Positions 1 to 64,000 of a DNA stretch of 64,000 nt are shown here, piece by piece. How positions within the stretch are numbered: position 1 is the stretch's first letter; each line of letters starts with the position of its first letter. The stretch lies in NCBI RefSeq assembly GCF_017377875.1, contig NZ_CP070975.1, positions 2,418,001-2,482,000 on the forward strand, read 5' to 3'. The DNA is from Alcaligenes sp. SORT26. GTDB taxonomy: Bacteria > Pseudomonadota > Gammaproteobacteria > Burkholderiales > Burkholderiaceae_B. A program made the translations under genes and the position numbers. The notes beneath the pieces were generated by a model. It saw only the letters and a program-made list of their open reading frames with translations. It was not told where the DNA came from and did no database searches.

Positions 1-30
1 CCCAAGCTTGCTACTTACCTCTGCCCGAGC

Positions 31-501
31 TTAAACACCACCTTCGTAACCCGCTTGCCGCCAGGCATCAAACACACAAATCGCCACAGCGTTAGACAGG
101 TTCAAGCTGCGTTGCCCCGTCAACATGGGCAGGCGAATCCGCTGCTCGTTGGGAAACAGCGCAAGTTGCTCAGCAGACAAACCGGCAGTTTCGCGGCCAA
201 ACACAAATACATCACCTGGCTGAAAACTTTGCTCAGCCAGCAAATGGCTGCCACGTGTAGTCAGGGCAAACGCGCGATCAGGCGCAGAGCCCGTAGCCTG
301 CAAGGCTTCTTCCAGGCTGTCATGTACCTTCACCTGCGCCCACTCGTGATAATCCAGCCCGGCACGGCGCAGCTTGCTGTCTTCCAGCTCAAAGCCCAAG
401 GGCCGCACCAAGTGCAGGACACACCCTGTATTAGCCGCCAGTCGAATGACGTTACCCGTGTTGGGAGGGATCTCGGGCGAAACCAGGACGATATGAAACA
501 T
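31..501 (-). CDS. trmL: tRNA (cytidine(34)-2'-O)-methyltransferase TrmL
   Basis: A 156-residue SPOUT-class methyltransferase of the TrmL/YibK type, which 2'-O-methylates the wobble nucleotide of tRNA-Leu isoacceptors using S-adenosylmethionine. Seen in the sequence: the N-terminal NTGNVIRLAANTG motif near residues 14-26, the FGRETAGLS loop near residue 100, and the C-terminal RSLNLSNAVAI segment that forms the SAM-binding trefoil knot. Length matches the family (about 155-160). It starts with ATG and lies 66 bp downstream of comF on the same strand, so the two are probably co-transcribed. Confidence 0.93.
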   Translation of the reverse strand: MFHIVLVSPEIPPNTGNVIRLAANTGCVLHLVRPLGFELEDSKLRRAGLDYHEWAQVKVHDSLEEALQATGSAPDRAFALTTRGSHLLAEQSFQPGDVFVFGRETAGLSAEQLALFPNEQRIRLPMLTGQRSLNLSNAVAICVFDAWRQAGYEGGV

Positions 502-567
502 GAAGAACCTAAAAAATGCAGAAAAAATGCAAAGAAAAGCCGCGCGTCAGCGGCGAAGTATACAAGG

Positions 568-1317
568 CTAGCGTGCCTTCAATTTCCAGGGCGCCCGGGC
601 AGCAACCAGGGCATACACAGCGCCCGCGCCCGCCGAACGGCAAGCCCGCGCCAAAGAGTCCAACGTGGCCCCTGTGGTCAACACATCATCAACCAGCAGT
701 ACAGACCGCCCCTCTAGTGGCTCCAGCACTGTAAAAGCCCCCCGCATAGCCTGTCTGCGCGCCTGACGTCCCAAAGACTTCTGGGCCTGATCATGCCGAG
801 ACTGCGACGCAACCAGATGCAAATGAGCCGACAAACCCAATAAGCGTGCCACACGCTTGGCCAGTACCGCTGCCGGATTAAAACCCCGACGATGCAAAGC
901 GCGGCGGTGGGACGGCACCGGTATTACCCAGGTATCTGAATGCAAGGGTGGACCCTGACAGCGCCATTGCTGCACCATCAGCTCAGCCAGTACCGCCGCC
1001 ATTTCCAGCCGACGTGAAATTTTAAACGCATGGATCAACATATCGCCAGGATGTTCATAATCGAATCCTGTGACCGTGACGTGCAAGCTTATCTGCCCCG
1101 CACCGCAATCCGGGCAAGCCAATAAAGCCAGCGGCGGCAAGGCCAAGGCACAACGCAGACAACGCAAACCTTGAGCCGCTGCGCCCAGCGCGTCCCGGCA
1201 CAGAACGCACAGCGCGCCAGTTTGCGAGCGCAGACCACACAGTACACAGGGTCGCGCCAGCAGAGGAATCCCTACAAGACGGTTGGGCGACTCGCGCCGG
1301 AACAGGGGATGCGCCAT
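568..1317 (-). CDS. comF: ComF family phosphoribosyltransferase-like protein
   Basis: A 249-residue ComF/GntX family protein. The N-terminal part has paired cysteines of a zinc-ribbon (CVLCGLRS, CVLC, CLRC, CPDCG within about residues 22-85). The C-terminal part carries the PRPP-binding signature VLLVDDVLTTGATL near residue 210, typical of type I phosphoribosyltransferases. Family members are linked to DNA uptake in competent bacteria, but the reaction is unknown and many carriers are not naturally competent. The start ATG is 81 bp from the divergent BioC-like gene. Family assignment is firm; the role is not. Confidence 0.88.
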   Translation of the reverse strand: MAHPLFRRESPNRLVGIPLLARPCVLCGLRSQTGALCVLCRDALGAAAQGLRCLRCALALPPLALLACPDCGAGQISLHVTVTGFDYEHPGDMLIHAFKISRRLEMAAVLAELMVQQWRCQGPPLHSDTWVIPVPSHRRALHRRGFNPAAVLAKRVARLLGLSAHLHLVASQSRHDQAQKSLGRQARRQAMRGAFTVLEPLEGRSVLLVDDVLTTGATLDSLARACRSAGAGAVYALVAARAPWKLKAR

Positions 1318-1398
1318 AATAGATCATTACCTTTCAGAGCCAGGCTGACCTGATCACAGCACACGCCACTGATCCAGGCCAGCAACGTCCGCGCAACT

Positions 1399-2313
1399 AT
1401 GTCCCAGTTACCTTCTTTGCCAATCAACTCCGCCCACGTCGAGCAGCAATTCAATCGCCGCGCTCCCCTGGATCATGCTCAGTTTCTTTATGGTGAAGTC
1501 GCACAGCGGATGTTGTCCCGACTGGCCCTGGTGCGTTTGCAGCCCACTCATATTCTGGACGCAGGTTGTGGTGCCAGCCACGCGCTGGAACCCTTGCGTT
1601 CCCGCTACCCGGACATGATTTACACCGGGCTGGATCGCAGTGAAAAACTGCTGGAAGTCGCTCGCGAGCGCTACCAGGCCAAGCCCAGTCTGTGGCAGAA
1701 ACTACGCAATCAACCCACCCCGGCAGCCAGTTGGGTTCATGCCGATATGGCCGAAAGCGGCTTGCCTGCCGAAAGCCAGGAACTGGTCTGGTCAAATATG
1801 GCCCTGCACTGGCACCCTGAACCTCATCGGGTGCTGGCGGAATGGAACCGCTTGCTCAAACCCGAAACGCTGGTCATGTTCTCTTGCCTGGGCCCGGGCT
1901 CTTTGGCTGAACTGCGCAGCGCCATGGAGCAGGCCGATCTGGGCACCCAGACACTGGAATTCGTGGATATGCACGACTTTGGGGACTTGCTGCTGGAAAA
2001 CGGCTTTGCAGACCCCGTCATGGACCAGGAAGTCGTAACCCTGACCTATCGTAGCGCTGAAAAACTGCTGGATGATTTACGTCTGCTGGGTGGCAACCCG
2101 CATCCCCAACGCAAAGCCAGTCTCAGTACCCTGCCGTGGCGTCAACGCCTGCTCAATGCTTTGGAAAAACAGCGCCATATGGATGGCACTTTGCATCTGA
2201 GCCTGGAAATTGCCTACGGACACGCCTGGCGTGCCCGTAGCCGTCGCAGCACCCTGGGTGAGGTCAGCGTGCCTATTTCCACCATCAGCCGCCGCCCCAA
2301 ACCCCAGGAATAA
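1399..2313 (+). CDS. bioC: BioC-like SAM-dependent methyltransferase
   Basis: A 304-residue class I methyltransferase with the SAM-binding motif ILDAGCGAS at about residues 52-60, an acidic second motif (YTGLDRSEKLL) and the SNMALHWHPEP segment near residue 132 that resembles the motif IV region of BioC (SNLALQW). BioC methylates malonyl-ACP so that it can enter fatty-acid synthesis as the primer of pimelate for biotin. No other bio gene is next to it, so a different methyl acceptor cannot be excluded. The C-terminus (about 40 residues, basic) is longer than in E. coli BioC. Its stop lies only 9 bp from the convergent receptor gene. Confidence 0.72.
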   Translation: MSQLPSLPINSAHVEQQFNRRAPLDHAQFLYGEVAQRMLSRLALVRLQPTHILDAGCGASHALEPLRSRYPDMIYTGLDRSEKLLEVARERYQAKPSLWQKLRNQPTPAASWVHADMAESGLPAESQELVWSNMALHWHPEPHRVLAEWNRLLKPETLVMFSCLGPGSLAELRSAMEQADLGTQTLEFVDMHDFGDLLLENGFADPVMDQEVVTLTYRSAEKLLDDLRLLGGNPHPQRKASLSTLPWRQRLLNALEKQRHMDGTLHLSLEIAYGHAWRARSRRSTLGEVSVPISTISRRPKPQE

Positions 2314-2322
2314 CACTCCCGC

Positions 2323-4341
2323 CTAGAAGCGGTACTCCCCCTGCAACCAGAAGCGTCGGCCATCTTCCGCGTAGGAGTAAGCGCCGTTTGTACCTGAATC
2401 ACGACGACGGTCTGTCAGGTTATAGATGGCGGCACTCAAGCTCAGGGCTTTTCTGGCGCGCCAGCTTGCACCCAGATCAATGGTTGCAATCGTTCCCATG
2501 CTGTCGCTGACCGCCCCACCCTGCCCCCAGGAAATATTGGTTTCACGACCACGTACATTCAGGGTCGAGAAGGCGGACACGGCTTCATTCGGCGTCCAGT
2601 CCACCGTCAGGCTACCCATGCGAGGGGTCGCAACCAGGGGCTGACCTTCAGATTGTGGGTACCCGAAGCCCAGAATAGTGGCGCTTCCGTTACGCACTTT
2701 GGAGTCCGTGAAGGTATAGCTACCGCGCAATTTCCACTGATCGTTGAAGCGGTAGGCCAAACCCAGCTCCAGACCCTGCACACGCGCTTCAGTAATGTTG
2801 AAGTAGGTGCTGTACATGCTGTTGGTGTATGGGTCCGGTGGCACGGGACGGCCATCGGGGTAATACAACTGACGCGAACCCGTATTGGCAATCTTGTTCT
2901 TGTAACGCGTGTGGAACAAGGTCGCATTGCCGCTCAGTGGCCCGCCGTCATCAAAGTACAAGCCCAGCTCCACGTTGGTGCTGACTTCAGGTTCCAGATC
3001 CGGATTACCCCAGGTGTAGGCACCACCACGCTGCGGCAAACCGATCTGCGGATTGCTTTGCATAATCGTGGGCGACTTGAAGCCTTTGGCAATCCCGCCT
3101 TTCAGCGTCCAGGCATCCGTGGCACTCCACACGCCATATAGGCGTGGAGTCCAGTGGCGGCCATAGAACTCGTTATCATCCATGCGCACACCTGCCGTCA
3201 GCGCAAAGGACGGGGACAGACTCCATTCATCTTCCAGGAACAAGGAGTACTCACGCACCGAGGTATCCACGCCTGCGCCATTCGGATTGGCGTAATAGCC
3301 ATCGGCCTTCAGCTCGCTTTTACGCCACTGAAACCCGCCGACCAGCATGTGATCAGCCAGAGGCATAGTGAGCTTGCCATCAATCACGGTGTTGCGTATA
3401 TCGGGGCGTGCGCTCTGGGTGGGGCCATCGCGGTAAGCCTGCTCCCGGTTGATGCTCAATTCGGTATCAAAAGCGTCCCAACGCCCTGTGTGCGCCAGTG
3501 TGTAGGTGTCGCGCACATATTCATTTTCATTTGCCTTGCCGGTCAATGCCAAGGACTTGCCAGGAGTAGTCCAGAAGTGCTGAGTCGTACGCCCCGCTTC
3601 AAACATGAATTCGTGATTGGCATTCGGGGTGGCCCACAAACGCACGGTGCCGTTTTGGCGTTTAGCACGCGCAAAACCATTCAGAACCTGATCTTCCTGA
3701 CGCTGCTTGTGATAACCCCAGAATTGCAAACCCAGGCGACCCGGCACGATAGGGCCGGACAGATACAAATCAGCCGAGCCACTATTTCCTGCCGAGCCAC
3801 TGTCTTGCAAGGTATAGCCACCCGTCACCGAACCGTGCCATTTATCAGCCACTTTGCGCGTGACGATATTGATCACCCCGCCCAAGGCCTCCGAGCCGTA
3901 CAGCGTGGACATGGGGCCACGCACCACTTCGATACGCTCAATGGCTTCCAGCGGGGGAATCCAGTTCATATCCAGTGCTTCAGACACCCCGCCCTTCATG
4001 GTGATCTGGCGCATATCCTGACGACGGCCATCAATCAGAACCAGCACGTGCTCGGACTCCATGCCACGGATCGAGATAGCTCCTTTGTCGCCCCCCAAAA
4101 CGCTGACGCCCGGCACCTGCCGCAAGGCATCGGCCAAGGACTCGAAGCGCTTGCCCTCCAGCTCCTCACGCGGGATGACCGTGATGGAAGCCGGTGCCGT
4201 CACCACTTCCTGCGCAAACCCCGAGGCAGTCACAGAGATAGTACTTAACTGCTCGACTTCATTACGTTCCTGCGCCCAGGCAGACATGCATGCCAGGGAC
4301 AAGGCAGCCAAGGGCCAGCAAAGGCCCGTTTTCATTTTCAT
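2323..4341 (-). CDS. TonB-dependent siderophore receptor, FepA/CirA type
   Basis: An outer-membrane beta-barrel receptor of 672 residues. The start ATG at 4341 was chosen because a purine-rich GGAAGAAG lies just upstream and the protein then opens with a typical signal peptide (MKMKTGLCWPLAALSLACMSAWA); an in-frame ATG 15 bp upstream is less likely. After cleavage comes a TonB-box-like stretch (ISVTASG), then a plug domain with IRGMESEHVLVLIDG and VVRGPMSTLYGSEALGGVINIVTRK, the classic plug signature, then a barrel ending in F (QGEYRF). The family takes up ferric catecholate siderophores or related ligands; the ligand here is not predictable. It is divergent from a two-component system. Confidence 0.85.
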   Translation of the reverse strand: MKMKTGLCWPLAALSLACMSAWAQERNEVEQLSTISVTASGFAQEVVTAPASITVIPREELEGKRFESLADALRQVPGVSVLGGDKGAISIRGMESEHVLVLIDGRRQDMRQITMKGGVSEALDMNWIPPLEAIERIEVVRGPMSTLYGSEALGGVINIVTRKVADKWHGSVTGGYTLQDSGSAGNSGSADLYLSGPIVPGRLGLQFWGYHKQRQEDQVLNGFARAKRQNGTVRLWATPNANHEFMFEAGRTTQHFWTTPGKSLALTGKANENEYVRDTYTLAHTGRWDAFDTELSINREQAYRDGPTQSARPDIRNTVIDGKLTMPLADHMLVGGFQWRKSELKADGYYANPNGAGVDTSVREYSLFLEDEWSLSPSFALTAGVRMDDNEFYGRHWTPRLYGVWSATDAWTLKGGIAKGFKSPTIMQSNPQIGLPQRGGAYTWGNPDLEPEVSTNVELGLYFDDGGPLSGNATLFHTRYKNKIANTGSRQLYYPDGRPVPPDPYTNSMYSTYFNITEARVQGLELGLAYRFNDQWKLRGSYTFTDSKVRNGSATILGFGYPQSEGQPLVATPRMGSLTVDWTPNEAVSAFSTLNVRGRETNISWGQGGAVSDSMGTIATIDLGASWRARKALSLSAAIYNLTDRRRDSGTNGAYSYAEDGRRFWLQGEYRF

Positions 4342-4363
4342 CACGGCTTCTTCCATTATTTAT

Positions 4364-4382
4364 AATACGAACCAAACTCATT
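4364..4382. promoter_or_regulatory. Weak Fur-box-like site between receptor and two-component genes
   Basis: On the minus strand the 19-mer AATGAGTTTGGTTCGTATT matches 13 of 19 positions of the consensus AATGAGAATCATTCTCATT. It sits in the 84-bp gap between the TonB receptor start (4341) and the response regulator start (4426), beside the TATAAT-like string at 4361-4366. Iron repression of the receptor would fit, but the match is marginal and was counted by eye. Confidence 0.3.
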
Positions 4383-4425
4383 TCTATTTGCTACTATCAT
4401 GAGCCCGGTTTCTGACCGTAGTCTG

Positions 4426-5106
4426 ATGAAAAACATTCTGATCATTGAAGACCACAGGCCTTTGCTGAGCCTGCTGGCGACCCATTTGCAAGGGCAGGGA
4501 TACGCTATCCGCACGGCTACCACCGGCCGGATTGGCTTGGCCCTGCTCCAAGAGCACAGCTTTGACGCCCTGATTCTGGATCTGGGGCTGCCCGATATGG
4601 ATGGCATGGAAATTCTGGCTCAGTTGCATCATCCAGACCGCAGCCAACGCCTGCCCTGCCTGATCCTGAGCGCCCGTGACGCGGTCCACAATCGCATTCA
4701 AGGACTACGTGGCGGTGCGGATGACTACCTGCTCAAACCATTTGATCTGGTTGAACTGGAAGCACGCCTTAGTGCGATCTTGCGGCGGGCTGCCCCCCAT
4801 CGCTATCAGCAACTGATCATCGCCAATCTGCGATTCGAACCCGAAGTCCGACAAGCCTGGGTGAATGACCAGGCCTTGATGCTGCCGCGTCGGGAAAGTG
4901 TGCTGTTGCTGGAACTGATGCAGGCCAGCCCACGTTTGCTGGTCAAGGATTACTTGCTGGAGCAGCTCTACAACAGTCAGACCGAGATCAGCCTGAATGC
5001 CATCGAAGCCTTGATCTCCAAACTGCGCCGCAAGCTGCGTGATCACAATGCACTTGTGTGCATCGACACGGTTCGAGGTGTTGGCTACCGTTTGCGTGCC
5101 CTGTGA
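4426..5106 (+). CDS. OmpR/PhoB-type response regulator
   Basis: A 226-residue two-component response regulator. The start ATG at 4426 gives the canonical N-terminus MKNILIIEDH; an in-frame ATG at 4399 would add nine residues ahead of the first beta-strand and is less likely. The receiver has the acidic pair ED, the phospho-acceptor aspartate in LILDLGLPDMDG near residue 51, and the lysine in YLLKPFDL near residue 102. A winged-helix DNA-binding domain follows, with RRESVLLLELM and the recognition region SLNAIEALISKLRRKL plus VRGVGYRL at the end. It overlaps the kinase by 4 bp. The pair most resembles TctD/QseB-type regulators and may control the divergent TonB receptor. Confidence 0.9.
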   Translation: MKNILIIEDHRPLLSLLATHLQGQGYAIRTATTGRIGLALLQEHSFDALILDLGLPDMDGMEILAQLHHPDRSQRLPCLILSARDAVHNRIQGLRGGADDYLLKPFDLVELEARLSAILRRAAPHRYQQLIIANLRFEPEVRQAWVNDQALMLPRRESVLLLELMQASPRLLVKDYLLEQLYNSQTEISLNAIEALISKLRRKLRDHNALVCIDTVRGVGYRLRAL

Positions 5107-6452
5107 GCAAGCGCGCTTTCAGCCTGCGCAGGCGGCTCCTGATCAGCCTGCTACTGATGCTGGCCTTGGGTTTTTGTGCTTTGGCCGTCTCCCTGTTCGA
5201 TACCCGGGACGAGCTGCGCCGCATCAGTCTTTTTCTGCAAGCCGAAGAAATTGCCCGGGACTTCAGGCCAGAAGAATCGCTGGATAGCTTGCCACGGCAG
5301 TACGCCGGTGGAGAAATGTCCTACTCGCTCTACAGTGCCCAGGGAGCCCTACTCCAGGCCTCCTCCAATCTGGAAATCCCACGACGCCTGCGCCCTGCCC
5401 AGCCCGAGGACGAACTGGCTCTATTCAAGCTGAAACACCGTAGCGGCTATGTCGTATCCGTTTCGGTGACGCTGCCCACTGGCGAGATCCTGATGGTCGC
5501 CAAACAGGATCAACGCGAGCGTGAACTGATCGGGGCTTTGCTGCAAACCCGCATGTGGCGCTCTCTGCTCTTATGGCTGCCAGTCTGTGCGGTGGGCCTG
5601 TTGCTGATTGCCTGGCTCATACACTGGACCTTGCGCCCGGTACGGCAAGCGGCAAGCCTGGCCGCTACACTGGGACCCGCACAACCCGAGCTGCGCTTGC
5701 CAGTCACGGAACTGCCCAAAGAAATCCGCCCTTTGGCGCAGGCGGTCAATCAAAGCTTGGACCGTCTGATGCAGGCCTATCGCCATGAACAACAATTGGT
5801 TGCAGATGCCGCTCATCAATTGCGTACGCCCTTGGCGGTCATGTCTTTACGGCTGCAAACGGCTCAACATCACGACGACAAAGACTGGGATTTACTGCGC
5901 GAAGACATTGCCCATTTGCAGCGTTTGGTCAGCCAATGGCTAAGCCTTGCGCGCAAACAGGAACAGCCCACAGAACTGGTCGATAAAACCGCATTAGCCC
6001 CGCTATGCCGACGTGTCATGGGAGAGCTATGGCCCCTGTTTGAGCAAGCCGGACGTGAACTTCAATTTCAGGATGACAGCCCACAAGACCTGGTGCTGGC
6101 CTGCGAGGCTGATTTGGCTGAGGCAATCGCCAATGCGCTGGACAATGCGCTGACCCACGGTAAAGACACTGTCACGCTACGCCTGCATCAGCCACAGGCG
6201 GATAGCTGCGCCATCGACATCAGTGATCAGGGCAGCGCCCTGGATGCGCAAACCGCCCACTTGGCTTTTGAACGCTTTCACAAGCAAGACAGTGCCAGCA
6301 AAGGGGCGGGATTGGGGCTGACGATTGTGCGCCAGATTCTGCTGCGTCATGGCGGCCAAGCCCAGTTTCTGCCTGGCCCCCACTGCACCCTTCGCTTGCT
6401 GCTGCCACTGGCAACCCAAGCTCCGGCCAGCTCTGACAAAAAAATGGTTTAG
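5103..6452 (+). CDS. Sensor histidine kinase, TctE/QseC type
   Basis: A membrane histidine kinase of 449 residues, partner of the upstream regulator. The GTG at 5103 was chosen because it overlaps the regulator stop as GTGA; starts further upstream would add residues with no family counterpart. Layout: basic N-terminus, TM1 about 12-32 (LLISLLLMLALGFCALAVSLF), periplasmic sensor of about 110 residues, TM2 about 155-177, HAMP-like linker, HisKA with the phospho-accepting histidine in DAAHQLRTPLAV, N-box EAIANALDNALTHG and G-box GAGLGLTIVRQI. The ligand is unknown. Transcription is probably shared with the regulator gene. Confidence 0.88.
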   Translation: MSKRAFSLRRRLLISLLLMLALGFCALAVSLFDTRDELRRISLFLQAEEIARDFRPEESLDSLPRQYAGGEMSYSLYSAQGALLQASSNLEIPRRLRPAQPEDELALFKLKHRSGYVVSVSVTLPTGEILMVAKQDQRERELIGALLQTRMWRSLLLWLPVCAVGLLLIAWLIHWTLRPVRQAASLAATLGPAQPELRLPVTELPKEIRPLAQAVNQSLDRLMQAYRHEQQLVADAAHQLRTPLAVMSLRLQTAQHHDDKDWDLLREDIAHLQRLVSQWLSLARKQEQPTELVDKTALAPLCRRVMGELWPLFEQAGRELQFQDDSPQDLVLACEADLAEAIANALDNALTHGKDTVTLRLHQPQADSCAIDISDQGSALDAQTAHLAFERFHKQDSASKGAGLGLTIVRQILLRHGGQAQFLPGPHCTLRLLLPLATQAPASSDKKMV

Positions 6453-6461
6453 CGGTACACT
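6433..6461 (+). promoter_or_regulatory. Candidate sigma-70 promoter for ribH
   Basis: CTGACA (6433-6438), 17 bp spacer, TACACT (6456-6461). It overlaps the end of the histidine kinase gene and would start transcription about 20 bp before the FMN riboswitch, a sensible layout for a riboswitch leader. The -10 matches only 4 of 6 consensus bases. Confidence 0.45.
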
Positions 6462-6488
6462 CGCTCAGTTGGCCTCTCCGGCCAACTA

Positions 6489-6625
6489 CGTTCTCAGGGC
6501 GGGGTGCAAGTCCCCACCGGCGGTAATGGCACTAGCCTAGCCCGCGAGCGCCTGACCTTAGGTCAGGGACAGCAGACCCGGTGTGATTCCGGGGCCGACG
6601 GTATAGTCCGGATAAAGAGAGAACG
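6489..6625 (+). promoter_or_regulatory. FMN riboswitch (RFN element)
   Basis: Conserved RFN blocks are read directly: AGGGCGGGGTG, CAAGTCCCCACCGGCGGTAA, AGCCCGCGAGCG, GGTCAGGGACAGCAGACCCGGTGTGATTCCGGGGCCGACGGTATAGTCCGGATAAAGAGAGAA in order (given here only as landmarks in part). The closing helix P1 pairs CGTTCTC (6489-6495) with GAGAACG (6619-6625). Downstream, CGGGAT (6624-6629) can pair with ATCCCG (6655-6660) and overlaps P1, and an 8-bp hairpin at 6694-6718 covers part of the ribH Shine-Dalgarno. No U-run terminator is seen, so translational control is the likely mode. FMN binding should lower ribH expression. Confidence 0.96.
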
Positions 6626-6693
6626 GGATATCCTCAACACCCTCGCCGGGAGTGATCCCGCTATGGGCTTGAGCTATCCTGCTTCCTGCATGC

Positions 6694-6718
6694 CCTGTTT
6701 TTGTTGTCATAAAACAGG
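6694..6718 (+). promoter_or_regulatory. Hairpin sequestering the ribH ribosome-binding site
   Basis: CCTGTTTT (6694-6701) is perfectly complementary to AAAACAGG (6711-6718) with a 9-nt loop. The AGGA Shine-Dalgarno of ribH (6716-6719, 7 nt before ATG 6727) lies in the 3' arm. This is the probable expression platform of the FMN riboswitch; the link is inferred from position. Confidence 0.6.
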
Positions 6719-6726
6719 AAATCAAG

Positions 6727-7221
6727 ATGAACAGTATTACTCCAGCCAATCTTCTGGCTCCCCGCATCGCCTTTATTCAAGCTTGCTGGCACAAAGACAT
6801 TGTTGATCAGGCCCGCCAGGGTTTTGTCGACGAGGTCAAAGCAATGGGCCACGACAGCAGCCTGATCGACTTCTTTGAAGTAGGCGGCGCATTTGAAATT
6901 CCACTGCATGCACAGCGTCTGGCCCAGTCCGGGCAATACGCCGCTATCGTCGCTGCGGGTCTGGTTGTTGATGGCGGTATCTATCGCCACGACTTTGTGG
7001 CTACCGCAGTGATTCAGGGCTTGATGCAAGTACAACTCAGCACCAACGTGCCTGTGTTCTCGGTCGTACTGACTCCGCACCATTTCCATGATGGCAAAGA
7101 GCACCACGACTACTTCCACCGTCACTTTGTGCTCAAGGGCCAGGAAGCGGCCCGTACCTGCCTGGATACCGTGACCAAGCTGCAGGCATTGCCTGTTGCG
7201 GCATCCGTGGCCGCTCTCTAA
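6727..7221 (+). CDS. ribH: 6,7-dimethyl-8-ribityllumazine synthase, type II (RibH2)
   Basis: Lumazine synthase of 164 residues, which condenses 5-amino-6-ribitylamino-uracil with dihydroxybutanone phosphate in the penultimate step of riboflavin synthesis. The motifs are those of the RibH2 branch known from Brucella and Mesorhizobium: IQACWHKDIVDQAR near the N-terminus, FFEVGGAFEIPLHA around residue 50, AAGLVVDGGIYRHDFVA near residue 80 and VLTPHHFH near residue 117. RibH2 enzymes form decamers rather than 60-subunit capsids. It stands alone after an FMN riboswitch, away from a ribBA/ribE operon, as Brucella ribH2 does. Confidence 0.93.
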   Translation: MNSITPANLLAPRIAFIQACWHKDIVDQARQGFVDEVKAMGHDSSLIDFFEVGGAFEIPLHAQRLAQSGQYAAIVAAGLVVDGGIYRHDFVATAVIQGLMQVQLSTNVPVFSVVLTPHHFHDGKEHHDYFHRHFVLKGQEAARTCLDTVTKLQALPVAASVAAL

Positions 7222-7227
7222 GCAGCC

Positions 7228-7249
7228 AGGCGGCCTGAAATGGCCGCCT
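7228..7249 (+). terminator. GC-rich hairpin after ribH
   Basis: AGGCGGCC (7228-7235) pairs with GGCCGCCT (7242-7249) around a 6-nt loop, 7 bp after the ribH stop. No T-run follows, so it is an imperfect intrinsic terminator or an mRNA 3'-end stabiliser. Confidence 0.4.
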
Positions 7250-7335
7250 CAATCCAAACATCCCTAAGGCTGCATTCACCCGCAGCGTTGGGGCAGGCCA
7301 GACTCCTTCCGGCCACGTATTTGGTAACTACTGTA

Positions 7336-8031
7336 TCAGGACTGGTTACGCTTGCGCGAGGAGTCGATACCCAACTGCTTGAGCTTGCGGTACAAGTGGG
7401 TGCGCTCCAGTCCGGTGCGTTCCGAGACTCGCGTCATGCTGTGATTTTCGCGGCGCAGATGATATTCAAAATAAATGCGCTCGAACTCGTCACGCGCTTC
7501 ACGCAAAGGCAGATCCAAAGAAATGCTGCCTAGCTGGGACTCATCCTGTTCGACCTCAGCCACCGCCATGGCAGGCGCCATGCCAGGAACCATTGTCGCG
7601 GCTTCAGGGCGACGATCACCACCTTGAACCACTGGGCGAGCAGCCGCTGCCAAAGCCTTGGGCGCAACCGTGCGCTCCAGACCTGAGGCCACTGTTTTCA
7701 GCAAACGCTGCATGGTGATGGGTTTTTCCAGGAAGTCCACCGCACCAATACGGGTTGCTTCCACCGCGGTGTCCACCGTGGCGTGGCCGCTCATCATGAC
7801 CACAGGCATATCCAGCAAGCCTTGGGAGGCCCACTCTTTGAGCAGGCTGACACCGTCAGTGTCTGGCATCCAGATATCCAGCAAGACCAGATCGGGGCGG
7901 CCCCGCAAGCGTGCCTCGCGAGCCTGGGCGGCATTTTCTGCCAATTGCACGGTGTGCCCTTCGTCGTAAAGAATTTCCGACAAAAGTTCCCGAATGCCGA
8001 TTTCGTCATCAACTACCAGAATTCTGGCCAT
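7336..8031 (-). CDS. NtrX-like response regulator lacking the AAA+ domain
   Basis: A 231-residue regulator. The receiver (1-120) has VVDDE, the phospho-acceptor aspartate in LVLLDIWMPDTDG near residue 54, MSGHATVDTAVEAT and the lysine in FLEKPI, all as in NtrX/NtrC-type proteins. Instead of a sigma-54-interacting AAA+ ATPase of about 230 residues there is a low-complexity Ala/Pro/Met linker (about 125-160). A Fis-type helix-turn-helix then closes the protein (RVSERTGLERTHLYRKLKQLGI). It follows ntrY by 21 bp. Without the ATPase it cannot activate sigma-54 polymerase in the usual way; it may act as a repressor or a sigma-70 regulator. Confidence 0.88.
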   Translation of the reverse strand: MARILVVDDEIGIRELLSEILYDEGHTVQLAENAAQAREARLRGRPDLVLLDIWMPDTDGVSLLKEWASQGLLDMPVVMMSGHATVDTAVEATRIGAVDFLEKPITMQRLLKTVASGLERTVAPKALAAAARPVVQGGDRRPEAATMVPGMAPAMAVAEVEQDESQLGSISLDLPLREARDEFERIYFEYHLRRENHSMTRVSERTGLERTHLYRKLKQLGIDSSRKRNQS

Positions 8032-8052
8032 AAAACGTCACCTACGCGATTT

Positions 8053-10434
8053 TTACGCATTATCGTTTGCTCGCCGCCCAGAGTCCAGACGAATATGCTG
8101 GCCAGCAAGCCGGGTAAAGAGGATGGAAATGCGAGCCCCCCCCTCACGACGATTGGAAACATCGATTCTGCCGCCGTGCTCCTCGATGATTTTCTTAACT
8201 ATAGCAAGTCCCAGACCCGTGCCGGTGGGCTTGGTGGTGACATAAGGTTCAAAAACGCGCACCAACATCTGGGGATCAAAACCAGGCCCGTTATCTGACA
8301 CCACAAAACTGACGGCACAAGAGTCGGAACCTTCTACGCCCGCAATCATGGTTTTAACAAATACATGCGCCTGGTCAAGTGATTGATCCTGGGCAGCCGC
8401 TTCACGAGCATTGGCCAGCAGATTATGAATAACCTGGCGTAACTGTGTGGGGTCCCCTTGCACCATGGGTAAATCGGGGTCCAGTTCCACATCAATCGCC
8501 ACACTATACCCATCGTCCCGGACCATGCCCTCTTCCGGGTCCCAACCATATAACGTCAGTACTTCAGTGATCAGCTCGTTCAGATTCAGGGCTTGCATCT
8601 GCGTAGCGGGTTTACGGGCATATTCGCGGAAATCTTCCACCATCTTTTTCAGGGAGCTGACCTGATTGACGATGGTATTGGTATAGCGCAGCAGCATGGC
8701 CGCATGGACCTCGTCCAACTGCGACTCCAGTTTCATGGCCAGACGTTCAGCAGACAACTGAATCGGGGTAAGCGGGTTCTTGATCTCGTGTGCCAAGCGT
8801 CGGGCTACCTCGCTCCAGGCCACCAGACGGCTGGCGGAAATCACGTCGGTAATATCGTCAAACACCACCAGATAACCGGTTGGCTGACCATCCACACGCA
8901 GCAAAGTACCACGGGCTAAAACGGTGACGATAGTATCACGCGCTTCATTACCTTCTTTCATTTCCAATTCAAATTGCTGCTGCCAATATGGATGGTCCGA
9001 ACCCATGGCCTGATGCGTGGAAAAAGCCTCACGAATCACGGACGCAAACGTCAGCGCCCCCTCCAGCGTTTCCAGCGGACGACCTTTAATAGAGCGCAAG
9101 TCCACCTGCAAGATACGCTGCGCCCCCTGGTTGAACATGGTGACGCGGAACATCTCGTCAAAGGCCAACACACCGCTGGACAAGTTACTGAGCACCGACT
9201 CCAGGTACATATTGGAGCGTTCCAGTTGCAGGCGGTTTTTCTCGACCATGCGCCGCGCTTCATCCAGTTGCCGGGTCATGGCATTGAAAGAGCGGGTCAG
9301 TTGGCCGACCTCATCCTTGGCGGGAGGCTCTGGCAAGGCACGATAATCCCCTACCCCCACGGCTTGCGTCCCCGCCGCCAGCGTCAGCAAAGGACGAGTC
9401 AGACGACGTGACAGCGCCAGCGCCGCCGCCACAGCAGTAAACACCGCCAGGATCAAAGCCAGTGTCAGCGTAATACCGTAGAGCTTGCGCAAACCCTGAC
9501 GGGAGAGCGCCAGCTCCTGATAGTCCCGAAAGCCTTGCTGCACCTGATTAGCATTGCGGGCGATCTTGTCAGGCACAGGCTGAATCACCTGCAGCCAACG
9601 CGAATCTGCCGTACCGCTCAAGGTTGCCGTAAAGCGATTGGGGTCAGCCAAGGGCAAGACCGTACGCAAACGCAAACCCGTGGACTCAGTAGGCACGCCG
9701 CCCTCGTCCAGACCGTTATCGTGCACAGGGGCGTCATCATCCACTTCGGCTGCCGAAAAACGACCGGCGATACGCAACTGGTTCATTACGCTGGATGGCG
9801 GCATATCTGGCAGCAAGGTGTCGTAGCGTGCTGACGAGAAGGCAATCAAACGGCCATTGCCCGAAAACACCATGGCCTCGGTGACACCACTGTTTTCGCG
9901 CAAGGAAATCAACAGACTGCTGTACTGCGAGCTATCGGCCTTATTAAGCGCCGTCACCATTTCACTGGCGCGCCCTTCCAATTCATTGAGCTGCGAATCC
10001 AGCGCAGCGCGGCCCAAGGCCAAGCCCGATTCCAGCGCGGAATCCACCCGCACGTTGAACCAGGACTCGATCGAGCGCGACATGAACTGAACCGACAGCA
10101 CATAAATCAGTGCGCCCGGAATAATGCCGATCAAAGTGAAATAAAAAGCGAAACGCGCTGTCATGCGAGCGCCAAACTGACGCCTGCGTATCTGCCTGAA
10201 CAGACGAATGGTCAGCAACAGCACCCAGGAAATCAGCGTGGCCGCCAGCACCCCGTTAAGTACCAGCAGCAAGTCATATTGCTGCGCGTAGCGCGAGGCA
10301 TTGCCAGTTGACCAGACAAGAAGCGAAAACAGCGCCAACGCGCTGACGCCCGCCCCGAACAGAGCGGTGCGCAAGATCCAACGGATCAAGGTTGGGGCTC
10401 GTCGACGGAGACGGAAAAGGAAAAGGTTTTCCAT
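8053..10434 (-). CDS. ntrY: NtrY-like membrane sensor histidine kinase
   Basis: A 793-residue sensor kinase. N-terminal membrane segments lie at about 19-43, 55-78 and 97-118, followed by an extracytoplasmic region to about 320, another TM (GITLTLALILAVFTAVAAALAL), a HAMP domain, a PAS domain (SNLSSGVLAFDEMFRVTMFN), HisKA with RRLAHEIKNPLTPIQLSAERL, and HATPase with N-box HNLLANAREAAAQ and G-box GTGLGLAIVKKIIEEHGG. NtrY kinases respond to nitrogen or redox state in several proteobacteria; the signal here is unknown. It overlaps the DUF4390 gene by 49 bp and precedes its regulator, so the block is one operon. Confidence 0.88.
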   Translation of the reverse strand: MENLFLFRLRRRAPTLIRWILRTALFGAGVSALALFSLLVWSTGNASRYAQQYDLLLVLNGVLAATLISWVLLLTIRLFRQIRRRQFGARMTARFAFYFTLIGIIPGALIYVLSVQFMSRSIESWFNVRVDSALESGLALGRAALDSQLNELEGRASEMVTALNKADSSQYSSLLISLRENSGVTEAMVFSGNGRLIAFSSARYDTLLPDMPPSSVMNQLRIAGRFSAAEVDDDAPVHDNGLDEGGVPTESTGLRLRTVLPLADPNRFTATLSGTADSRWLQVIQPVPDKIARNANQVQQGFRDYQELALSRQGLRKLYGITLTLALILAVFTAVAAALALSRRLTRPLLTLAAGTQAVGVGDYRALPEPPAKDEVGQLTRSFNAMTRQLDEARRMVEKNRLQLERSNMYLESVLSNLSSGVLAFDEMFRVTMFNQGAQRILQVDLRSIKGRPLETLEGALTFASVIREAFSTHQAMGSDHPYWQQQFELEMKEGNEARDTIVTVLARGTLLRVDGQPTGYLVVFDDITDVISASRLVAWSEVARRLAHEIKNPLTPIQLSAERLAMKLESQLDEVHAAMLLRYTNTIVNQVSSLKKMVEDFREYARKPATQMQALNLNELITEVLTLYGWDPEEGMVRDDGYSVAIDVELDPDLPMVQGDPTQLRQVIHNLLANAREAAAQDQSLDQAHVFVKTMIAGVEGSDSCAVSFVVSDNGPGFDPQMLVRVFEPYVTTKPTGTGLGLAIVKKIIEEHGGRIDVSNRREGGARISILFTRLAGQHIRLDSGRRANDNA

Positions 10435-10970
10435 GGAGTAGCCAGTGTCCAGGCAGAACTATTGATGGCGTCCACTTGGAACGGACGGGCCAGCAAAGAG
10501 GTATCCAGGCGCAGACGCACACGACCTTGGTATTCCTGGTCGCGGTCCAGATCAGCCACATAAGCCACGGGCCAGCCGCGAATATGTCGCAGCATGGCCA
10601 ATGCGTCATTCATGGAGGATTCGGGCAAAGACAGATCCCCGGTGCCCACGCGCCACTGACGAGTCAGCGCGTTGTACACGACCCGCCAAGTCTGTTGTTC
10701 CTTAACAACATTCTTGTCGAACCAGTACCAACGCGGCTGAGCCAATTCCACTTCAACCGTGAAATACAGTGGCACGCCTTTCTCGGCAGCGGTGCGTAAT
10801 TCGGGACTGAGCTCGAACTCGACGTCGGCATCAATGTACAGTTTGTCGTCTCGAATACGGGGCTCGACCTTGACGACCCGCTCTCCCGACGTAGCGACCG
10901 GCACAATCGTATTAGCCGAGCTTAGCGCGCAGTTGAAAATCAGCAGAAAAGACAGAAAAACGCGCCACAT
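10386..10970 (-). CDS. DUF4390 family exported protein
   Basis: A 194-residue protein of the DUF4390 type, regularly found between rsmB and ntrY in Betaproteobacteria. ATG 10970 was chosen as the only ATG near the 5' end; the upstream extension would need a TTG. The first 20 residues (MWRVFLSFLLIFNCALSSA) look like a signal peptide, so the product is likely periplasmic. The remainder is beta-rich, with EPRIRDDKLYIDADVEFELSPEL near the N-terminus and WRVVYNALTRQW in the middle. Function unknown; context suggests a link to NtrY sensing. Confidence 0.78.
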   Translation of the reverse strand: MWRVFLSFLLIFNCALSSANTIVPVATSGERVVKVEPRIRDDKLYIDADVEFELSPELRTAAEKGVPLYFTVEVELAQPRWYWFDKNVVKEQQTWRVVYNALTRQWRVGTGDLSLPESSMNDALAMLRHIRGWPVAYVADLDRDQEYQGRVRLRLDTSLLARPFQVDAINSSAWTLATPWKTFSFSVSVDEPQP

Positions 10971-11018
10971 CGTGATTAACCGCAAAAAGGACAAAGTCAG
11001 AGCCCTAATTGTGACAAG

Positions 11019-12368
11019 TCAAACCGGGCGCGTAAATAAGGCGTAGAAAAAACCGTCGCCATCTGCCAGCGATCGTCCGGCAACACCGGGCAAAATCTGG
11101 CCAGGAGAATCCAGAAGCTGGGCTTCCGGGTGACGGGCCAAAAACGCCTCGACCTGTTCCTGCCCTTCTGCAGGGAAAATCGAGCAGGTCGAATACAGGA
11201 AGTGCCCGCCGGGTCGCAATGTGGACCACAAGGCATCCAGTATAGAGCTTTGCAAACGCGCGGTATCGGCAATGTCCGACTCGCGGCGCAGCCAGCGAAT
11301 ATCAGGGTGGCGACGCACAATCCCCGAGGCGGTGCAAGGCACATCAGCCAGGATCGCATCGAAAGGCTGACCATCCCACCACTGCGCAGGACGAGCAGCA
11401 TCACCACGCTTGAGCTGAACCTTATCGCTTTCCAGGCCTAGACGACGCAGGTTGTGGCCAACACGCTCCAGACGCTCAGCGTCCGAATCCAGCGCCAGCA
11501 CAGACAAATCTGCCTGTTCCAGCAGATGAGCCGTCTTGCCACCCGGAGCGGCACACGCATCCAGAACGCGCATGCCATCTTTAACGGGCAACAGCAGCCC
11601 CGCTTGTTGAGCCGACCAATCCTGCACCGACCACCAACCCAGATCAAAGCCAGGAATCGCCTGCACAGGCATCGCTTTGTCCAAAGTGACCGCACCGGCT
11701 CCCGGGCTGCTGGACGCGATACCGGCCTCCGTCAGCACCGCCTGCAGACGCTCCACCGAGCAACGACGCTGGTTAACACGCAAGGTCAAAGGACCGGGGC
11801 GATTCGCAGCTTGCAGCAGCGCTTCCCAATCACGCGGGTACGCACGGCGCAATTCCTTGACCCACCAACCTGGGTGGTTCCAACGCGCTTCTGGGCGGCT
11901 TTCCACTTGGGACAAAATCATCTTGCGTTCGCGGGTAAAGCGACGCAGCACCCCGTTGACCAGGCCCTTGGACAAACGCAAGGCTGCCTGGCTATCTGCC
12001 GCCCGCACTGCCTGATCCACCACAGTATGCACGGCGTACACCGGCACATCCGGGCGATCCTCAAAGGCCTTGGCATCCTCTTGCACACGCATGGCGGTAT
12101 CCAGCAAGGCCAGCGACACCATCAGCAAGGCATCCAGCCAGGTATTGCTGGGCTGACGGGGCACCAGCGTGATACGGATCTGACGAGCATGGCCCAGACG
12201 GCGCAAAACATGGAAGCTGATCGATTGCACCGCCCCACGGGCAGAGGCTGGCGTTGCCGCCAAACTTTCAGTCAGGGATTTGCCTGCCAACACGCCTTCA
12301 ATATTGCGCGCGCTCAACAGCATGACTTCGGACAGGGGCAAGGAGGGGGAAAGATGTGTGTCGGACAC
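11019..12368 (-). CDS. rsmB: 16S rRNA (cytosine(967)-C(5))-methyltransferase RsmB
   Basis: RsmB of 449 residues methylates C967 of 16S rRNA. The N-terminal third is a NusB-like RNA-binding domain (LVNGVLRRFTRER). The C-terminal part is a NOL1/NOP2/Sun methyltransferase with VLDACAAPGGKTAHLLE, the cysteine of DVPCTASGIVRRHPDIRW and the catalytic cysteine of YSTCSIFPAEG. The open frame extends much further upstream, across the divergent rimO start. GTG 12368 was chosen because it gives the family length and an N-terminus aligned with E. coli RsmB; ATG at SEVM-LLSAR is an alternative. First gene of the rsmB-DUF4390-ntrY-ntrX-like operon. Confidence 0.9.
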   Translation of the reverse strand: MSDTHLSPSLPLSEVMLLSARNIEGVLAGKSLTESLAATPASARGAVQSISFHVLRRLGHARQIRITLVPRQPSNTWLDALLMVSLALLDTAMRVQEDAKAFEDRPDVPVYAVHTVVDQAVRAADSQAALRLSKGLVNGVLRRFTRERKMILSQVESRPEARWNHPGWWVKELRRAYPRDWEALLQAANRPGPLTLRVNQRRCSVERLQAVLTEAGIASSSPGAGAVTLDKAMPVQAIPGFDLGWWSVQDWSAQQAGLLLPVKDGMRVLDACAAPGGKTAHLLEQADLSVLALDSDAERLERVGHNLRRLGLESDKVQLKRGDAARPAQWWDGQPFDAILADVPCTASGIVRRHPDIRWLRRESDIADTARLQSSILDALWSTLRPGGHFLYSTCSIFPAEGQEQVEAFLARHPEAQLLDSPGQILPGVAGRSLADGDGFFYALFTRPV

Positions 12369-12527
12369 AGGACAACCGCTAGAAAAGAAAAATATGACTG
12401 CGACTGTAGCACTATTTACCGCATAAACCGGGCCCAAACGCACAAGATCCGTACGCATCCGGGCATGGGACGGTAAAATCAAGCCTATTTCCCAATTTCG
12501 AGCCCTCAAGCTCCAGAAGGACCCTCT

Positions 12528-13847
12528 ATGAGCGCCCCCAAAGTCGGATTCGTGAGCCTGGGTTGTCCCAAGGCCCTGGTCGATTCCGAACGAATTCTTA
12601 CCCAACTGCGTACTGACGGCTATCAAATCACCCCCAGCTACGACAATGCTGACGTGGTCGTGGTCAATACCTGTGGTTTTATCGACAGCGCCAAGGCTGA
12701 ATCGCTGGAAGCGATTGGCGAAGCGCTGGCTGAAAACGGCCGCGTTATCGTCACCGGCTGTATGGGTGTGGACGAAGGCCTGATCCGTGAGGTTCACCCT
12801 TCGGTGCTGTCCGTCAGTGGCCCCCAACAATACGAGCAAGTGCTGCGTGCGGTGCGCGAAGCCGCCCCGCCCTCGCTGGATCACAATCCTTATATTGATC
12901 TGGTGCCCCCACAAGGCATCAAGCTGACTCCGCGCCACTACGCTTACCTGAAGATTTCCGAAGGCTGTAACCACAGTTGCAGCTTCTGTATTATCCCGTC
13001 CATGCGCGGCAAGCTCGTCAGCCGCCCTGTAGGCGACGTTCTGGGCGAGGCCGAGCGTCTGGTCAAGGCCGGTGTCAAAGAGCTGCTGGTGATCTCTCAG
13101 GACACCAGCGCCTACGGCGTGGACATCCGCCAGCGTACCGGCTTCTGGAATGGCCGCCCCGTCAAGAGCAGCATGCTGGACTTGAGTGCTGCCCTATCCG
13201 AACTAGGTGCCTGGGTGCGTCTGCATTACGTCTACCCTTACCCTCACGTGGACAACATCATTCCGCTGATGGCCGAAGGCAAAGTGCTGCCTTACCTGGA
13301 TATTCCGTTCCAGCACGCCAGCCCTTCCGTGCTGCGCGCCATGAAGCGCCCAGCCTTTGAAGACCGCACCCTGTCACGCGTTAAACAATGGCGCGAGGAT
13401 TGCCCCGATCTGACCATCCGCTCTACCTTTATCGTCGGTTTCCCCGGCGAAACTGAAGACGACTTCAAATACCTGCTGGACTGGATGAGCGAAGCCCAAC
13501 TGGATCGCGTCGGTTGCTTCCAGTACTCCCCCGTGGAAGGCGCCCCCGCCAACAAACTGGATGGCATCGTCCCCGACGAAGTCAAACAAGAGCGTTGGGA
13601 ACGCTTCATGGAACATCAGCAAGCCATTTCCTCTGCCCGTCTGGCCGCCAAAGTAGGCCGGGAAGTCGACGTGCTGATTGATGAAATCGACGAAGACGGC
13701 GATGCCGTTGGCCGCTCCGCCGCCGATGCCCCGGAAATTGACGGCAACGTCTTCATCACCAGCGAACAAAAACTGGAACCCGGCCAAATGGTGCGTGTGC
13801 GCATTACAGATTCAAGTGAATATGACTTGTTCGGGGAAACAAGCTAA
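12528..13847 (+). CDS. rimO: Ribosomal protein S12 methylthiotransferase RimO
   Basis: A 439-residue radical-SAM enzyme that adds a methylthio group to the beta-carbon of an aspartate of ribosomal protein S12. It has the N-terminal MTTase domain with conserved cysteines ([28 protein letters not shown]) holding one 4Fe-4S cluster, the radical-SAM motif CNHSCSFC near residue 148 for the second cluster, and a C-terminal TRAM domain. A good Shine-Dalgarno (AGAAGGA) precedes ATG 12528. Divergent from rsmB and followed by its own terminator. Confidence 0.96.
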
Positions 13848-13877
13848 GCTCGAACCTTCCTGAATTTATTTAACAAC

Positions 13878-13903
13878 AGCCCGGCTTTCAAGCCGGGCTG
13901 TTT
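13878..13903 (+). terminator. Intrinsic terminator after rimO
   Basis: AGCCCGGCTT (13878-13887) and AAGCCGGGCT (13890-13899) form a strong stem, followed by a short T-rich stretch. It lies 10 bp before the sulfatase ATG, so its 3' flank is also the ribosome-landing region of that gene. Confidence 0.7.
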
Positions 13904-13912
13904 GCTTACTAC

Positions 13913-15586
13913 ATGATAAGAACACGACTCATCGATTTGGCTGTTGTTATCGCGCTGGGATATTTCCAGTACTACCTTTTGCAATACCATCTGGATTTTC
14001 TATTTCTGGATTTCATGGAGAAACACCGCTGGCTAGCTGTGACCCTCTCCATAACCCCTCTTTTTGCACTCTATTTCTTTTCGAGAGTTTTACTGCCAAG
14101 CGTAGCGGCTGGCACACTCACGGCTGGTGCCACATTCCTACTCACGAAAGTCAGCAATACAAAACAAGCTCTGACAACTGCGCCGCTTTCATGGACGGAC
14201 CTTTCCCAGACCGACAATTGGTCGATTATTCCTCACTACATCAGCTATCACCATGTCCTCTATGTTCTGCTGGCTATTGGAGTGATTTTCGTTTTAACTC
14301 GCATCGACCCGAGCAAACGCCTAAAAAAAAGCGGAATTATCCTGGGGGCCTTGTTTAGCGTCATTTCCTTGCACCCTTACCTGGACAAGCTCGACAATCA
14401 CGTCAGTCGTGTTGCGCGCTTTGAGCTCATCCGCCAAGATGTTCAATACTACATGTGGGACTGGCCGCTCAATATCCGTAAAAATGGTTTACTAACTCAC
14501 CTTATTCAAACCAGTCAACGTCGTATACCTTCGCCTCCCTCAGCCGAAGAGCGATCTGAGTTTGACCTCTTAACATCCTCGAAAACAACAACTGTTGAAC
14601 AACCTGCAAACATCATCCTCATCCTATGTGAGGCCTGTTGGCACGACGAGCAACACTTCAAATCAGCCTTTACACCGTTAACAGATATAGGTTTTCAACC
14701 TTTCCGGGCGATTTCCCCTGTTTATGGTGGAGGCACTGTCAATTCCGCCTTTGAACTCTTAACGGGCCTTCCTGCCAATGGAGCTCTAAATGGTGTGATT
14801 TACCAGGAATACACCCAGCTACTATCATCCAAAGCATGGGCCTGGCCTCGTAACCTTCAGCTAGCTGGCTACACCACCACCTCGCTCCACAACTTCTCTC
14901 GCAACTTCTGGAATCGTCATATCATTAATCCAAAGCTGGGATTCCAACAGTTCATTTCTATTGAAGATATGAACTACGACGGTCCAACTTTGGCCAGAGA
15001 CTACATTCTATTTGATGCGGCAGTAGAAGATTTTCAAAATAAAAATGGGTCACATTTTCAGTTTATGACGACCCTTTACACCCATGGGGGATATGAATCT
15101 CATGAAGGGGACGACGGGGAGCACGTTTACGGTGAAAGATTGACACAAAGCCTGCAGGAAACAGCCAATTTCGCCAGCAAGCTGATTGCAAGCCACCCGG
15201 ATACTTTAATTCTTCTGGTCGGCGACCATAAGCCAGCCTTGACTCGTTTTTTTCATCAGGCCAATGTATTTCCGGACGATTTTTTTATTCGAACAGGGCT
15301 AACTGCTAACGACTACATGTTCGCCCCCTCTGCTCCCAAAGAGGTCTTAGGCGACGTCCCAGGCTATATCTACTATCGCAACCAAGATTTAACGGATCGC
15401 TTGAATCAGCAACCGTTTTTCTGCCTGACCCAAATTATCAACGATGCAACAGTAGGAACGGTACTACCTTCGTTTCAGTACTCTCAGCACCACTCGCTTT
15501 GCTCAAAAAACACCACGTTGCCCTATACCCAACTTAGCGAGTCCTATCCAAGCTGGTTGTACTCTGCATCCCTTTTCCAACCCTGA
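13913..15586 (+). CDS. LTA synthase-like membrane sulfatase (phosphoglycerol/phosphoethanolamine transferase family)
   Basis: A 557-residue inner-membrane enzyme with about five N-terminal membrane segments (within 1-180) and a periplasmic alkaline-phosphatase-superfamily domain. Catalytic landmarks: ILILCEACWHDE near residue 238, the threonine nucleophile in YGGGTVNSAFELLTGLP near residue 280, the ligands in TTLYTHGGYESH, and LLVGDHKPAL near residue 440. Such proteins transfer phospho-substituents from phospholipids to surface glycans; the closest functional analogues are LtaS and OpgB. Substrate unknown. The gene lies 16 bp before the carbonic-anhydrase-like gene and uses more A+T than rimO. 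Confidence 0.72.
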   Translation: MIRTRLIDLAVVIALGYFQYYLLQYHLDFLFLDFMEKHRWLAVTLSITPLFALYFFSRVLLPSVAAGTLTAGATFLLTKVSNTKQALTTAPLSWTDLSQTDNWSIIPHYISYHHVLYVLLAIGVIFVLTRIDPSKRLKKSGIILGALFSVISLHPYLDKLDNHVSRVARFELIRQDVQYYMWDWPLNIRKNGLLTHLIQTSQRRIPSPPSAEERSEFDLLTSSKTTTVEQPANIILILCEACWHDEQHFKSAFTPLTDIGFQPFRAISPVYGGGTVNSAFELLTGLPANGALNGVIYQEYTQLLSSKAWAWPRNLQLAGYTTTSLHNFSRNFWNRHIINPKLGFQQFISIEDMNYDGPTLARDYILFDAAVEDFQNKNGSHFQFMTTLYTHGGYESHEGDDGEHVYGERLTQSLQETANFASKLIASHPDTLILLVGDHKPALTRFFHQANVFPDDFFIRTGLTANDYMFAPSAPKEVLGDVPGYIYYRNQDLTDRLNQQPFFCLTQIINDATVGTVLPSFQYSQHHSLCSKNTTLPYTQLSESYPSWLYSASLFQP

Positions 15587-15602
15587 TCTGAAGATAATCC
15601 CC

Positions 15603-16127
15603 ATGCCTATTTATCAACTCGACAATCACTTTCCCCAGATCGACGACAACAGCTTTGTTGCCACAGAGGCCACCCTGATTGGCAAAGTCGTACTGAAAGA
15701 ACAAAGCAGCGTCTGGCCCGGTGCAGTCATCCGTGGTGATAACGAAACCATCACCGTGGGCGTGGGCTCAAACGTCCAGGAAGGAGCAGTCCTGCATACC
15801 GACCCGGGCTACCCACTGAATATTGGCGACCACGTCACCATCGGCCATCAGGCCATGCTGCACGGCTGTACTGTGGGTGAGGGCTCCCTGATCGGCATTC
15901 AGGCTGTGGTCCTGAATGGCGCTGTCATCGGCCGCGACAGCCTGGTCGGTGCAGGTGCCCTGGTCACTGAAGGCAAGGTCTTCCCGGAGCGCAGTTTGAT
16001 CATCGGCTCGCCAGCCAAAGCTGTACGCACGTTAAGCGACGAAGACATTGCCAAGCTGCGCCAAAACGCCAGTGTCTACGCAGAACGCGGTAGTCACTAC
16101 AAAACAGCGTTGAAGCGCATCGACTAA
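15603..16127 (+). CDS. Gamma-carbonic anhydrase-like hexapeptide-repeat protein
   Basis: A 174-residue left-handed beta-helix protein of the gamma-carbonic anhydrase/YrdA family. Repeated hexapeptides run from about residue 15 to 130 (IGKVVL, VWPGAVIRGDNE, VGSNVQEGAVLHTDPG, IGDHVTIGHQAMLHGCTVGEGSLIGI). The histidines in VLHTDPG and TIGHQAMLHGC are the zinc/iron ligands of the family, and the R-x-D of VIRGDNE is conserved. Carbonic anhydrase activity has been shown for only some members. Probably co-transcribed with the sulfatase. Confidence 0.88.
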   Translation: MPIYQLDNHFPQIDDNSFVATEATLIGKVVLKEQSSVWPGAVIRGDNETITVGVGSNVQEGAVLHTDPGYPLNIGDHVTIGHQAMLHGCTVGEGSLIGIQAVVLNGAVIGRDSLVGAGALVTEGKVFPERSLIIGSPAKAVRTLSDEDIAKLRQNASVYAERGSHYKTALKRID

Positions 16128-16256
16128 AAACCAACCTGCATCAGTCCCCCTTTGAAAGGTGCCATGCAGCCAACAGCCGCTGATAAAAAGGCATCCAGGA
16201 AATGTGCGACGACGCCTGGCGCTGGCAATCCGGGCGCTCCTGATCACCCTGCTCTT

Positions 16257-16277
16257 GCCATCGCCGTTGGCGATGGC
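16257..16277. other. Perfect 9-bp hairpin before maiA
   Basis: GCCATCGCC and GGCGATGGC flank a 3-nt loop. It lies in the 238-bp gap between the carbonic-anhydrase-like gene and maleate isomerase. No T-run follows, so it may be a stabilising 3' hairpin of the upstream transcript or an operator of the downstream gene. Confidence 0.4.
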
Positions 16278-16295
16278 ACGTTGACAGATGATTGA

Positions 16296-16324
16296 TTTGC
16301 AAGGAAGAAAACGGGTCCTAGAAT
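16296..16324 (+). promoter_or_regulatory. Tentative promoter of maiA
   Basis: TTTGCA (16296-16301), 17 bp spacer, TAGAAT (16319-16324), 41 bp before the maiA ATG. The -35 matches 4 of 6 bases and the -10 5 of 6. Weak support. Confidence 0.3.
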
Positions 16325-16365
16325 GAAGGCGTCAATCTAAAAACCACCTTCAGAGACAGATACTT

Positions 16366-17127
16366 ATGAAAACCTACCGCATCGGTCAGATCGTTCCTAG
16401 TTCCAACACCACCATGGAAACCGAGATTCCTGCCATGTTGCAGGCTCGTTACGCTGAGTTTCCTGAAGAGCGCTTCACTTTCCACTCCTCGCGCATGCGC
16501 ATGATGCACGTGAACCCCGAAGAGTTGAAAGCCATGGACATCGCCAGCGACCGCTGCGCGGTTGAACTGAGCGACGCCCGCATGAGCGTGATGGCCTACG
16601 CTTGCCTGGTCGCCATCATGGCCCAAGGCGACGGTTACCACCGCGTCTCGCAAGCCCGTCTGCAAAACACCGTTAAAGAAAACGGCGTGGAAATTCCTGT
16701 GTTGAGCTCGGCCGGTGCCCTGGTCGATACGCTGAAAGAATTCGGCTACAAGAAAGTCTCCATCATCACCCCTTACATGAAGCCGCTGACCAAGCGCGTG
16801 GCTGACTACATCGAAGCCGAAGGCATCGAAGTTCAAGACTCCATCAGCCTGGAAGTGTCGGACAACCTGGAAGTGGGTCTGCTAAACCCGGAAAATCTGC
16901 TGGAACACGTCAAGCGCCTGAACCACGACGGCGTGGACGCTGTCATCCTGTCCGCTTGCGTACAGATGCCTTCCCTGCCCGCTATCCAGCGCGCTCAAGA
17001 TCAGATCGGCAAGCCCGTTCTGTCCGCCGCTGTTTGCACCGTGTACCAAATGCTCAAGACCCTGGGTCTGGAAACCCGCGTACCTAACGCTGGCCACATC
17101 CTGTCGGGTGCCAAGCCACAAGCCTAA
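16366..17127 (+). CDS. maiA: Maleate cis-trans isomerase
   Basis: A 253-residue member of the Asp/Glu racemase superfamily that converts maleate to fumarate without a cofactor. The N-terminus MKTYRIGQIVPSSNTTMETE is characteristic of maleate isomerases, an enzyme first cloned from Alcaligenes faecalis. The two catalytic cysteines are visible: Cys80 in MAYACLVAIM and Cys198 in LSACVQMPS. In other bacteria it completes nicotinate or gentisate-like ring catabolism, but no hydroxylase, deaminase or amidohydrolase genes of such pathways are adjacent. It is followed by a strong terminator and then a LysR regulator. Codon use is strongly optimised, which suggests high expression. Confidence 0.93.
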   Translation: MKTYRIGQIVPSSNTTMETEIPAMLQARYAEFPEERFTFHSSRMRMMHVNPEELKAMDIASDRCAVELSDARMSVMAYACLVAIMAQGDGYHRVSQARLQNTVKENGVEIPVLSSAGALVDTLKEFGYKKVSIITPYMKPLTKRVADYIEAEGIEVQDSISLEVSDNLEVGLLNPENLLEHVKRLNHDGVDAVILSACVQMPSLPAIQRAQDQIGKPVLSAAVCTVYQMLKTLGLETRVPNAGHILSGAKPQA

Positions 17128-17149
17128 TCAAACAGGCTTAGCAGTACAC

Positions 17150-17185
17150 AGCCCTGCCGACCCTATGTCGGCAGGGCTTTTTTTA
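17150..17185 (+). terminator. Intrinsic terminator after maiA
   Basis: AGCCCTGCCGAC (17150-17161) pairs perfectly with GTCGGCAGGGCT (17167-17178) around a 5-nt loop and is followed by a run of seven T. A textbook Rho-independent terminator. Confidence 0.95.
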
Positions 17186-17208
17186 TGCCTGGGCCTCATC
17201 AAAGCTTA

Positions 17209-18314
<1,106 letters not shown>

Positions 18315-18434
18315 GAAAGCGGACCTTGGCCGTAGCACCGGCCAAGGTCATATCGTCTTATAAACAGGCCCGATCTTTACAAGACAGCAGAGGCAGAACA
18401 GCTACTCACAAAATGCCAAGCGATCAAACAAGCT

Positions 18435-19241
18435 TTAGTAAGCTGCGCCGGGCTGAGCAATTGGCACCTCAACCTCGTCCTTGAACTGACCCAGCAAAGC
18501 CGTTGCCGCCTGCCGCAACAACACTGCATCTACGCCTACGGCCACAAACAAGGCGCCTAAGGACTGATAGTGATGCGCTGCCTCGACATTCGACTGCAGG
18601 ATTCCAGGGGCTTTACCCGCCTTGCTGATACGCACAATCGCATCCTCGATGGCTGACAAGACATCTGGATGCCCTGGTTCGGTCAAATACCCCATGCTGG
18701 CCGCCAAATCCGCCGGGCCAATGAAAACACCATCCACACCCTCCACCGCCAGAATTTCGTCCAGGTTATCCAGCGCCTCACGAGTTTCCACCTGGCAAAT
18801 CACGCACATTTCCTGGTTAGCTCGCGCCACATAATCCGTGGTCGCTCCCCAACGAGCAGCACGAGCCAGAGCTGCACCTACCCCTCGAATACCCTGCGGA
18901 GGATAACGTGTCGCAGCAACAGCCGCTTTAGCCTGTTCAGCGTTTTGCACCATAGGAATCAACAGATTCTGAGCCCCCATATCCAGCAGCAGCTTGATCT
19001 GCACAGGGTCGTTCCAGCTAGGACGCACAATCGGCGCGATGGGATGAGCGGATACGGCCTGCAACTGCGCCAGCAAGGTCTGTACCGTATTGGGAACATG
19101 CTCGCCATCCAGCAAGATCCAGTCATAGCCCAGACCGGCACATAAATCAGCCACGTATGGGCTGGCCAAACCGTGCCACAAACCAATCTGAGACTTGCCC
19201 TGCCGCAAAGCCTGCTTGAACGCATTGACTGGATGATTCAT
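18435..19241 (-). CDS. HpcH/HpaI family class II aldolase
   Basis: A 268-residue metal-dependent pyruvate aldolase of the HpaI (4-hydroxy-2-oxoheptanedioate aldolase) type. ATG 19241 was chosen because a strong AGAGGGGAAG ribosome-binding site precedes it; a start 30 bp upstream lacks one. Conserved elements: LDGEHVPNT near residue 43 with the catalytic histidine, [17 protein letters not shown], the metal-binding glutamate in [10 protein letters not shown] and the aspartate in [12 protein letters not shown]. The family cleaves 4-hydroxy-2-oxo acids to pyruvate plus an aldehyde. The substrate here is unknown; no homoprotocatechuate genes are adjacent. Its promoter region holds a 12-bp inverted repeat. 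Confidence 0.88.
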
Positions 19242-19276
19242 GTCTTCCCCTCTTATGTGCTTAGGCGTCAAATGAA

Positions 19277-19330
19277 CAGTGTAAAGCGATCCTGCTACTA
19301 CACAAGGTGAACAGGGAACGCTTTACACTG
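19277..19330. repeat. 12-bp perfect inverted repeat upstream of the HpaI-type aldolase
   Basis: CAGTGTAAAGCG (19277-19288) and CGCTTTACACTG (19319-19330) are exact reverse complements, 30 bp apart and 42 bp centre to centre (about four helical turns). They lie 36-89 bp upstream of the aldolase start and just after the membrane protein stop. The half-site TGTAAAGCG resembles LacI/GntR-type operator halves. A two-site looping operator or a long-loop 3' hairpin of the upstream gene are both possible. Confidence 0.65.
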
Positions 19331-19340
19331 GACGGCAAGC

Positions 19341-20243
19341 CTAAGCCACCCTCTTGCGCTGATGAAAGAGGAGAACGGCACTTAAGGAGAAGCCCGAGAC
19401 CAAGAGGGCGGCCACAGGCAGCAAAGTCAATGACTGCGGCGGGAACACATAGGCAAGCAAAGGAAATGCATACACGGCGGGCATGCGCATCTTGAACACA
19501 CGTAATAAGCCCCACATCAGCAGCATGTCGATTACGACTACCCAGATCCAATTCGAGATCAACAAAAATAACGTCACGCCGATTGCTGCAGACAAAGTCA
19601 GCACGACAGTTTGCTTAAGGACCATCCGCCAGGAATACATCTTCATATGCAAAGACTCGTACACCACTACGGCGACCGGTGGCAACACCGCCAACTGGAT
19701 ATAACCCAGGGCCGCAGCAATCCCCATACTGGCTAAAACAATCGCCCCATACACCCACAAGATCGACGTTTGAACGACACTGGTGCGATCCGCTGTACGG
19801 CGCAACTTTCCCAACACCACGGCCAGCATCAGCAAGAACGTGCTGAGCAGGATAGCAGCCACAAACGAGTACTCTATCGCATTGGTGACCACGGGCAAAA
19901 AACCCGTCGCCAGAGCCGGGGCCAGGCTGTAGCGAAACAAGGCAAAGAACAACAGCATCGCCACCAACACAAATGCCAACTTGAGCGCAAAGGGAATAGC
20001 CAGCAAGTTGATCCCAAAGCCCAGCAGGGCCGTGACCGTAGGCCAAAGAAAAATCTTCTCCGGGTGACGCATCCAGTTTTGCTCGCGATACGCCAACAAA
20101 GCTACGGCCATCGCCGCAATTTCTGGCAAGACTATTTCACGGTCATCCCAAAAGCTCGCCGCTGCCACCATCGTCACAATGAAGACAAACGCAACAAGGT
20201 ACGAACCGCTTTCCTGGCGAGGCGTCAATTTCTCTGACTGCAT
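19341..20243 (-). CDS. Polytopic membrane protein, HPP-like
   Basis: A 300-residue integral membrane protein with about eight to ten hydrophobic segments. Landmarks: DDREIVLPEIAAMAVALLAYREQNWMRHPEKIFLWPTVTALLG in the N-terminal half (the acidic/aromatic loop and P-T motif recall HPP family proteins), then paired TMs to the basic C-terminus HQRKRVA. I do not recognise a specific function and the HPP resemblance is tentative. It is transcribed toward the aldolase gene with a 99-bp gap containing an inverted repeat. Confidence 0.65.
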   Translation of the reverse strand: MQSEKLTPRQESGSYLVAFVFIVTMVAAASFWDDREIVLPEIAAMAVALLAYREQNWMRHPEKIFLWPTVTALLGFGINLLAIPFALKLAFVLVAMLLFFALFRYSLAPALATGFLPVVTNAIEYSFVAAILLSTFLLMLAVVLGKLRRTADRTSVVQTSILWVYGAIVLASMGIAAALGYIQLAVLPPVAVVVYESLHMKMYSWRMVLKQTVVLTLSAAIGVTLFLLISNWIWVVVIDMLLMWGLLRVFKMRMPAVYAFPLLAYVFPPQSLTLLPVAALLVSGFSLSAVLLFHQRKRVA

Positions 20244-20435
20244 GATTGAACCCTTTCAAAGCAACGAACTGCACGCTCGTTGCCAGACTGAAAACGCCAG
20301 TCTCAGGCTTCCCCTTACAGGAAGGTCAAGCAGTCTATTTTTTGTGCGCAAGACCCGGCCCCTGAGGCGCTCAGGCCAGAGGCAGCATATTTTTCTAAAG
20401 GGCTCTAAGGTCTGAGCTTGAAAAGAAGTCGCCAA

Positions 20436-20465
20436 CGAGAGTGCTCAGGATCGAATCCACTCTCG
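20436..20465 (-). terminator. Possible terminator of the ABC transporter operon
   Basis: CGAGAGTG (20436-20443) and CACTCTCG (20458-20465) form an 8-bp stem with a 14-nt loop, 12 bp after the ABC ATPase stop. On the minus strand a short TTCTTTTC tract follows about 10 nt later. Weak as an intrinsic terminator. Confidence 0.4.
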
Positions 20466-20477
20466 ATCAGGCTGAAA

Positions 20478-21221
20478 TTACAAGGCTTGGCCGAGCTCTT
20501 TGACCAAGTCCCCGAAACGGGCAGTATTACGATCTCTGGGGCGTGGCAAATCGATCTCGATCCGGGCACTGACGCCAGCCGGACTCCCCCCTAATACGAT
20601 GACGGTATCAGCCAAAAACACCGCTTCATCAATATCGTGTGTCACGAACAGCACTGCGGCCGAACTACGCTGCCAAACCTGAACCAGCTCATCCTGCAAG
20701 GCCTGACGTGTCAAAGCATCCACGGCAGAAAAGGGCTCGTCCATCAAAAGCAAATCCGGCTGCACGGCTAAGGCCCGGGCAATACCGACTCGCTGCACCT
20801 GACCACCCGACAACTGATGTGGCCAACGATCTTTCAAGTGCGCCAGGCCTACCTGATTCAGGGCCGCATCAACACGCTGATCCAGTTCCTGACGCGACAG
20901 ACCCAAACCTTCCAGGCCATACGCCACGTTGGAGGCAATACGACGCCAGGGCAACAAGCGACTGTCCTGAAACACAAAGGCATTCGCCCGACGGCCAGGG
21001 CTATCTTGCAGGTTGGATCGCAAATGGCCGAAGCTGGGCTGGCTCAAACCGGCTGCCGCACGCAACAAGGTGCTCTTGCCTACCCCCGAGCCGCCCACAA
21101 TGGCCACAAAATGCCCTGCCTGAACATCCAGATTCACATCACGGATCACAGGTGCAGGTGCACCGGGGTATTGAAAACCAAACCCCTGAAACTGAATCAA
21201 GGCTGCCACTGAAGTACCCAT
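20478..21221 (-). CDS. ABC transporter ATP-binding protein, NitT/TauT type
   Basis: A 247-residue ABC ATPase of the SsuB/TauB/NrtD group. Walker A is GGSGVGKST near residue 43, Q-loop FVFQDSRLLPWR, signature LSGGQVQRVGIARAL near residue 141, Walker B LLLMDEPFSAVD and the H-loop FVTHDIDEAV. It energises import through the permease encoded immediately upstream, whose gene it overlaps by 25 bp. Third gene of a substrate-binding protein-permease-ATPase operon. Likely substrates of the class are sulfonates, taurine, nitrate or pyrimidine precursors; sequence alone does not decide. Confidence 0.9.
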   Translation of the reverse strand: MGTSVAALIQFQGFGFQYPGAPAPVIRDVNLDVQAGHFVAIVGGSGVGKSTLLRAAAGLSQPSFGHLRSNLQDSPGRRANAFVFQDSRLLPWRRIASNVAYGLEGLGLSRQELDQRVDAALNQVGLAHLKDRWPHQLSGGQVQRVGIARALAVQPDLLLMDEPFSAVDALTRQALQDELVQVWQRSSAAVLFVTHDIDEAVFLADTVIVLGGSPAGVSARIEIDLPRPRDRNTARFGDLVKELGQAL

Positions 21222-22024
21222 TTATTGAAAGTCAGAAAAAGCATGTCGCACACGGTATAAACCACCGAGATGATCAACATATAGACCACGACCGCGTCAT
21301 AGGCGCCAACCCCGGCAGCCGCATTCATTTCCTGACCCATGCCAGGCACCCCCAAGAGCTCGGCGGCAATCAGGGTCATCCAGGCCTGCCCAATACCCGC
21401 ACGTACGCCACTCAGCAAACCGGGGCTGATCGCAGGCAGAACCACAGTCCAGGCACGTGAGAAGTACGAGTTATGCCCAAAGGCTGCGGCCAACTCGTAA
21501 TAACGTGGATCCACCGAACGCACAGCGCTATACGTTGCAAAGTAGTTCAACCAGAACACACCAATTGCAATCACAAAGGCCGCGCCGGTATGGCTAACCT
21601 TGAACCAGGCAATGGCAAACACCACCCACGCCAAAGGCGGGATAGGACGCAGCAAACGCACCAAATAGGCTTGCAGCAAATCAAAACGATGAATGGTTGC
21701 CGCGGCAAGACCAAAGACAATGCCCAGAATCGTCCCGATACCCAGGCCCCAGAAATAATGCACCAGACTGGATTGAGCGGCAGGCCAGAGACGACCAGCC
21801 TCGATTTCCTGAAACAAGGCAGACGGCAGACTTAAAGGATCTGGCAAGGTACCGCGCGGAGCCCAGCCATAGACATAAGCCAGTCGCCACACCAGGATAA
21901 ACAAGGCCAGACCAGCCACACCATAAACAATCCGCTCCAGACCACGACGCCATAAGGCATCAACCAAGGCACCCGCAGGTGCAGGTGCTGCGGCGGGCAA
22001 ACTTGCTTGTTTCGCAACGCTCAT
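21197..22024 (-). CDS. ABC transporter permease, NitT/TauT type
   Basis: A 275-residue inner-membrane permease with about six membrane segments. The cytoplasmic EAA loop, which contacts the ATPase, is near residue 185 (ELAAAFGHNSYFSRAWTVVLPAISPGLLSGVRAGIGQAW), matching the SsuC/TauC signature. The N-terminal 30 residues are Ala/Pro-rich and cytoplasmic. The start codon overlaps the stop of the binding protein gene by 1 bp (TAATG), indicating translational coupling. Confidence 0.9.
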   Translation of the reverse strand: MSVAKQASLPAAAPAPAGALVDALWRRGLERIVYGVAGLALFILVWRLAYVYGWAPRGTLPDPLSLPSALFQEIEAGRLWPAAQSSLVHYFWGLGIGTILGIVFGLAAATIHRFDLLQAYLVRLLRPIPPLAWVVFAIAWFKVSHTGAAFVIAIGVFWLNYFATYSAVRSVDPRYYELAAAFGHNSYFSRAWTVVLPAISPGLLSGVRAGIGQAWMTLIAAELLGVPGMGQEMNAAAGVGAYDAVVVYMLIISVVYTVCDMLFLTFNKWVLQWQP

Positions 22025-23037
22025 TACGGTGCTGCCTTCTCATAAAAGCGAACGTCAAACAGGCTTTGAACATCATCCAGCTTGGTCGCCAGCGTGCCTA
22101 AAGAAACCTGAAAGTCCTGCAACTGAACCGTGCCATCAATAATCTTGCGGGGGTCAGGCTGGAACTGATCACGTGAACGCTCGATAGCAGCCTGCACAAT
22201 ATCCTTGGGCAAGCGACCACCGCCTACGTACTTCTGTACATACGGCGTAGCCTTGGCAGGCTCATCGCGCAGCATAGCAGTGGCACGCAGGTGAGCATTC
22301 ACCAAATGCTGAACCAGATCAGGATTGGATTTGATCAGACCTTCACGTACCAGCAGCACCGAGCCAGGCTCATTAGGAAACAGCTCACCACCATGCGCCA
22401 CGATTTTGGCATCAGGCTGGCGTTGCAGAATCTGGCTAACCGTAGGTTCCAGAATAGCTGCAGCATCCACAGCATGGTTGCTCAAGGCCTGCTGAATCTG
22501 AGCCTCGCCCTGATAAATCACTTCGACCACGCCTGGGTCGACCTTCAACATATTGCGCAACCAGTATTGCAAGGCAGCCTCAGGCACCGCTCCTTTGGGG
22601 TAGCTGGCAACCTTGGGTTTATGCCCTTTTTCCTGAGTGAATTTAGCGACAGCAGCAGCGAAATCCGGCTTGTCTGCATCCAGGTAGCTGGACAGATCAC
22701 CAATTGCCACCACGCTGACCTGCTCCACAATATTGGAGGCCACCACCTTGACGTCTGCTTCCTTGGCCTTGGCCACCAGAGCGGGGCCAATACCAACGTA
22801 AGCCACATCCAACTGACCAGCAATCAAGGCCTGGGTCAGCGCTGGGCCGCTTTGAAACTGAACCAGCTTGGGATCCGGCTGCCCTTCAGGCAGTAAGTCA
22901 CCCGATCCTAAGCCCACGAACAATTGAGCAGCAGGCATGATGGGCAAATAGCCGATCTCCAGCGCTTGCTCGGCAGCCTGTGCGGAGAAGGAAACAGAGA
23001 GGGCAAGAAGGCTGGGGGCTAAATAACGGGAAAACAT
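22024..23037 (-). CDS. ABC transporter substrate-binding protein, NitT/TauT type
   Basis: A 337-residue periplasmic binding protein. A signal peptide is clear (MFSRYLAPSLLALSVSFSAQAA, cleavage near residue 22). The mature part begins LEIGYLPIMPAAQLFVG, the typical first strand of the SsuA/NMT1-like fold, and includes QSGPALTQALIAGQLDVAYVGIGPAL near residue 65. First gene of the operon. Which anion or sulfonate it binds is not evident; no monooxygenase gene such as ssuD or tauD is adjacent. Confidence 0.88.
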   Translation of the reverse strand: MFSRYLAPSLLALSVSFSAQAAEQALEIGYLPIMPAAQLFVGLGSGDLLPEGQPDPKLVQFQSGPALTQALIAGQLDVAYVGIGPALVAKAKEADVKVVASNIVEQVSVVAIGDLSSYLDADKPDFAAAVAKFTQEKGHKPKVASYPKGAVPEAALQYWLRNMLKVDPGVVEVIYQGEAQIQQALSNHAVDAAAILEPTVSQILQRQPDAKIVAHGGELFPNEPGSVLLVREGLIKSNPDLVQHLVNAHLRATAMLRDEPAKATPYVQKYVGGGRLPKDIVQAAIERSRDQFQPDPRKIIDGTVQLQDFQVSLGTLATKLDDVQSLFDVRFYEKAAP

Positions 23038-23213
23038 AAAGATCTCGTGAAACAGGCGAAAACTGAAGCTTAAACCTGTTGGAGAGACGCATCTTTATTT
23101 GCTTATAACTAAAAATAATAAAAATGGGATTCTTTAGAGCGTGGTGGTTAGCGCCTTGTACGCATACCTATACGCATTTCCCCTGTAGCTCTAGTAAATG
23201 GCAAGTACTTTTA

Positions 23214-23582
23214 TTAGCGAGTAATAAAGTAGGTGCCAACCATCAAGAAGAGCACGCCCACCAGCTTATTAAAGGTAAGAAGTTCGCCGAAAAACAGCCA
23301 GGCCAATATCAAACCAACTAAATATCCTAGTGACAACAATGGATAGGCAACACCGACCTCTAGCTTGGAGAGCACAACAACCCATACCCCAAAGCTTAGA
23401 ACATACAAAACCAACCCTCCAGTTATGAAGGGATTGAATATTGCCCGGAAAATAGAATAAACAACCCCTTTTTCAGGGAGAAATAAAATATGAAGAGAAT
23501 TGGTCCCAGCCTTCAAAAGCATCTGCGCGAAGGTATTCAATAAAACAGCGGACAAAACCAAACCAATCTGAGCAACGCCCAT
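23214..23582 (-). CDS. SMR/EmrE-like small membrane protein, possible polyprenyl-phosphate-sugar flippase subunit
   Basis: A 122-residue protein with four predicted membrane helices (about 4-24, 48-72, 76-95, 100-120), the layout of small multidrug resistance proteins and of the ArnE/ArnF flippase subunits. Landmarks are NTFAQMLLKAG near the N-terminus and LEVGVAYPLLSLGYLVGLILAWLFFGE in the second half. It lacks the membrane-embedded glutamate in helix 1 that EmrE uses for drug/proton antiport, which favours the lipid-sugar flippase type. It starts 1 bp after the PAP2-like gene, so it belongs to the polyprenyl-phospho-pentose cluster. Role inferred from context. Confidence 0.72.
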   Translation of the reverse strand: MGVAQIGLVLSAVLLNTFAQMLLKAGTNSLHILFLPEKGVVYSIFRAIFNPFITGGLVLYVLSFGVWVVVLSKLEVGVAYPLLSLGYLVGLILAWLFFGELLTFNKLVGVLFLMVGTYFITR

Positions 23583-23583
23583 T

Positions 23584-23985
23584 CTAAATTCCTAAAAGGT
23601 GTACTACCAAAGCCACTCCCGCACCAACCAGGCAGCCAGCCATAATCTCCGTTTTGCTATGACCAATTCTTTCTCTAAGGTTAAGTCCCCCTAGTTTGTT
23701 TAAAGCTATTGCATGTTTTTCGATCTGCTTGCGCAGACTATTAGCATCAAGCAAAACAATAAACATTAAGGCTATTGAAACACCTAGAGCTGGGCTTGAA
23801 AGCCCTTCTTTTAAATAAACAAGAACAGCCATGCTACTAACAATAGAGCTATGATTGCTAGGCATGCCACCATAACCAACCAAATCAAAAGCAAGACGCC
23901 TAGCTCGCAAACTATTTATAAGGAACTTTAAAACCCCTGCAACTAGCCATGCTAAAAATGGAGTTGATATATATGCGTAGGTCAT
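23584..23985 (-). CDS. Divergent PAP2 (DUF212-type) membrane phosphatase-like protein
   Basis: A 133-residue membrane protein of the divergent PAP2 family, with the signature GGMPSNHSS near residue 40 and GHSKTEIMAG near residue 108. ATG 23985 was chosen because it lies 2 bp after the stop of the upstream gene; an in-frame extension upstream would overlap that gene. In mycobacteria a PAP2-type protein (Rv3807c) sits beside the DPPR synthase Rv3806c and is thought to remove the 5-phosphate from decaprenyl-phosphoryl-5-phosphoribose. The same neighbour relation here suggests the same step, but the divergent-PAP2 family itself has no firm biochemical function. Confidence 0.75.
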   Translation of the reverse strand: MTYAYISTPFLAWLVAGVLKFLINSLRARRLAFDLVGYGGMPSNHSSIVSSMAVLVYLKEGLSSPALGVSIALMFIVLLDANSLRKQIEKHAIALNKLGGLNLRERIGHSKTEIMAGCLVGAGVALVVHLLGI

Positions 23986-23987
23986 AA

Positions 23988-24827
23988 TTAAAAATAAAGC
24001 TGATAAACAACAACGGAAAGCCAAGAAATAACAATCATTAAAATAGGCTTATCATTTATAACAGCGTCGGTTGGCGACTCTCCTTGATCAGAAGAATCAA
24101 TAATGTACCAATATCTGAAAATACCGAACAAGATAATTGGAACAGTTAAAACCAAATCAGGCTTAGACTCAAGAACAAACATACTATAAAAAACGATAGT
24201 ACAAGTAGCCGCTGTTTCTACGTACTTACGCACCAAATCACTTGAATATTTTTTTAATGCCTCTCTGGTTACTCCGCCAGAATTCTTGAGCTCCTGCTCC
24301 CTCTTTACAGCAGCCAAATAAAGGGATAATGACAATACGGTAATCAACATCCAGTTTGAAACTGGAACCTGTATCGCCAGTGCACCAGCATACACTCTAA
24401 GAACAAATCCCAACGCAACGGTAAAAATATCAACAACGGGAATATGCTTTAGATATTTCGTATACGCGACATTAACAACAATGTAAAAAGAAAGAATAAA
24501 AAAAACCTGGTAATTCAGGAGCAAAGAAAAAGCGACTACAACATAGCAAAACAACAGCAAAAAAACAGACTGTAAAACAGAAACTTCACCACTGGCCAAG
24601 GGACGAAAACGTTTTTTTGGATGCAAGCGATCTTTCTCTACATCGCCGATATCATTAACAATATAAACGGACGAAGCAGCAAAAGAAAAAAAACAGAAAG
24701 CCAATAATGATTTTATTATTGAATCAGAAGATAGCATCATGCCGGAAAAAACCAACGGAGCAAAAACAAAAAAGTTCTTGACCCATTGCTTTGGCCGCAT
24801 AAGGCGTAGAAGAGATAAACTATTCAT
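23988..24827 (-). CDS. Polyprenyl-phosphate phosphoribosyltransferase (DPPR synthase-like, UbiA superfamily)
   Basis: A 279-residue UbiA-superfamily prenyltransferase. The first aspartate motif is NDIGDVEKDRLHPKKRFRPLASG near residue 58 and a second acidic site is near residue 190. The N-terminus RLMRPKQWVKNFFVFAPL and the PKKRFRPLASG string are typical of decaprenyl-phosphate phosphoribosyltransferases such as Rv3806c, which attach 5-phosphoribose from PRPP to decaprenyl phosphate, rather than of UbiA. About eight TM segments. It overlaps the upstream GT-C gene by 8 bp. Likely product: polyprenyl-phosphoryl-5-phosphoribose, a donor precursor for ribofuranose or, after epimerisation, D-arabinofuranose. 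Confidence 0.85.
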   Translation of the reverse strand: MNSLSLLRLMRPKQWVKNFFVFAPLVFSGMMLSSDSIIKSLLAFCFFSFAASSVYIVNDIGDVEKDRLHPKKRFRPLASGEVSVLQSVFLLLFCYVVVAFSLLLNYQVFFILSFYIVVNVAYTKYLKHIPVVDIFTVALGFVLRVYAGALAIQVPVSNWMLITVLSLSLYLAAVKREQELKNSGGVTREALKKYSSDLVRKYVETAATCTIVFYSMFVLESKPDLVLTVPIILFGIFRYWYIIDSSDQGESPTDAVINDKPILMIVISWLSVVVYQLYF

Positions 24828-26220
24828 CCGACCTCCAGCTCAATAAAATAGCTGAGACAGCAAACAACATAAATGGCATGATAGACAAAGCATATCTGGA
24901 TTGAACTTCAAAAACAAAATAGAAGACAATCATTTGAAAAACATAAGCACAGGCAGAAAAATATAAAAATTCTCTTATATTATTTTTATTCCTTTTTTTG
25001 AAAAAATAAATCACTAAAGAAATAAAAAACAAAATAAGAAGAATGTAATATAAATGCGAATTTATTTTCTCGGACAAAGAAGCATATTCCTGACCAACCT
25101 TATGCTCTGGGTTATTATTGGCCCAAAAGAACACCCCGCCCGAAGGAACCCATAAAGTTTTAATTTTCTGCTTATATGAAAACTTTACGAATCCTGGAAA
25201 ATCATCAAAAATCCGAGAATAAATCTCTTTCTTCACTGCCTCGCCAACCTTACCTTCATCCCCTAGCGAAGTCCGCAAGTCCTGCACAAACCCGACATCA
25301 TCAGTGTTATATAGCCCGTTATGATTCTTATTAGTCCCGAACAAAAGCACATAACCACCCATGCCGTGATTTGAGTTGACACTAAAAAACCCCTGGTACG
25401 CACTATTCAAAAGAGCATGCGAAGAAAATACCAAGAACAAAGGGATCAAAAAACAAATAACGGACTTAATAGCCCTATCGGAATATAAAAAGACACCAAC
25501 AAGAAAAGGGAAAATCAAAAAAACAGAGGTAGGCCTGGAGTAATAAGCAAAACCAATAAAAAAAGCACTAAAAACCAAGAAAAACAAGCTTTTTGTTTTT
25601 ACAAATCGAAGAAAAACAAAAAGGGAAATGAATATATAAAGAAGATAGGTCGCCTCGCTGGAAACCACCGCTGTATAAACAAAAATCGACGGAAAAAGCG
25701 CATATAAAAAAGCTATAAAAGTAGATATTTTTCCACTTTGCCCCAGCTCCAGCATAATCGCTCTTACTACAACTGCCTGCAACGCCCAACACGCCGCCGC
25801 TGTTATAGAAGCAGCCAGATAACTGACACCCAACAACTTCATTCCAAATGCATAAACAATAGAACTCGACGGGTACTTAGAGCTTGTCCATACCTGAAAA
25901 AAATTTCCGTCTAAAAACCTGACAGCATCATTGTAATAAATTAAATAGTCGCTTTCTGGAATAGTTTGAACACTGAAAGCCCAGGCAACATAAGGGATAA
26001 ATACAGAAAAAAACAATAAAACAGGCGAGAGATCAAAGAATCTCCGCGCCAAAAAAAAACCGATTAAAGAAACAGAGACAATAGAAAAAAAAGAAAAGTA
26101 ATATTCACTCGTCAGATGGATAGTTCGAGAAAAATAAAATATCAAATACAAAAAAAACGGCAAAAAAACAAGTCGAAGAAAATTAAAACCTGAACCTAGA
26201 TTAAAGAAAGACCTGACCAT
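24820..26220 (-). CDS. GT-C type membrane glycosyltransferase (PMT/ArnT-like fold)
   Basis: A 466-residue protein with about eleven membrane segments. ATG 26220 was chosen because GGTGGA precedes it at good spacing; the alternative at 26229 is a GTG. The first extracytoplasmic loop has an acidic motif (TIPESDYLIYYNDAVRFLDG, near residue 90), which in GT-C enzymes positions the polyprenyl-phosphate sugar donor. A soluble region (about 280-385) contains FGTNKNHNGLYNTDDVGF. It is very AT-rich. Its place directly before the DPPR synthase suggests that it transfers the polyprenyl-linked pentose to a periplasmic glycan; this is inference. Confidence 0.75.
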   Translation of the reverse strand: MVRSFFNLGSGFNFLRLVFLPFFLYLIFYFSRTIHLTSEYYFSFFSIVSVSLIGFFLARRFFDLSPVLLFFSVFIPYVAWAFSVQTIPESDYLIYYNDAVRFLDGNFFQVWTSSKYPSSSIVYAFGMKLLGVSYLAASITAAACWALQAVVVRAIMLELGQSGKISTFIAFLYALFPSIFVYTAVVSSEATYLLYIFISLFVFLRFVKTKSLFFLVFSAFFIGFAYYSRPTSVFLIFPFLVGVFLYSDRAIKSVICFLIPLFLVFSSHALLNSAYQGFFSVNSNHGMGGYVLLFGTNKNHNGLYNTDDVGFVQDLRTSLGDEGKVGEAVKKEIYSRIFDDFPGFVKFSYKQKIKTLWVPSGGVFFWANNNPEHKVGQEYASLSEKINSHLYYILLILFFISLVIYFFKKRNKNNIREFLYFSACAYVFQMIVFYFVFEVQSRYALSIMPFMLFAVSAILLSWRSDE

Positions 26221-26261
26221 GTATTCCACCGCAAATTAATAAAAAATAAAAGCCAGCTTGC

Positions 26262-28460
26262 TTAAGACCTGTTTCCATTGGGAAACAAGGGAACCAACGT
26301 CTCGATTCTCGCCTTCCAATCATTCTCATCTGCCATCTGGCGTAACCTAGCTTGATAAGCTGGATCATCTTTCACATCAAAAGCCTGCTGGATTCTCTCA
26401 ACATACTCATCAACGGAGCTGGCTGAAAAAACCTCTGGATAAATAGTGCACTCATCCATTGCTGAGGTCACAACCACTGGAACCTCCATCGCAAAATATT
26501 CAAATAGCTTTAGAGGGGAGGTAGTACGAGCTATCTCACCTGGCTCGAAAGGGATAATTGCCACATCAAAATGTTGTGAATAGGCAGGCAGGATAGAGTA
26601 ATTAATCGGTCCTAGCCAAATAACATTATCCGTTTTCGGCAGCTTCTCACTTCCACCAAAATAATCCGGGCCTAAGTAAACAAAGCCACACGCTGGCATG
26701 CGAGTAGCAAGCTCTGCTAAAACCTCATACCACAACCAAGGAGCCAAGGCACCAAAATAGCCAACAATACGTTTATAACGTTTCAAAAATTTTGTATATT
26801 CATCAGGCAAAGCAATATGTGTCCAATCCTGCCGATAATGCTGACAGTCAACTCCATTGGCCACAAATAGAACCTTATCTTTCCCAACTGCAGTTATAGA
26901 CTCATCGACCAAAGCCTTAGATGAGGCAACGATATAATCTGCATCGCCAGAAAAAGCATAGTTTTTAAGCTTCAATAAACTCTCAACTGTATTGCCAGAT
27001 ATAGCTGGGTCTATATGATCAATATACTCATAAATCATAGTATTTCCCTCCAATAGATGAGGGCCATACTCAGGCACAACAGCATAGGCTGTGCTATAGA
27101 TTGATCGCAGCACACCTTTCAAATTTGCTGATTCAGGAGCATTCACCAACCATACGTTGTCTCCCATATAACGCACGCCCCGCAAATTATCCCGATCCAG
27201 GCTGCGCGTCTCATAGATAACCAGATAACCAGAACGCCCCATCGCCGAAGCAATATGTTGAGGTCGTTGAAATAATGGGACAGTCCAGTCAATAGCTACT
27301 GATTGTACAAAAACGCCTTTATATTTATCCCTATGCACGAGGACATTCGCCTCAAACTGATCCCAGCTTAAATCAGTCGCTCCAGGCACGGATGTTACCG
27401 CTGCCAAACCACCGAGAGAAACTGGCTCAGCACTTTGAATCAGACGACGTTTCCACGCTACGTAGTTACGAGCATCACCCCAGAACCTCAAAGGGTTCCG
27501 AACAAGGCGAGCGAGCACTCGCAAAGGACGGGTCAGTTTCCAGGAAGTCGACAGTCTAATGGCGTTGACCGCCTCGTCTTTCTGCCGCATTACATTCTGT
27601 AGATCTGCATTCCGCTCCTGCAAACGCTGATTCTTTGTTACCTGCTCCTGCAGTTCGGCCTTTGAGATACTAAGCTTCTTCAAACTCTCCGAAACCTGCT
27701 CCAGAGAATCCTTTAACACACGGGAAAACTCGTTCTCCATATGTGCGAGTACAACACCATGTCGAGATAAGGAATCACTTTCATAGCCTGATTCAATATG
27801 CATATTTCCCAAGGTCAAATTCATCTGATCAAACCATTTTTTATTGGCATAAACCAAAATAATCTGATCACCATCCCACATACTAGATGGCAAAATACTG
27901 CAATCTACCACCTTCGACCAAACCAGGTCGAATCCATTAACTGCAACCGGAACATTCTTATCTGTAAAAGTAAAAAAATGCTCATCAATGCGATCAAGCT
28001 CCCTATAAGGAAGAGCAAGAATCAAACCTAATTCAGCTTTCTCAGAAATACGAATCAAAACATCAAAAGGATTATGAAAATGCTCTAAAGTATTAGATGA
28101 AAAAATAAAATCATACGATTTAATATCATCTAAACCCTGATCATCCAGCCAGTTTTGATCTAGAAACTCCAATTCTGGATATTTGGACTTTGCCGTGGCG
28201 ATAGATTCACTAGAAAAATCAATGCCTGTTAACTTTTTTGGGTTAAAAAAATTAGTTAGAACATTTAAACCATCGCCTTGAGCACATCCCCAGTCTGCAA
28301 CAGCCAATCCATCCGACCGTATTACCTGAATAAGCCAGGACGGTAAATTATCCATAGCCACCGTTGCAAAAAACTTCGACTGCTCGGGCCCCAAATTATC
28401 CGCCCAATCTGTGGCAAACCTATTTTCCCAGTATTTTTTCGTATTAATATCGCTGTTCAT
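26262..28460 (-). CDS. Methyltransferase - coiled coil - glycosyltransferase fusion protein
   Basis: A 732-residue three-part protein. Residues about 1-210 are a class I SAM methyltransferase (ADWGCAQGDGLNVL, TGIDFSSESI, FIFSSNTLEHFHNP). Residues about 240-300 are a heptad-rich coiled coil (LKDSLEQVSESLKKLSISKAELQEQ and on), followed by the STSWKLTRPLR linker common in polysaccharide enzymes. Residues about 362-725 form a TuaH-like GT-B glycosyltransferase (VPLFQRPQHIASAMGR, YEYIDHIDPAISGN, VANGVDCQHYRQDW, TTSPLKLFEYFAMEVPVV). The GT part is a close paralogue of the gene at 30559-31830. It overlaps wzt by 1 bp (TAATG). Likely role: elongation plus terminal methylation of the Wzm/Wzt glycan, analogous in layout to WbdD; inferred. 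Confidence 0.85.
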   Translation of the reverse strand: MNSDINTKKYWENRFATDWADNLGPEQSKFFATVAMDNLPSWLIQVIRSDGLAVADWGCAQGDGLNVLTNFFNPKKLTGIDFSSESIATAKSKYPELEFLDQNWLDDQGLDDIKSYDFIFSSNTLEHFHNPFDVLIRISEKAELGLILALPYRELDRIDEHFFTFTDKNVPVAVNGFDLVWSKVVDCSILPSSMWDGDQIILVYANKKWFDQMNLTLGNMHIESGYESDSLSRHGVVLAHMENEFSRVLKDSLEQVSESLKKLSISKAELQEQVTKNQRLQERNADLQNVMRQKDEAVNAIRLSTSWKLTRPLRVLARLVRNPLRFWGDARNYVAWKRRLIQSAEPVSLGGLAAVTSVPGATDLSWDQFEANVLVHRDKYKGVFVQSVAIDWTVPLFQRPQHIASAMGRSGYLVIYETRSLDRDNLRGVRYMGDNVWLVNAPESANLKGVLRSIYSTAYAVVPEYGPHLLEGNTMIYEYIDHIDPAISGNTVESLLKLKNYAFSGDADYIVASSKALVDESITAVGKDKVLFVANGVDCQHYRQDWTHIALPDEYTKFLKRYKRIVGYFGALAPWLWYEVLAELATRMPACGFVYLGPDYFGGSEKLPKTDNVIWLGPINYSILPAYSQHFDVAIIPFEPGEIARTTSPLKLFEYFAMEVPVVVTSAMDECTIYPEVFSASSVDEYVERIQQAFDVKDDPAYQARLRQMADENDWKARIETLVPLFPNGNRS

Positions 28461-29716
28461 TACAAGCTCACAGAATTAACTTCCACATCAGGACAAAAAA
28501 CACCAAACATAGTTTCATCGCTGATACTTACAAAATAATGCGCACCTTCATAATATTCATAATAATGAACATCGCTGCCATTCCTCTTCTCTACAGTAGC
28601 AACCAGCAAATACTTACCCGGTGAAAGATAGTTCTTTAGAGAAAAATCGACACGGCGCTCAGAATACTCGCTACCATCATCAATAACCTGTTTCGAAACC
28701 GCAACTACAATATCATTACCTTTCAAGTCTTTTATAGAAAAAGCGACCGTTAAATTATCGTTCGCTATTTCCTCATTCAACTTGTATCTTATCGATATTT
28801 TTATATCCATTCCCCAGGAAATAAGGTCTGCTTTCTTTCCCTGTATATTCTGTACGGCAGCATATTTGATAGTCCCAGTATGAGAACCCCAATGCGAAGA
28901 AGGCCTTGTGTCCAACGACTCGACAAGGTCTATCTGCTCAGGCTCAGTCGACGGGTGATCTGAACTAGTCTGTAATCCATCACTATCCTTGAACATGTAC
29001 TCCATGTATCGGCTTGTGATTGGAAACACGTCACCTACATCTATTTCTTTTCCACGGTCCAACCACAACACACGGTCGCAAAGAGTCCGAATACTAGAAA
29101 TATCATGACTTACGAAAATGATAGTAGCACCTGACTCTTTAATATCATTGATACGGCGCATACACTTGGCCACAAACCGCGCATCTCCCACAGCAAGAGC
29201 CTCATCCACAATGAGTATTTCTGGCTCAACATGAATGGCTACTGAAAATGCCAGCCGTGCATACATCCCACTGGAATAAGTTTTAACTGGCTGATCTATA
29301 AACCCTTCGAGCTCAGAAAACTGGATAATCTCATCTATTTTTTTTTCGATCTTATTTTTTGGATAACCTAATATAGCGGCATTAAGAAATATATTCTCTC
29401 GCCCTGTAAACTCAGGGTTAAATCCAGCCCCTAATTCCAGCAGTGCTGCAATACGGCCGTGAACTTGAATACTCCCTGTTGTTGGCATTACAGTCCCGCA
29501 TATCATTTGCAGCAATGTCGATTTCCCACTCCCATTCCTGCCCACAATACCAAAGGTCTCCCCGCGACGAACTCTCAAGCTCATCTTGTGCAGAGCCGAA
29601 AATTCTCTATAGTATTTTTTATTCTTGCTAAAATACTGCTTCAACCTATCGGAAGGCTTTTCATATATTTTATATATTTTAGAAACGTCTTCTACCACAA
29701 TAAGATCAGAGCACAT
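28460..29716 (-). CDS. wzt: O-polysaccharide ABC exporter ATP-binding protein Wzt with C-terminal carbohydrate-binding domain
   Basis: A 418-residue protein; ATG 29716 was chosen over a TTG six bases upstream. The ABC domain (1-245) has Walker A GRNGSGKST near residue 60, the Wzt-type loop LLELGAGFNPEFTGRENIFLNA, signature TYSSGMYARLAFSVA and Walker B ILIVDEALAVGD. The C-terminal domain (about 280-418) is beta-rich with DIKISIRYKLNEEI and SLKNYLSPGKYLLVATVE, as in the Wzt domain that recognises the modified non-reducing end of the glycan in E. coli O9a. That fits the methyltransferase encoded next. Overlaps wzm by 11 bp. Confidence 0.93.
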   Translation of the reverse strand: MCSDLIVVEDVSKIYKIYEKPSDRLKQYFSKNKKYYREFSALHKMSLRVRRGETFGIVGRNGSGKSTLLQMICGTVMPTTGSIQVHGRIAALLELGAGFNPEFTGRENIFLNAAILGYPKNKIEKKIDEIIQFSELEGFIDQPVKTYSSGMYARLAFSVAIHVEPEILIVDEALAVGDARFVAKCMRRINDIKESGATIIFVSHDISSIRTLCDRVLWLDRGKEIDVGDVFPITSRYMEYMFKDSDGLQTSSDHPSTEPEQIDLVESLDTRPSSHWGSHTGTIKYAAVQNIQGKKADLISWGMDIKISIRYKLNEEIANDNLTVAFSIKDLKGNDIVVAVSKQVIDDGSEYSERRVDFSLKNYLSPGKYLLVATVEKRNGSDVHYYEYYEGAHYFVSISDETMFGVFCPDVEVNSVSL

Positions 29717-30497
29717 CCGCAAAACCCTTTTTCATTTTTTTAAAAAAAACAAATGAAAAAAATGCAAATAAAGAAGAACAAACAAAAGAGAGGAAAACAA
29801 ATAAACCGCCAGGAACTCGACCCCAATAAACGATATCCCTAAAAGCCTCAATAAAGTAAGCCAAGGGATTTATATAAATAAAATTTCTAAAATCAGCGGG
29901 AAGAGCCTCGACAGGATAAAATATTGGGGACAAAAACATCATAACGGTTGTCAATATCCCAACAAACTGATTTATATCCCTCAAATAAACACCAAGCGCC
30001 GAAAGAAACCAAACACATCCAAGCACAAAAAAACACAATGGAATCAAGTAAACCGGAATAAGAACAATTGTCCATTTTGGCAACCCATAAAAAATAGAGT
30101 AAACCAAAACCCAGACTAGAAAACTAATAAAAAAATTAAAAAGGGCGGCACCAACAGTAACAACACCCAAGACCTCAACAGGAAAAACAACTTTCTTGAC
30201 ATAATTCACATTACTGAGAATTATAGTTGGCGCACGATTGATACACTCAGAAAAAAAATTAAAAACAATTAATCCGGAAAAAAGTATTAGCGCAAACTCT
30301 AATTTCCCACCATCAGAATGCCCCCAGCGCGCTTGAAAAATAACGCTAAAGACAAATGTATAAACAACCAGAAGCACCATAGGAACCAACAAGGACCAAA
30401 GCAGCCCAAGAACAGATCCTTTATATTTTGTTTGAATATCTCTATATATCAATATTCTTATTAGATATCGATTTTCAATCAAATCGGAAATTATCAT
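29706..30497 (-). CDS. wzm: O-polysaccharide ABC exporter permease Wzm
   Basis: A 263-residue ABC-2 type permease with six membrane segments. ATG 30497 (MIISDLIENRYLIRILIYRDI) was chosen; the longer frame needs a TTG. Typical family strings are RDIQTKYKGSVLGLLWSLLVPM near the N-terminus, the PTIILSNVNYVKKVVFPVEVL stretch near residue 95 and SPIFYPVEALP near residue 190. With Wzt it exports undecaprenyl-diphosphate-linked polysaccharide across the inner membrane. Strongly AT-rich, like the neighbouring genes. Confidence 0.93.
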   Translation of the reverse strand: MIISDLIENRYLIRILIYRDIQTKYKGSVLGLLWSLLVPMVLLVVYTFVFSVIFQARWGHSDGGKLEFALILFSGLIVFNFFSECINRAPTIILSNVNYVKKVVFPVEVLGVVTVGAALFNFFISFLVWVLVYSIFYGLPKWTIVLIPVYLIPLCFFVLGCVWFLSALGVYLRDINQFVGILTTVMMFLSPIFYPVEALPADFRNFIYINPLAYFIEAFRDIVYWGRVPGGLFVFLSFVCSSLFAFFSFVFFKKMKKGFADVL

Positions 30498-30558
30498 ATA
30501 TTTAAGAATCAAATATTACTGATTAGCTTTAAAAAAAACTTGCCGAAAAAATGGACTC

Positions 30559-31830
30559 TCAACGATTCATAGGTAGCATAAAATTCTTTTTTGGAAACAG
30601 AGACTCCATACTTTTTGCTCTAGCCATCCAATCATTCTCATCGGCTAACTCACGCATACGCATCCTATAACGCTCATCATCTTTCACGGCAAATGCGCGT
30701 TCAATTTGCACAATAAACTCGGATAACGAGCCAGCCGAAAACACTTCTTCGTAGCATGTGCACTCATCCATTGCAGAACTAACCACCACAGGGATCTCTA
30801 GCGCAAAATATTCAAACAATTTCAAAGGAGAGGTTGTTTTAGCTATTTCACCAGGAGAAAAAGGTATTGTTGCTATGTCGAAGTGCTGAGCATACGCTGG
30901 CAATACAGCGTAATCTATTGGCCCAAGCCACAATACATTATCTAGCTCTGGGAGCCTTAGGCTTCCCCCAAAGTAATCAGGCCCAATATAAACGAACCCA
31001 TAATCTGGAAGCTCCTGCGCCAGCTCTGCGATGACCTCGTACCATAGCCAAGGGGCTAACGCGCCAAAGTAGCCAATAATCCTGTCATATCGCCCCAAAA
31101 AACTGGAGTACTGTTCTGGCAAAACTACTTCGCTCCAGTCCTGACGATAGTGACGGGCATCTACCCCATTAGCTACAAACCTAACCTTTGACTCCCCGAC
31201 TTCTGCAACCGACTCCTGAACCAGGGCCTTTGACGAGGCAACGATGTAATCAGCATCGCCCCCGAACGCCAGATTTTTTAGCTGATTCAGAACCTCGACA
31301 TTGTCACCGGAAATGGCAGGGTCAATATGGTCAATGTATTCATATATAACCACATTACCCTCCAGCATGTGCAGGCCGTACTCCCTCAACACTCCATAAG
31401 CGGTGCTGTAAAAGGAGCGTAGAACCCCTTTCAGATGACGGGATTCTCTGGCATGCACCAACCAGACGTTGTCGCCCAAACACCGAGCGCCTGTCACATC
31501 ATCACAGGCCCAACAATGGGTTTCATAGAGCACCAGATAACCAAGACGGCCAAAAGCTTTAGCCATATGCTGTGGGCGCTGGTACAACGGAACATTCCAA
31601 TCGATAACAGCGGACTGAACAAAAACACCCTTGTACTGATCCCGGAACGCCAACACATTCGCTTCAAACTGCGACCAGCTCAGATCATTTTTGCCGTTAC
31701 GGCGCTCCTCGTTACTACGACGGACCTGCTGCCCCAGAATTCTGCGCTTCAAAGGCAGTAATTTTTGTTGTACTCGCCACGGTAACCTGCGGTATATAGC
31801 CCCTAAAAAAGGTTTCAATTTACTAAGCAT
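30559..31830 (-). CDS. TuaH-like glycosyltransferase
   Basis: A 423-residue GT-B type glycosyltransferase. ATG 31830 follows GGGGAAAT closely; an ATG 15 bp upstream is a possible alternative. The N-terminal 45 residues are basic and may bind the membrane. The catalytic part starts at DLSWSQFEANVL and contains VPLYQRPQHMAKAFGR, YEYIDHIDPAISGDN, VANGVDARHYRQDW, IGYFGALAPWLWYEV and TTSPLKLFEYFALEIPVV, with the E-x7-E-like acidic site near the end. It is collinear with the C-terminal half of the fusion protein at 26262-28460 with most residues identical by eye. Likely a chain-extending transferase of the ABC-exported glycan. Confidence 0.85.
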   Translation of the reverse strand: MLSKLKPFLGAIYRRLPWRVQQKLLPLKRRILGQQVRRSNEERRNGKNDLSWSQFEANVLAFRDQYKGVFVQSAVIDWNVPLYQRPQHMAKAFGRLGYLVLYETHCWACDDVTGARCLGDNVWLVHARESRHLKGVLRSFYSTAYGVLREYGLHMLEGNVVIYEYIDHIDPAISGDNVEVLNQLKNLAFGGDADYIVASSKALVQESVAEVGESKVRFVANGVDARHYRQDWSEVVLPEQYSSFLGRYDRIIGYFGALAPWLWYEVIAELAQELPDYGFVYIGPDYFGGSLRLPELDNVLWLGPIDYAVLPAYAQHFDIATIPFSPGEIAKTTSPLKLFEYFALEIPVVVSSAMDECTCYEEVFSAGSLSEFIVQIERAFAVKDDERYRMRMRELADENDWMARAKSMESLFPKKNFMLPMNR

Positions 31831-31870
31831 ATTTCCCCAATCCATTGTCTCTTACAGAGTTAGACGTCAT

Positions 31871-32992
31871 TTAAAGGCGCTTACACAGATAATCGACAAT
31901 GCGCTTACAGGCAGCACCGTCACCATAAGGATTATGGGCGTAGCTCATGGCCTTATAAGCAGCAGAATCATTCAGCAAAACTGCCAGCTCATGGCAAATT
32001 AAGTCAGGATTTGTGCCAACTAGCCGCACCGTACCAGCAATCACTGCTTCTGGTCGTTCCGTTGTGTCGCGCATGACGAGCACAGGTTTGCCCAATGCGG
32101 GAGCCTCCTCCTGAATCCCACCCGAGTCGGTCAAGATGACACTTGAACGACTCATTAGATACACAAACGGTAGGTAATCCTGAGGCTCCAGCAGATACAC
32201 GTTAGGAATTTTGCTCAACAAACGAGCAACAGGCTCTTGTACGTTCGGATTCATATGGACTGGATAAACAAAATCCACCTCGGGAAACGCCTGTGCGCTC
32301 CGACATATGCTTTGACAAATGCGCTCAAACCCATCGCCAAAGCTCTCACGCCTATGGCCAGTGACCAGAACCATTCGGCGCCGTTCGTCCAAAAAATCAA
32401 AACGTTGTGACATCTCTTTGGCTAAAGAAGGCTCAGCCTCCAGTTTCTGTACTACCGACAACAAAGCATCAATAACGGTATTACCTGTCACTACAATATC
32501 TTCAGCCCCTACACCTTCCCGCAACAAGTTCTGACGAGCCTGATCTGTGGGAGCAAAATGGATACAGGTCAAAACACCGGTCAAGCGCCTGTTTCCTTCC
32601 TCGGGCCATGGAGAGTAAATATTGCTCGTCCGTAATCCTGCCTCAACATGACCTACGGGTATCTGATGGTAGTAGGCGGCTAAAGTACTAGCGAAGGTAG
32701 TGGCTGTATCACCATGAACCAGTACCCAATCAGGCCTGAACTGATCAAAAACTCCTTTCAAACCTTGTAAAATTGCCCCTGTCACATCACTCAGGTCTTG
32801 ACCTGGCTTCATGACATTCAGGTCAAAGTCTGGCTGAAGGTCAAAGAGACACAGCACTTGATCCAACATCTGGCGGTGCTGCGCAGTGACACATACCTTG
32901 GTCTCAAACTCCGTTCGCGCGGCTAACTCTCGAACCAAAGGAGCCATTTTTATAGCCTCTGGTCGAGTGCCAAAAACCGTTAAAACCTTCAT
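31871..32992 (-). CDS. wecB: UDP-N-acetylglucosamine 2-epimerase (non-hydrolysing)
   Basis: A 373-residue enzyme interconverting UDP-GlcNAc and UDP-ManNAc. ATG 32992 was chosen for its AGGGAAGG ribosome-binding site and the canonical start [19 protein letters not shown]. Further signatures: [40 protein letters not shown] near residue 95, VTGHRRES and [29 protein letters not shown]. It is the first gene of the minus-strand polysaccharide operon. No wecC is adjacent, so UDP-ManNAc itself may be the precursor used. Confidence 0.95.
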
Positions 32993-33446
32993 GAAACACC
33001 TTCCCTTGAACAAACAAATGTGACCAACGCAGGATCCACCAAGAAGCACGCTCTGGATGCAACCAGACAGCTTACACGCTTAATAAACCAATCGTACAAC
33101 CGCCCGAGACAAGACGTATCTATTACTTGTCACATGGAGCAGTTAAGAAACAGAACACTACATATACCCGGCAATATGGACTGATTATTTAGCTTTATCC
33201 CTGCATATACGGGATGGCCTAATTACCGGTTTTATAAAAAATCATGAAACTGAAATTCGGAACCCTATGTATTTATAAAACTAACCAGCTCATAAATTTG
33301 CCACCATTTTTAATCACTTGCGCCAAACTGATATTGGCATACCCAATGAACTCTGGGCGTTTTAGAACTCATATAAAATATCAGTTTGAACAACGCTTCC
33401 TATAACAAGTCTTAGTTCAGGATGGTACTACCCATCCCATTTTTCC
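32993..33446. other. 454-bp divergent intergenic region between wecB and GT2
   Basis: An AT-rich, gene-free stretch separating the leftward wecB operon from the rightward glycosyltransferase genes. It should hold both promoters. I find no convincing -35/-10 pair, no JUMPstart/ops motif (GGCGGTAG) and no RNA gene by eye. Confidence 0.6.
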
Positions 33447-34202
33447 ATGAGCAATACTCAAGCAACTCTTGTCAGCATTGTTATGCCAGCGTTTAATGCT
33501 GTGAGCACGCTATCGGCTTCAGTAGCGTCAGTACAGCAACAGGACCACTCGTCCTGGGAGTTATTCATTATTGATGATGGCTCAACTGACAAGACCCTCG
33601 ACCTTATTCTTGAGTACGAAGCTCAGGATCCTCGAATCAAGTTAATTCAACAACCATTTAACCAAGGGGTTGCAGCCGCACGTAACGCTGGCATTAAAGC
33701 CGCACAAGGTAGGTACCTGGCCTTTCTCGACTCCGACGATCTCTGGCTTCCTGAAAAACTGAGCAAACAGTTAAAAGCCATGCAAGAACACGAAGCCACC
33801 GTCTCGATGACGGCCTACTATCGTTTTCAGCACATATCGCAGTGGCAAAGCACCACTACACCACCGCTCTGGGTAGATTACAAAAGTCTGCTGAAAGGGA
33901 ACTGTATTGGCAACCTGACCGGCATATACGACTGTCAGGCACTGGGTAAGGTCTATCAAAAGGCAGTTCGCCATGAAGACTATGTAATGTGGCTGGAAAT
34001 TGTGCACAGAGCAGGAAAAGCCTATGGCTTACAAGAGGTACTCGCCGCCTATCGTGTCAGTGCAAGCAGCCTGTCCGGCAACAAAATCAAGTCCTTACAG
34101 TGGACATGGCAGATCTATCGACACCACTTGAAACTCTCCGTTGTACAATCGAGCTACCTAATATTTCACTACATAGTGAGAGCAATTCTGAAGCGGGCTT
34201 AG
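33447..34202 (+). CDS. Family 2 glycosyltransferase
   Basis: A 251-residue GT-A glycosyltransferase. N-terminal nucleotide-binding signature SIVMPAFNAVSTLSASVASVQQQ, then FIIDDGSTDKTLDLI, the arginine motif GVAAARNAGIKAAQGRYLAFLDSDDLWLP with the metal-binding DSD near residue 92, and HEDYVMWLEIVHRAG with the probable catalytic aspartate near residue 185. No membrane domain, so it acts at the cytoplasmic face on a lipid-linked acceptor. It begins a rightward pair with the next GT2 gene, 6 bp away. Donor and acceptor unknown. Confidence 0.88.
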   Translation: MSNTQATLVSIVMPAFNAVSTLSASVASVQQQDHSSWELFIIDDGSTDKTLDLILEYEAQDPRIKLIQQPFNQGVAAARNAGIKAAQGRYLAFLDSDDLWLPEKLSKQLKAMQEHEATVSMTAYYRFQHISQWQSTTTPPLWVDYKSLLKGNCIGNLTGIYDCQALGKVYQKAVRHEDYVMWLEIVHRAGKAYGLQEVLAAYRVSASSLSGNKIKSLQWTWQIYRHHLKLSVVQSSYLIFHYIVRAILKRA

Positions 34203-34208
34203 CTAACC

Positions 34209-35090
34209 ATGAATAACGTCGTTCAGTCTGCACCTTGGGTCGACTTTATTCTGGTTAACTACAACGGTGGCAAAAAAATTGTTGATACCATCAACAGTAT
34301 CAAGCAGTTCAGCACACAACACGCCTACAGCATCACCGTTGTCGACAATGACTCTACTGACCAAAGTTGCAGTCTGATCGCCCAACAGCACCCTGACACA
34401 CAAATCATCAAGGCCCATGCCAATCACGGTTTTGGCAAGGCTTGCAATATCGGGGTTGCTCATACGCAGGCTCCGAATATCCTTCTGATCAATCCGGATG
34501 CCAAACTGCAGACAGATGTCCTTAGTATTTTTGAGCAGTTCCTGAGCACTTACCCGGACTCTCCCACCCCGATTCTGGGTGGTTCGGCTTTAGGCATAAA
34601 AGGACAACCGGATTTTGCCTTTGAGCGTTTCCCAAACTGCTTCACTCTACTGCTGAAAGCAGTGGGGCTAGGACGTCTGCTACGCAGCAAACACCCGCTG
34701 ACCTCCCCCACACAAGTTGACCATGTGTCAGGCAGCTTGCTATTTATCAGCCGAGAACAATACGAGGCCTTGGGTGGTTTTGACGAGCAGTTCTTCCTGT
34801 ACTTTGAAGAGACTGATCTACAGTTCCGCGCTCGTGAGATGGGAATCCTGTCCTACCATATTCCCGCCGCGCAATATTTCCATGAAGCTGGTGGCACCTT
34901 CACGGACAAGTCCTTCCGTGGCCGGTGTTATAGCGCGGGCATGAAAGTCTATTTGAAGAAGCGCTACGGTGCAGCCGGCAAGTTCATTTTTGCGGTCTAC
35001 GATGTACTGGACAGGTTTACACGCCCCGCACGTCACCTGGTCAAATGCCTACTGCGTGAGCACAAGCCTAACGCGCCCCAAAGCCAGTAA
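34209..35090 (+). CDS. Family 2 glycosyltransferase, WbbL-like rhamnosyltransferase candidate
   Basis: A 293-residue GT2 enzyme of the WbbL/RfbF-like group. Landmarks: VDFILVNYNGGKKIVDTI at the start, VVDNDSTDQS, NHGFGKACNIGVAH, ILLINPDAKL (the metal-binding motif, near residue 97), SGSLLFISREQYEALGGFDEQFFLYFEETDLQFRAREMG near residue 190 with the catalytic-site acidic residues. This arrangement is typical of dTDP-L-rhamnose transferases and fits the rml genes downstream. Its last 23 bp overlap the convergent phosphoglycosyl transferase gene. Confidence 0.82.
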   Translation: MNNVVQSAPWVDFILVNYNGGKKIVDTINSIKQFSTQHAYSITVVDNDSTDQSCSLIAQQHPDTQIIKAHANHGFGKACNIGVAHTQAPNILLINPDAKLQTDVLSIFEQFLSTYPDSPTPILGGSALGIKGQPDFAFERFPNCFTLLLKAVGLGRLLRSKHPLTSPTQVDHVSGSLLFISREQYEALGGFDEQFFLYFEETDLQFRAREMGILSYHIPAAQYFHEAGGTFTDKSFRGRCYSAGMKVYLKKRYGAAGKFIFAVYDVLDRFTRPARHLVKCLLREHKPNAPQSQ

Positions 35091-36342
35091 GCATCGTTTT
35101 TACCGTCAAGAACACGATATACACATCCAGCAGCACCGAGCAGTGTTTGATGTAGTAAAAATCGTGTTCGATCTTGACGCGTGTCTCGTCCTCATTGGCC
35201 ACATACCCCTGACGGACTTGCGCCCACCCGGTAATACCAGGCTTCACAACGTGACGGTAGCTATAGAACGGGATCTTCTCGTCGAACTCCCGCACAAAAG
35301 AAGGCTGCTCCGGGCGAGGACCAATCAAGCTCATTTCGCCTCGCAGCACGTTATAGAACTGCGGCAGCTCATCAATACGCAACTTGCGAATGATTTTGCC
35401 CACTCGGGTAATTCGCGGGTCATCTTCCCCTGCAAACTGCTCGACCACGCAATCCTGGTCAAAGCGCATGCTGCGCAGCTTGTAAATAGTGAACTCACGG
35501 TTTCCCAAACCAATCCGTTGCTGGGAGTAAATGACCTTACCGGGGCTTTCAAGGCGAATCGCCAACATGGCCAACAAGCAAACCGGCAGCACAACCACGG
35601 AACTGAGAATGACCATGACATAGTCAAAAATCAGTTTCAAAATCTCGTAGCCTCGTGACGGCAGCAAAGAGCCAATCGTATTTTCCGACATGCGGTCAAT
35701 CTTGACCCGCCCCGTCAAAGACTCAAAAACCTGCCGAGAGTTATAGACCGCCACTCGGTCCAGCGCACAGCGTGTCAAAAACCGCTCCGCTTCAGGCTGT
35801 ACACAGGAAAAGTCCGCTACCACCCCATCATAGCGATACCCAGCAAGATCATAGTCTTTCAACAAACGACCATCCAGGCCCGGCAGATCCAGCAAGGTCT
35901 CTGCCTCTCCACCAGGAACAATCGCTAATTTCAGTATCCGATAACGATTGGTAAACAGGCTCTCCAACAAGAACCAGCCCAATGCCAGGAAGCTGCTACT
36001 TAGCAACAAGGCTCGCGACGCGTCGTAACGAAACACAAAACTGGTGGTGTAAATAAGGGCATAAGTTACGCCTACCGTGGGAATAATCAGCCAGGCACTA
36101 CGCGCTCCCGGATAGCCTTGCTGGCTTTTATCAATCAGCAGCTTGCAGGCTACAAATGCCACGACGACCAGAATCAGTGCGGTACGCTGCCCGTTATCCA
36201 GGTTCCACAAGCGCCCCCACCCCCACAACAGCAAAACAGGGACAAGCACCACCACGGCGAATCCAATCAACCACGAGCTTGGCCCGGATAATAGGAGTAT
36301 CTCGTGCAAACGCTTAAACCGCCTGATTTTAATTTGATTCAT
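35068..36342 (-). CDS. Polyprenyl glycosylphosphotransferase (initiating sugar-1-phosphate transferase, WcaJ/WbaP type)
   Basis: A 424-residue membrane enzyme that starts a repeat unit by moving a sugar-1-phosphate onto undecaprenyl phosphate. Four N-terminal TM segments (about 20-130), a CoA-binding-like middle domain, one re-entrant helix near 228-250 (KLIFDYVMVILSSVVVLPVCLLAML), then the bacterial sugar transferase domain: SPGKVIYSQQRIG, FTIYKLRSM, DDPRITRVGKIIRKLRIDELPQFYNVLRGEMSLIGPRPEQP with the catalytic Asp-Glu pair, and KPGITGWAQV. It stands alone on the minus strand between rightward genes. Sugar specificity (Glc, Gal or others) is not predictable. Confidence 0.9.
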   Translation of the reverse strand: MNQIKIRRFKRLHEILLLSGPSSWLIGFAVVVLVPVLLLWGWGRLWNLDNGQRTALILVVVAFVACKLLIDKSQQGYPGARSAWLIIPTVGVTYALIYTTSFVFRYDASRALLLSSSFLALGWFLLESLFTNRYRILKLAIVPGGEAETLLDLPGLDGRLLKDYDLAGYRYDGVVADFSCVQPEAERFLTRCALDRVAVYNSRQVFESLTGRVKIDRMSENTIGSLLPSRGYEILKLIFDYVMVILSSVVVLPVCLLAMLAIRLESPGKVIYSQQRIGLGNREFTIYKLRSMRFDQDCVVEQFAGEDDPRITRVGKIIRKLRIDELPQFYNVLRGEMSLIGPRPEQPSFVREFDEKIPFYSYRHVVKPGITGWAQVRQGYVANEDETRVKIEHDFYYIKHCSVLLDVYIVFLTVKTMLTGFGAR

Positions 36343-36517
36343 CGAAGCACTAATAACCTAAAATAGACCATTTACGCGCCAATTATACGTCGCTCCCGTC
36401 TGGGTCCAACCAGACCTTGGTAGATTTACTTGACGTGCTGAATATATAAACTCGCCTTGCTGGCGAAGCCTGTTGATCCGCTATTGTTTCCGCAAATTTT
36501 TGGCATCCCCCCCTCTT

Positions 36518-37783
36518 ATGTCCGAGCCCGTATCCAAGTCTCTTTTTTCATTTAATGCGGCTGCTCACCTGGGCGTAAGCCTGTTTTTCATCAGCCTGCT
36601 CTCTACCCGTAATGTTTATTCTGCAGGGGTGATTCTGCTTCTGCTCACGACCCTGTGCTGGTATCTGAACTCTTTGCGCTCTGGCCAGTCTTTGCAAAGC
36701 CAGAGCATCAGCCGCGGCCTGTACACGATACTGGCGCTGGTCTTTGCCAATGGGCTGCTGATTTGGTTTCTGCACCAGAACCCGAGCAATCAACTGGATC
36801 TGCTTAGCCGCTATCTATTACTGGCCCCCATTTTTTACATGCTCAGCTCCCTTCGTTTGCATAGCGGCGTGATCTGGGTGTGCTTTGCGCTGGCAAGCTT
36901 GTCTGCTCTCTGGATCATTCCCGCCCAGTATGGCGGCCCGCTGCATGATGGTCGGATCTATGGTTATACCGGAGCCATCCAGTTCGGCAATATTGCCCTA
37001 AGCCTGGCTTGCTTTTGTCTGGTGGCGCTCTTAAGCCAGCTTAGCCAGGCGCAGCGCTCTAGCCCTATTCTTCTTGTTTCACTCCTGGGCTGTCTGGCTG
37101 GCTTCTTGCTGTCATTACTCGCCGGTAGCCGTGGTGGCTGGATTGCTCTGCCTGCCGTATTCTTGATCCTTGCCTACGCCTACTTGCCCAAGCAGTATTT
37201 CCGACGCGGCATGATGATTCTTTCGCTGGCCGCCGCCCTAAGCGCCAGCATTCTCTGGCAAACCGAGACGATCCAATCACGCATCGCTCTGGCACAGCAC
37301 GATATTGAGCAATTTGAGGCTGGCAACTCCAACACCTCCATTGGAGCCAGGTTTGCGATCTGGCAAGCCAACTGGAAGCTGATTCAGGAACGCCCCCTGT
37401 CGGGCTGGTCCTATCAACAACACGAACAGGCCCTCACCGAACTGGTCAGAACCGGGCAAGCCGATGCCGTGGTCCTGAACCTGGCGAACTCGCATAACAA
37501 CTACATTGAAACTTGGGTAGACTTGGGGCTGGCAGGGCTGTTACTGCAGATACTGCTTCTGCTGTACTGCTTTTATGGCTTCATTCGACGTGTGCATGCT
37601 TCTGAGCCACATGTTCGCGCTTATGCCGCCTGTGGAAGCATCCTTATCGCCATCTACGCACTCGCAAACCTGACTCAAAACATGATGGAGCGCAACAATA
37701 CGCTCTTGTTCCTCCTGATCAGCATCGCCTTGTTCTGGAGCCAGATTTACCCCAATCAAGCCAAACTGCGGTCTGAGCCTTAG
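36518..37783 (+). CDS. O-antigen ligase/polymerase family membrane protein (Wzy_C)
   Basis: A 421-residue protein with about twelve membrane segments. ATG 36518 was chosen; the frame extends to a TTG at 36473 but neither start has a clear ribosome-binding site. The Wzy_C domain signatures are GSRGGWIALPAVFLIL near residue 205 and, after the large periplasmic loop (PLSGWSYQQHEQALTEL), ANSHNNYIETWVDLGLAGLL near residue 320 with the conserved histidine. WaaL ligases and Wzy polymerases share these motifs; ligase is slightly favoured by the R-G and H motifs. Followed 3 bp later by the flippase gene. Confidence 0.82.
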   Translation: MSEPVSKSLFSFNAAAHLGVSLFFISLLSTRNVYSAGVILLLLTTLCWYLNSLRSGQSLQSQSISRGLYTILALVFANGLLIWFLHQNPSNQLDLLSRYLLLAPIFYMLSSLRLHSGVIWVCFALASLSALWIIPAQYGGPLHDGRIYGYTGAIQFGNIALSLACFCLVALLSQLSQAQRSSPILLVSLLGCLAGFLLSLLAGSRGGWIALPAVFLILAYAYLPKQYFRRGMMILSLAAALSASILWQTETIQSRIALAQHDIEQFEAGNSNTSIGARFAIWQANWKLIQERPLSGWSYQQHEQALTELVRTGQADAVVLNLANSHNNYIETWVDLGLAGLLLQILLLLYCFYGFIRRVHASEPHVRAYAACGSILIAIYALANLTQNMMERNNTLLFLLISIALFWSQIYPNQAKLRSEP

Positions 37784-37786
37784 GCC

Positions 37787-39031
37787 ATGTCTGCCAAAAA
37801 ACTATTAGGTAATTCGTTCTGGAACCTGAGCTCCTATATGGTGCTCATGTTCGCCTTCTTGCCCTCTATGGGCATGATGGCGCGCATTTTGGGCCTGGAA
37901 CCTTTTGGTATTTACACCCTGCTCTTTGCCTTGATTGGCTATGCCAGCATGTTTGACTTGGGGATCAGCCGCGCCTTGATCCGAGCCATTGCCATGGCAG
38001 ACAAGCAAACTCAGCAAATCCAATCCATTCTAGGCACCGCTACCTTGCTGATCCTGCTCAGCAGCGGTGTCGCTGCAGCCCTGGTTTTCCTATGCAGCCC
38101 CTTGCTGGTGCAGTGGCTTAACATCAGCCCTGATCTGCGCACCGACAGCCTGTTTGCCTTTCGACTGATGGCACTCAGCTTGCCATTCCTGCTTTTGCAA
38201 GCAGTCTGGTTGTCCTATCTAGAGGGCTTATCCGACTTCAAGCAAGTCAATATTCAGCGCACCATCAGCGGCCTGCTACTTGCGATACTGCCTTTGCTGG
38301 CCATCCTGTATCAAGCCAGCCTGAGCTTTGCGGTATTGGGCCTGTTCGTCGGACGGCTGATTACCTGCGTATTAGCTTATTTCTGGGCTCTGCCCACCTC
38401 TCTTCGCAAAGGCTTGTGGCACTGGGACAAGCAACAAGCTCATGGTTTGCTACGCTTTGGTGGCTGGCTGACAGTCAGCAACGTGATCAGCCCTTTAATG
38501 GTGTACTTTGATCGCTTCCTGCTGTCCAACCTGAACGGCGCCACCACCGTCAGCTTTTATACCGCTCCCGCAGAAGCCATTACACGCTTGTTGAACATTC
38601 CAGGTGCCGTGGTCCGAGTGATTTTCCCTTTGATCAGCGCACAGAAGGATGCTCGCCAAGAAACTCGTCTGACGTATCTCTTGCTGTTGGGAGTCTGCGG
38701 GCTGATCAGCCTGGTGGGCATCGTTGGAGCAAAGTGGATTATCCTGCTTTGGCTGGGTGAAGCCTACGTTGAGCAATCGGTACCCCTGCTACAGATTTTG
38801 CTGGTGGGCTTCTTTTTCAATGCCATCGCCCAGATCCCTTACACAGTTATTCAAGCCAAGGGGCACGCTCACATTACTGCCTATGTGCACTTGGCCGAGA
38901 TCCTGCCATATATAGCTTTGCTCTATGTCTTGATTTCCCACTTTGGCTTGCTGGGCGCCGCAATTGCCTGGACCAGCCGGGTTATCGTAGACTGCCTTGC
39001 CCTTTTAATTCTGGCTAAGCGTTATCGCTAA
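37787..39031 (+). CDS. wzx: Wzx-type oligosaccharide flippase
   Basis: A 414-residue MOP-superfamily transporter with twelve or so membrane segments. Family features include [16 protein letters not shown] at the start, [38 protein letters not shown] near residue 35 (the conserved G-xx-L-G...-D-LG-R pattern), and [26 protein letters not shown] near residue 240. It would flip undecaprenyl-diphosphate-linked repeat units. Coupled to the upstream ligase/polymerase gene. Its presence alongside Wzm/Wzt means the locus has two export routes. Confidence 0.87.
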
Positions 39032-39057
39032 GCCTTACGGAACGCTACTTTATCGTC

Positions 39058-40125
39058 ATGCATATTCTCGTTACCGGTGGCGCCGGCTTTATTGGCTCAG
39101 CATTGGTCCGGCACCTGATCCAGGCTACAGAGCACCATGTCCTTAATGTCGACAAGCTGACGTACGCAGGCAATCTGGAATCCCTGGCAGCCGTTCAGAA
39201 CGACCCGCGGTATCAATTCGCTCAGCATGACATTCAAGATGCTGCGGCTATCCAAACCCTGCTGCAGAAATTTCAGCCAGACGCCATCATGCATCTGGCC
39301 GCTGAGTCCCATGTTGATCGTTCTCTGGATGGCCCCGCCGCATTTATACAAACCAATATCGTTGGCACCAGCACCCTTTTGGAGTGCGCCCGCCACTATT
39401 GGAATGAACTGCCAGAACCGAAAAAATCGAGCTTCCGCTTTCACCACATCTCGACTGACGAGGTCTATGGCGATCTGCACAATACCGACGATCTGTTTGT
39501 AGAAACGACGCCCTACGCTCCCAGCTCGCCTTACTCCGCCAGCAAAGCCAGCTCGGACCATCTTGTCAGGGCCTGGCAACGTAGTTATGGCCTGCCTACC
39601 CTGATCAGTAACTGCTCCAATAACTACGGGCCATATCACTTCCCCGAGAAGCTGATTCCACACATGATCCTGAATGCACTTAAAGCACAGGCTCTGCCCG
39701 TCTACGGAGAAGGTAAACAGATCCGGGATTGGCTCTACGTGGAAGACCATGTCCGCGCTCTACTAACGGTGCTGGAAAAAGGCCAAGTAGGAGAAACCTA
39801 CAATATCGGTGGCCATAACGAGCAAGAAAATATTTATGTGGTGCAGCAGATCTGCGCCTTGCTTGAAGAGTTAGCCCCGGAAAAGCCCAAGGGCCTGCAA
39901 CACTACGCCGACTTGATCACCTTCGTCCAGGACCGACCTGGGCATGATCAACGCTACGCAATCGACGCCGGTAAAATCGAGCGGGAACTCGGCTGGAAAC
40001 CGCAGGAAACCTTTGAGACAGGTTTACGCAAAACCGTCCAATGGTATTTAGAAAATTCAGGCTGGTGGGAGCGCATCCTGAACGGCCGCTATCAGCTCCA
40101 TCGCTTAGGTCAGACAGAATCATGA
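39058..40125 (+). CDS. rmlB: dTDP-glucose 4,6-dehydratase
   Basis: A 355-residue extended short-chain dehydrogenase, second enzyme of dTDP-L-rhamnose synthesis. NAD-binding [13 protein letters not shown] at residue 7, [16 protein letters not shown] near residue 82, [11 protein letters not shown] near residue 130 with the catalytic Asp-Glu pair, and the [15 protein letters not shown] catalytic tyrosine-lysine motif near residue 160. Its stop overlaps the rmlA start as ATGA. Confidence 0.96.
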
Positions 40126-41012
40126 AAGGCATTATCCTCGCCGGTGGGTCCGGAACCCGCTTGCACCCCATTACCCTGGGTGTGTCCAAACAGCTATTGC
40201 CGATCTACGACAAACCCATGATCTACTACCCCTTGTCCGTGCTGATGTTGGCGGGCATACGGGAAATCCTGATCATCTCGACTCCCACCGACCTACCCAG
40301 CTTCCGTACCTTGCTGGGTGATGGCAGCAAATTCGGTATCCAGCTTAGCTACGCAGAGCAACCCTCACCCGACGGTCTGGCTCAAGCCTTTCTGATTGGT
40401 GCCGACTTTATTGGGTCTGATCGCGTCAGCCTGATCCTGGGGGACAATATTTTTTATGGCTATGGTTTCAGCCAGATGCTGAAAGAAGCGGCCCAGCGTG
40501 AGCAGGGCGCCACTATTTTTGGCTACCAAGTCAGCGATCCCGAGCGTTTTGGAGTGGTCGAGTTCGACGCACAGGGCAAAGCAATTTCGATTGAAGAGAA
40601 ACCCCTGCAACCCAAGTCGAACTTCGCGGTAACGGGTTTGTATTTTTACGATAACTCGGTTGTGGATATTGCACGGCAAGTACGCCCTTCTGCACGGGGC
40701 GAACTGGAAATCACGGACGTCAACAACGCCTACCTGCAACAGAACAGCCTGCATGTCAGCTTGTTAGGCCGAGGCTTTGCTTGGCTGGACACAGGTACGC
40801 ACGAAAGTCTGCAAGAGGCGGGAAGTTTTGTTCGTACTATCGAACATCGCCAAGGCTTGAAAATCGCTTGTCTGGAAGAGATCGGTTTCAGGCAAGGGTG
40901 GCTGAGTCGCTCAGACCTGGAACAACAAGCCCAAGCCCTGGCAAAAACCGAATATGGCCAATACTTGCATAAGCTGCTGCAAGATGAGCCTGACACGGGA
41001 AAAGCAGCTTAA
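40122..41012 (+). CDS. rmlA: Glucose-1-phosphate thymidylyltransferase
   Basis: A 296-residue nucleotidyltransferase forming dTDP-glucose from dTTP and glucose-1-phosphate. ATG 40122 was chosen: it overlaps the rmlB stop and gives the canonical [24 protein letters not shown]. Also seen: [51 protein letters not shown] and [13 protein letters not shown]. Full length. Its 3' end overlaps the convergent GT4 gene by 4 bp, which breaks the usual rmlBADC operon order. Confidence 0.96.
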
Positions 41013-42121
41013 ACCCGTCGCAAGGCTCGGACCGTTTGCAAATACTGACCAGCATAATGCTGGTCAAAATAATTTGTGTACTGGTCCAGCCATACTTGAC
41101 GAGCACGAGCGGCTGCAGCCTGAATCTGCTGTATATCCAGCCCCTGCAACCACGTTGCAATCGCTTGCTGACCTTCCTCAACAGCCCAACCCGTCTGATG
41201 AGCACGAACTTTGTCTGCCGTTGGAATTCCCGCTGTGGTGAGCATGGCCCGACCCAGCATCAGATGCTCGTAGTACTTATTGGGTGCTGCAAATAAATGA
41301 TTGGGCACTCGTTTGTAATACATACCCACCACAATCTGACAGGATTGCATTATCTGTAGCCCTTGCACCGAGCTTTGAGCCCCGTAGTAATGAATATGGG
41401 AGTGTTGTTGGGCCGACTGCGTAAACAAGTCAGCCAAAGGACCATATCCAGCCACATGCAGCTCACAGGCAGGAAATTGCTCACAGGCAGCCAGCAAGTC
41501 TTCCAGACCTCGATTTTTGGCCTCCAGCACACCAAAATAAGCAATTTTGACAGGCTGTTGGTCCGACACCAGAACGTACTCCTGCACCTCTGATTTTTGA
41601 GGCACGTTCTCCAGCACCATGACGGAAGGCAGCAAACTGGGGCTAAGTCCGTGTTGCTCAAACCGGCAGGGATCAGCCAAAATTCCCGCATTTGCAGTCT
41701 TCAACAAATAGTTCTCCAACTTGTCGACCCACCTGCCCAACACCCCAGGAAAGTAACGCAACGAACTGTACTTGTCGTAGACATCAAAAATCCACGGCTT
41801 GCGACATAAAGCGGCATAGACCTTTACAGCCATAGCTGTATCCAGATCAATCGCATGGACCAGATCTACGTTACGGTTGTTCTTGAGCAACCAACGCAAT
41901 ACAAACAGGTTCCAGAAAAAGATACCAATCAGACTGCGCCACCCGGCACCTAAAGCTGCCGGACGTGAATAATAGGTATCGTTGCTGTTTTTTTGAGCCG
42001 GGACCGTACCACGCTCCCACCCCACAAAGTGATAGGGAATTTGGGCCTCATCCAAGACCTTCAAGTACTTGGCGAGTTTGCCATCCACGTGGCGCAAGTA
42101 TGAGCGAATAAAAACAACCAT
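41009..42121 (-). CDS. GT4-like glycosyltransferase lying inside the rml cluster
   Basis: A 370-residue GT-B enzyme. The N-terminal acceptor domain ([59 protein letters not shown]) and C-terminal donor domain ([60 protein letters not shown] with the E-x7-E-type site) are both present. It runs against the flanking rml genes and overlaps rmlA by 4 bp. It probably adds a sugar to the rhamnose-containing repeat unit. Donor unknown. Confidence 0.83.
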
Positions 42122-42317
42122 CCTGGTGTCGTCCAGTGTTTCAGCAAGCTATCCACGATAGCTAAAAAAAACCTAAATAGATACAATTTCCATCAGTCGC
42201 GCATACCAGCCACCAGCGAATTACAATCCCATGCTGGCCTTAGAAACACTTGCTTTGCGCACCTTTGCCCGGCCCTGTATTGACGCGGCAACTCAAACAC
42301 CTCACCCCCACATCAAC

Positions 42318-42866
42318 ATGACCATTTATCCCACTCGCCTGGCAGGCGTTCTGATCATTGAACCCACTGTTTTTGGTGACGAGCGCGGGTTCTTCAAAGA
42401 AACCTATCACCAGCAACGCTATCAAGAGCAAGCGGGGATCAGTCTTCCCTTTGTACAAGACAACTTTTCACGGTCTGAAAAGGGTGTGTTACGGGGTCTG
42501 CATTTTCAGAAAACCCGGCCTCAAGGCAAGCTGGTTAGCGTCAGTCGGGGAGCAGTATACGATGTGGCCGTAGATATACAGCCCGACTCACCCACTTTTG
42601 GACAGTATGTCGGCGTTGAACTGAGCGAGTCCAATCATAAGCAGCTCTGGATCCCCCCAGGCTATGCCCACGGTTTTTGTGTCCTGTCGGACTTTGCCGA
42701 CTTCAGCTACAAATGCACCGACTTTTACTTCCCACAGGATGAAGGCGGATTGGCCTGGAATTGCCCTGAAGTCGCAATAGATTGGCCAATCCAGAACCCG
42801 CAGTTGTCCGAAAAGGACAAACACTACCCCGTCCTTAGCCAGCTCGGCACCCAAGGCCAGGCCTAA
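42318..42866 (+). CDS. rmlC: dTDP-4-dehydrorhamnose 3,5-epimerase
   Basis: A 182-residue cupin epimerase. ATG 42318 was chosen as it gives the family start MTIYPTRLAGVLIIEPTVFGDERGFFKETYH; the frame extends 87 bp further upstream without homology. Catalytic features: DNFSRSEKGVLRGLHFQ with the histidine near residue 63, SVSRGAVYDVAVDIQPDSPTFG and LWIPPGYAHGFCVLSDFADFSYKCTDFY. Four bases separate it from rmlD. Confidence 0.95.
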   Translation: MTIYPTRLAGVLIIEPTVFGDERGFFKETYHQQRYQEQAGISLPFVQDNFSRSEKGVLRGLHFQKTRPQGKLVSVSRGAVYDVAVDIQPDSPTFGQYVGVELSESNHKQLWIPPGYAHGFCVLSDFADFSYKCTDFYFPQDEGGLAWNCPEVAIDWPIQNPQLSEKDKHYPVLSQLGTQGQA

Positions 42867-42870
42867 ACTC

Positions 42871-43806
42871 ATGACACGTCCTGTCATCCTGATTACCGGG
42901 GCTCACGGTCAACTGGGTCAGTCCTTTGCAGACTTGGGTACGAACACCGATACAAGTGCCGAGCTTCTCATGCTTGGGCGTACTGAGCTGGACATTACTC
43001 AAGCCAACTCTATTGCGTTGACGTTGGAGCAGCGTCGTCCCGATATCGTCATCAATACCGCAGCCTACACCGCAGTCGACAAAGCGGAGTCCGAACCGGA
43101 TACAGCGCATCTGATTAACGGTATCGCTCCAGGTCTTCTGGGCGCTGCTTGTGCCGAGCGTGGTATAGGGCTGGTACATGTTTCTACAGACTACGTTTTT
43201 GATGGTCTGGCAGAGCAACCCTATGCCGAAGATGCCCCTACGTCTCCTGTCAGCATCTATGGGCAAAGCAAACTGGTGGGTGAACAAGCCGTCATGGCTG
43301 CCCTGCCCTCCGCCCTCATTTTGCGTACTAGCTGGGTGTTCAGTCAGTTTGGAAGCAACTTCCTGAAAACCATGCTTCGCCTTGGTCGAGAGCGCGCTGA
43401 GCTAAGCATTGTGGATGATCAAATTGGTGGCCCCAGCTATGCACCGCATATTGCCCAGGTGCTGTTGCAGTTGGCAGAAAGGCTATATGAATCAAAGCAA
43501 AGCCACAGCCACAGCCACAGCCAGCAGCAAACGCTTTCAGGCCTTTATCATTTTGCTGGGCAACCTACTATAAGTTGGTATGGATTCGCACAGGAAATCT
43601 TTGCCCAGGCGGTCAAGCTGGGAATGTTATCCAAAGCGCCAGCATTAATCCCTATCCCTACCAGCCAATATCCAACACCTGCTAAGCGACCCGGACAGTC
43701 AGGTCTGCGACAAGACAGGCTGGATACTCTACTGGGAAAGGAAAACATAAAAAGAGATTGGCGCAAAGGCATAGCAAACAGCCTTTTATCTCTTAAAGAG
43801 TCATAA
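42871..43806 (+). CDS. rmlD: dTDP-4-dehydrorhamnose reductase
   Basis: A 311-residue reductase for the last step of dTDP-L-rhamnose synthesis. NAD(P)-binding ITGAHGQLGQSF at the start, NTAAYTAVDKAESEPD near residue 65, STDYVFDG near residue 108, YGQSKLVGEQAV with the catalytic tyrosine-lysine, and LRTSWVFSQFGSNF. An unusual Ser/His/Gln-rich insert (QSHSHSHSQQQT) at about residue 211 comes from a hexanucleotide repeat in the DNA and lies in a surface loop before LSGLYHFAG. Confidence 0.95.
   Translation: MTRPVILITGAHGQLGQSFADLGTNTDTSAELLMLGRTELDITQANSIALTLEQRRPDIVINTAAYTAVDKAESEPDTAHLINGIAPGLLGAACAERGIGLVHVSTDYVFDGLAEQPYAEDAPTSPVSIYGQSKLVGEQAVMAALPSALILRTSWVFSQFGSNFLKTMLRLGRERAELSIVDDQIGGPSYAPHIAQVLLQLAERLYESKQSHSHSHSQQQTLSGLYHFAGQPTISWYGFAQEIFAQAVKLGMLSKAPALIPIPTSQYPTPAKRPGQSGLRQDRLDTLLGKENIKRDWRKGIANSLLSLKES
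43501..43522 (+). repeat. AGCCAC hexanucleotide repeat within rmlD
   Basis: AGCCAC occurs three times in tandem plus a partial fourth copy, encoding Ser-His repeats. Copy-number change would be in frame, so it would alter loop length without switching the gene off. Confidence 0.85.
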
Positions 43807-44014
43807 CAGGCGGTAGAAACACTGCCTGCAAGCCATCGCAAGCAGACACAAGCAAAGCCATCGCCGTGCAGCATTGGCTAGGCACAACAGCCATCCCCCC
43901 TAATCTCTATCCCTGCCTTGACGCCACCAAAGCAAGCGTTGCCGTCGCCACTGTGGGGTATTGCTGTCTATAAGCACCAGCCTCTTTCTATAGTCTCCGA
44001 TAAGCCCCAAACGC

Positions 44015-44045
44015 AAAAAAGCCACCCCTAAGGGTGGCTTTTTCA
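44015..44045. terminator. Bidirectional intrinsic terminator after atpC
   Basis: AAAAAAGCCACCC and GGGTGGCTTTTT form a strong stem with A-rich and T-rich flanks on opposite sides. It ends the leftward atp operon and could also stop rightward transcription from rmlD. The 200 bp between rmlD and this point show nothing else. Confidence 0.9.
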
Positions 44046-44066
44046 CGGATGCTACCGGGCCTGGGA

Positions 44067-44489
44067 TCAGTGCTTGCGCACGCTACGCAGGCGACGTGCT
44101 GCAGCAGCCTGGGCGGCCAGCATGGCCAGCTCGGCTTCCACAACAGCGATGTCGGCTTTGTCCTTGGTGTTGCGCAGGGCTTCTTCCGCATGTTTGCGGG
44201 CTTCAAGTGCCTTTGCTTCATCCAAGTCGTTAGCGCGAATCGCGGTATCCGACAATACAGTGACTTTCCCAGGCTGAACCTCGAGTATGCCGCCAGCGAC
44301 AAAGATATGCTCTTCGCTGCCATCAGCCATAACGATCTTCAGCGTGCCGGGACGAATCCGCGAGATCAGTGGGGTGTGGCCGGGCAAAATACCCAGTTCC
44401 CCAGCCTCGCCGGGCAGCGCCACGAACTTTGCTTCACCAGCAAAGATCGATTCTTCGGCACTGACCACGTCAACATGAAGCTTAGCCAT
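44067..44489 (-). CDS. atpC: ATP synthase F1 subunit epsilon
   Basis: A 140-residue epsilon subunit, part of the central stalk and an intrinsic inhibitor of the rotary enzyme. ATG 44489 was chosen for its AAGGA ribosome-binding site; the longer frame starts at TTG. The N-terminal beta-sandwich ([41 protein letters not shown]) and the C-terminal helical hairpin ([20 protein letters not shown]) are complete. Last gene of the atp operon. Confidence 0.97.
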
Positions 44490-44501
44490 GAGCAATCCTT
44501 A

Positions 44502-46876
<2,375 letters not shown>

Positions 46877-46931
46877 CACACTTTCCTGTAAGGGCATTAT
46901 CGGGAGCCAGACTAGGCTGTCGACTCCCGCT

Positions 46932-46972
46932 AATCATGGCGCCGGGGTTTCCGGCGCCTGCCAACAATGATT
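46932..46972 (-). other. Intercistronic hairpin between atpA and atpG
   Basis: GGCGCCGG (46938-46945) and CCGGCGCC (46951-46958) form a perfect 8-bp stem with a 5-nt loop, and AATCAT/ATGATT outside it extends the pairing with an 8-nt bulge. It follows the atpA stop directly. No T-run, so it is not an intrinsic terminator; it may act in mRNA stability or processing, or tune atpA/atpG stoichiometry. Confidence 0.6.
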
Positions 46973-48512
46973 AGAAAGCGCCGTGCTTTTTGAAGTCCTG
47001 GATGGCTGCAACCAGCTCAGCCTCGTCTTCTTTAACCAGTTCCTTCTTGCTTTCGACACGCTCAACCAGAGCAGCGAACTTGCTGCGCAGGTGATCTTTC
47101 AGACCTTTCTCGAAAGGCAGAATCTGAGCGACTTCCAGATCGTCGAAGTAACCGTTGTTCACAGCGTACAGGCTCACGGCCAGTTCCCACACAGCCAAAG
47201 GCTGATACTGGGGCTGCTTGAGCAGTTCGACCACGCGCTTGCCACGTTCCAACTGGCGACGGGTTGCGTCATCCAGGTCGGAGGCGAACTGAGCAAACGC
47301 AGCCAATTCACGATACTGAGCCAAGTCGGTACGAATACCGCCGGACAGTTTCTTGATGACCTTGGTTTGAGCAGCGCCACCCACGCGGGACACCGAAATA
47401 CCGGCGTTAATAGCGGGACGAACACCTGCGTTGAACAAGTCCGATTCCAGGAAGATCTGGCCGTCGGTAATCGAAATCACGTTGGTTGGAACGAAGGCGG
47501 AAACGTCACCGGCTTGCGTTTCAATGATAGGCAGTGCGGTCAACGAACCGGTCTTGCCTTTCACTTCACCGTTAGTGAATTTTTCTACGTACTCGGCGTT
47601 CACACGAGCAGCGCGCTCGAGCAGACGGGAGTGCAGGTAGAACACGTCACCGGGGTAGGCTTCACGGCCTGGTGGGCGACGCAGCAACAGGGATACTTGA
47701 CGGTAGGCCCAAGCTTGCTTGGTCAAGTCGTCATAAATGATCAGGGCGTCTTCGCCACGATCACGGAAGTATTCACCCATGGTGCAACCGGAGTAAGGAG
47801 CCAGATATTGCATGGCAGCGGACTCGGAAGCCGAGGCGGCCACAATAATCGTGTACTCCAGAGCACCGTGCTCTTCGAGCTTGCGCACCACGTTGCTGAT
47901 CGTGGAAGCTTTTTGGCCCACGGCAACATAAATACATTTAACGCCATTGCCCTTTTGAGCAATGATGGTGTCCACAGCCACGGCAGTTTTACCGGTCTGA
48001 CGGTCACCAATGATCAGCTCGCGCTGACCACGGCCAATTGGCACCATGGAGTCCACGGCTTTTGTGCCGGTCTGCATGGGCTGAGAGACGGACTCACGGG
48101 CGATAACGCCAGGAGCCACTTTCTCGATGACGTCTGTCATCTTGGCGTTGATCGGGCCTTTGCCGTCGATAGGCATACCCAGCGTATCCACCACACGACC
48201 CAACAATTCCGGGCCGACGGGTACTTCCAGAATACGGCCAGTTGTTTTAACTGAGTCGCCTTCGGAAACACCGGTGTATTCACCCAGAATCACGGCGCCG
48301 ACAGAGTCGCGCTCGAGGTTAAGGGCCAGACCGAACGTGTTGTTCGGAAATTCGAGCATTTCGCCCTGCATCACATCGGACAAACCGTGGATGCGCGTAA
48401 TACCGTCGGTCACGGATACGACCGTACCTTGTGTACGAACGTCAGTCGACGCACCCAGGCCTTCGATGCGGCTCTTGAGCAGTTCGCTGATCTCGGACGG
48501 ATTAAGTTGCAT
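46971..48512 (-). CDS. atpA: ATP synthase F1 subunit alpha
   Basis: The 513-residue non-catalytic nucleotide-binding subunit. P-loop [14 protein letters not shown] near residue 169, the conserved arginine in [12 protein letters not shown] near residue 375, and [15 protein letters not shown] at the start, as in the family. AGGAGTCTGAAC gives a strong ribosome-binding site. Full length and intact. Confidence 0.98.
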
Positions 48513-48547
48513 GTTCAGACTCCTGAAATCCTGTTTACTGACTCGCG

Positions 48548-49087
48548 CTATGCGGTCAGCGTATCGCGCATGCTGGCCAGCCGGGCCTGCACGGAAGTGT
48601 CGAGCACCTGGTCACCAACAATCACCCGAATACCGCCGATAAGGTCAGTGTCGACGGTCACAGTCGGTTTTAGCTTCAGGCCAAACTTTTTCTCCAGCCC
48701 AGCGGTCAGCTCAGCAACCTGAGCCTCAGCCATCGGGAAAGCACTGATAATTTGTGCCTGCGCCGTGCCTTCGAGTTGGTGTTTCAATAGTTCAAACTGT
48801 TCTGCAATCTGTGGCAGCAGCAAGATGCGCTGGTTGTCCACCAACAATTGAAGAAAGTTGCGAGCCTTTTCGGTGACCTGTGACTTAACCAGGCCCGTAA
48901 AGAGTTCGAGTCGCTGCCCATTATTCAGGCGCGGATCGTTCAGTGCCTCGCGCACATCGTGGAGACCGGCCACCTGAGCCATTTCGGACAACAGGGCCGA
49001 CCACGATTCGAGGCCCTGGCGCTCGTCGCTTACCGCGGCGAACAGGGCTTCGGCGTAAGGTCTGGCAATAGTCGATAGTTCAGCCAT
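48548..49087 (-). CDS. atpH: ATP synthase F1 subunit delta
   Basis: The 179-residue delta subunit of the peripheral stalk. It starts [21 protein letters not shown], includes [21 protein letters not shown], and ends with the conserved beta-strand region [26 protein letters not shown]. Lies 14 bp after atpF. Confidence 0.97.
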
Positions 49088-49101
49088 GGCCTGCCTTGAT
49101 G

Positions 49102-49572
49102 TTAAAGTTCTGCCTTGAGCTGCTCGAGCAGCTGGGCGTGCGCATTCGCGTCAACTTCGCGTCGCAAGATTTGCTCGGCACCCTTGACAGCCAACGCAGC
49201 CACTTCGCTACGCAGACCTTCACGTACGCGTTGTACTTCCTGACTGGCGTCTTGCTGGGCCTGCGCAATAATGCGGGCTTTTTCGGCTTCGGCTTCACGA
49301 CGAGCTTGCTCCAGCAGAGCAGTCGCCTGTTTTTCAGCGTCGACAATGCGTTGATGGTTGTCGGACTTGGCCGAGGCATCCATCAGGCTGATACGCGCTT
49401 GGGCCTGGGCCAGATCGGCTTTGCCTTTATCAGCAGCAGCCAAACCATCAGCGATTTTCTGACGACGATCATCGATTGCTTTCGTCAGTGGCGGCCATAC
49501 GAATTTCATCGTAAACCAGGCCAAAACGAAAAACACGATCATCTGAAAAAAGAGAGTCGCGTTTAAATTCAC
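49102..49572 (-). CDS. atpF: ATP synthase Fo subunit b
   Basis: The 156-residue peripheral-stalk subunit. The start codon is GTG (49572) preceded by GAAGGGATACGACC; it gives [29 protein letters not shown], which aligns with E. coli AtpF from the first residue. One N-terminal membrane helix is followed by a long charged dimerising helix (about 30-150). Confidence 0.97.
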
Positions 49573-49726
49573 GGTCGTATCCCTTCAATACCACGTGTGT
49601 AGGAGGCGGTATGCGTCCTGACACATGTATGTTCAAGTCGACAAGCGGTGCATGATCAAATCGAGCAACACACCGCTAACGACGACTGCCTGCCCGTCTG
49701 CCAAAAGCGGCAACGGACTCGCCTTA

Positions 49727-50017
<291 letters not shown>

Positions 50018-50073
50018 TTAGCAGGCTAAGCCTGCTCCCCCCAACCAGACACCATTGTCCAGTCGGAATCGGA

Positions 50074-50955
50074 TTAATGGCCTTCGTGTGCTTGTCCAAT
50101 ATAGACAAGGGTGAGCATCATGAAGATGAACGCCTGGAGCAACACAATCAGAATGTGGAAGATTGCCCACACAGAACCGGCCAGAATGTGACCGATACCC
50201 AGTCCCAGGCTGGCGCCATTAAACCCTGTCCATGCGCCACCCAGCAGAGCGATCAGCATGAAAACCAGTTCACCGGCAAACATATTGCCGAACAACCGCA
50301 TACCCAAGGAGACCGACTTGGCGGCGTACTCGATGCAGTTCAGCAAGAAGTTAAAGGGTGCGAGCACCACGGCCATCAGGCCCGAGGCGGCGAACGGTGC
50401 AGTAAACAGCTCTTTGACAAAGCCGCCTGGGTGCTTGATCTTGATGCCGTAGTAGAACATCAGCAGCAGCACGCCCATGGACATGCCCATTGGCACGTTC
50501 AGGTCAGCGGTAGGCAAAATACGGTGGTAGTACAGAGGGTCGCCGTGTTCGGCGGCCAGACCTGTCTGGATGAAGATCCAGCCCAGGCCATCAACGGGCA
50601 GCAAGTCCAGCACGTTCATCATGATGATCCACAGGAACACGGTCAGCGCCAAAGGCGAGACAAATTTCCGGGACTCAGCGTTAGGAACAATGGATTTGGC
50701 CTGGTCTTCAACCCAGTCGACCAGCATTTCTACAAAAGACTGCAGGCGGCCTGGCACACCGGCTGTTGCGGCCGAAGCGGCGCGCCACAGAAAGAAAACC
50801 ACAACCAGACCCATCAGCAGGGACCAGAACATGGAGTCGTAGTTAATGACACCGAAGTTGGCCAGAACATCCTGTTTTTCACCTACGTTATTCAAGTGAA
50901 CCAGGTGATGCTGGATGTACCCTGACTGAGGCGAAATATCACTAGCAGCAGCCAT
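50074..50955 (-). CDS. atpB: ATP synthase Fo subunit a
   Basis: The 293-residue stator subunit that forms the proton half-channels. The essential arginine lies in [22 protein letters not shown] near residue 215 and the ending is [18 protein letters not shown]. Slightly longer than E. coli AtpB (271) at the N-terminus. Precedes atpE by about 100 bp. Confidence 0.97.
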
Positions 50956-51011
50956 CTGTATTTACCCTGTGATGTATACGTTATGGGACAAGCCCGTGAA
51001 ACAAAAATTCG

Positions 51012-51497
51012 TTATGGCAGCTTGCGGAAAAACAGCAGCAGCACATATCCCTTCAAGACACACAACAAGCCAAAGAGCAAAGCAGGCCAAACCAACCAGC
51101 CCGTATTTGCCATGGCAGCCGTTGCCAGTGTCAATACAGCAAAACCGAGCTTGAACGCTTCACCCCAGAAAAAGGAGAGAGCTCCGGCGTTACCGCCGCC
51201 CATCAAACCCAGCAAAAGACGCAATGCGAACAATGCGTTAGGCACAAAATAAGCAGCCGCACCGATAAGTGCTGAGGCTGCTGCATGTGCGCCGGAAATC
51301 CATGCCGACAGGACTATAGCCAACAGGCCCATAAAAGCCTGAGCAACAAGTGTGCGCACAATTCCTTGCCCTGCCCGGCGAGCCATGCGGCTACGTTGCT
51401 CGGGCGTAAGTACGACGGGTTCGGGAATTGGCGACGTGTCCCCTGCTGTGTGCACCTTGGCTGCGGTGCCTGTCTGCTGATAAATCGGCTGATTCAT
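51012..51497 (-). CDS. atpI: ATP synthase accessory protein AtpI
   Basis: A 161-residue small membrane protein with a cytoplasmic N-terminal tail of about 45 residues and four membrane helices. It is assigned to the AtpI family by position at the head of the atp operon and by the pattern GAAAYFVPNALFALRLLLG and ALSFFWGEAFKLGFAVLTL. AtpI helps c-ring assembly or Mg2+ supply in some bacteria and is dispensable. Confidence 0.85.
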   Translation of the reverse strand: MNQPIYQQTGTAAKVHTAGDTSPIPEPVVLTPEQRSRMARRAGQGIVRTLVAQAFMGLLAIVLSAWISGAHAAASALIGAAAYFVPNALFALRLLLGLMGGGNAGALSFFWGEAFKLGFAVLTLATAAMANTGWLVWPALLFGLLCVLKGYVLLLFFRKLP

Positions 51498-51614
51498 AGA
51501 TTAGGAAACAATCAGATAACGTTGTGTGGGTGGATGTACTGCAAAGGCCTCTGGCCAATCCATCCGCGCAATATTATCGGCCCCTTTCAAAAGCCGGTGT
51601 CGTCAAACCCATAA

Positions 51615-51644
51615 AGTATAGCGTCTTTTTTTTGTTGTAAGCAA
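51615..51644 (-). promoter_or_regulatory. Probable sigma-70 promoter of the atp operon
   Basis: Read on the minus strand: TTGCTT (51644-51639), 18 bp spacer that contains an A-tract, then TATACT (51620-51615). It would place the start site near 51608, about 110 nt upstream of atpI. No other good promoter is seen in the gap. Confidence 0.6.
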
Positions 51645-51720
51645 ATTCAGCCCTGCTTGTTTGATACTTAATGCAAGGCTGATTTCCGCAATCTCAATGG
51701 CATCAAGGGATAAGCTTATT

Positions 51721-51750
51721 TTGTAACATTGCAGTGCAGCAATTTTACAA
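51721..51750. repeat. 30-bp near-perfect palindrome upstream of the atp promoter
   Basis: TTGTAA-C-ATTGC on the left is matched by GCAAT-T-TTACAA on the right around the 6-nt centre AGTGCA, giving 11 pairs with one mismatch. It lies between the enoyl-CoA hydratase stop (51783) and the atp promoter, about 77 bp upstream of its -35. No T-run on either side, so an operator is as likely as a 3' hairpin. Confidence 0.6.
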
Positions 51751-51782
51751 CACACCCCCTGTTTTATCGGCTATTGAGAAAC

Positions 51783-52559
51783 TTAGCGATGCTTGAACTC
51801 GGGCTTGCGCTTCTCGACGAAAGCACGCATGCCTTCTTTCTGGTCATCCGTGGCAAACAAGCCATGGAAATTACGGCGCTCGAACAGCAGCCCCTCTTCC
51901 AGAGACGATTCAAAAGCACGGTTCACGCACTCTTTGGCCATCAGAACCGAAGGCAAGGACATGCTGGCAATCACCGTGGCAGCTTCCAACGCTTCGTCCA
52001 GCAATTTGTCGGCAGGCACCACGCGGGAGACCAGACCGGAACGCTCGGCTTCTTCAGCATTCATCATGCGGGACGTCAGGATCAGATCCATAGCCTTGGC
52101 TTTACCCACGGCACGCGGCAAACGCTGCGTACCACCAAAGCCGGGAATCACGCCCAGTTTGATTTCAGGCTGACCAAAACGTGCGGAGTCGGCAGCAATA
52201 ATGAAATCACACAGCATGGCCAACTCGCAGCCACCACCCAGAGCGTAACCAGCAACGGCCGCGATGATGGGTTTGCGGAAACGGCGCAGTTCTTCCCACT
52301 GGCCACCCAAGTAATCCTGGGAGCTGACATCGTGGTAATTCCAGTCTTTCATGGCGCCGATATCGGCACCAGCCGCAAAGGCTTTTTCGTTACCGGTCAG
52401 CACGATACAACCGATTTCGTTGTCGGTATCGTATTTCTTGAGCAGGGCGTACAACTCGGCGATCAGCTCGTTATTGAGCGCATTCAAAGCCTTGGGCCGA
52501 TTTAATGTCAATAAAGCAACACGACCATGCACCTCTGCTTTGACTAAGGGTTCGTTCAT
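51783..52559 (-). CDS. Enoyl-CoA hydratase
   Basis: A 258-residue crotonase-fold enzyme, which hydrates trans-2-enoyl-CoA in fatty-acid beta-oxidation. The oxyanion hole region [11 protein letters not shown] near residue 60 and [43 protein letters not shown] near residue 100 contain both conserved glutamates (in GGGCELAM and QPEIKLG). Divergent from the M61 peptidase gene. It stands alone, so the acyl chain specificity is not known. Confidence 0.93.
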
Positions 52560-52593
52560 GCTGACTCCCAGAAAAATTAAATAGAATAGGGGA

Positions 52594-54369
52594 ATGGAAC
52601 CTACACCCGTACTTTACCGTGCCGAGCCGACAGATCTCGCCGGCCACCGCCTGACTGTCCAGATACAGATCACTTCCCCCCAAACAAATGGCCAAGTCCT
52701 CAGCCTTCCGGCCTGGATTCCTGGCAGCTATCTGATCCGCGACTTCTCGCGTCAGATCGAGAGCATAGCTGCCTTCTCTGGCGAAAAGCCGGTTTCCATC
52801 CGCAAGCTGGACAATCACCGCTGGCAGTGCGAGCCCTGCGAGGGCCCCTTGAGCGTGCAATACCAGGTCTATGCCTGGGATCTGTCCGTACGAGGCGCGC
52901 ATATTGACCAGACCCATGCTTTCTTTAATGGCACCAGCGCCCTGTTGGCCGTTGAAGGTCAGACAGAGCAGCCTTGCCTGCTGGAACTGGTGTCCAACGA
53001 GGACATGGAAGATTGGCAGGTCTACACCAGTCTGCCCGAAGCCACTGACATGCCGGGCGCAGCAGAGCGCTATGGTTTTGGCCTGTACCGCGCCAGCAAT
53101 TACGACGAGCTGATCGACCACCCGATTGAAATGGGCACTCCACAGGTCATCAGCTTCTTTGCACACGGCGCTGAACATGAACTGGTCTTTACCGGCGTCA
53201 TCCCCAATCTGGATTTGCCACGCATCGCCCGTGACGTAGAGAAAATCTGCACCGAGCAAATCGCCTTCTTTGAGCCAGAAACCCGCCGCGCGCCCTTTCT
53301 GGATTGCAGCTCGCGCTACGTATTCATGACCATGGTGACCGATGACGGTTACGGCGGTCTGGAGCATCGCGCCTCGACAGCCCTGATGGCGTCGCGCCGC
53401 GACCTGCCCACCCAAGGTCAGGACAAATCGGTAAAAAGCGCAGGCTACCAAACCTTCTTGGGTCTGGTCAGCCATGAGTACTTCCACACCTGGAACGTCA
53501 AGCGCATCAAGCCCGCTGCATTTGCGCCGTATGACCTGAGCCGCGAAAACCATACCCGCCTGCTGTGGGTGTTTGAAGGTTTCACGTCTTACTATGACGA
53601 TTTGATGCTGCTGCGCTCGGGCGTGCTGAGCGAAGCTGACTACCTGAAGCTGCTGGCCAAGAACATCAATGCCGTTGAGCGTGGCCCTGGCCGCTTCAAG
53701 CAGTCCGCCGCGCAAAGCTCTTTTGATGCCTGGACGCGCTACTACAAGCAGGACGAAAACTCCCCCAACGCACTGGTCAGCTATTACAGCAAGGGCGCCC
53801 TGATTGCCCTGGGCCTGGACCTGTGCATTCGCAGCCACACCCAGCAAGCCAAGGACCTGGACGACGTGATGCTGCTGATGTGGGAGCGCTATGGCCGCGA
53901 CTTCTATCAAGGCAAGCCACAAGGCATTCCTGAAGATGCCATGCCTGCTCTGATCCTGGAAGCCACCGGCTACGACGCCACGGATTTCATTGCCCGCTAC
54001 GTTGAAGGTTGCGAGGATCTGCCCTTGAAGCCCTGGCTGGCCGAGCAAGGCCTGAAGCTGGAATGGCAAGCCTCCTCCAAGCTGCCCAGCCTGAATGCCC
54101 GCTTGCGCCAAAGCGCAGGTCAATGCCAACTGGCAACCGTGTTTACCGATGGCGCAGCGCATCAAGCCGGGCTGTCTGCTGGTGATGCCCTGGTCGCCGT
54201 TGACGGTTTGCGCGTCAGCGACACAGCCAGCCTGGAGCGCCTGCTGGCCGCTTACGAGCCCGGCCAGACCGTTCAGGTCCACGCCTTCCGCCGCGATGAA
54301 CTACACTGCTTCACGCTACAACTGGCGCGCCCTGCTTTGGACGAATGCGTCCTTAGCCGTCAGTCCTGA
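52594..54369 (+). CDS. M61 family glycyl aminopeptidase with PDZ domain
   Basis: A 591-residue metallopeptidase. An N-terminal beta-sandwich domain ([28 protein letters not shown]) is followed by the thermolysin-like catalytic domain with HEYFH at residues 294-298 (zinc ligands and catalytic Glu295) and the third ligand region [17 protein letters not shown] domain closes the protein (about 485-590: [22 protein letters not shown]). No signal peptide, so probably cytoplasmic. Members release N-terminal glycine or alanine. Confidence 0.92.
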
Positions 54370-54420
54370 TCTTCTTCACAGGCCCGTCACCACTGACGGG
54401 CCTGATACTTTGTTTTTGCC

Positions 54421-54780
54421 ATGACGACACGCCGTATATTTATCAACAATCTGGTGGTGCAGGCCTCGATCGGCATGCTGGACCACGAGCTGGTTCACCG
54501 TCAGCCCCTGCATATTGATGCCGAATTCGACACCGCCATTACGCAAGATGTCCAAGACAATGACATTGGCACCGTGCTGGACTACCGCGAGCTGCGCGAG
54601 GCGCTGATTGAGGTCAGCACCACGGAACACACCAATCTGCTGGAAACCCTGGTAGAGCGCTTGGCCCAGCGTATCCAGAATCAGTTTCCAAGCGTGGAAC
54701 GCGTTAAAATCCGGGCCAGCAAGCCCGAGGCCTTTGCCGACTGTGATGCCGTCGGCATCGAGATCGAACGCCACCGCTAA
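54421..54780 (+). CDS. folB: Dihydroneopterin aldolase
   Basis: A 119-residue FolB enzyme of folate synthesis, releasing glycolaldehyde from dihydroneopterin. Seen: IFINNLVVQASIGMLDHE, with the pterin-binding glutamate near residue 22, DYRELREALIEV near residue 57 and IRASKPEAFADCDAVGIEI at the end with the catalytic lysine. Lies 51 bp after the M61 gene on the same strand. Confidence 0.9.
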   Translation: MTTRRIFINNLVVQASIGMLDHELVHRQPLHIDAEFDTAITQDVQDNDIGTVLDYRELREALIEVSTTEHTNLLETLVERLAQRIQNQFPSVERVKIRASKPEAFADCDAVGIEIERHR

Positions 54781-54836
54781 TGCTCCCGCCCCGCTTCATG
54801 CCGGGGCCACGATGACACCTCTATTCGCTTTTCCTT

Positions 54837-55895
54837 ATGTCCCAAGACACCAGCCCCCTACCCGCCTCCGAAACCGATACGCCCGTATTTGCCACCAAGG
54901 CTGAACGCAAGCAGCGCGTTAATGACAACAAGCTGAGCAAGCGCATCATGCGTGAAGTGGGCCGCGCCATCGGGGACTTCAACATGATCGAAGACGGCGA
55001 CAAGATCATGGTCTGCCTGTCCGGCGGCAAGGACTCGTATGGCCTGCTGGACGTGCTGATGACCATGCAAAAGCGCGCTCCGATCAAGTTCGACATCGTG
55101 GCCGTAAACCTGGACCAGAAGCAGCCCGGTTTCCCGGACCATATCCTGCCCGAATATCTGGAAAAGCTGGGTGTGCCATATCACATCGAAACCCAGGACA
55201 CGTACTCGGTGGTGACACGCGTGATTGCCGAAGGCAAGACCATGTGTTCGCTGTGCTCGCGCCTGCGTCGTGGCATTTTGTACCGCGTCGCCAAAGAGCT
55301 GGGCGCGACCAAAATCGCCCTGGGTCACCACCGCGATGACATTCTGGCTACCTTCTTCCTGAACCTGTTTTATGGTGGCCGAATGAAAGGCATGCCGCCC
55401 AAGCTGATGTCAGACAATGGCGAACATATTGTGATCCGCCCTTTGGCCTATGTGCCCGAGAAAGATCTGATCGCATACGCCAAGCTTAAAGAATTCCCCA
55501 TCATTCCCTGTAACCTGTGCGGCTCCCAGGAAAACCTGAAGCGCCAGGAAATCAATCGCATGATTGCTGAATGGGACAAGAAATACCCCTATCGCTCCTG
55601 GAATGTCTTTGGCGCGCTGACTCGCGTGGTGCCCTCGCACTTGATGGACCCCAAACTGCATAATTTTGCCGATATGAAGGTGACGGGTCAGGCCGATCCG
55701 GAAGGCGACAAGGGTTTTGATCAGGATTATTTTGATGATCACCTGCCTGAAAGCCTGCTAGCAGCAGGTGGTCTGGATGAAGAAGGTGAAGCAGCAAGCT
55801 CTGCAGCTCGCCAGGATGCGTTCACCCCAGCCCAAGCAGCCGCGCCCGGTGAACAGCAAATTGTTTTCATGAGCAAGCGCCGCTCGGGACAGTAA
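54837..55895 (+). CDS. ttcA: tRNA 2-thiocytidine(32) synthetase TtcA
   Basis: A 352-residue PP-loop ATPase that thiolates cytidine 32 of several tRNAs, using an iron-sulfur cluster. PP-loop [10 protein letters not shown] with SGGKDS at residues 62-67, the [10 protein letters not shown] pair near residue 138 and the third cysteine pair in PCNLCGSQE near residue 224. The C-terminus after residue 290 (Ala/Glu/Gln-rich) is about 40 residues longer than in E. coli TtcA and looks unstructured. Confidence 0.95.
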
Positions 55896-55961
55896 AGAAA
55901 ACGGCTGGGAGTGCTGCTTTGCGCAGCGCCTATCGCCAAAAACAGACAAGCTGCGGCCAAT

Positions 55962-56017
55962 AAAAAGCCCCGTTATAAACATCCAGAACCTGAGTGTTTA
56001 TAACGGGGCTTTTTTTA
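55962..56017. terminator. Long bidirectional terminator between ttcA and ubiX
   Basis: AGCCCCGTTATAAACA (ending 55981) pairs with TGTTTATAACGGGGCT (55995-56010), a 16-bp stem with a 13-nt loop, flanked by an A-run on the left and a T-run on the right. It serves the two convergent genes. Confidence 0.95.
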
Positions 56018-56041
56018 CACCTGCCAGACTGCTATCAGACC

Positions 56042-56623
56042 TTAGCTCGGCTTTTGCGAACCATCCCAACGCTCGCCGGGAACCTGAATGTCAAACAGCT
56101 CCAGCACCCGCATCACCGTGTGATCGACAATATCGTCGATACTTTTGGGACGCAGATAAAACGCGGGCATAGGCGGGAAAATAATCCCACCCATTTCCGT
56201 CACAGCCGTCATATTACGCAAATGCGCCAGATTGAATGGCGTTTCGCGCACCATCATCACCAAACGGCGACGCTCTTTCAAGGTAACGTCAGCCGCTCGG
56301 GTAATCAGGTTATCGGACAGGCCATGCGCCACGGCCGCCAAGGTACGCATCGAACACGGCACAACCACCATGCCAGCAGTCGGAAAACTGCCGCTGGCCA
56401 AGGTTGCACCCACGTCACGAAAGCTGTACACCTGATCGGCCAGAGCCTGGATATCGTGTCTACCGATATCCAGCTCGTATTTGATGTTCAGCACCCCGGA
56501 AGGCGAGATCACCAAATGAGTTTCCACATCCGGACAGGACTGCAGCACTTGCAGCAGACGCACGGTGTAGACCGCTCCGGTGGCCCCGGTCATACCAATG
56601 ACCAGGCGTCGCTTGGTGCTCAC
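56042..56623 (-). CDS. ubiX: Flavin prenyltransferase UbiX
   Basis: A 193-residue enzyme making prenylated FMN, the cofactor of UbiD decarboxylases in ubiquinone synthesis. The start is GTG (56623), overlapping the grxD stop as GTGA. Flavin-binding segments: [19 protein letters not shown] at the start, [54 protein letters not shown], and [20 protein letters not shown] near the end. Confidence 0.95.
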
Positions 56624-56946
56624 TCCAGAGCCCCAGCCTCGCGCAGCATGGTTTCCAGTTCGCCGTTTTCGTACATTTCAGACACGATGTCCGAACCACC
56701 GACGAATTCGCCCTTGATGTACAACTGAGGGATGGTGGGCCAGTTGGAGAAATCCTTGATGGCCTGACGCACTTCGGCGTCGTCCAGCACGTTGACCACA
56801 ACCACTTGGCTCAGGCCAACAGCACGCAGAATCTGCACCGTACGAGCGGAGAAACCGCACTGAGGCGCCTGAGCTGTGCCCTTCATAAACAGCACAACTG
56901 GGTTTTCCGTTACGGTTTCGCGGATGAAATCTTGAACTTCACTCAT
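56620..56946 (-). CDS. grxD: Monothiol glutaredoxin, CGFS type
   Basis: A 108-residue glutaredoxin with the CGFS active site at residues 30-33, [42 protein letters not shown] for glutathione binding (TIPQ and GG-SD). CGFS glutaredoxins carry [2Fe-2S] clusters between assembly and target proteins. Starts 21 bp after prmC. Confidence 0.96.
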
Positions 56947-56967
56947 GATGTTCTCTTAAGAAAAGAA

Positions 56968-57834
56968 TTAACACTGTCCACCTGTGACCCGCCGGATTCC
57001 TGCCAGATCCTCATAACTGATGACCTGTTTGAACCCTGCCTGCCGCAGCATATTTTGCACATGGTCGGCCTGATCCCAGCCGTGCTCCATGAGAAGACTC
57101 GCACCAGGACGTAGATACGGCCCGGCTCCCTGAACTATTGTACGCAAATCCGTCAAGCCGTCAGAACCATCTGTCAGCGCCTGACGTGGCTCAAAGCGCA
57201 CATCGCCCTGGCCCAAATGTTCGTCATCCACTGCAATGTATGGAGGGTTGGACACGATCAGGTCAAAAGGTTCCTGGCCTGCCACGGCATCGTACCAACT
57301 CCCCAGGCAAAACTCGACTTTCCCACACAAACGCTGAGCATTTAGGCCCGCTTGCGCCAGAACCAGGGTGCTGATGTCGCTCGCCACCACATGGGCATCG
57401 GGGCGTGCCAGGGCCAAGGACACCGCGATCGCACCGCTGCCACAGCCCATATCCAGAATGCGGGGGGATTTAATGTTTTGCACGCGTTCCAGCGCACGTT
57501 CGACCAGGGTTTCAGTGTCGGGGCGTGGAATCAGCACCGAGGGCGAAACCAGAAACTCGTGGCCCATGAATTCACGGACACCGACGATATAGGCCATAGG
57601 CTCACCCGCCACGCGGCGGGCTTCCAGAGCTTGATAGGCTTGAATCTTGTCCAGCGGCAACTCGTCTGTGTCGTGCGCAATCAGCCAGGAACGGCCGACT
57701 TCCAGCACCTGCATCCACAGCATGTCGCGCTCCAGGCGCGGCAAGGGGCTTAGCGGCTGCAAGGCTCGCAGGGTACGGGGAGAATCAGCAGGCATAACCG
57801 TTTGGGGTACGGCCTGCTCACCGGATAGGCTCAT
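56968..57834 (-). CDS. prmC: Peptide chain release factor N(5)-glutamine methyltransferase PrmC
   Basis: A 288-residue enzyme that methylates the glutamine of the GGQ motif in release factors, including PrfA encoded just upstream. Signature NPPY in LIVSNPPYIAVDDEH, SAM motif ILDMGCGSGAIAVSLA and FLVSPSVLIPRPDTETLVE. Start: ATG 57834 has AGG at good spacing; GTG 57840, overlapping the prfA stop as GTGA, is the alternative. Confidence 0.93.
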   Translation of the reverse strand: MSLSGEQAVPQTVMPADSPRTLRALQPLSPLPRLERDMLWMQVLEVGRSWLIAHDTDELPLDKIQAYQALEARRVAGEPMAYIVGVREFMGHEFLVSPSVLIPRPDTETLVERALERVQNIKSPRILDMGCGSGAIAVSLALARPDAHVVASDISTLVLAQAGLNAQRLCGKVEFCLGSWYDAVAGQEPFDLIVSNPPYIAVDDEHLGQGDVRFEPRQALTDGSDGLTDLRTIVQGAGPYLRPGASLLMEHGWDQADHVQNMLRQAGFKQVISYEDLAGIRRVTGGQC

Positions 57835-57836
57835 GC

Positions 57837-58916
57837 TCACGCCTGCGCCAGATCAGCCAGCAAGCCGGCCTGATGTTCGGACAACAAGGCCTTGATCAGC
57901 TCGTCCAGATCGCCATCCATGATGTAGCCCAGCTTGTACAAAGTCAGGTTGATACGGTGATCCGTCATGCGGCCTTGCGGGAAGTTGTAGGTGCGGATGC
58001 GCTCGGAGCGGTCACCCGTACCCACCAGACTTTTACGCTCGGCGGCTTCTTTGTCAGATTGCTCACGCTGCTGCTTGTCTTTCAGGCGGGCGGCCAGCAC
58101 CTGCAAGGCTTTTTCGCGGTTGCGGTGCTGGGAACGGTCGTCCTGACACTCCACCACCAGACCCGTAGGCAAGTGGGTCAAACGCACAGCCGAGTCCGTC
58201 TTGTTCACGTGCTGACCACCGGCACCGCTGGCGCGGAAAGTGTCCACGCGCAAATCAGCGGGGTTGATGGTGATTTCAGCCAAACCTTCGGCTTCGGGCA
58301 AGACGGCCACGGTACACGTAGAGGTATGGATGCGGCCCTGCGCTTCAGTTTCGGGCACACGTTGCACACGATGCGCGCCAGACTCAAATTTCAGGCGACC
58401 ATATACATCCTGGCCCTCAATACGCACGATGACTTCTTTGTAGCCGCCCACTTCCGAATCGCTGGCGGACATGATTTCCGTACGCCAGCCACAGTTTTCG
58501 GCGTAGCGCATGTACATGCGCAGCAAATCCCCGGCAAACAAGGCGCTTTCATCACCACCGGCACCAGCACGGATTTCAATAAATACGTTGCGGGTATCGT
58601 CCGGGTCACGTGGCAAGAGCAGAACCTGCAGCTCCTCTTCCAATTGAGCGATACGCTCTTTGCCCAGCTTGTATTCTTCTTCGCCCATTTCCTTCAGTTC
58701 GGGGTCGGACATCATGTCCAGAGCGGCCTGCAAATCGCCCTCGGCTGCCTCATAGGCCTTGAACGCCGTCACGACAGGATCCAGCTCGGCGCGCTCGCGC
58801 GACATTTTGCGGAACTCATCCATATTGCCCGCAATTTCAGGCTCGGCAAGCATGGCATCAACTTCATGCAGACGGCGAGCCAATTGCTCAAGCCGACTGC
58901 GCATAGAGTCTTTCAT
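57837..58916 (-). CDS. prfA: Peptide chain release factor 1
   Basis: A 359-residue class I release factor for UAA and UAG. The catalytic GGQ is in [40 protein letters not shown], and the stop-codon domain includes [27 protein letters not shown]. Length is as expected. Transcribed between hemA and prmC. Confidence 0.97.
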
Positions 58917-59012
58917 AGGGAACAGCCTAAAGGGAAAATCAGAGGGTCTGGGCGCAGGTCAAAGCGATCATGCTGCACCGCAGGAGACGGTGGACAGACA
59001 AGAGCCCGGACG

Positions 59013-60287
59013 CTAACGCCGACGCGTTGTCGAGGGCAAGAGGCGAGGCAGCAAACTGAGCAATTGCTCGCGCTCGGCGCCTTCGCTGCGCGTCAATTCA
59101 GCCATAGGGCCGTGCATGTACTTTTGAGTGAGGCCATGCGCCAGCATTTCAATGACTTCAGCCGGATCATCACCGCGGGCCAGCATGCGGCGCGCGCGTT
59201 CCAGCTCGTGCTGACGTACTTTTTCGACCGACTGCTGCACATCCAGAATGGCGGGCACAATTGCACGGGTGCTAAGCCAGTGCATGTAGTGCTGCACCTG
59301 GGTGTCGATAATGGCCTCGGCCTGAACCACAGCGGCCTGACGGGCATCGGCACCACGTTGCACAAAGCGACCCAGATCATCGACGGTGTACAGGTACACG
59401 TCGTCCAGGCGGCCTACTTCGGTTTCAATATCGCGTGGCACGGCCAGATCGACCATGACCACAGGGCGGTGACGACGCGAACGCACGGCTCGCTCCACCA
59501 TGCCCAGGCCCAAAATGGGCAAAGTGCTGGCCGTACAGGATACGACCACATCAAAATCAGCCAGGCGCTCGGGCACATCGGCCAGCTTCATGGTGCTGGC
59601 CATAAAACGGGACGCCAGGCTTTCAGCACGTTCCTGAGTACGGTTGGCGACCACGATGCTACAGGGGTTCACCGCCGCAAAGTGCGTGGCGCACAGCTCG
59701 ATCATTTCGCCAGCACCAATAAACAGCACCTTGGCCTGACTAAGATCACCAAACACGCGCTCGGCCAAACGAACGGCCGCCGCAGCCATGGACACCGAAT
59801 GGGCGCCAATAGCAGTTTGCGTACGGACTTCCTTGGCGACCGAGAAAGTGCGCTGGAACAATTGATGCAGCAAAGTGCCTAGCGAACCAGCCTCGTTGGC
59901 GGCACGCACGGCATCTTTCATCTGACCCAGAATCTGGGGCTCGCCCAAGACCATGGAGTCCAGACCGCTGGCAACACGGAACGCATGGCGCACGGCCTCA
60001 TTCTGGTTATAGCGATACAAATGGGGGGTCAGCTCGGCAGAACGCAGACTATTGAAGTCGGCCATCCACTCGGGCAGGCGCTCGGCCACATGGGGCTCGG
60101 CAGCACAGTAGATCTCGGTGCGATTACAGGTAGACAGAATGGCTGCTTCACGTACACCGGTGCCAAAGGTGGCACGCAAGGTATCAAGCGCAGGCTTTAA
60201 CACATCGATCGGAAACGCAACGCGCTCGCGCACGGCAACCGGCGCGGACACATGATTCAGACCGAAGGTTAGAACATCTACAGACAT
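59013..60287 (-). CDS. hemA: Glutamyl-tRNA reductase
   Basis: A 424-residue enzyme of the C5 pathway, reducing glutamyl-tRNA to glutamate-1-semialdehyde for heme synthesis. Catalytic Cys54 in [24 protein letters not shown] near residue 115, NAD(P)-binding [17 protein letters not shown] near residue 190 and the C-terminal dimerisation domain. First gene of hemA-prfA-prmC-grxD-ubiX. Confidence 0.97.
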
Positions 60288-60362
60288 GAGCAGTACAGGC
60301 TATAGCCCTGAAAAGACCAAGACAGGCAATCTTGCCGAAGCAAAACGCATGAAATTTAAGTG

Positions 60363-60392
60363 ATTTTACGCCGCATGCCAGGGTTTTGCCAA
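60363..60392 (-). promoter_or_regulatory. Probable sigma-70 promoter of hemA
   Basis: On the minus strand TTGGCA (60392-60387), 18 bp spacer, TAAAAT (60368-60363), each 5 of 6 to consensus. Start site about 70 nt upstream of the hemA ATG. Confidence 0.55.
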
Positions 60393-60550
60393 AAATGTTA
60401 CTTGCATTGCCTTTTTGTGATTACAATTGCTCTCCTTTATGCAGCCCACTTTTCCCTGAAAAGGGCCCCCTCCTAGGGGTACGGCAAAGTTGAAGTCGAA
60501 AAGATGCATAAAATTTTTGTTGTACTATGCGCACAAATTAAAAAACGTGG

Positions 60551-60556
60551 TATAGT
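60551..60556 (+). promoter_or_regulatory. Possible -10 element of the tRNA-Phe gene
   Basis: TATAGT lies 32 bp upstream of the tRNA 5' end. No recognisable -35 hexamer is found at the right distance. Confidence 0.35.
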
Positions 60557-60582
60557 TCTATTTTTACCGAGCAGTACACGTT

Positions 60583-60658
60583 GGCCTGGTAGCTCAGTCG
60601 GTAGAGCAGAGGATTGAAAATCCTTGTGTCGGTGGTTCGATTCCGCCCCAGGCCACCA
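60583..60658 (+). tRNA. tRNA-Phe (anticodon GAA)
   Basis: A complete 76-nt cloverleaf. Acceptor stem GGCCTGG/CCAGGCC, D-stem GCTC/GAGC with loop AGTCGGTA, anticodon stem GAGGA/TCCTT with loop TTGAAAA (anticodon GAA at positions 34-36), TTCGATT T-loop closed by GGTGG/CCGCC, and encoded ACCA 3' end. Followed at once by an intrinsic terminator. Confidence 0.98.
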
Positions 60659-60669
60659 AGAATTCAAAC

Positions 60670-60705
60670 AAAAAGCCCAGTCAAACGACTGGGCTTTTTG
60701 TTTTT
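60670..60705 (+). terminator. Intrinsic terminator of tRNA-Phe
   Basis: AAAAAGCCCAGTC and GACTGGGCTTTTT form a stem with a 4-nt loop, followed by GTTTTT. Confidence 0.95.
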
Positions 60706-61049
60706 CTGCTGGCCTCTTATAAACCCTTCAAACTAAGGCTAGCTTGGGTAGCTCTACCCCATAAACGGCGATGGACATTCACTCAACACGGTTACTCACA
60801 CCGTTCCAGCCGCACGTAATACCATCCACCTGTAGTTATTAATTCTTAAAACTCCTGAACTCATAAACACAGCGCAAGACACGCGTTTGATCTGGCTACG
60901 TGATAAATAAAAGCTCAAATGAGAACCACTCGCATATAATGCGTGGCAAATCATCCGACCCCTACCTATCGCGTAGTCATCAACCGTTTCACGTTGTGGC
61001 ATGAGCGATCGGTACTGTCGTTTGCATAGCTTTGATTGGACTGTGACAG
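60706..61049 (+). other. Gene-free leader between tRNA-Phe and fecI
   Basis: About 340 bp without a supportable gene. It contains the Fur box and -10 listed separately. The rest shows no further repeats or RNA structures by eye. Confidence 0.6.
60918..60936 (+). promoter_or_regulatory. Fur box overlapping the fecI promoter
   Basis: AATGAGAACCACTCGCATA matches 15 of 19 positions of AATGAGAATCATTCTCATT. It overlaps the -10 hexamer TATAAT (60935-60940), so iron-loaded Fur would block transcription of fecI-fecR. The distance to the fecI start is about 110 bp. Confidence 0.65.
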
Positions 61050-61547
61050 GTGATCGCCCGCTACTACAAAGACCTACTGAACTTCTGCACACGCAGAGTC
61101 AGAGACCGCGACAAGGCGGCTGACCTGGCGCAAGAAAGCTACGCCCGTGTACTTGCCATGCAGCAGGCCGGGCAGGTCATTGTGGAGCCTGCGGCGCTCC
61201 TTAAGACAGTCGCCGTGCGTGCCGAGATCGACATGCACAGGCGCTCAATTCACCGCCAGCACGAAGACATTGACATGCTGGACGAATCCCAGCAGCTCTC
61301 CGGCCCCCAACATCTCCAGCCCGAAGAAGCCTATGCCTCGACCCAGGCGATACAAGCCTATCTGGACACCATTGACTCGCTACCCCCACGCTGCCGGGAA
61401 GTATTTCGCATGTACTTGTTCGACGACCTGCCCAACAAGGAGATCGCCGCCCGCTTGGGTATAACGGTGGGCATGGTCGATCAATACATCCGGCGCGGCA
61501 AGCTCGCGTGCATAGCACGCAGAAAGGTACTGGACCATGAAGGCTAA
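61050..61547 (+). CDS. fecI: FecI-type ECF sigma factor
   Basis: A 165-residue extracytoplasmic-function sigma factor. GTG 61050 is the only usable start, since an in-frame TGA lies two codons upstream. Sigma region 2: ARYYKDLLNFCTRRVRDRDKAADLAQESYARVLAMQ. Region 4: LPPRCREVFRMYLFDDLPNKEIAARLGITVGMVDQYIRRGKLAC. FecI-type factors transcribe a siderophore receptor gene when the receptor signals through FecR; both partners follow here in order. Confidence 0.92.
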   Translation: MIARYYKDLLNFCTRRVRDRDKAADLAQESYARVLAMQQAGQVIVEPAALLKTVAVRAEIDMHRRSIHRQHEDIDMLDESQQLSGPQHLQPEEAYASTQAIQAYLDTIDSLPPRCREVFRMYLFDDLPNKEIAARLGITVGMVDQYIRRGKLACIARRKVLDHEG

Positions 61548-61639
61548 GACAAGAATCGACAGCATATCCCGTCAGGCACGCAGAATAATTGGCAGGCCAG
61601 GGTACAGTTTTTCCTCTTTCATGCGTCTATACCCATAAG

Positions 61640-62749
61640 ATGAGTCGTTTCCCTTCGTCCCTCAGTGATACTTCCCCTGCCCCTTTTGACGAGGCGGCAG
61701 AGGCGTGTGAGCTGAAGGAATTCTTTAGCCAGCAAGACCCTGTGGACATGGCGGCCGTCGATTGGCATACCCGCCAGGAAAACGGCCTGAGCCAAACCGA
61801 ACAGACCGAATTCCAACAATGGCTGGCCGCCAGTCCAGCCCATGCTGTTGCCTTCGAGAACCTGAATCAGGAGCTCTCGGCCATGCGCGCCATCCCCGCT
61901 GCAGAGGTGGCAGCACGTTCCATCCATACTGTCCCACCCACCGTTGAACCTGGCTCAGGCCGCAGGGCCAGCCGCTGGCTCCCATGGCGCTGGCTGGGAC
62001 CGCACCCAGGCGTCGTGGCATTCTGTTGTTCTGTTCTGTTGGCGATTGGCGTTGGCTGGCATCAATGGATGCAACAGCCTACCTTTTCTCATCACTTTGT
62101 CGTCGAGCGCGGGCAACGTCAAACGGTCACCTTACCCGATCGCTCCGAAATGGCTATCGATGCCGACACGCAGGCACAGGTCGCCCTGTACCACGACCGC
62201 CGCGAAGTACGGATCACAACGGGGGCAGTCATGTTCAATGTTGCACCTGATCGTGAAAAGCCCTTCCAGGTGTTGGCAGGCTCGGCTCGCGTGACCGTGG
62301 TCGGCACTCGGTTCGCCGTGCGCTACCGCAGTACCGGTATAGACTCCGGCGCTGTCAAGGTGGATGTGGAAGAAGGTTATGTACGTGTAGCCAGTTTGAA
62401 CGGGCAACAGACCGATCACGAAACCGCCCTCACAGCAGGCCAGGGTGTGGCCATCGCCCCCAGTGGCTTAGCCAGTTCGGTCGTCTCGGTTGCACCCCAC
62501 ACCGTGGGACTGTGGAGCAAAGGGCTGGTGCGTTTCGAGAACACTAGGCTGGGGGATGCCCTGGTGGAACTGGAGCGTTACACCCCCACTGGACTGTCTA
62601 TCCGTGATCCCTCCGTGGCCGATCTGCCATTGGCTGGCAGCTTCCGCATCGACCGGCCAGTAGAGTTTGCGAGGATGCTACCGCAAATCCTGCCCGTCCA
62701 ATTGGTACGACATAATGATGGCCGAACTGAGATCATCAAGGCACCGTAG
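61640..62749 (+). CDS. fecR: FecR-type anti-sigma/signal transducer
   Basis: A 369-residue inner-membrane regulator. ATG 61640 was chosen, as the 51-bp extension upstream has no family counterpart. N-terminal DUF4880 (DMAAVDWHTRQENGLSQTEQTEFQQWLAASPAHAVAFENL) contacts the sigma factor; one membrane segment lies at about 115-135 (GVVAFCCSVLLAIGVGW). The periplasmic FecR domain (RGQRQTVTLPDRSEMAIDADTQAQV to TRFAVRYR) and a C-terminal secretin/TonB short N-terminal-like region (LGDALVELERYTPTGLSI) follow. Confidence 0.92.
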   Translation: MSRFPSSLSDTSPAPFDEAAEACELKEFFSQQDPVDMAAVDWHTRQENGLSQTEQTEFQQWLAASPAHAVAFENLNQELSAMRAIPAAEVAARSIHTVPPTVEPGSGRRASRWLPWRWLGPHPGVVAFCCSVLLAIGVGWHQWMQQPTFSHHFVVERGQRQTVTLPDRSEMAIDADTQAQVALYHDRREVRITTGAVMFNVAPDREKPFQVLAGSARVTVVGTRFAVRYRSTGIDSGAVKVDVEEGYVRVASLNGQQTDHETALTAGQGVAIAPSGLASSVVSVAPHTVGLWSKGLVRFENTRLGDALVELERYTPTGLSIRDPSVADLPLAGSFRIDRPVEFARMLPQILPVQLVRHNDGRTEIIKAP

Positions 62750-62844
62750 ACGGGCTGTGCCTGAGAACATAGTCCGCACAAGAAAAATTTAAATTTTTTG
62801 ATGGGAGAGGTGTAGTTTTACCAAGGCGATGCGTCTTTAAAAGT

Positions 62845-62863
62845 AATGCAACTCATTTTTATT
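62845..62863 (+). promoter_or_regulatory. Second Fur-box-like site, before the siderophore receptor
   Basis: AATGCAACTCATTTTTATT matches 14 of 19 consensus positions and lies 30 bp before the receptor ATG, inside the 143-bp fecR-receptor gap where the FecI-dependent promoter is expected. Confidence 0.4.
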
Positions 62864-62892
62864 TCCATTACTCCATAGCGAAAGACGACTCC

Positions 62893-64000
62893 ATGCAGCC
62901 GATACCCCCTCATTTCCGTTCTGCCCCTCTGGCCCTAATGGTCGCACTGGCCTTGGGCACACCTGGTCTTGTACATGCCCAAGCCGCCAATACCGACAAC
63001 AAGACTGTCGCCCTCTCTATTGCCGCACAGCCGCTGAGTGCTGCACTGCATGAGCTCTCTGCCGCCACCGGCACGGCCATCGGCTTCTCCCCGGCACTCG
63101 TGGCAGGTAAAACAGCGCATGCAGCTAAAGGCACCCTGACGGTGCAACAGGCTATCGATCAACTACTGCGCGGCACTGCGCTAATCGCGGTATGGGAAGG
63201 CGATAGCATCATCATCAAGGCCGAGTCAGCATCGACAGGCCCGGTGACTCAGTTAGAGATCGTCACAATCAAGGCACGAACAGACAGCACAACCGAAGGC
63301 ACGGACTCACTCACCACCCGCACAGTGAGTATCAACAAGGGCGACCAAGCGATTAAAGACATCCCACAGTCCATCAGTGTGATCACGCGTAAGCAGCTTG
63401 ATGAACAAGGTATTGTCGACCTCAGAGACGCAGCAAACACCGTTACCGGCGCCGTCGGCGTCAAAGGCGTGGGCCAAGGGATGGTGCTCTCCGCACGCGG
63501 CTTCCAGATTAATGACTGGCAATACGACGGTGTGGCCGTTCCCCGCAATACCTATGCACTCGGGAATTGGGGAGCCGAAGAAATGGTTTTCTATGACCGA
63601 TTGGAAGTTCTGCGTGGGGCCTCCGGACTACTACAAGGCACCGGCAGCCCAGGAGGTGCCGTCAACTTGGTCCGCAAACGTGGGCCGACAGAAAAAACGG
63701 TCTCCGTTACCGCTCGTGCCGGATCGTGGGATCGTTATGGCTTGCAATTGGATGCAGGCAGTCCGCTCAATGCAGAGGGAACGCTGAGGGGTCGTTTCGT
63801 GGTGGACGAGGCACGCAGCCACTCATTTGTCGATTACGTGAATAACCGTACCCGGTCATTCTATGGTGCGCTGGACTTTGACTTGAGCCCCGACACAACA
63901 ATAGGCCTGGGAGTCAGTTACATGAACAGCCAAGGGCGGCCAATGATCCGTGGCCTGCCTCGCTATACAGAAGGTGGCGATGTAGGTCTGCCCCGCTCCA
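62893..64000 (+). CDS. TonB-dependent siderophore receptor with signalling domain (partial, runs off window end)
   Basis: The first 369 residues of an outer-membrane ferric-siderophore receptor; no stop codon before the end. A signal peptide (APLALMVALALGTPGLVHAQA, cleavage near residue 32) is followed by an STN signalling domain of about 75 residues (LSIAAQPLSAALHELSAATG to GTALIAVWEGDSIIIKA). The plug contains IKDIPQSISVITRKQLDEQG, LSARGFQINDWQYDGVAVP and LEVLRGASGLLQGTGSPGGAVNLVRKRG, as in FpvA/FhuE/FoxA receptors, and the first barrel strands follow. The STN domain plus fecIR upstream show a cell-surface signalling system in which ligand binding induces the receptor's own gene. Confidence 0.93.
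   Translation, partial: MQPIPPHFRSAPLALMVALALGTPGLVHAQAANTDNKTVALSIAAQPLSAALHELSAATGTAIGFSPALVAGKTAHAAKGTLTVQQAIDQLLRGTALIAVWEGDSIIIKAESASTGPVTQLEIVTIKARTDSTTEGTDSLTTRTVSINKGDQAIKDIPQSISVITRKQLDEQGIVDLRDAANTVTGAVGVKGVGQGMVLSARGFQINDWQYDGVAVPRNTYALGNWGAEEMVFYDRLEVLRGASGLLQGTGSPGGAVNLVRKRGPTEKTVSVTARAGSWDRYGLQLDAGSPLNAEGTLRGRFVVDEARSHSFVDYVNNRTRSFYGALDFDLSPDTTIGLGVSYMNSQGRPMIRGLPRYTEGGDVGLPRS

Follow-up and report, generated by a model that had tools for sequence, protein, structure and literature searches.

Kelly et al. described three-component pentofuranose systems in 2024 (PMC11127046). In Citrobacter youngae O1, a polyprenyl-phosphate phosphoribosyltransferase (PPPRS), a small EmrE/ArnE-like flippase and a GT-C glycosyltransferase were characterised by mutants, an in vitro assay and NMR, and the set adjoins an ABC-type O-antigen locus with a CBM-bearing Wzt (PMC11127046). 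The GT-C component belongs to CAZy family GT136, and the small flippase was labelled a MATE-family protein. In C. youngae O2, the sugar is xylofuranose and the epimerase is the SDR protein ORF13 (PMC11127046). The phosphatase is treated as variable, and the main text does not mention DUF212 or PAP2 (PMC11127046). In the mycobacterial decaprenyl-phosphoryl-arabinose pathway, the proposed phosphatase is the separate PAP2-superfamily protein Rv3807c, and the flippase Rv3789 was assigned to the SMR family by Kelly et al. (PMC11127046). In Pseudomonas paraeruginosa (PSPA7_6245-6251), D-arabinofuranose is found on type IV pilin, and a related donor pathway was proposed to supply it.

We analysed a 64,000-nucleotide stretch of the Alcaligenes sp. 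SORT26 genome (the window). It contains four adjacent genes that, judged by their families, belong with the three-component systems, and thus the general idea is already known. The preliminary description had treated the locus as a surprising Gram-negative copy of the mycobacterial pathway; this is superseded by the 2024 work on C. youngae, which established such a three-component scheme. The four genes probably form a periplasmic pentofuranose-addition system on an ABC-transporter-dependent polysaccharide locus, with ribofuranose supplied and attached via PPPRS, a DUF212 protein, an SMR-like protein and a GT-C protein (Table 1).

Table 1. Genes of the four-gene set and of the adjoining polysaccharide locus (positions in the window)
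Feature	Position	Strand	Prediction or profile match
SMR-like (EmrE/ArnE/ArnF-like) small membrane protein (122 aa)	23214..23582	minus	predicted Und-P-pentose flippase
DUF212 "divergent PAP2" membrane protein (133 aa)	23584..23985	minus	predicted ribose-5'-phosphatase, lipid-linked intermediate
PPPRS, polyprenyl-phosphate phosphoribosyltransferase, UbiA superfamily (279 aa)	23988..24827	minus	
GT-C membrane glycosyltransferase (466 aa)	24820..26220	minus	predicted periplasmic pentofuranosyltransferase
Methyltransferase and glycosyltransferase fusion, candidate chain terminator	26262..28460	minus	Pfam Methyltransf_12, Glyco_trans_1_4
Wzt, ABC exporter ATPase with C-terminal carbohydrate-binding domain	28460..29722	minus	ABC_tran, Wzt_C
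Wzm, ABC exporter membrane subunit	29706..30512	minus	ABC2_membrane
Glycosyltransferase, TuaH-like	30559..31845	minus	NF047676, 85 bits, below cut-off 550
WecB-type UDP-GlcNAc 2-epimerase	31871..33049	minus	TIGR00236, 509 bits, cut-off 210

The tight packing noted in the preliminary description was reproduced: with ATG starts, the GT-C and PPPRS frames overlap by 8 bp, and gaps of 2 bp and 1 bp precede the DUF212 and SMR-like frames, respectively; all four are on one strand. An earlier TTG start of the DUF212 gene, produced by the ORF finder, has no backing from DUF212 relatives. The GT-C start is simply the first ATG, as no homologues were found with which to compare starts. The region is indeed AT-rich, with G+C of 36-41% at 23001-26000 versus 54-56% at 16001-23000. 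A plasmid or phage origin was considered and rejected, as the plasmid collection searched contains no DNA nearly identical to window positions 20000-30500. PPPRS relatives, every one with identity below 60%, occur in 97 plasmid records and in one 6.6-kb phage record. The middle of the methyltransferase/glycosyltransferase fusion has the look of a coiled coil, as judged by eye.

Profile searches placed the four proteins in the EamA/SMR, DUF212, UbiA and PMT_2 families. The UbiA protein scores 226.3 bits with the NCBIfam model NF008978 "decaprenyl-phosphate phosphoribosyltransferase" (cut-off 207), and falls below the cut-offs of two further models bearing that name (NF008977, 215.5 against 234; NF008976, 166.7 against 474), whereas quinone and heme prenyltransferase models yield 42.7 bits at most. 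The closest PDB entry is that of Rv3806c (8j8j, E 2.1e-39), other UbiA proteins matching at 1.5e-11 or weaker. The protein carries the catalytic NDxxDxxxD motif as well as R-x2-E in loop IV, and N58 D59 D62 D66 and R176/E179 are invariant in a five-sequence alignment. By these sequence features the protein is a PPPRS, predicted to transfer 5-phosphoribose. The NF008978 score and the Rv3806c match rule out a quinone or heme prenyltransferase, and the earlier assignment as DPPR-synthase-like stands.

The SMR-like protein matches EamA weakly, exactly at the cut-off (28.2 bits), and lies below the cut-offs of Multi_Drug_Res (21.9 against 23.7) and the NCBIfam ArnF model (52.2 against 99); its match to EmrE in PDB has E 0.003. 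The GT-C protein has many hydrophobic segments and scores 36.2 bits with Pfam PMT_2 (gathering score 26.1). It has no sequence match in PDB at E<=1 and no homologue besides itself in 398 genomes of the phylum at E<=1e-5; its single-sequence structure model is unusable (pLDDT 44).

The DUF212 protein clearly belongs to PF02681 "Divergent PAP2 family" (101.2 bits, cut-off 26.5). The classical PAP2 motif consists of PSxH plus R...H...D/E, with K-x6-RP. In an alignment of 38 sequences, the two histidine motifs can be recognised as P42 S43 H45 and R104...H109-x3-E113, all these residues and K20 being invariant, and K-x6-RP is not evident. The AlphaFold2 model (pLDDT 91.6) gave modest matches in the VIA structural search (best Z 8.2 over 101 residues), with PgpB among the nearest structures; the top 22 matches all belong to what we take to be the PAP2/haloperoxidase superfamily. 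Foldseek found no match at E<=0.001. All 38 sequences have their conserved loops on the K/R-rich side, presumably facing the cytoplasm. No function for DUF212 was found in the literature searched. The family is also present in Bacillus subtilis, Synechococcus, Thermus, Deinobacterium, Thermotoga and Lactococcus, which served as control rows.

The context of PPPRS genes was compared in two samples: the best 80 of at least 581 confirmed relatives (47 from the clade of the window protein and 33 more distant) and a further 83 loci with NF008978 matches outside the window whose flanks were taken. The fragment G324:C164 (74.9 bits) and, as general UbiA proteins, listed hits of at most 35.8 bits were left out of the NF008978 set. 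For loci cut short by a contig end, such as L147 with about 400 bases after PPPRS, absences count as lower bounds. The tree came from a quick search, had no outgroup and contained flagged long branches.

Among the best 80 of at least 581 relatives, DUF212 lies immediately 3' of PPPRS in 29 of the 47 close loci versus none of the 33 distant ones. Altogether this order was observed in 33 of the 163 other loci, each time on the same strand and with DUF212 directly downstream; being so recurrent, it is not a chance juxtaposition. Across the order, DUF212 is rare, being encoded in only 10 genomes out of 399, and in five of these, including the genome of the window, it stands beside PPPRS. DUF212 occurs in clade loci both with DprE1 (24/36) and without it (10/16), as expected of a step preceding epimerisation. 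The HAD-type phosphatase domain (HAD-PRP) was found in none of 34 DUF212 loci versus 53 of 130 loci without DUF212. This exclusion was dismissed as independent evidence, since it reflects one phylogenetic split, with two independent pairs on starred branches and no power.

We give slightly better than even chances to the view that DUF212 adds a structurally distinct ribose-5'-phosphatase to the HAD-type PRP and the proposed Rv3807c. It would present a minimal four-helix PAP2-like core acting at the cytoplasmic face, immediately after PPPRS and before both epimerisation and flipping. It is rather unlikely, though worth serious consideration, that DUF212 acts on another phosphate, e.g. on C55-PP like PgpB, or assists PPPRS, with a housekeeping phosphatase making Und-P-ribose. 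The structural similarity to PgpB, a C55-PP phosphatase, points in this direction, as does the distribution of the family: of the ten genomes of the order with DUF212, five have it away from PPPRS. Further, in 18 of the 47 clade genomes the PPPRS locus has no DUF212, and none was found elsewhere in these genomes. Therefore DUF212 is not strictly required for a PPPRS of this clade, and some other phosphatase must serve there. However, PPPRS and DUF212 are tightly paired, and the pairing extends over several classes. Moreover, an Und-P-sugar donor releases Und-P, not Und-PP, and thus the module gives no particular reason for having a C55-PP phosphatase. Finally, PgpB-type enzymes have the active site on the periplasmic side, whereas the DUF212 loops are predicted to be cytoplasmic.

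The type of flippase may bear on the sugar. In the clade, SMR flippases are found in 6 of 16 loci without DprE1 versus none of 36 with it, a difference that is not significant in a sign test over independent pairs; outside the clade, SMR and DprE1 occur together in three loci (L044, L046, L121). GtrA, presumably also the family of the mycobacterial Rv3789, is encoded near 33 of the 36 DprE1 loci of the clade. The rule that GtrA occurs only with DprE1 was dropped, as GtrA is also near 2 of the 16 clade loci without DprE1. GtrA proteins are present at L153 and L163 (Commensalibacter). The pattern in the clade, SMR without DprE1 and GtrA mostly with it, hints at which pentofuranose is exported. 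This suggests a possible rule of thumb for genomes, distinguishing surface glycans with ribo- or xylofuranose from those with arabinofuranose.

Xylofuranose, formed by an unlinked SDR epimerase, is an improbable product, although there is a precedent in C. youngae O2 with ORF13 (PMC11127046) and, of the six clade loci with SMR, three (L050, L146, L154) have an SDR gene between flippase and PPPRS. The genome does have other SDRs, such as the RmlB-like protein at 39058-40125. However, the four-gene set contains no SDR epimerase, and a search of the genome with the L050 SDR, run with no positive control, gave nothing at E<=0.001; these two observations favour ribose over xylose.

The acceptor could instead be a protein such as pilin, as suggested by the related donor pathway proposed to serve pilin arabinosylation in P. 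paraeruginosa. We assign this a low probability, as the four genes are collinear with the Wzm/Wzt/glycosyltransferase genes and start 41 bp downstream of them. Similarly, the DprE1-free relatives L067 and L149 and the one on a Marivivens plasmid are surrounded by polysaccharide genes.

The preliminary description had noted the absence of DprE1 from the window, and the search of the complete genome also found none: the best match to NF053785 (cut-off 500) has 55.9 bits and covers the FAD domain only, whereas a DprE1-like protein from the L049 cluster reaches 341.5 bits. Of four matches in the genome, the strongest is another oxidase, since it contains FAD-oxidase_C. ALO was not found in the genome. 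The DprE2 model NF053786 (cut-off 250) yielded 29 SDR matches, the best with 84.7 bits; the L049 protein, itself below the cut-off, has 161.4 bits, and the scores therefore leave some room for a divergent DprE2. Thus D-arabinofuranose made by DprE1 and DprE2 encoded elsewhere in the genome is very improbable and largely refuted, even though 36 of the 52 clade PPPRS genes have a DprE1-like gene no more than 6 kb away. Ribose is preferred to arabinose because the genome has no DprE1 and clade SMR flippases occur only without DprE1. Of the two sugars initially suggested, ribofuranose is therefore favoured, and D-arabinofuranose with an epimerase encoded elsewhere found no support in a genome where neither DprE1 nor a specific DprE2 was found.

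The attribution of transfer, dephosphorylation, flipping and glycan addition to one gene each is supported by families, context and comparative genomics. At the cytoplasmic face, PPPRS would transfer 5-phosphoribose from PRPP to a polyprenyl phosphate (presumably Und-P), yielding Und-P-ribose-5-P. DUF212, as a small PAP2-like membrane protein with predicted cytoplasmic loops, would remove the 5'-phosphate. The SMR-like protein would flip Und-P-ribofuranose, and GT-C would decorate the Wzm/Wzt-exported polysaccharide with ribofuranose (probably alpha), prior to ligation to lipid A-core. The 2024 finding of pentofuranose addition in the periplasm would thereby gain a branch that uses a candidate phosphatase of its own, and a concrete function is proposed for DUF212, a family that also occurs, e.g., in B. 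subtilis and Thermus.

Delftia sp. (L135), Acidovorax sp. (L143) and Acinetobacter venetianus (L152) have PPPRS of the same clade with adjacent DUF212; unlike the locus considered here, their clusters contain DprE1- and DprE2-like genes and a divergently oriented GtrA gene. The mycobacterial pathway shares the PPPRS, homologous to Rv3806c, and differs in having DprE1, which was not found here, and in its phosphatase, the candidate here being of the DUF212 family. The P. paraeruginosa genes resemble this set in being Gram-negative and in combining a PPPRS-derived donor with GT-C; there, arabinose is placed on pilin. With C. youngae O1 and O2 the locus shares the UbiA-fold PPPRS, a small four-helix flippase (a weak match here), GT-C, and Wzm/Wzt with Wzt_C. 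The C. youngae GT-C extends at least to residue 652 and has a C-terminal CBM, whereas the protein here has 466 residues. No HAD-PRP was found within 6 kb of the window PPPRS. The new part is thus the phosphatase: in C. youngae a HAD (PRP) domain, joined to PPPRS in one protein, serves as the 5'-phosphatase, and here its place would be taken by a separate DUF212 protein.

The four genes in the Table form a tight cluster, the first two overlapping by 8 bp and the subsequent gaps being 2 bp and 1 bp. The G+C content is 36-41% over 23001-26000 versus 54-56% over 16001-23000. Thus the ORF starts and the G+C profile bear out the preliminary description of a packed, AT-rich set. The gene of the polyprenyl-phosphate phosphoribosyltransferase (PPPRS) was not found in nine other species of the genus: 6 of 10 genomes matched, yet beyond the window's own genome there were just five weak matches of 20-21 bits. 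The stretch is likely a recent horizontal gain.

Table. Genes of the minus-strand set at 23214-26220
Product	ATG start	Strand	Place in set
GT-C protein, PMT_2-type	26220	-	first
PPPRS (UbiA protein)	24827	-	second
DUF212	23985	-	third
SMR/EamA-type protein, 122 aa	23582	-	last

The PPPRS scores 226.3 bits with the NCBIfam model NF008978 'decaprenyl-phosphate phosphoribosyltransferase' (curated cut-off 207), 180.8 bits with NF006088, which models the HAD-fused form (cut-off 351), and at most 42.7 bits with models of quinone, heme and other prenyltransferases. Its nearest solved structure is Rv3806c of M. tuberculosis (8j8j, E 2.1e-39), the remaining UbiA proteins matching at 1.5e-11 or weaker. 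This confirms its initial assignment as DPPR-synthase-like. The NDxxDxxxD motif and R-x2-E of loop IV are invariant across five aligned members of its clade. DUF212 matches the 'divergent PAP2' family model at 101.2 bits (cut-off 26.5). The SMR/EamA-type protein is nearest to ArnF, ArnE and EmrE, under their equivalog cut-offs. The GT-C protein matches PMT_2 at 36.2 bits (cut-off 26.1) and had no further homolog at E<=1e-5 among 398 genomes of the phylum; its structure model is unusable (pLDDT 44). In outline, the proposed pathway of transfer, dephosphorylation, flipping and glycan addition is supported.

DUF212 was observed in just 10 of 399 genomes of the order, directly downstream of PPPRS in five, the window among them. 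The other five all belong to one family (f7) and share an unrelated conserved neighbourhood; the neighbours of these stand-alone genes (L127-L131), which have no PPPRS link, look by eye like genes of TerC type and of RND efflux. In a sample of the phylum, DUF212 matched in 4 of 396 genomes, three over the cut-off, and two of these three are PPPRS-linked (the window and genome G486). High-scoring NF008978 matches in the 399 genomes come in two forms, free-standing and fused to a HAD-type phosphatase; with flanks taken for 83 PPPRS loci beyond the window, the fused form accounts for 40 of 84 loci, window included.

Eighty named loci, the best of the matches listed when 84,980 species genomes were scanned, were compared. 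Where identity to the window PPPRS is 47% or more, DUF212 adjoins PPPRS at 29 of 47 loci; at the other 33, which are more distant, it never does. The whole set includes 34 loci with DUF212, each with the gene on the same strand, 12-38 bases past the PPPRS domain (192 in one). They come from Alpha-, Beta- and Gammaproteobacteria, one Desulfobulbaceae MAG and one Nitrospinae MAG. A quick tree built from 164 PPPRS domains places the window within a clade of 52 (SH-aLRT 99), of which 34 have DUF212 and 18 do not. The HAD-type phosphatase occurs at 0 of 34 DUF212 loci versus 53 of 130 loci without DUF212. However, no HAD-bearing row falls inside the clade, and thus this exclusion represents one split, not many. 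The tight conserved pairing suggests a phosphatase role for DUF212. Counting against this role, the 18 clade genomes lacking DUF212 beside PPPRS have no match to it anywhere. No functional paper on DUF212 was found in the literature searched.

The model of DUF212 (133 aa, pLDDT 91.6) has four long helices. In structural alignment, the top 22 solved structures have Z from 8.2 to 5.7, although values of this size can arise among helical proteins and the first unrelated rows likewise have Z 5.7. All 22 belong to the PAP2 or vanadium-haloperoxidase superfamily, including PgpB of B. subtilis and E. coli, LpxE and acid phosphatases. Foldseek alone yielded no significant match. The patterns PS-x-H45 and R104...H109-x3-E113 are invariant in DUF212 sequences and resemble PAP2 motifs 2 and 3. 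In each of 38 sequences, both conserved loops are found on the side rich in K and R (mean K+R 7.8 versus 0.4, conserved arginines included), and are thus predicted to be cytoplasmic by the positive-inside rule. PPPRS would form its product in the same compartment, and the dephosphorylated lipid would then be taken up on the cytoplasmic side by DprE1/DprE2, the epimerisation enzymes of the arabinofuranose route, or by a flippase.

Within the clade, DUF212 is about as frequent with DprE1 (24 of 36 loci) as without it (10 of 16). SMR flippases occur only without DprE1 (6/16 versus 0/36; Fisher p 4e-4, relatedness of loci still included, as in the GtrA comparison), and flippases of the other type, GtrA, occur near 33 of the 36 loci that have DprE1 and near 2 of the 16 that lack it. 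Over all 164 loci, DprE1 is present at 44 of 48 GtrA loci and absent at 19 of 22 SMR loci. Independent-pair sign tests were not significant, with median p 0.125 for GtrA (counts of 32 at DprE1 loci and 0 at others, without two Commensalibacter GtrA proteins) and 1 for SMR.

Arabinofuranose made via an epimerase elsewhere in the genome, an option initially allowed, is not supported. A search of the complete genome revealed no DprE1: there is no ALO domain, and the best match to the DprE1 model NF053785 is a FAD-oxidase_C protein, matched in the FAD domain only (55.9 bits, cut-off 500). For comparison, the L049 cluster has a DprE1-like protein that scores 341.5 bits, also under the cut-off. The DprE2 search matched 29 SDRs, the best at 84.7 bits. 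In three SMR-type relatives (L050, L146, L154), an extended SDR separates the flippase from PPPRS, possibly a sign of xylofuranose. No SDR was observed at this place in the window, L067, L149 or the Marivivens plasmid. With neither DprE1 found in the genome nor an SDR in the set, ribofuranose is kept as the simplest reading of the product.

Other PPPRS loci vary in arrangement. At 17 loci that have cluster c2 immediately upstream (L047, L051, L053, L059, L060 and others), PPPRS is free-standing and comes after a PMT_2 GT-C gene, with no match to DUF212, HAD-type phosphatase, DprE, GtrA or SMR within 6 kb. This arrangement is seen in many of the order's genomes, often next to genes for DAHP synthase or SCO1. 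PPPRS forms the C-terminus of far longer ORFs, possible fusions, in L048 (5123-7888, 922 aa) and L075 (5663-7867, 735 aa). A protein of 101-113 aa (cluster c21), with no Pfam match in the one scanned, lies directly upstream of PPPRS in L054, L057, L064, L071 and L076. A 169-kb Marivivens plasmid (L219, NZ_CP018573.1) carries an EamA-GT4-PPPRS-'divergent PAP2' module. A PPPRS relative with 33% identity is encoded at 4874-5740 of the 6.6-kb human faecal record MT837543.1 ('Bacteriophage sp.'); Kelly et al. (PMC11127046) likewise mention a phage-encoded case.

Directly upstream of the set, on the same strand and with small gaps or overlaps, are genes for a methyltransferase-glycosyltransferase fusion, Wzt with a Wzt_C domain, Wzm, a glycosyltransferase and WecB. 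In the fusion (26262-28460), which adjoins the CBM-bearing Wzt, the domains are joined by a charged linker, probably coiled-coil by eye; it is a candidate terminator of chain length, by a logic like that of WbdD. The region 35068-39031 encodes a Bac_transf initiating transferase, a Wzy_C ligase/polymerase-like protein and a Wzx-like flippase beside the ABC exporter genes, and thus two export routes may sit side by side.

The genes directly upstream of the set have the layout of an ABC-exported polysaccharide whose chain is ended by a terminator and whose exporter binds the terminus, as in Citrobacter youngae O1. According to Kelly et al. (2024, PMC11127046), alpha-ribofuranose is added there to the O-antigen after polymerisation, which was shown with mutants, in vitro assay and NMR. 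The enzymes are a GT-C protein and a PPPRS that carries a fused HAD phosphatase. A small flippase resembling EmrE/ArnE, termed MATE-family by the authors, was a prediction in that work; an extra SDR epimerase leads to xylofuranose, and DprE1/E2 homologs go with arabinofuranose systems (PMC11127046). The module in the window is of the same kind, but the phosphatase differs, being fused to PPPRS in C. youngae and here putatively a separate DUF212 protein. The type of system is already known; the new element relative to the HAD-fused system is the DUF212 branch.
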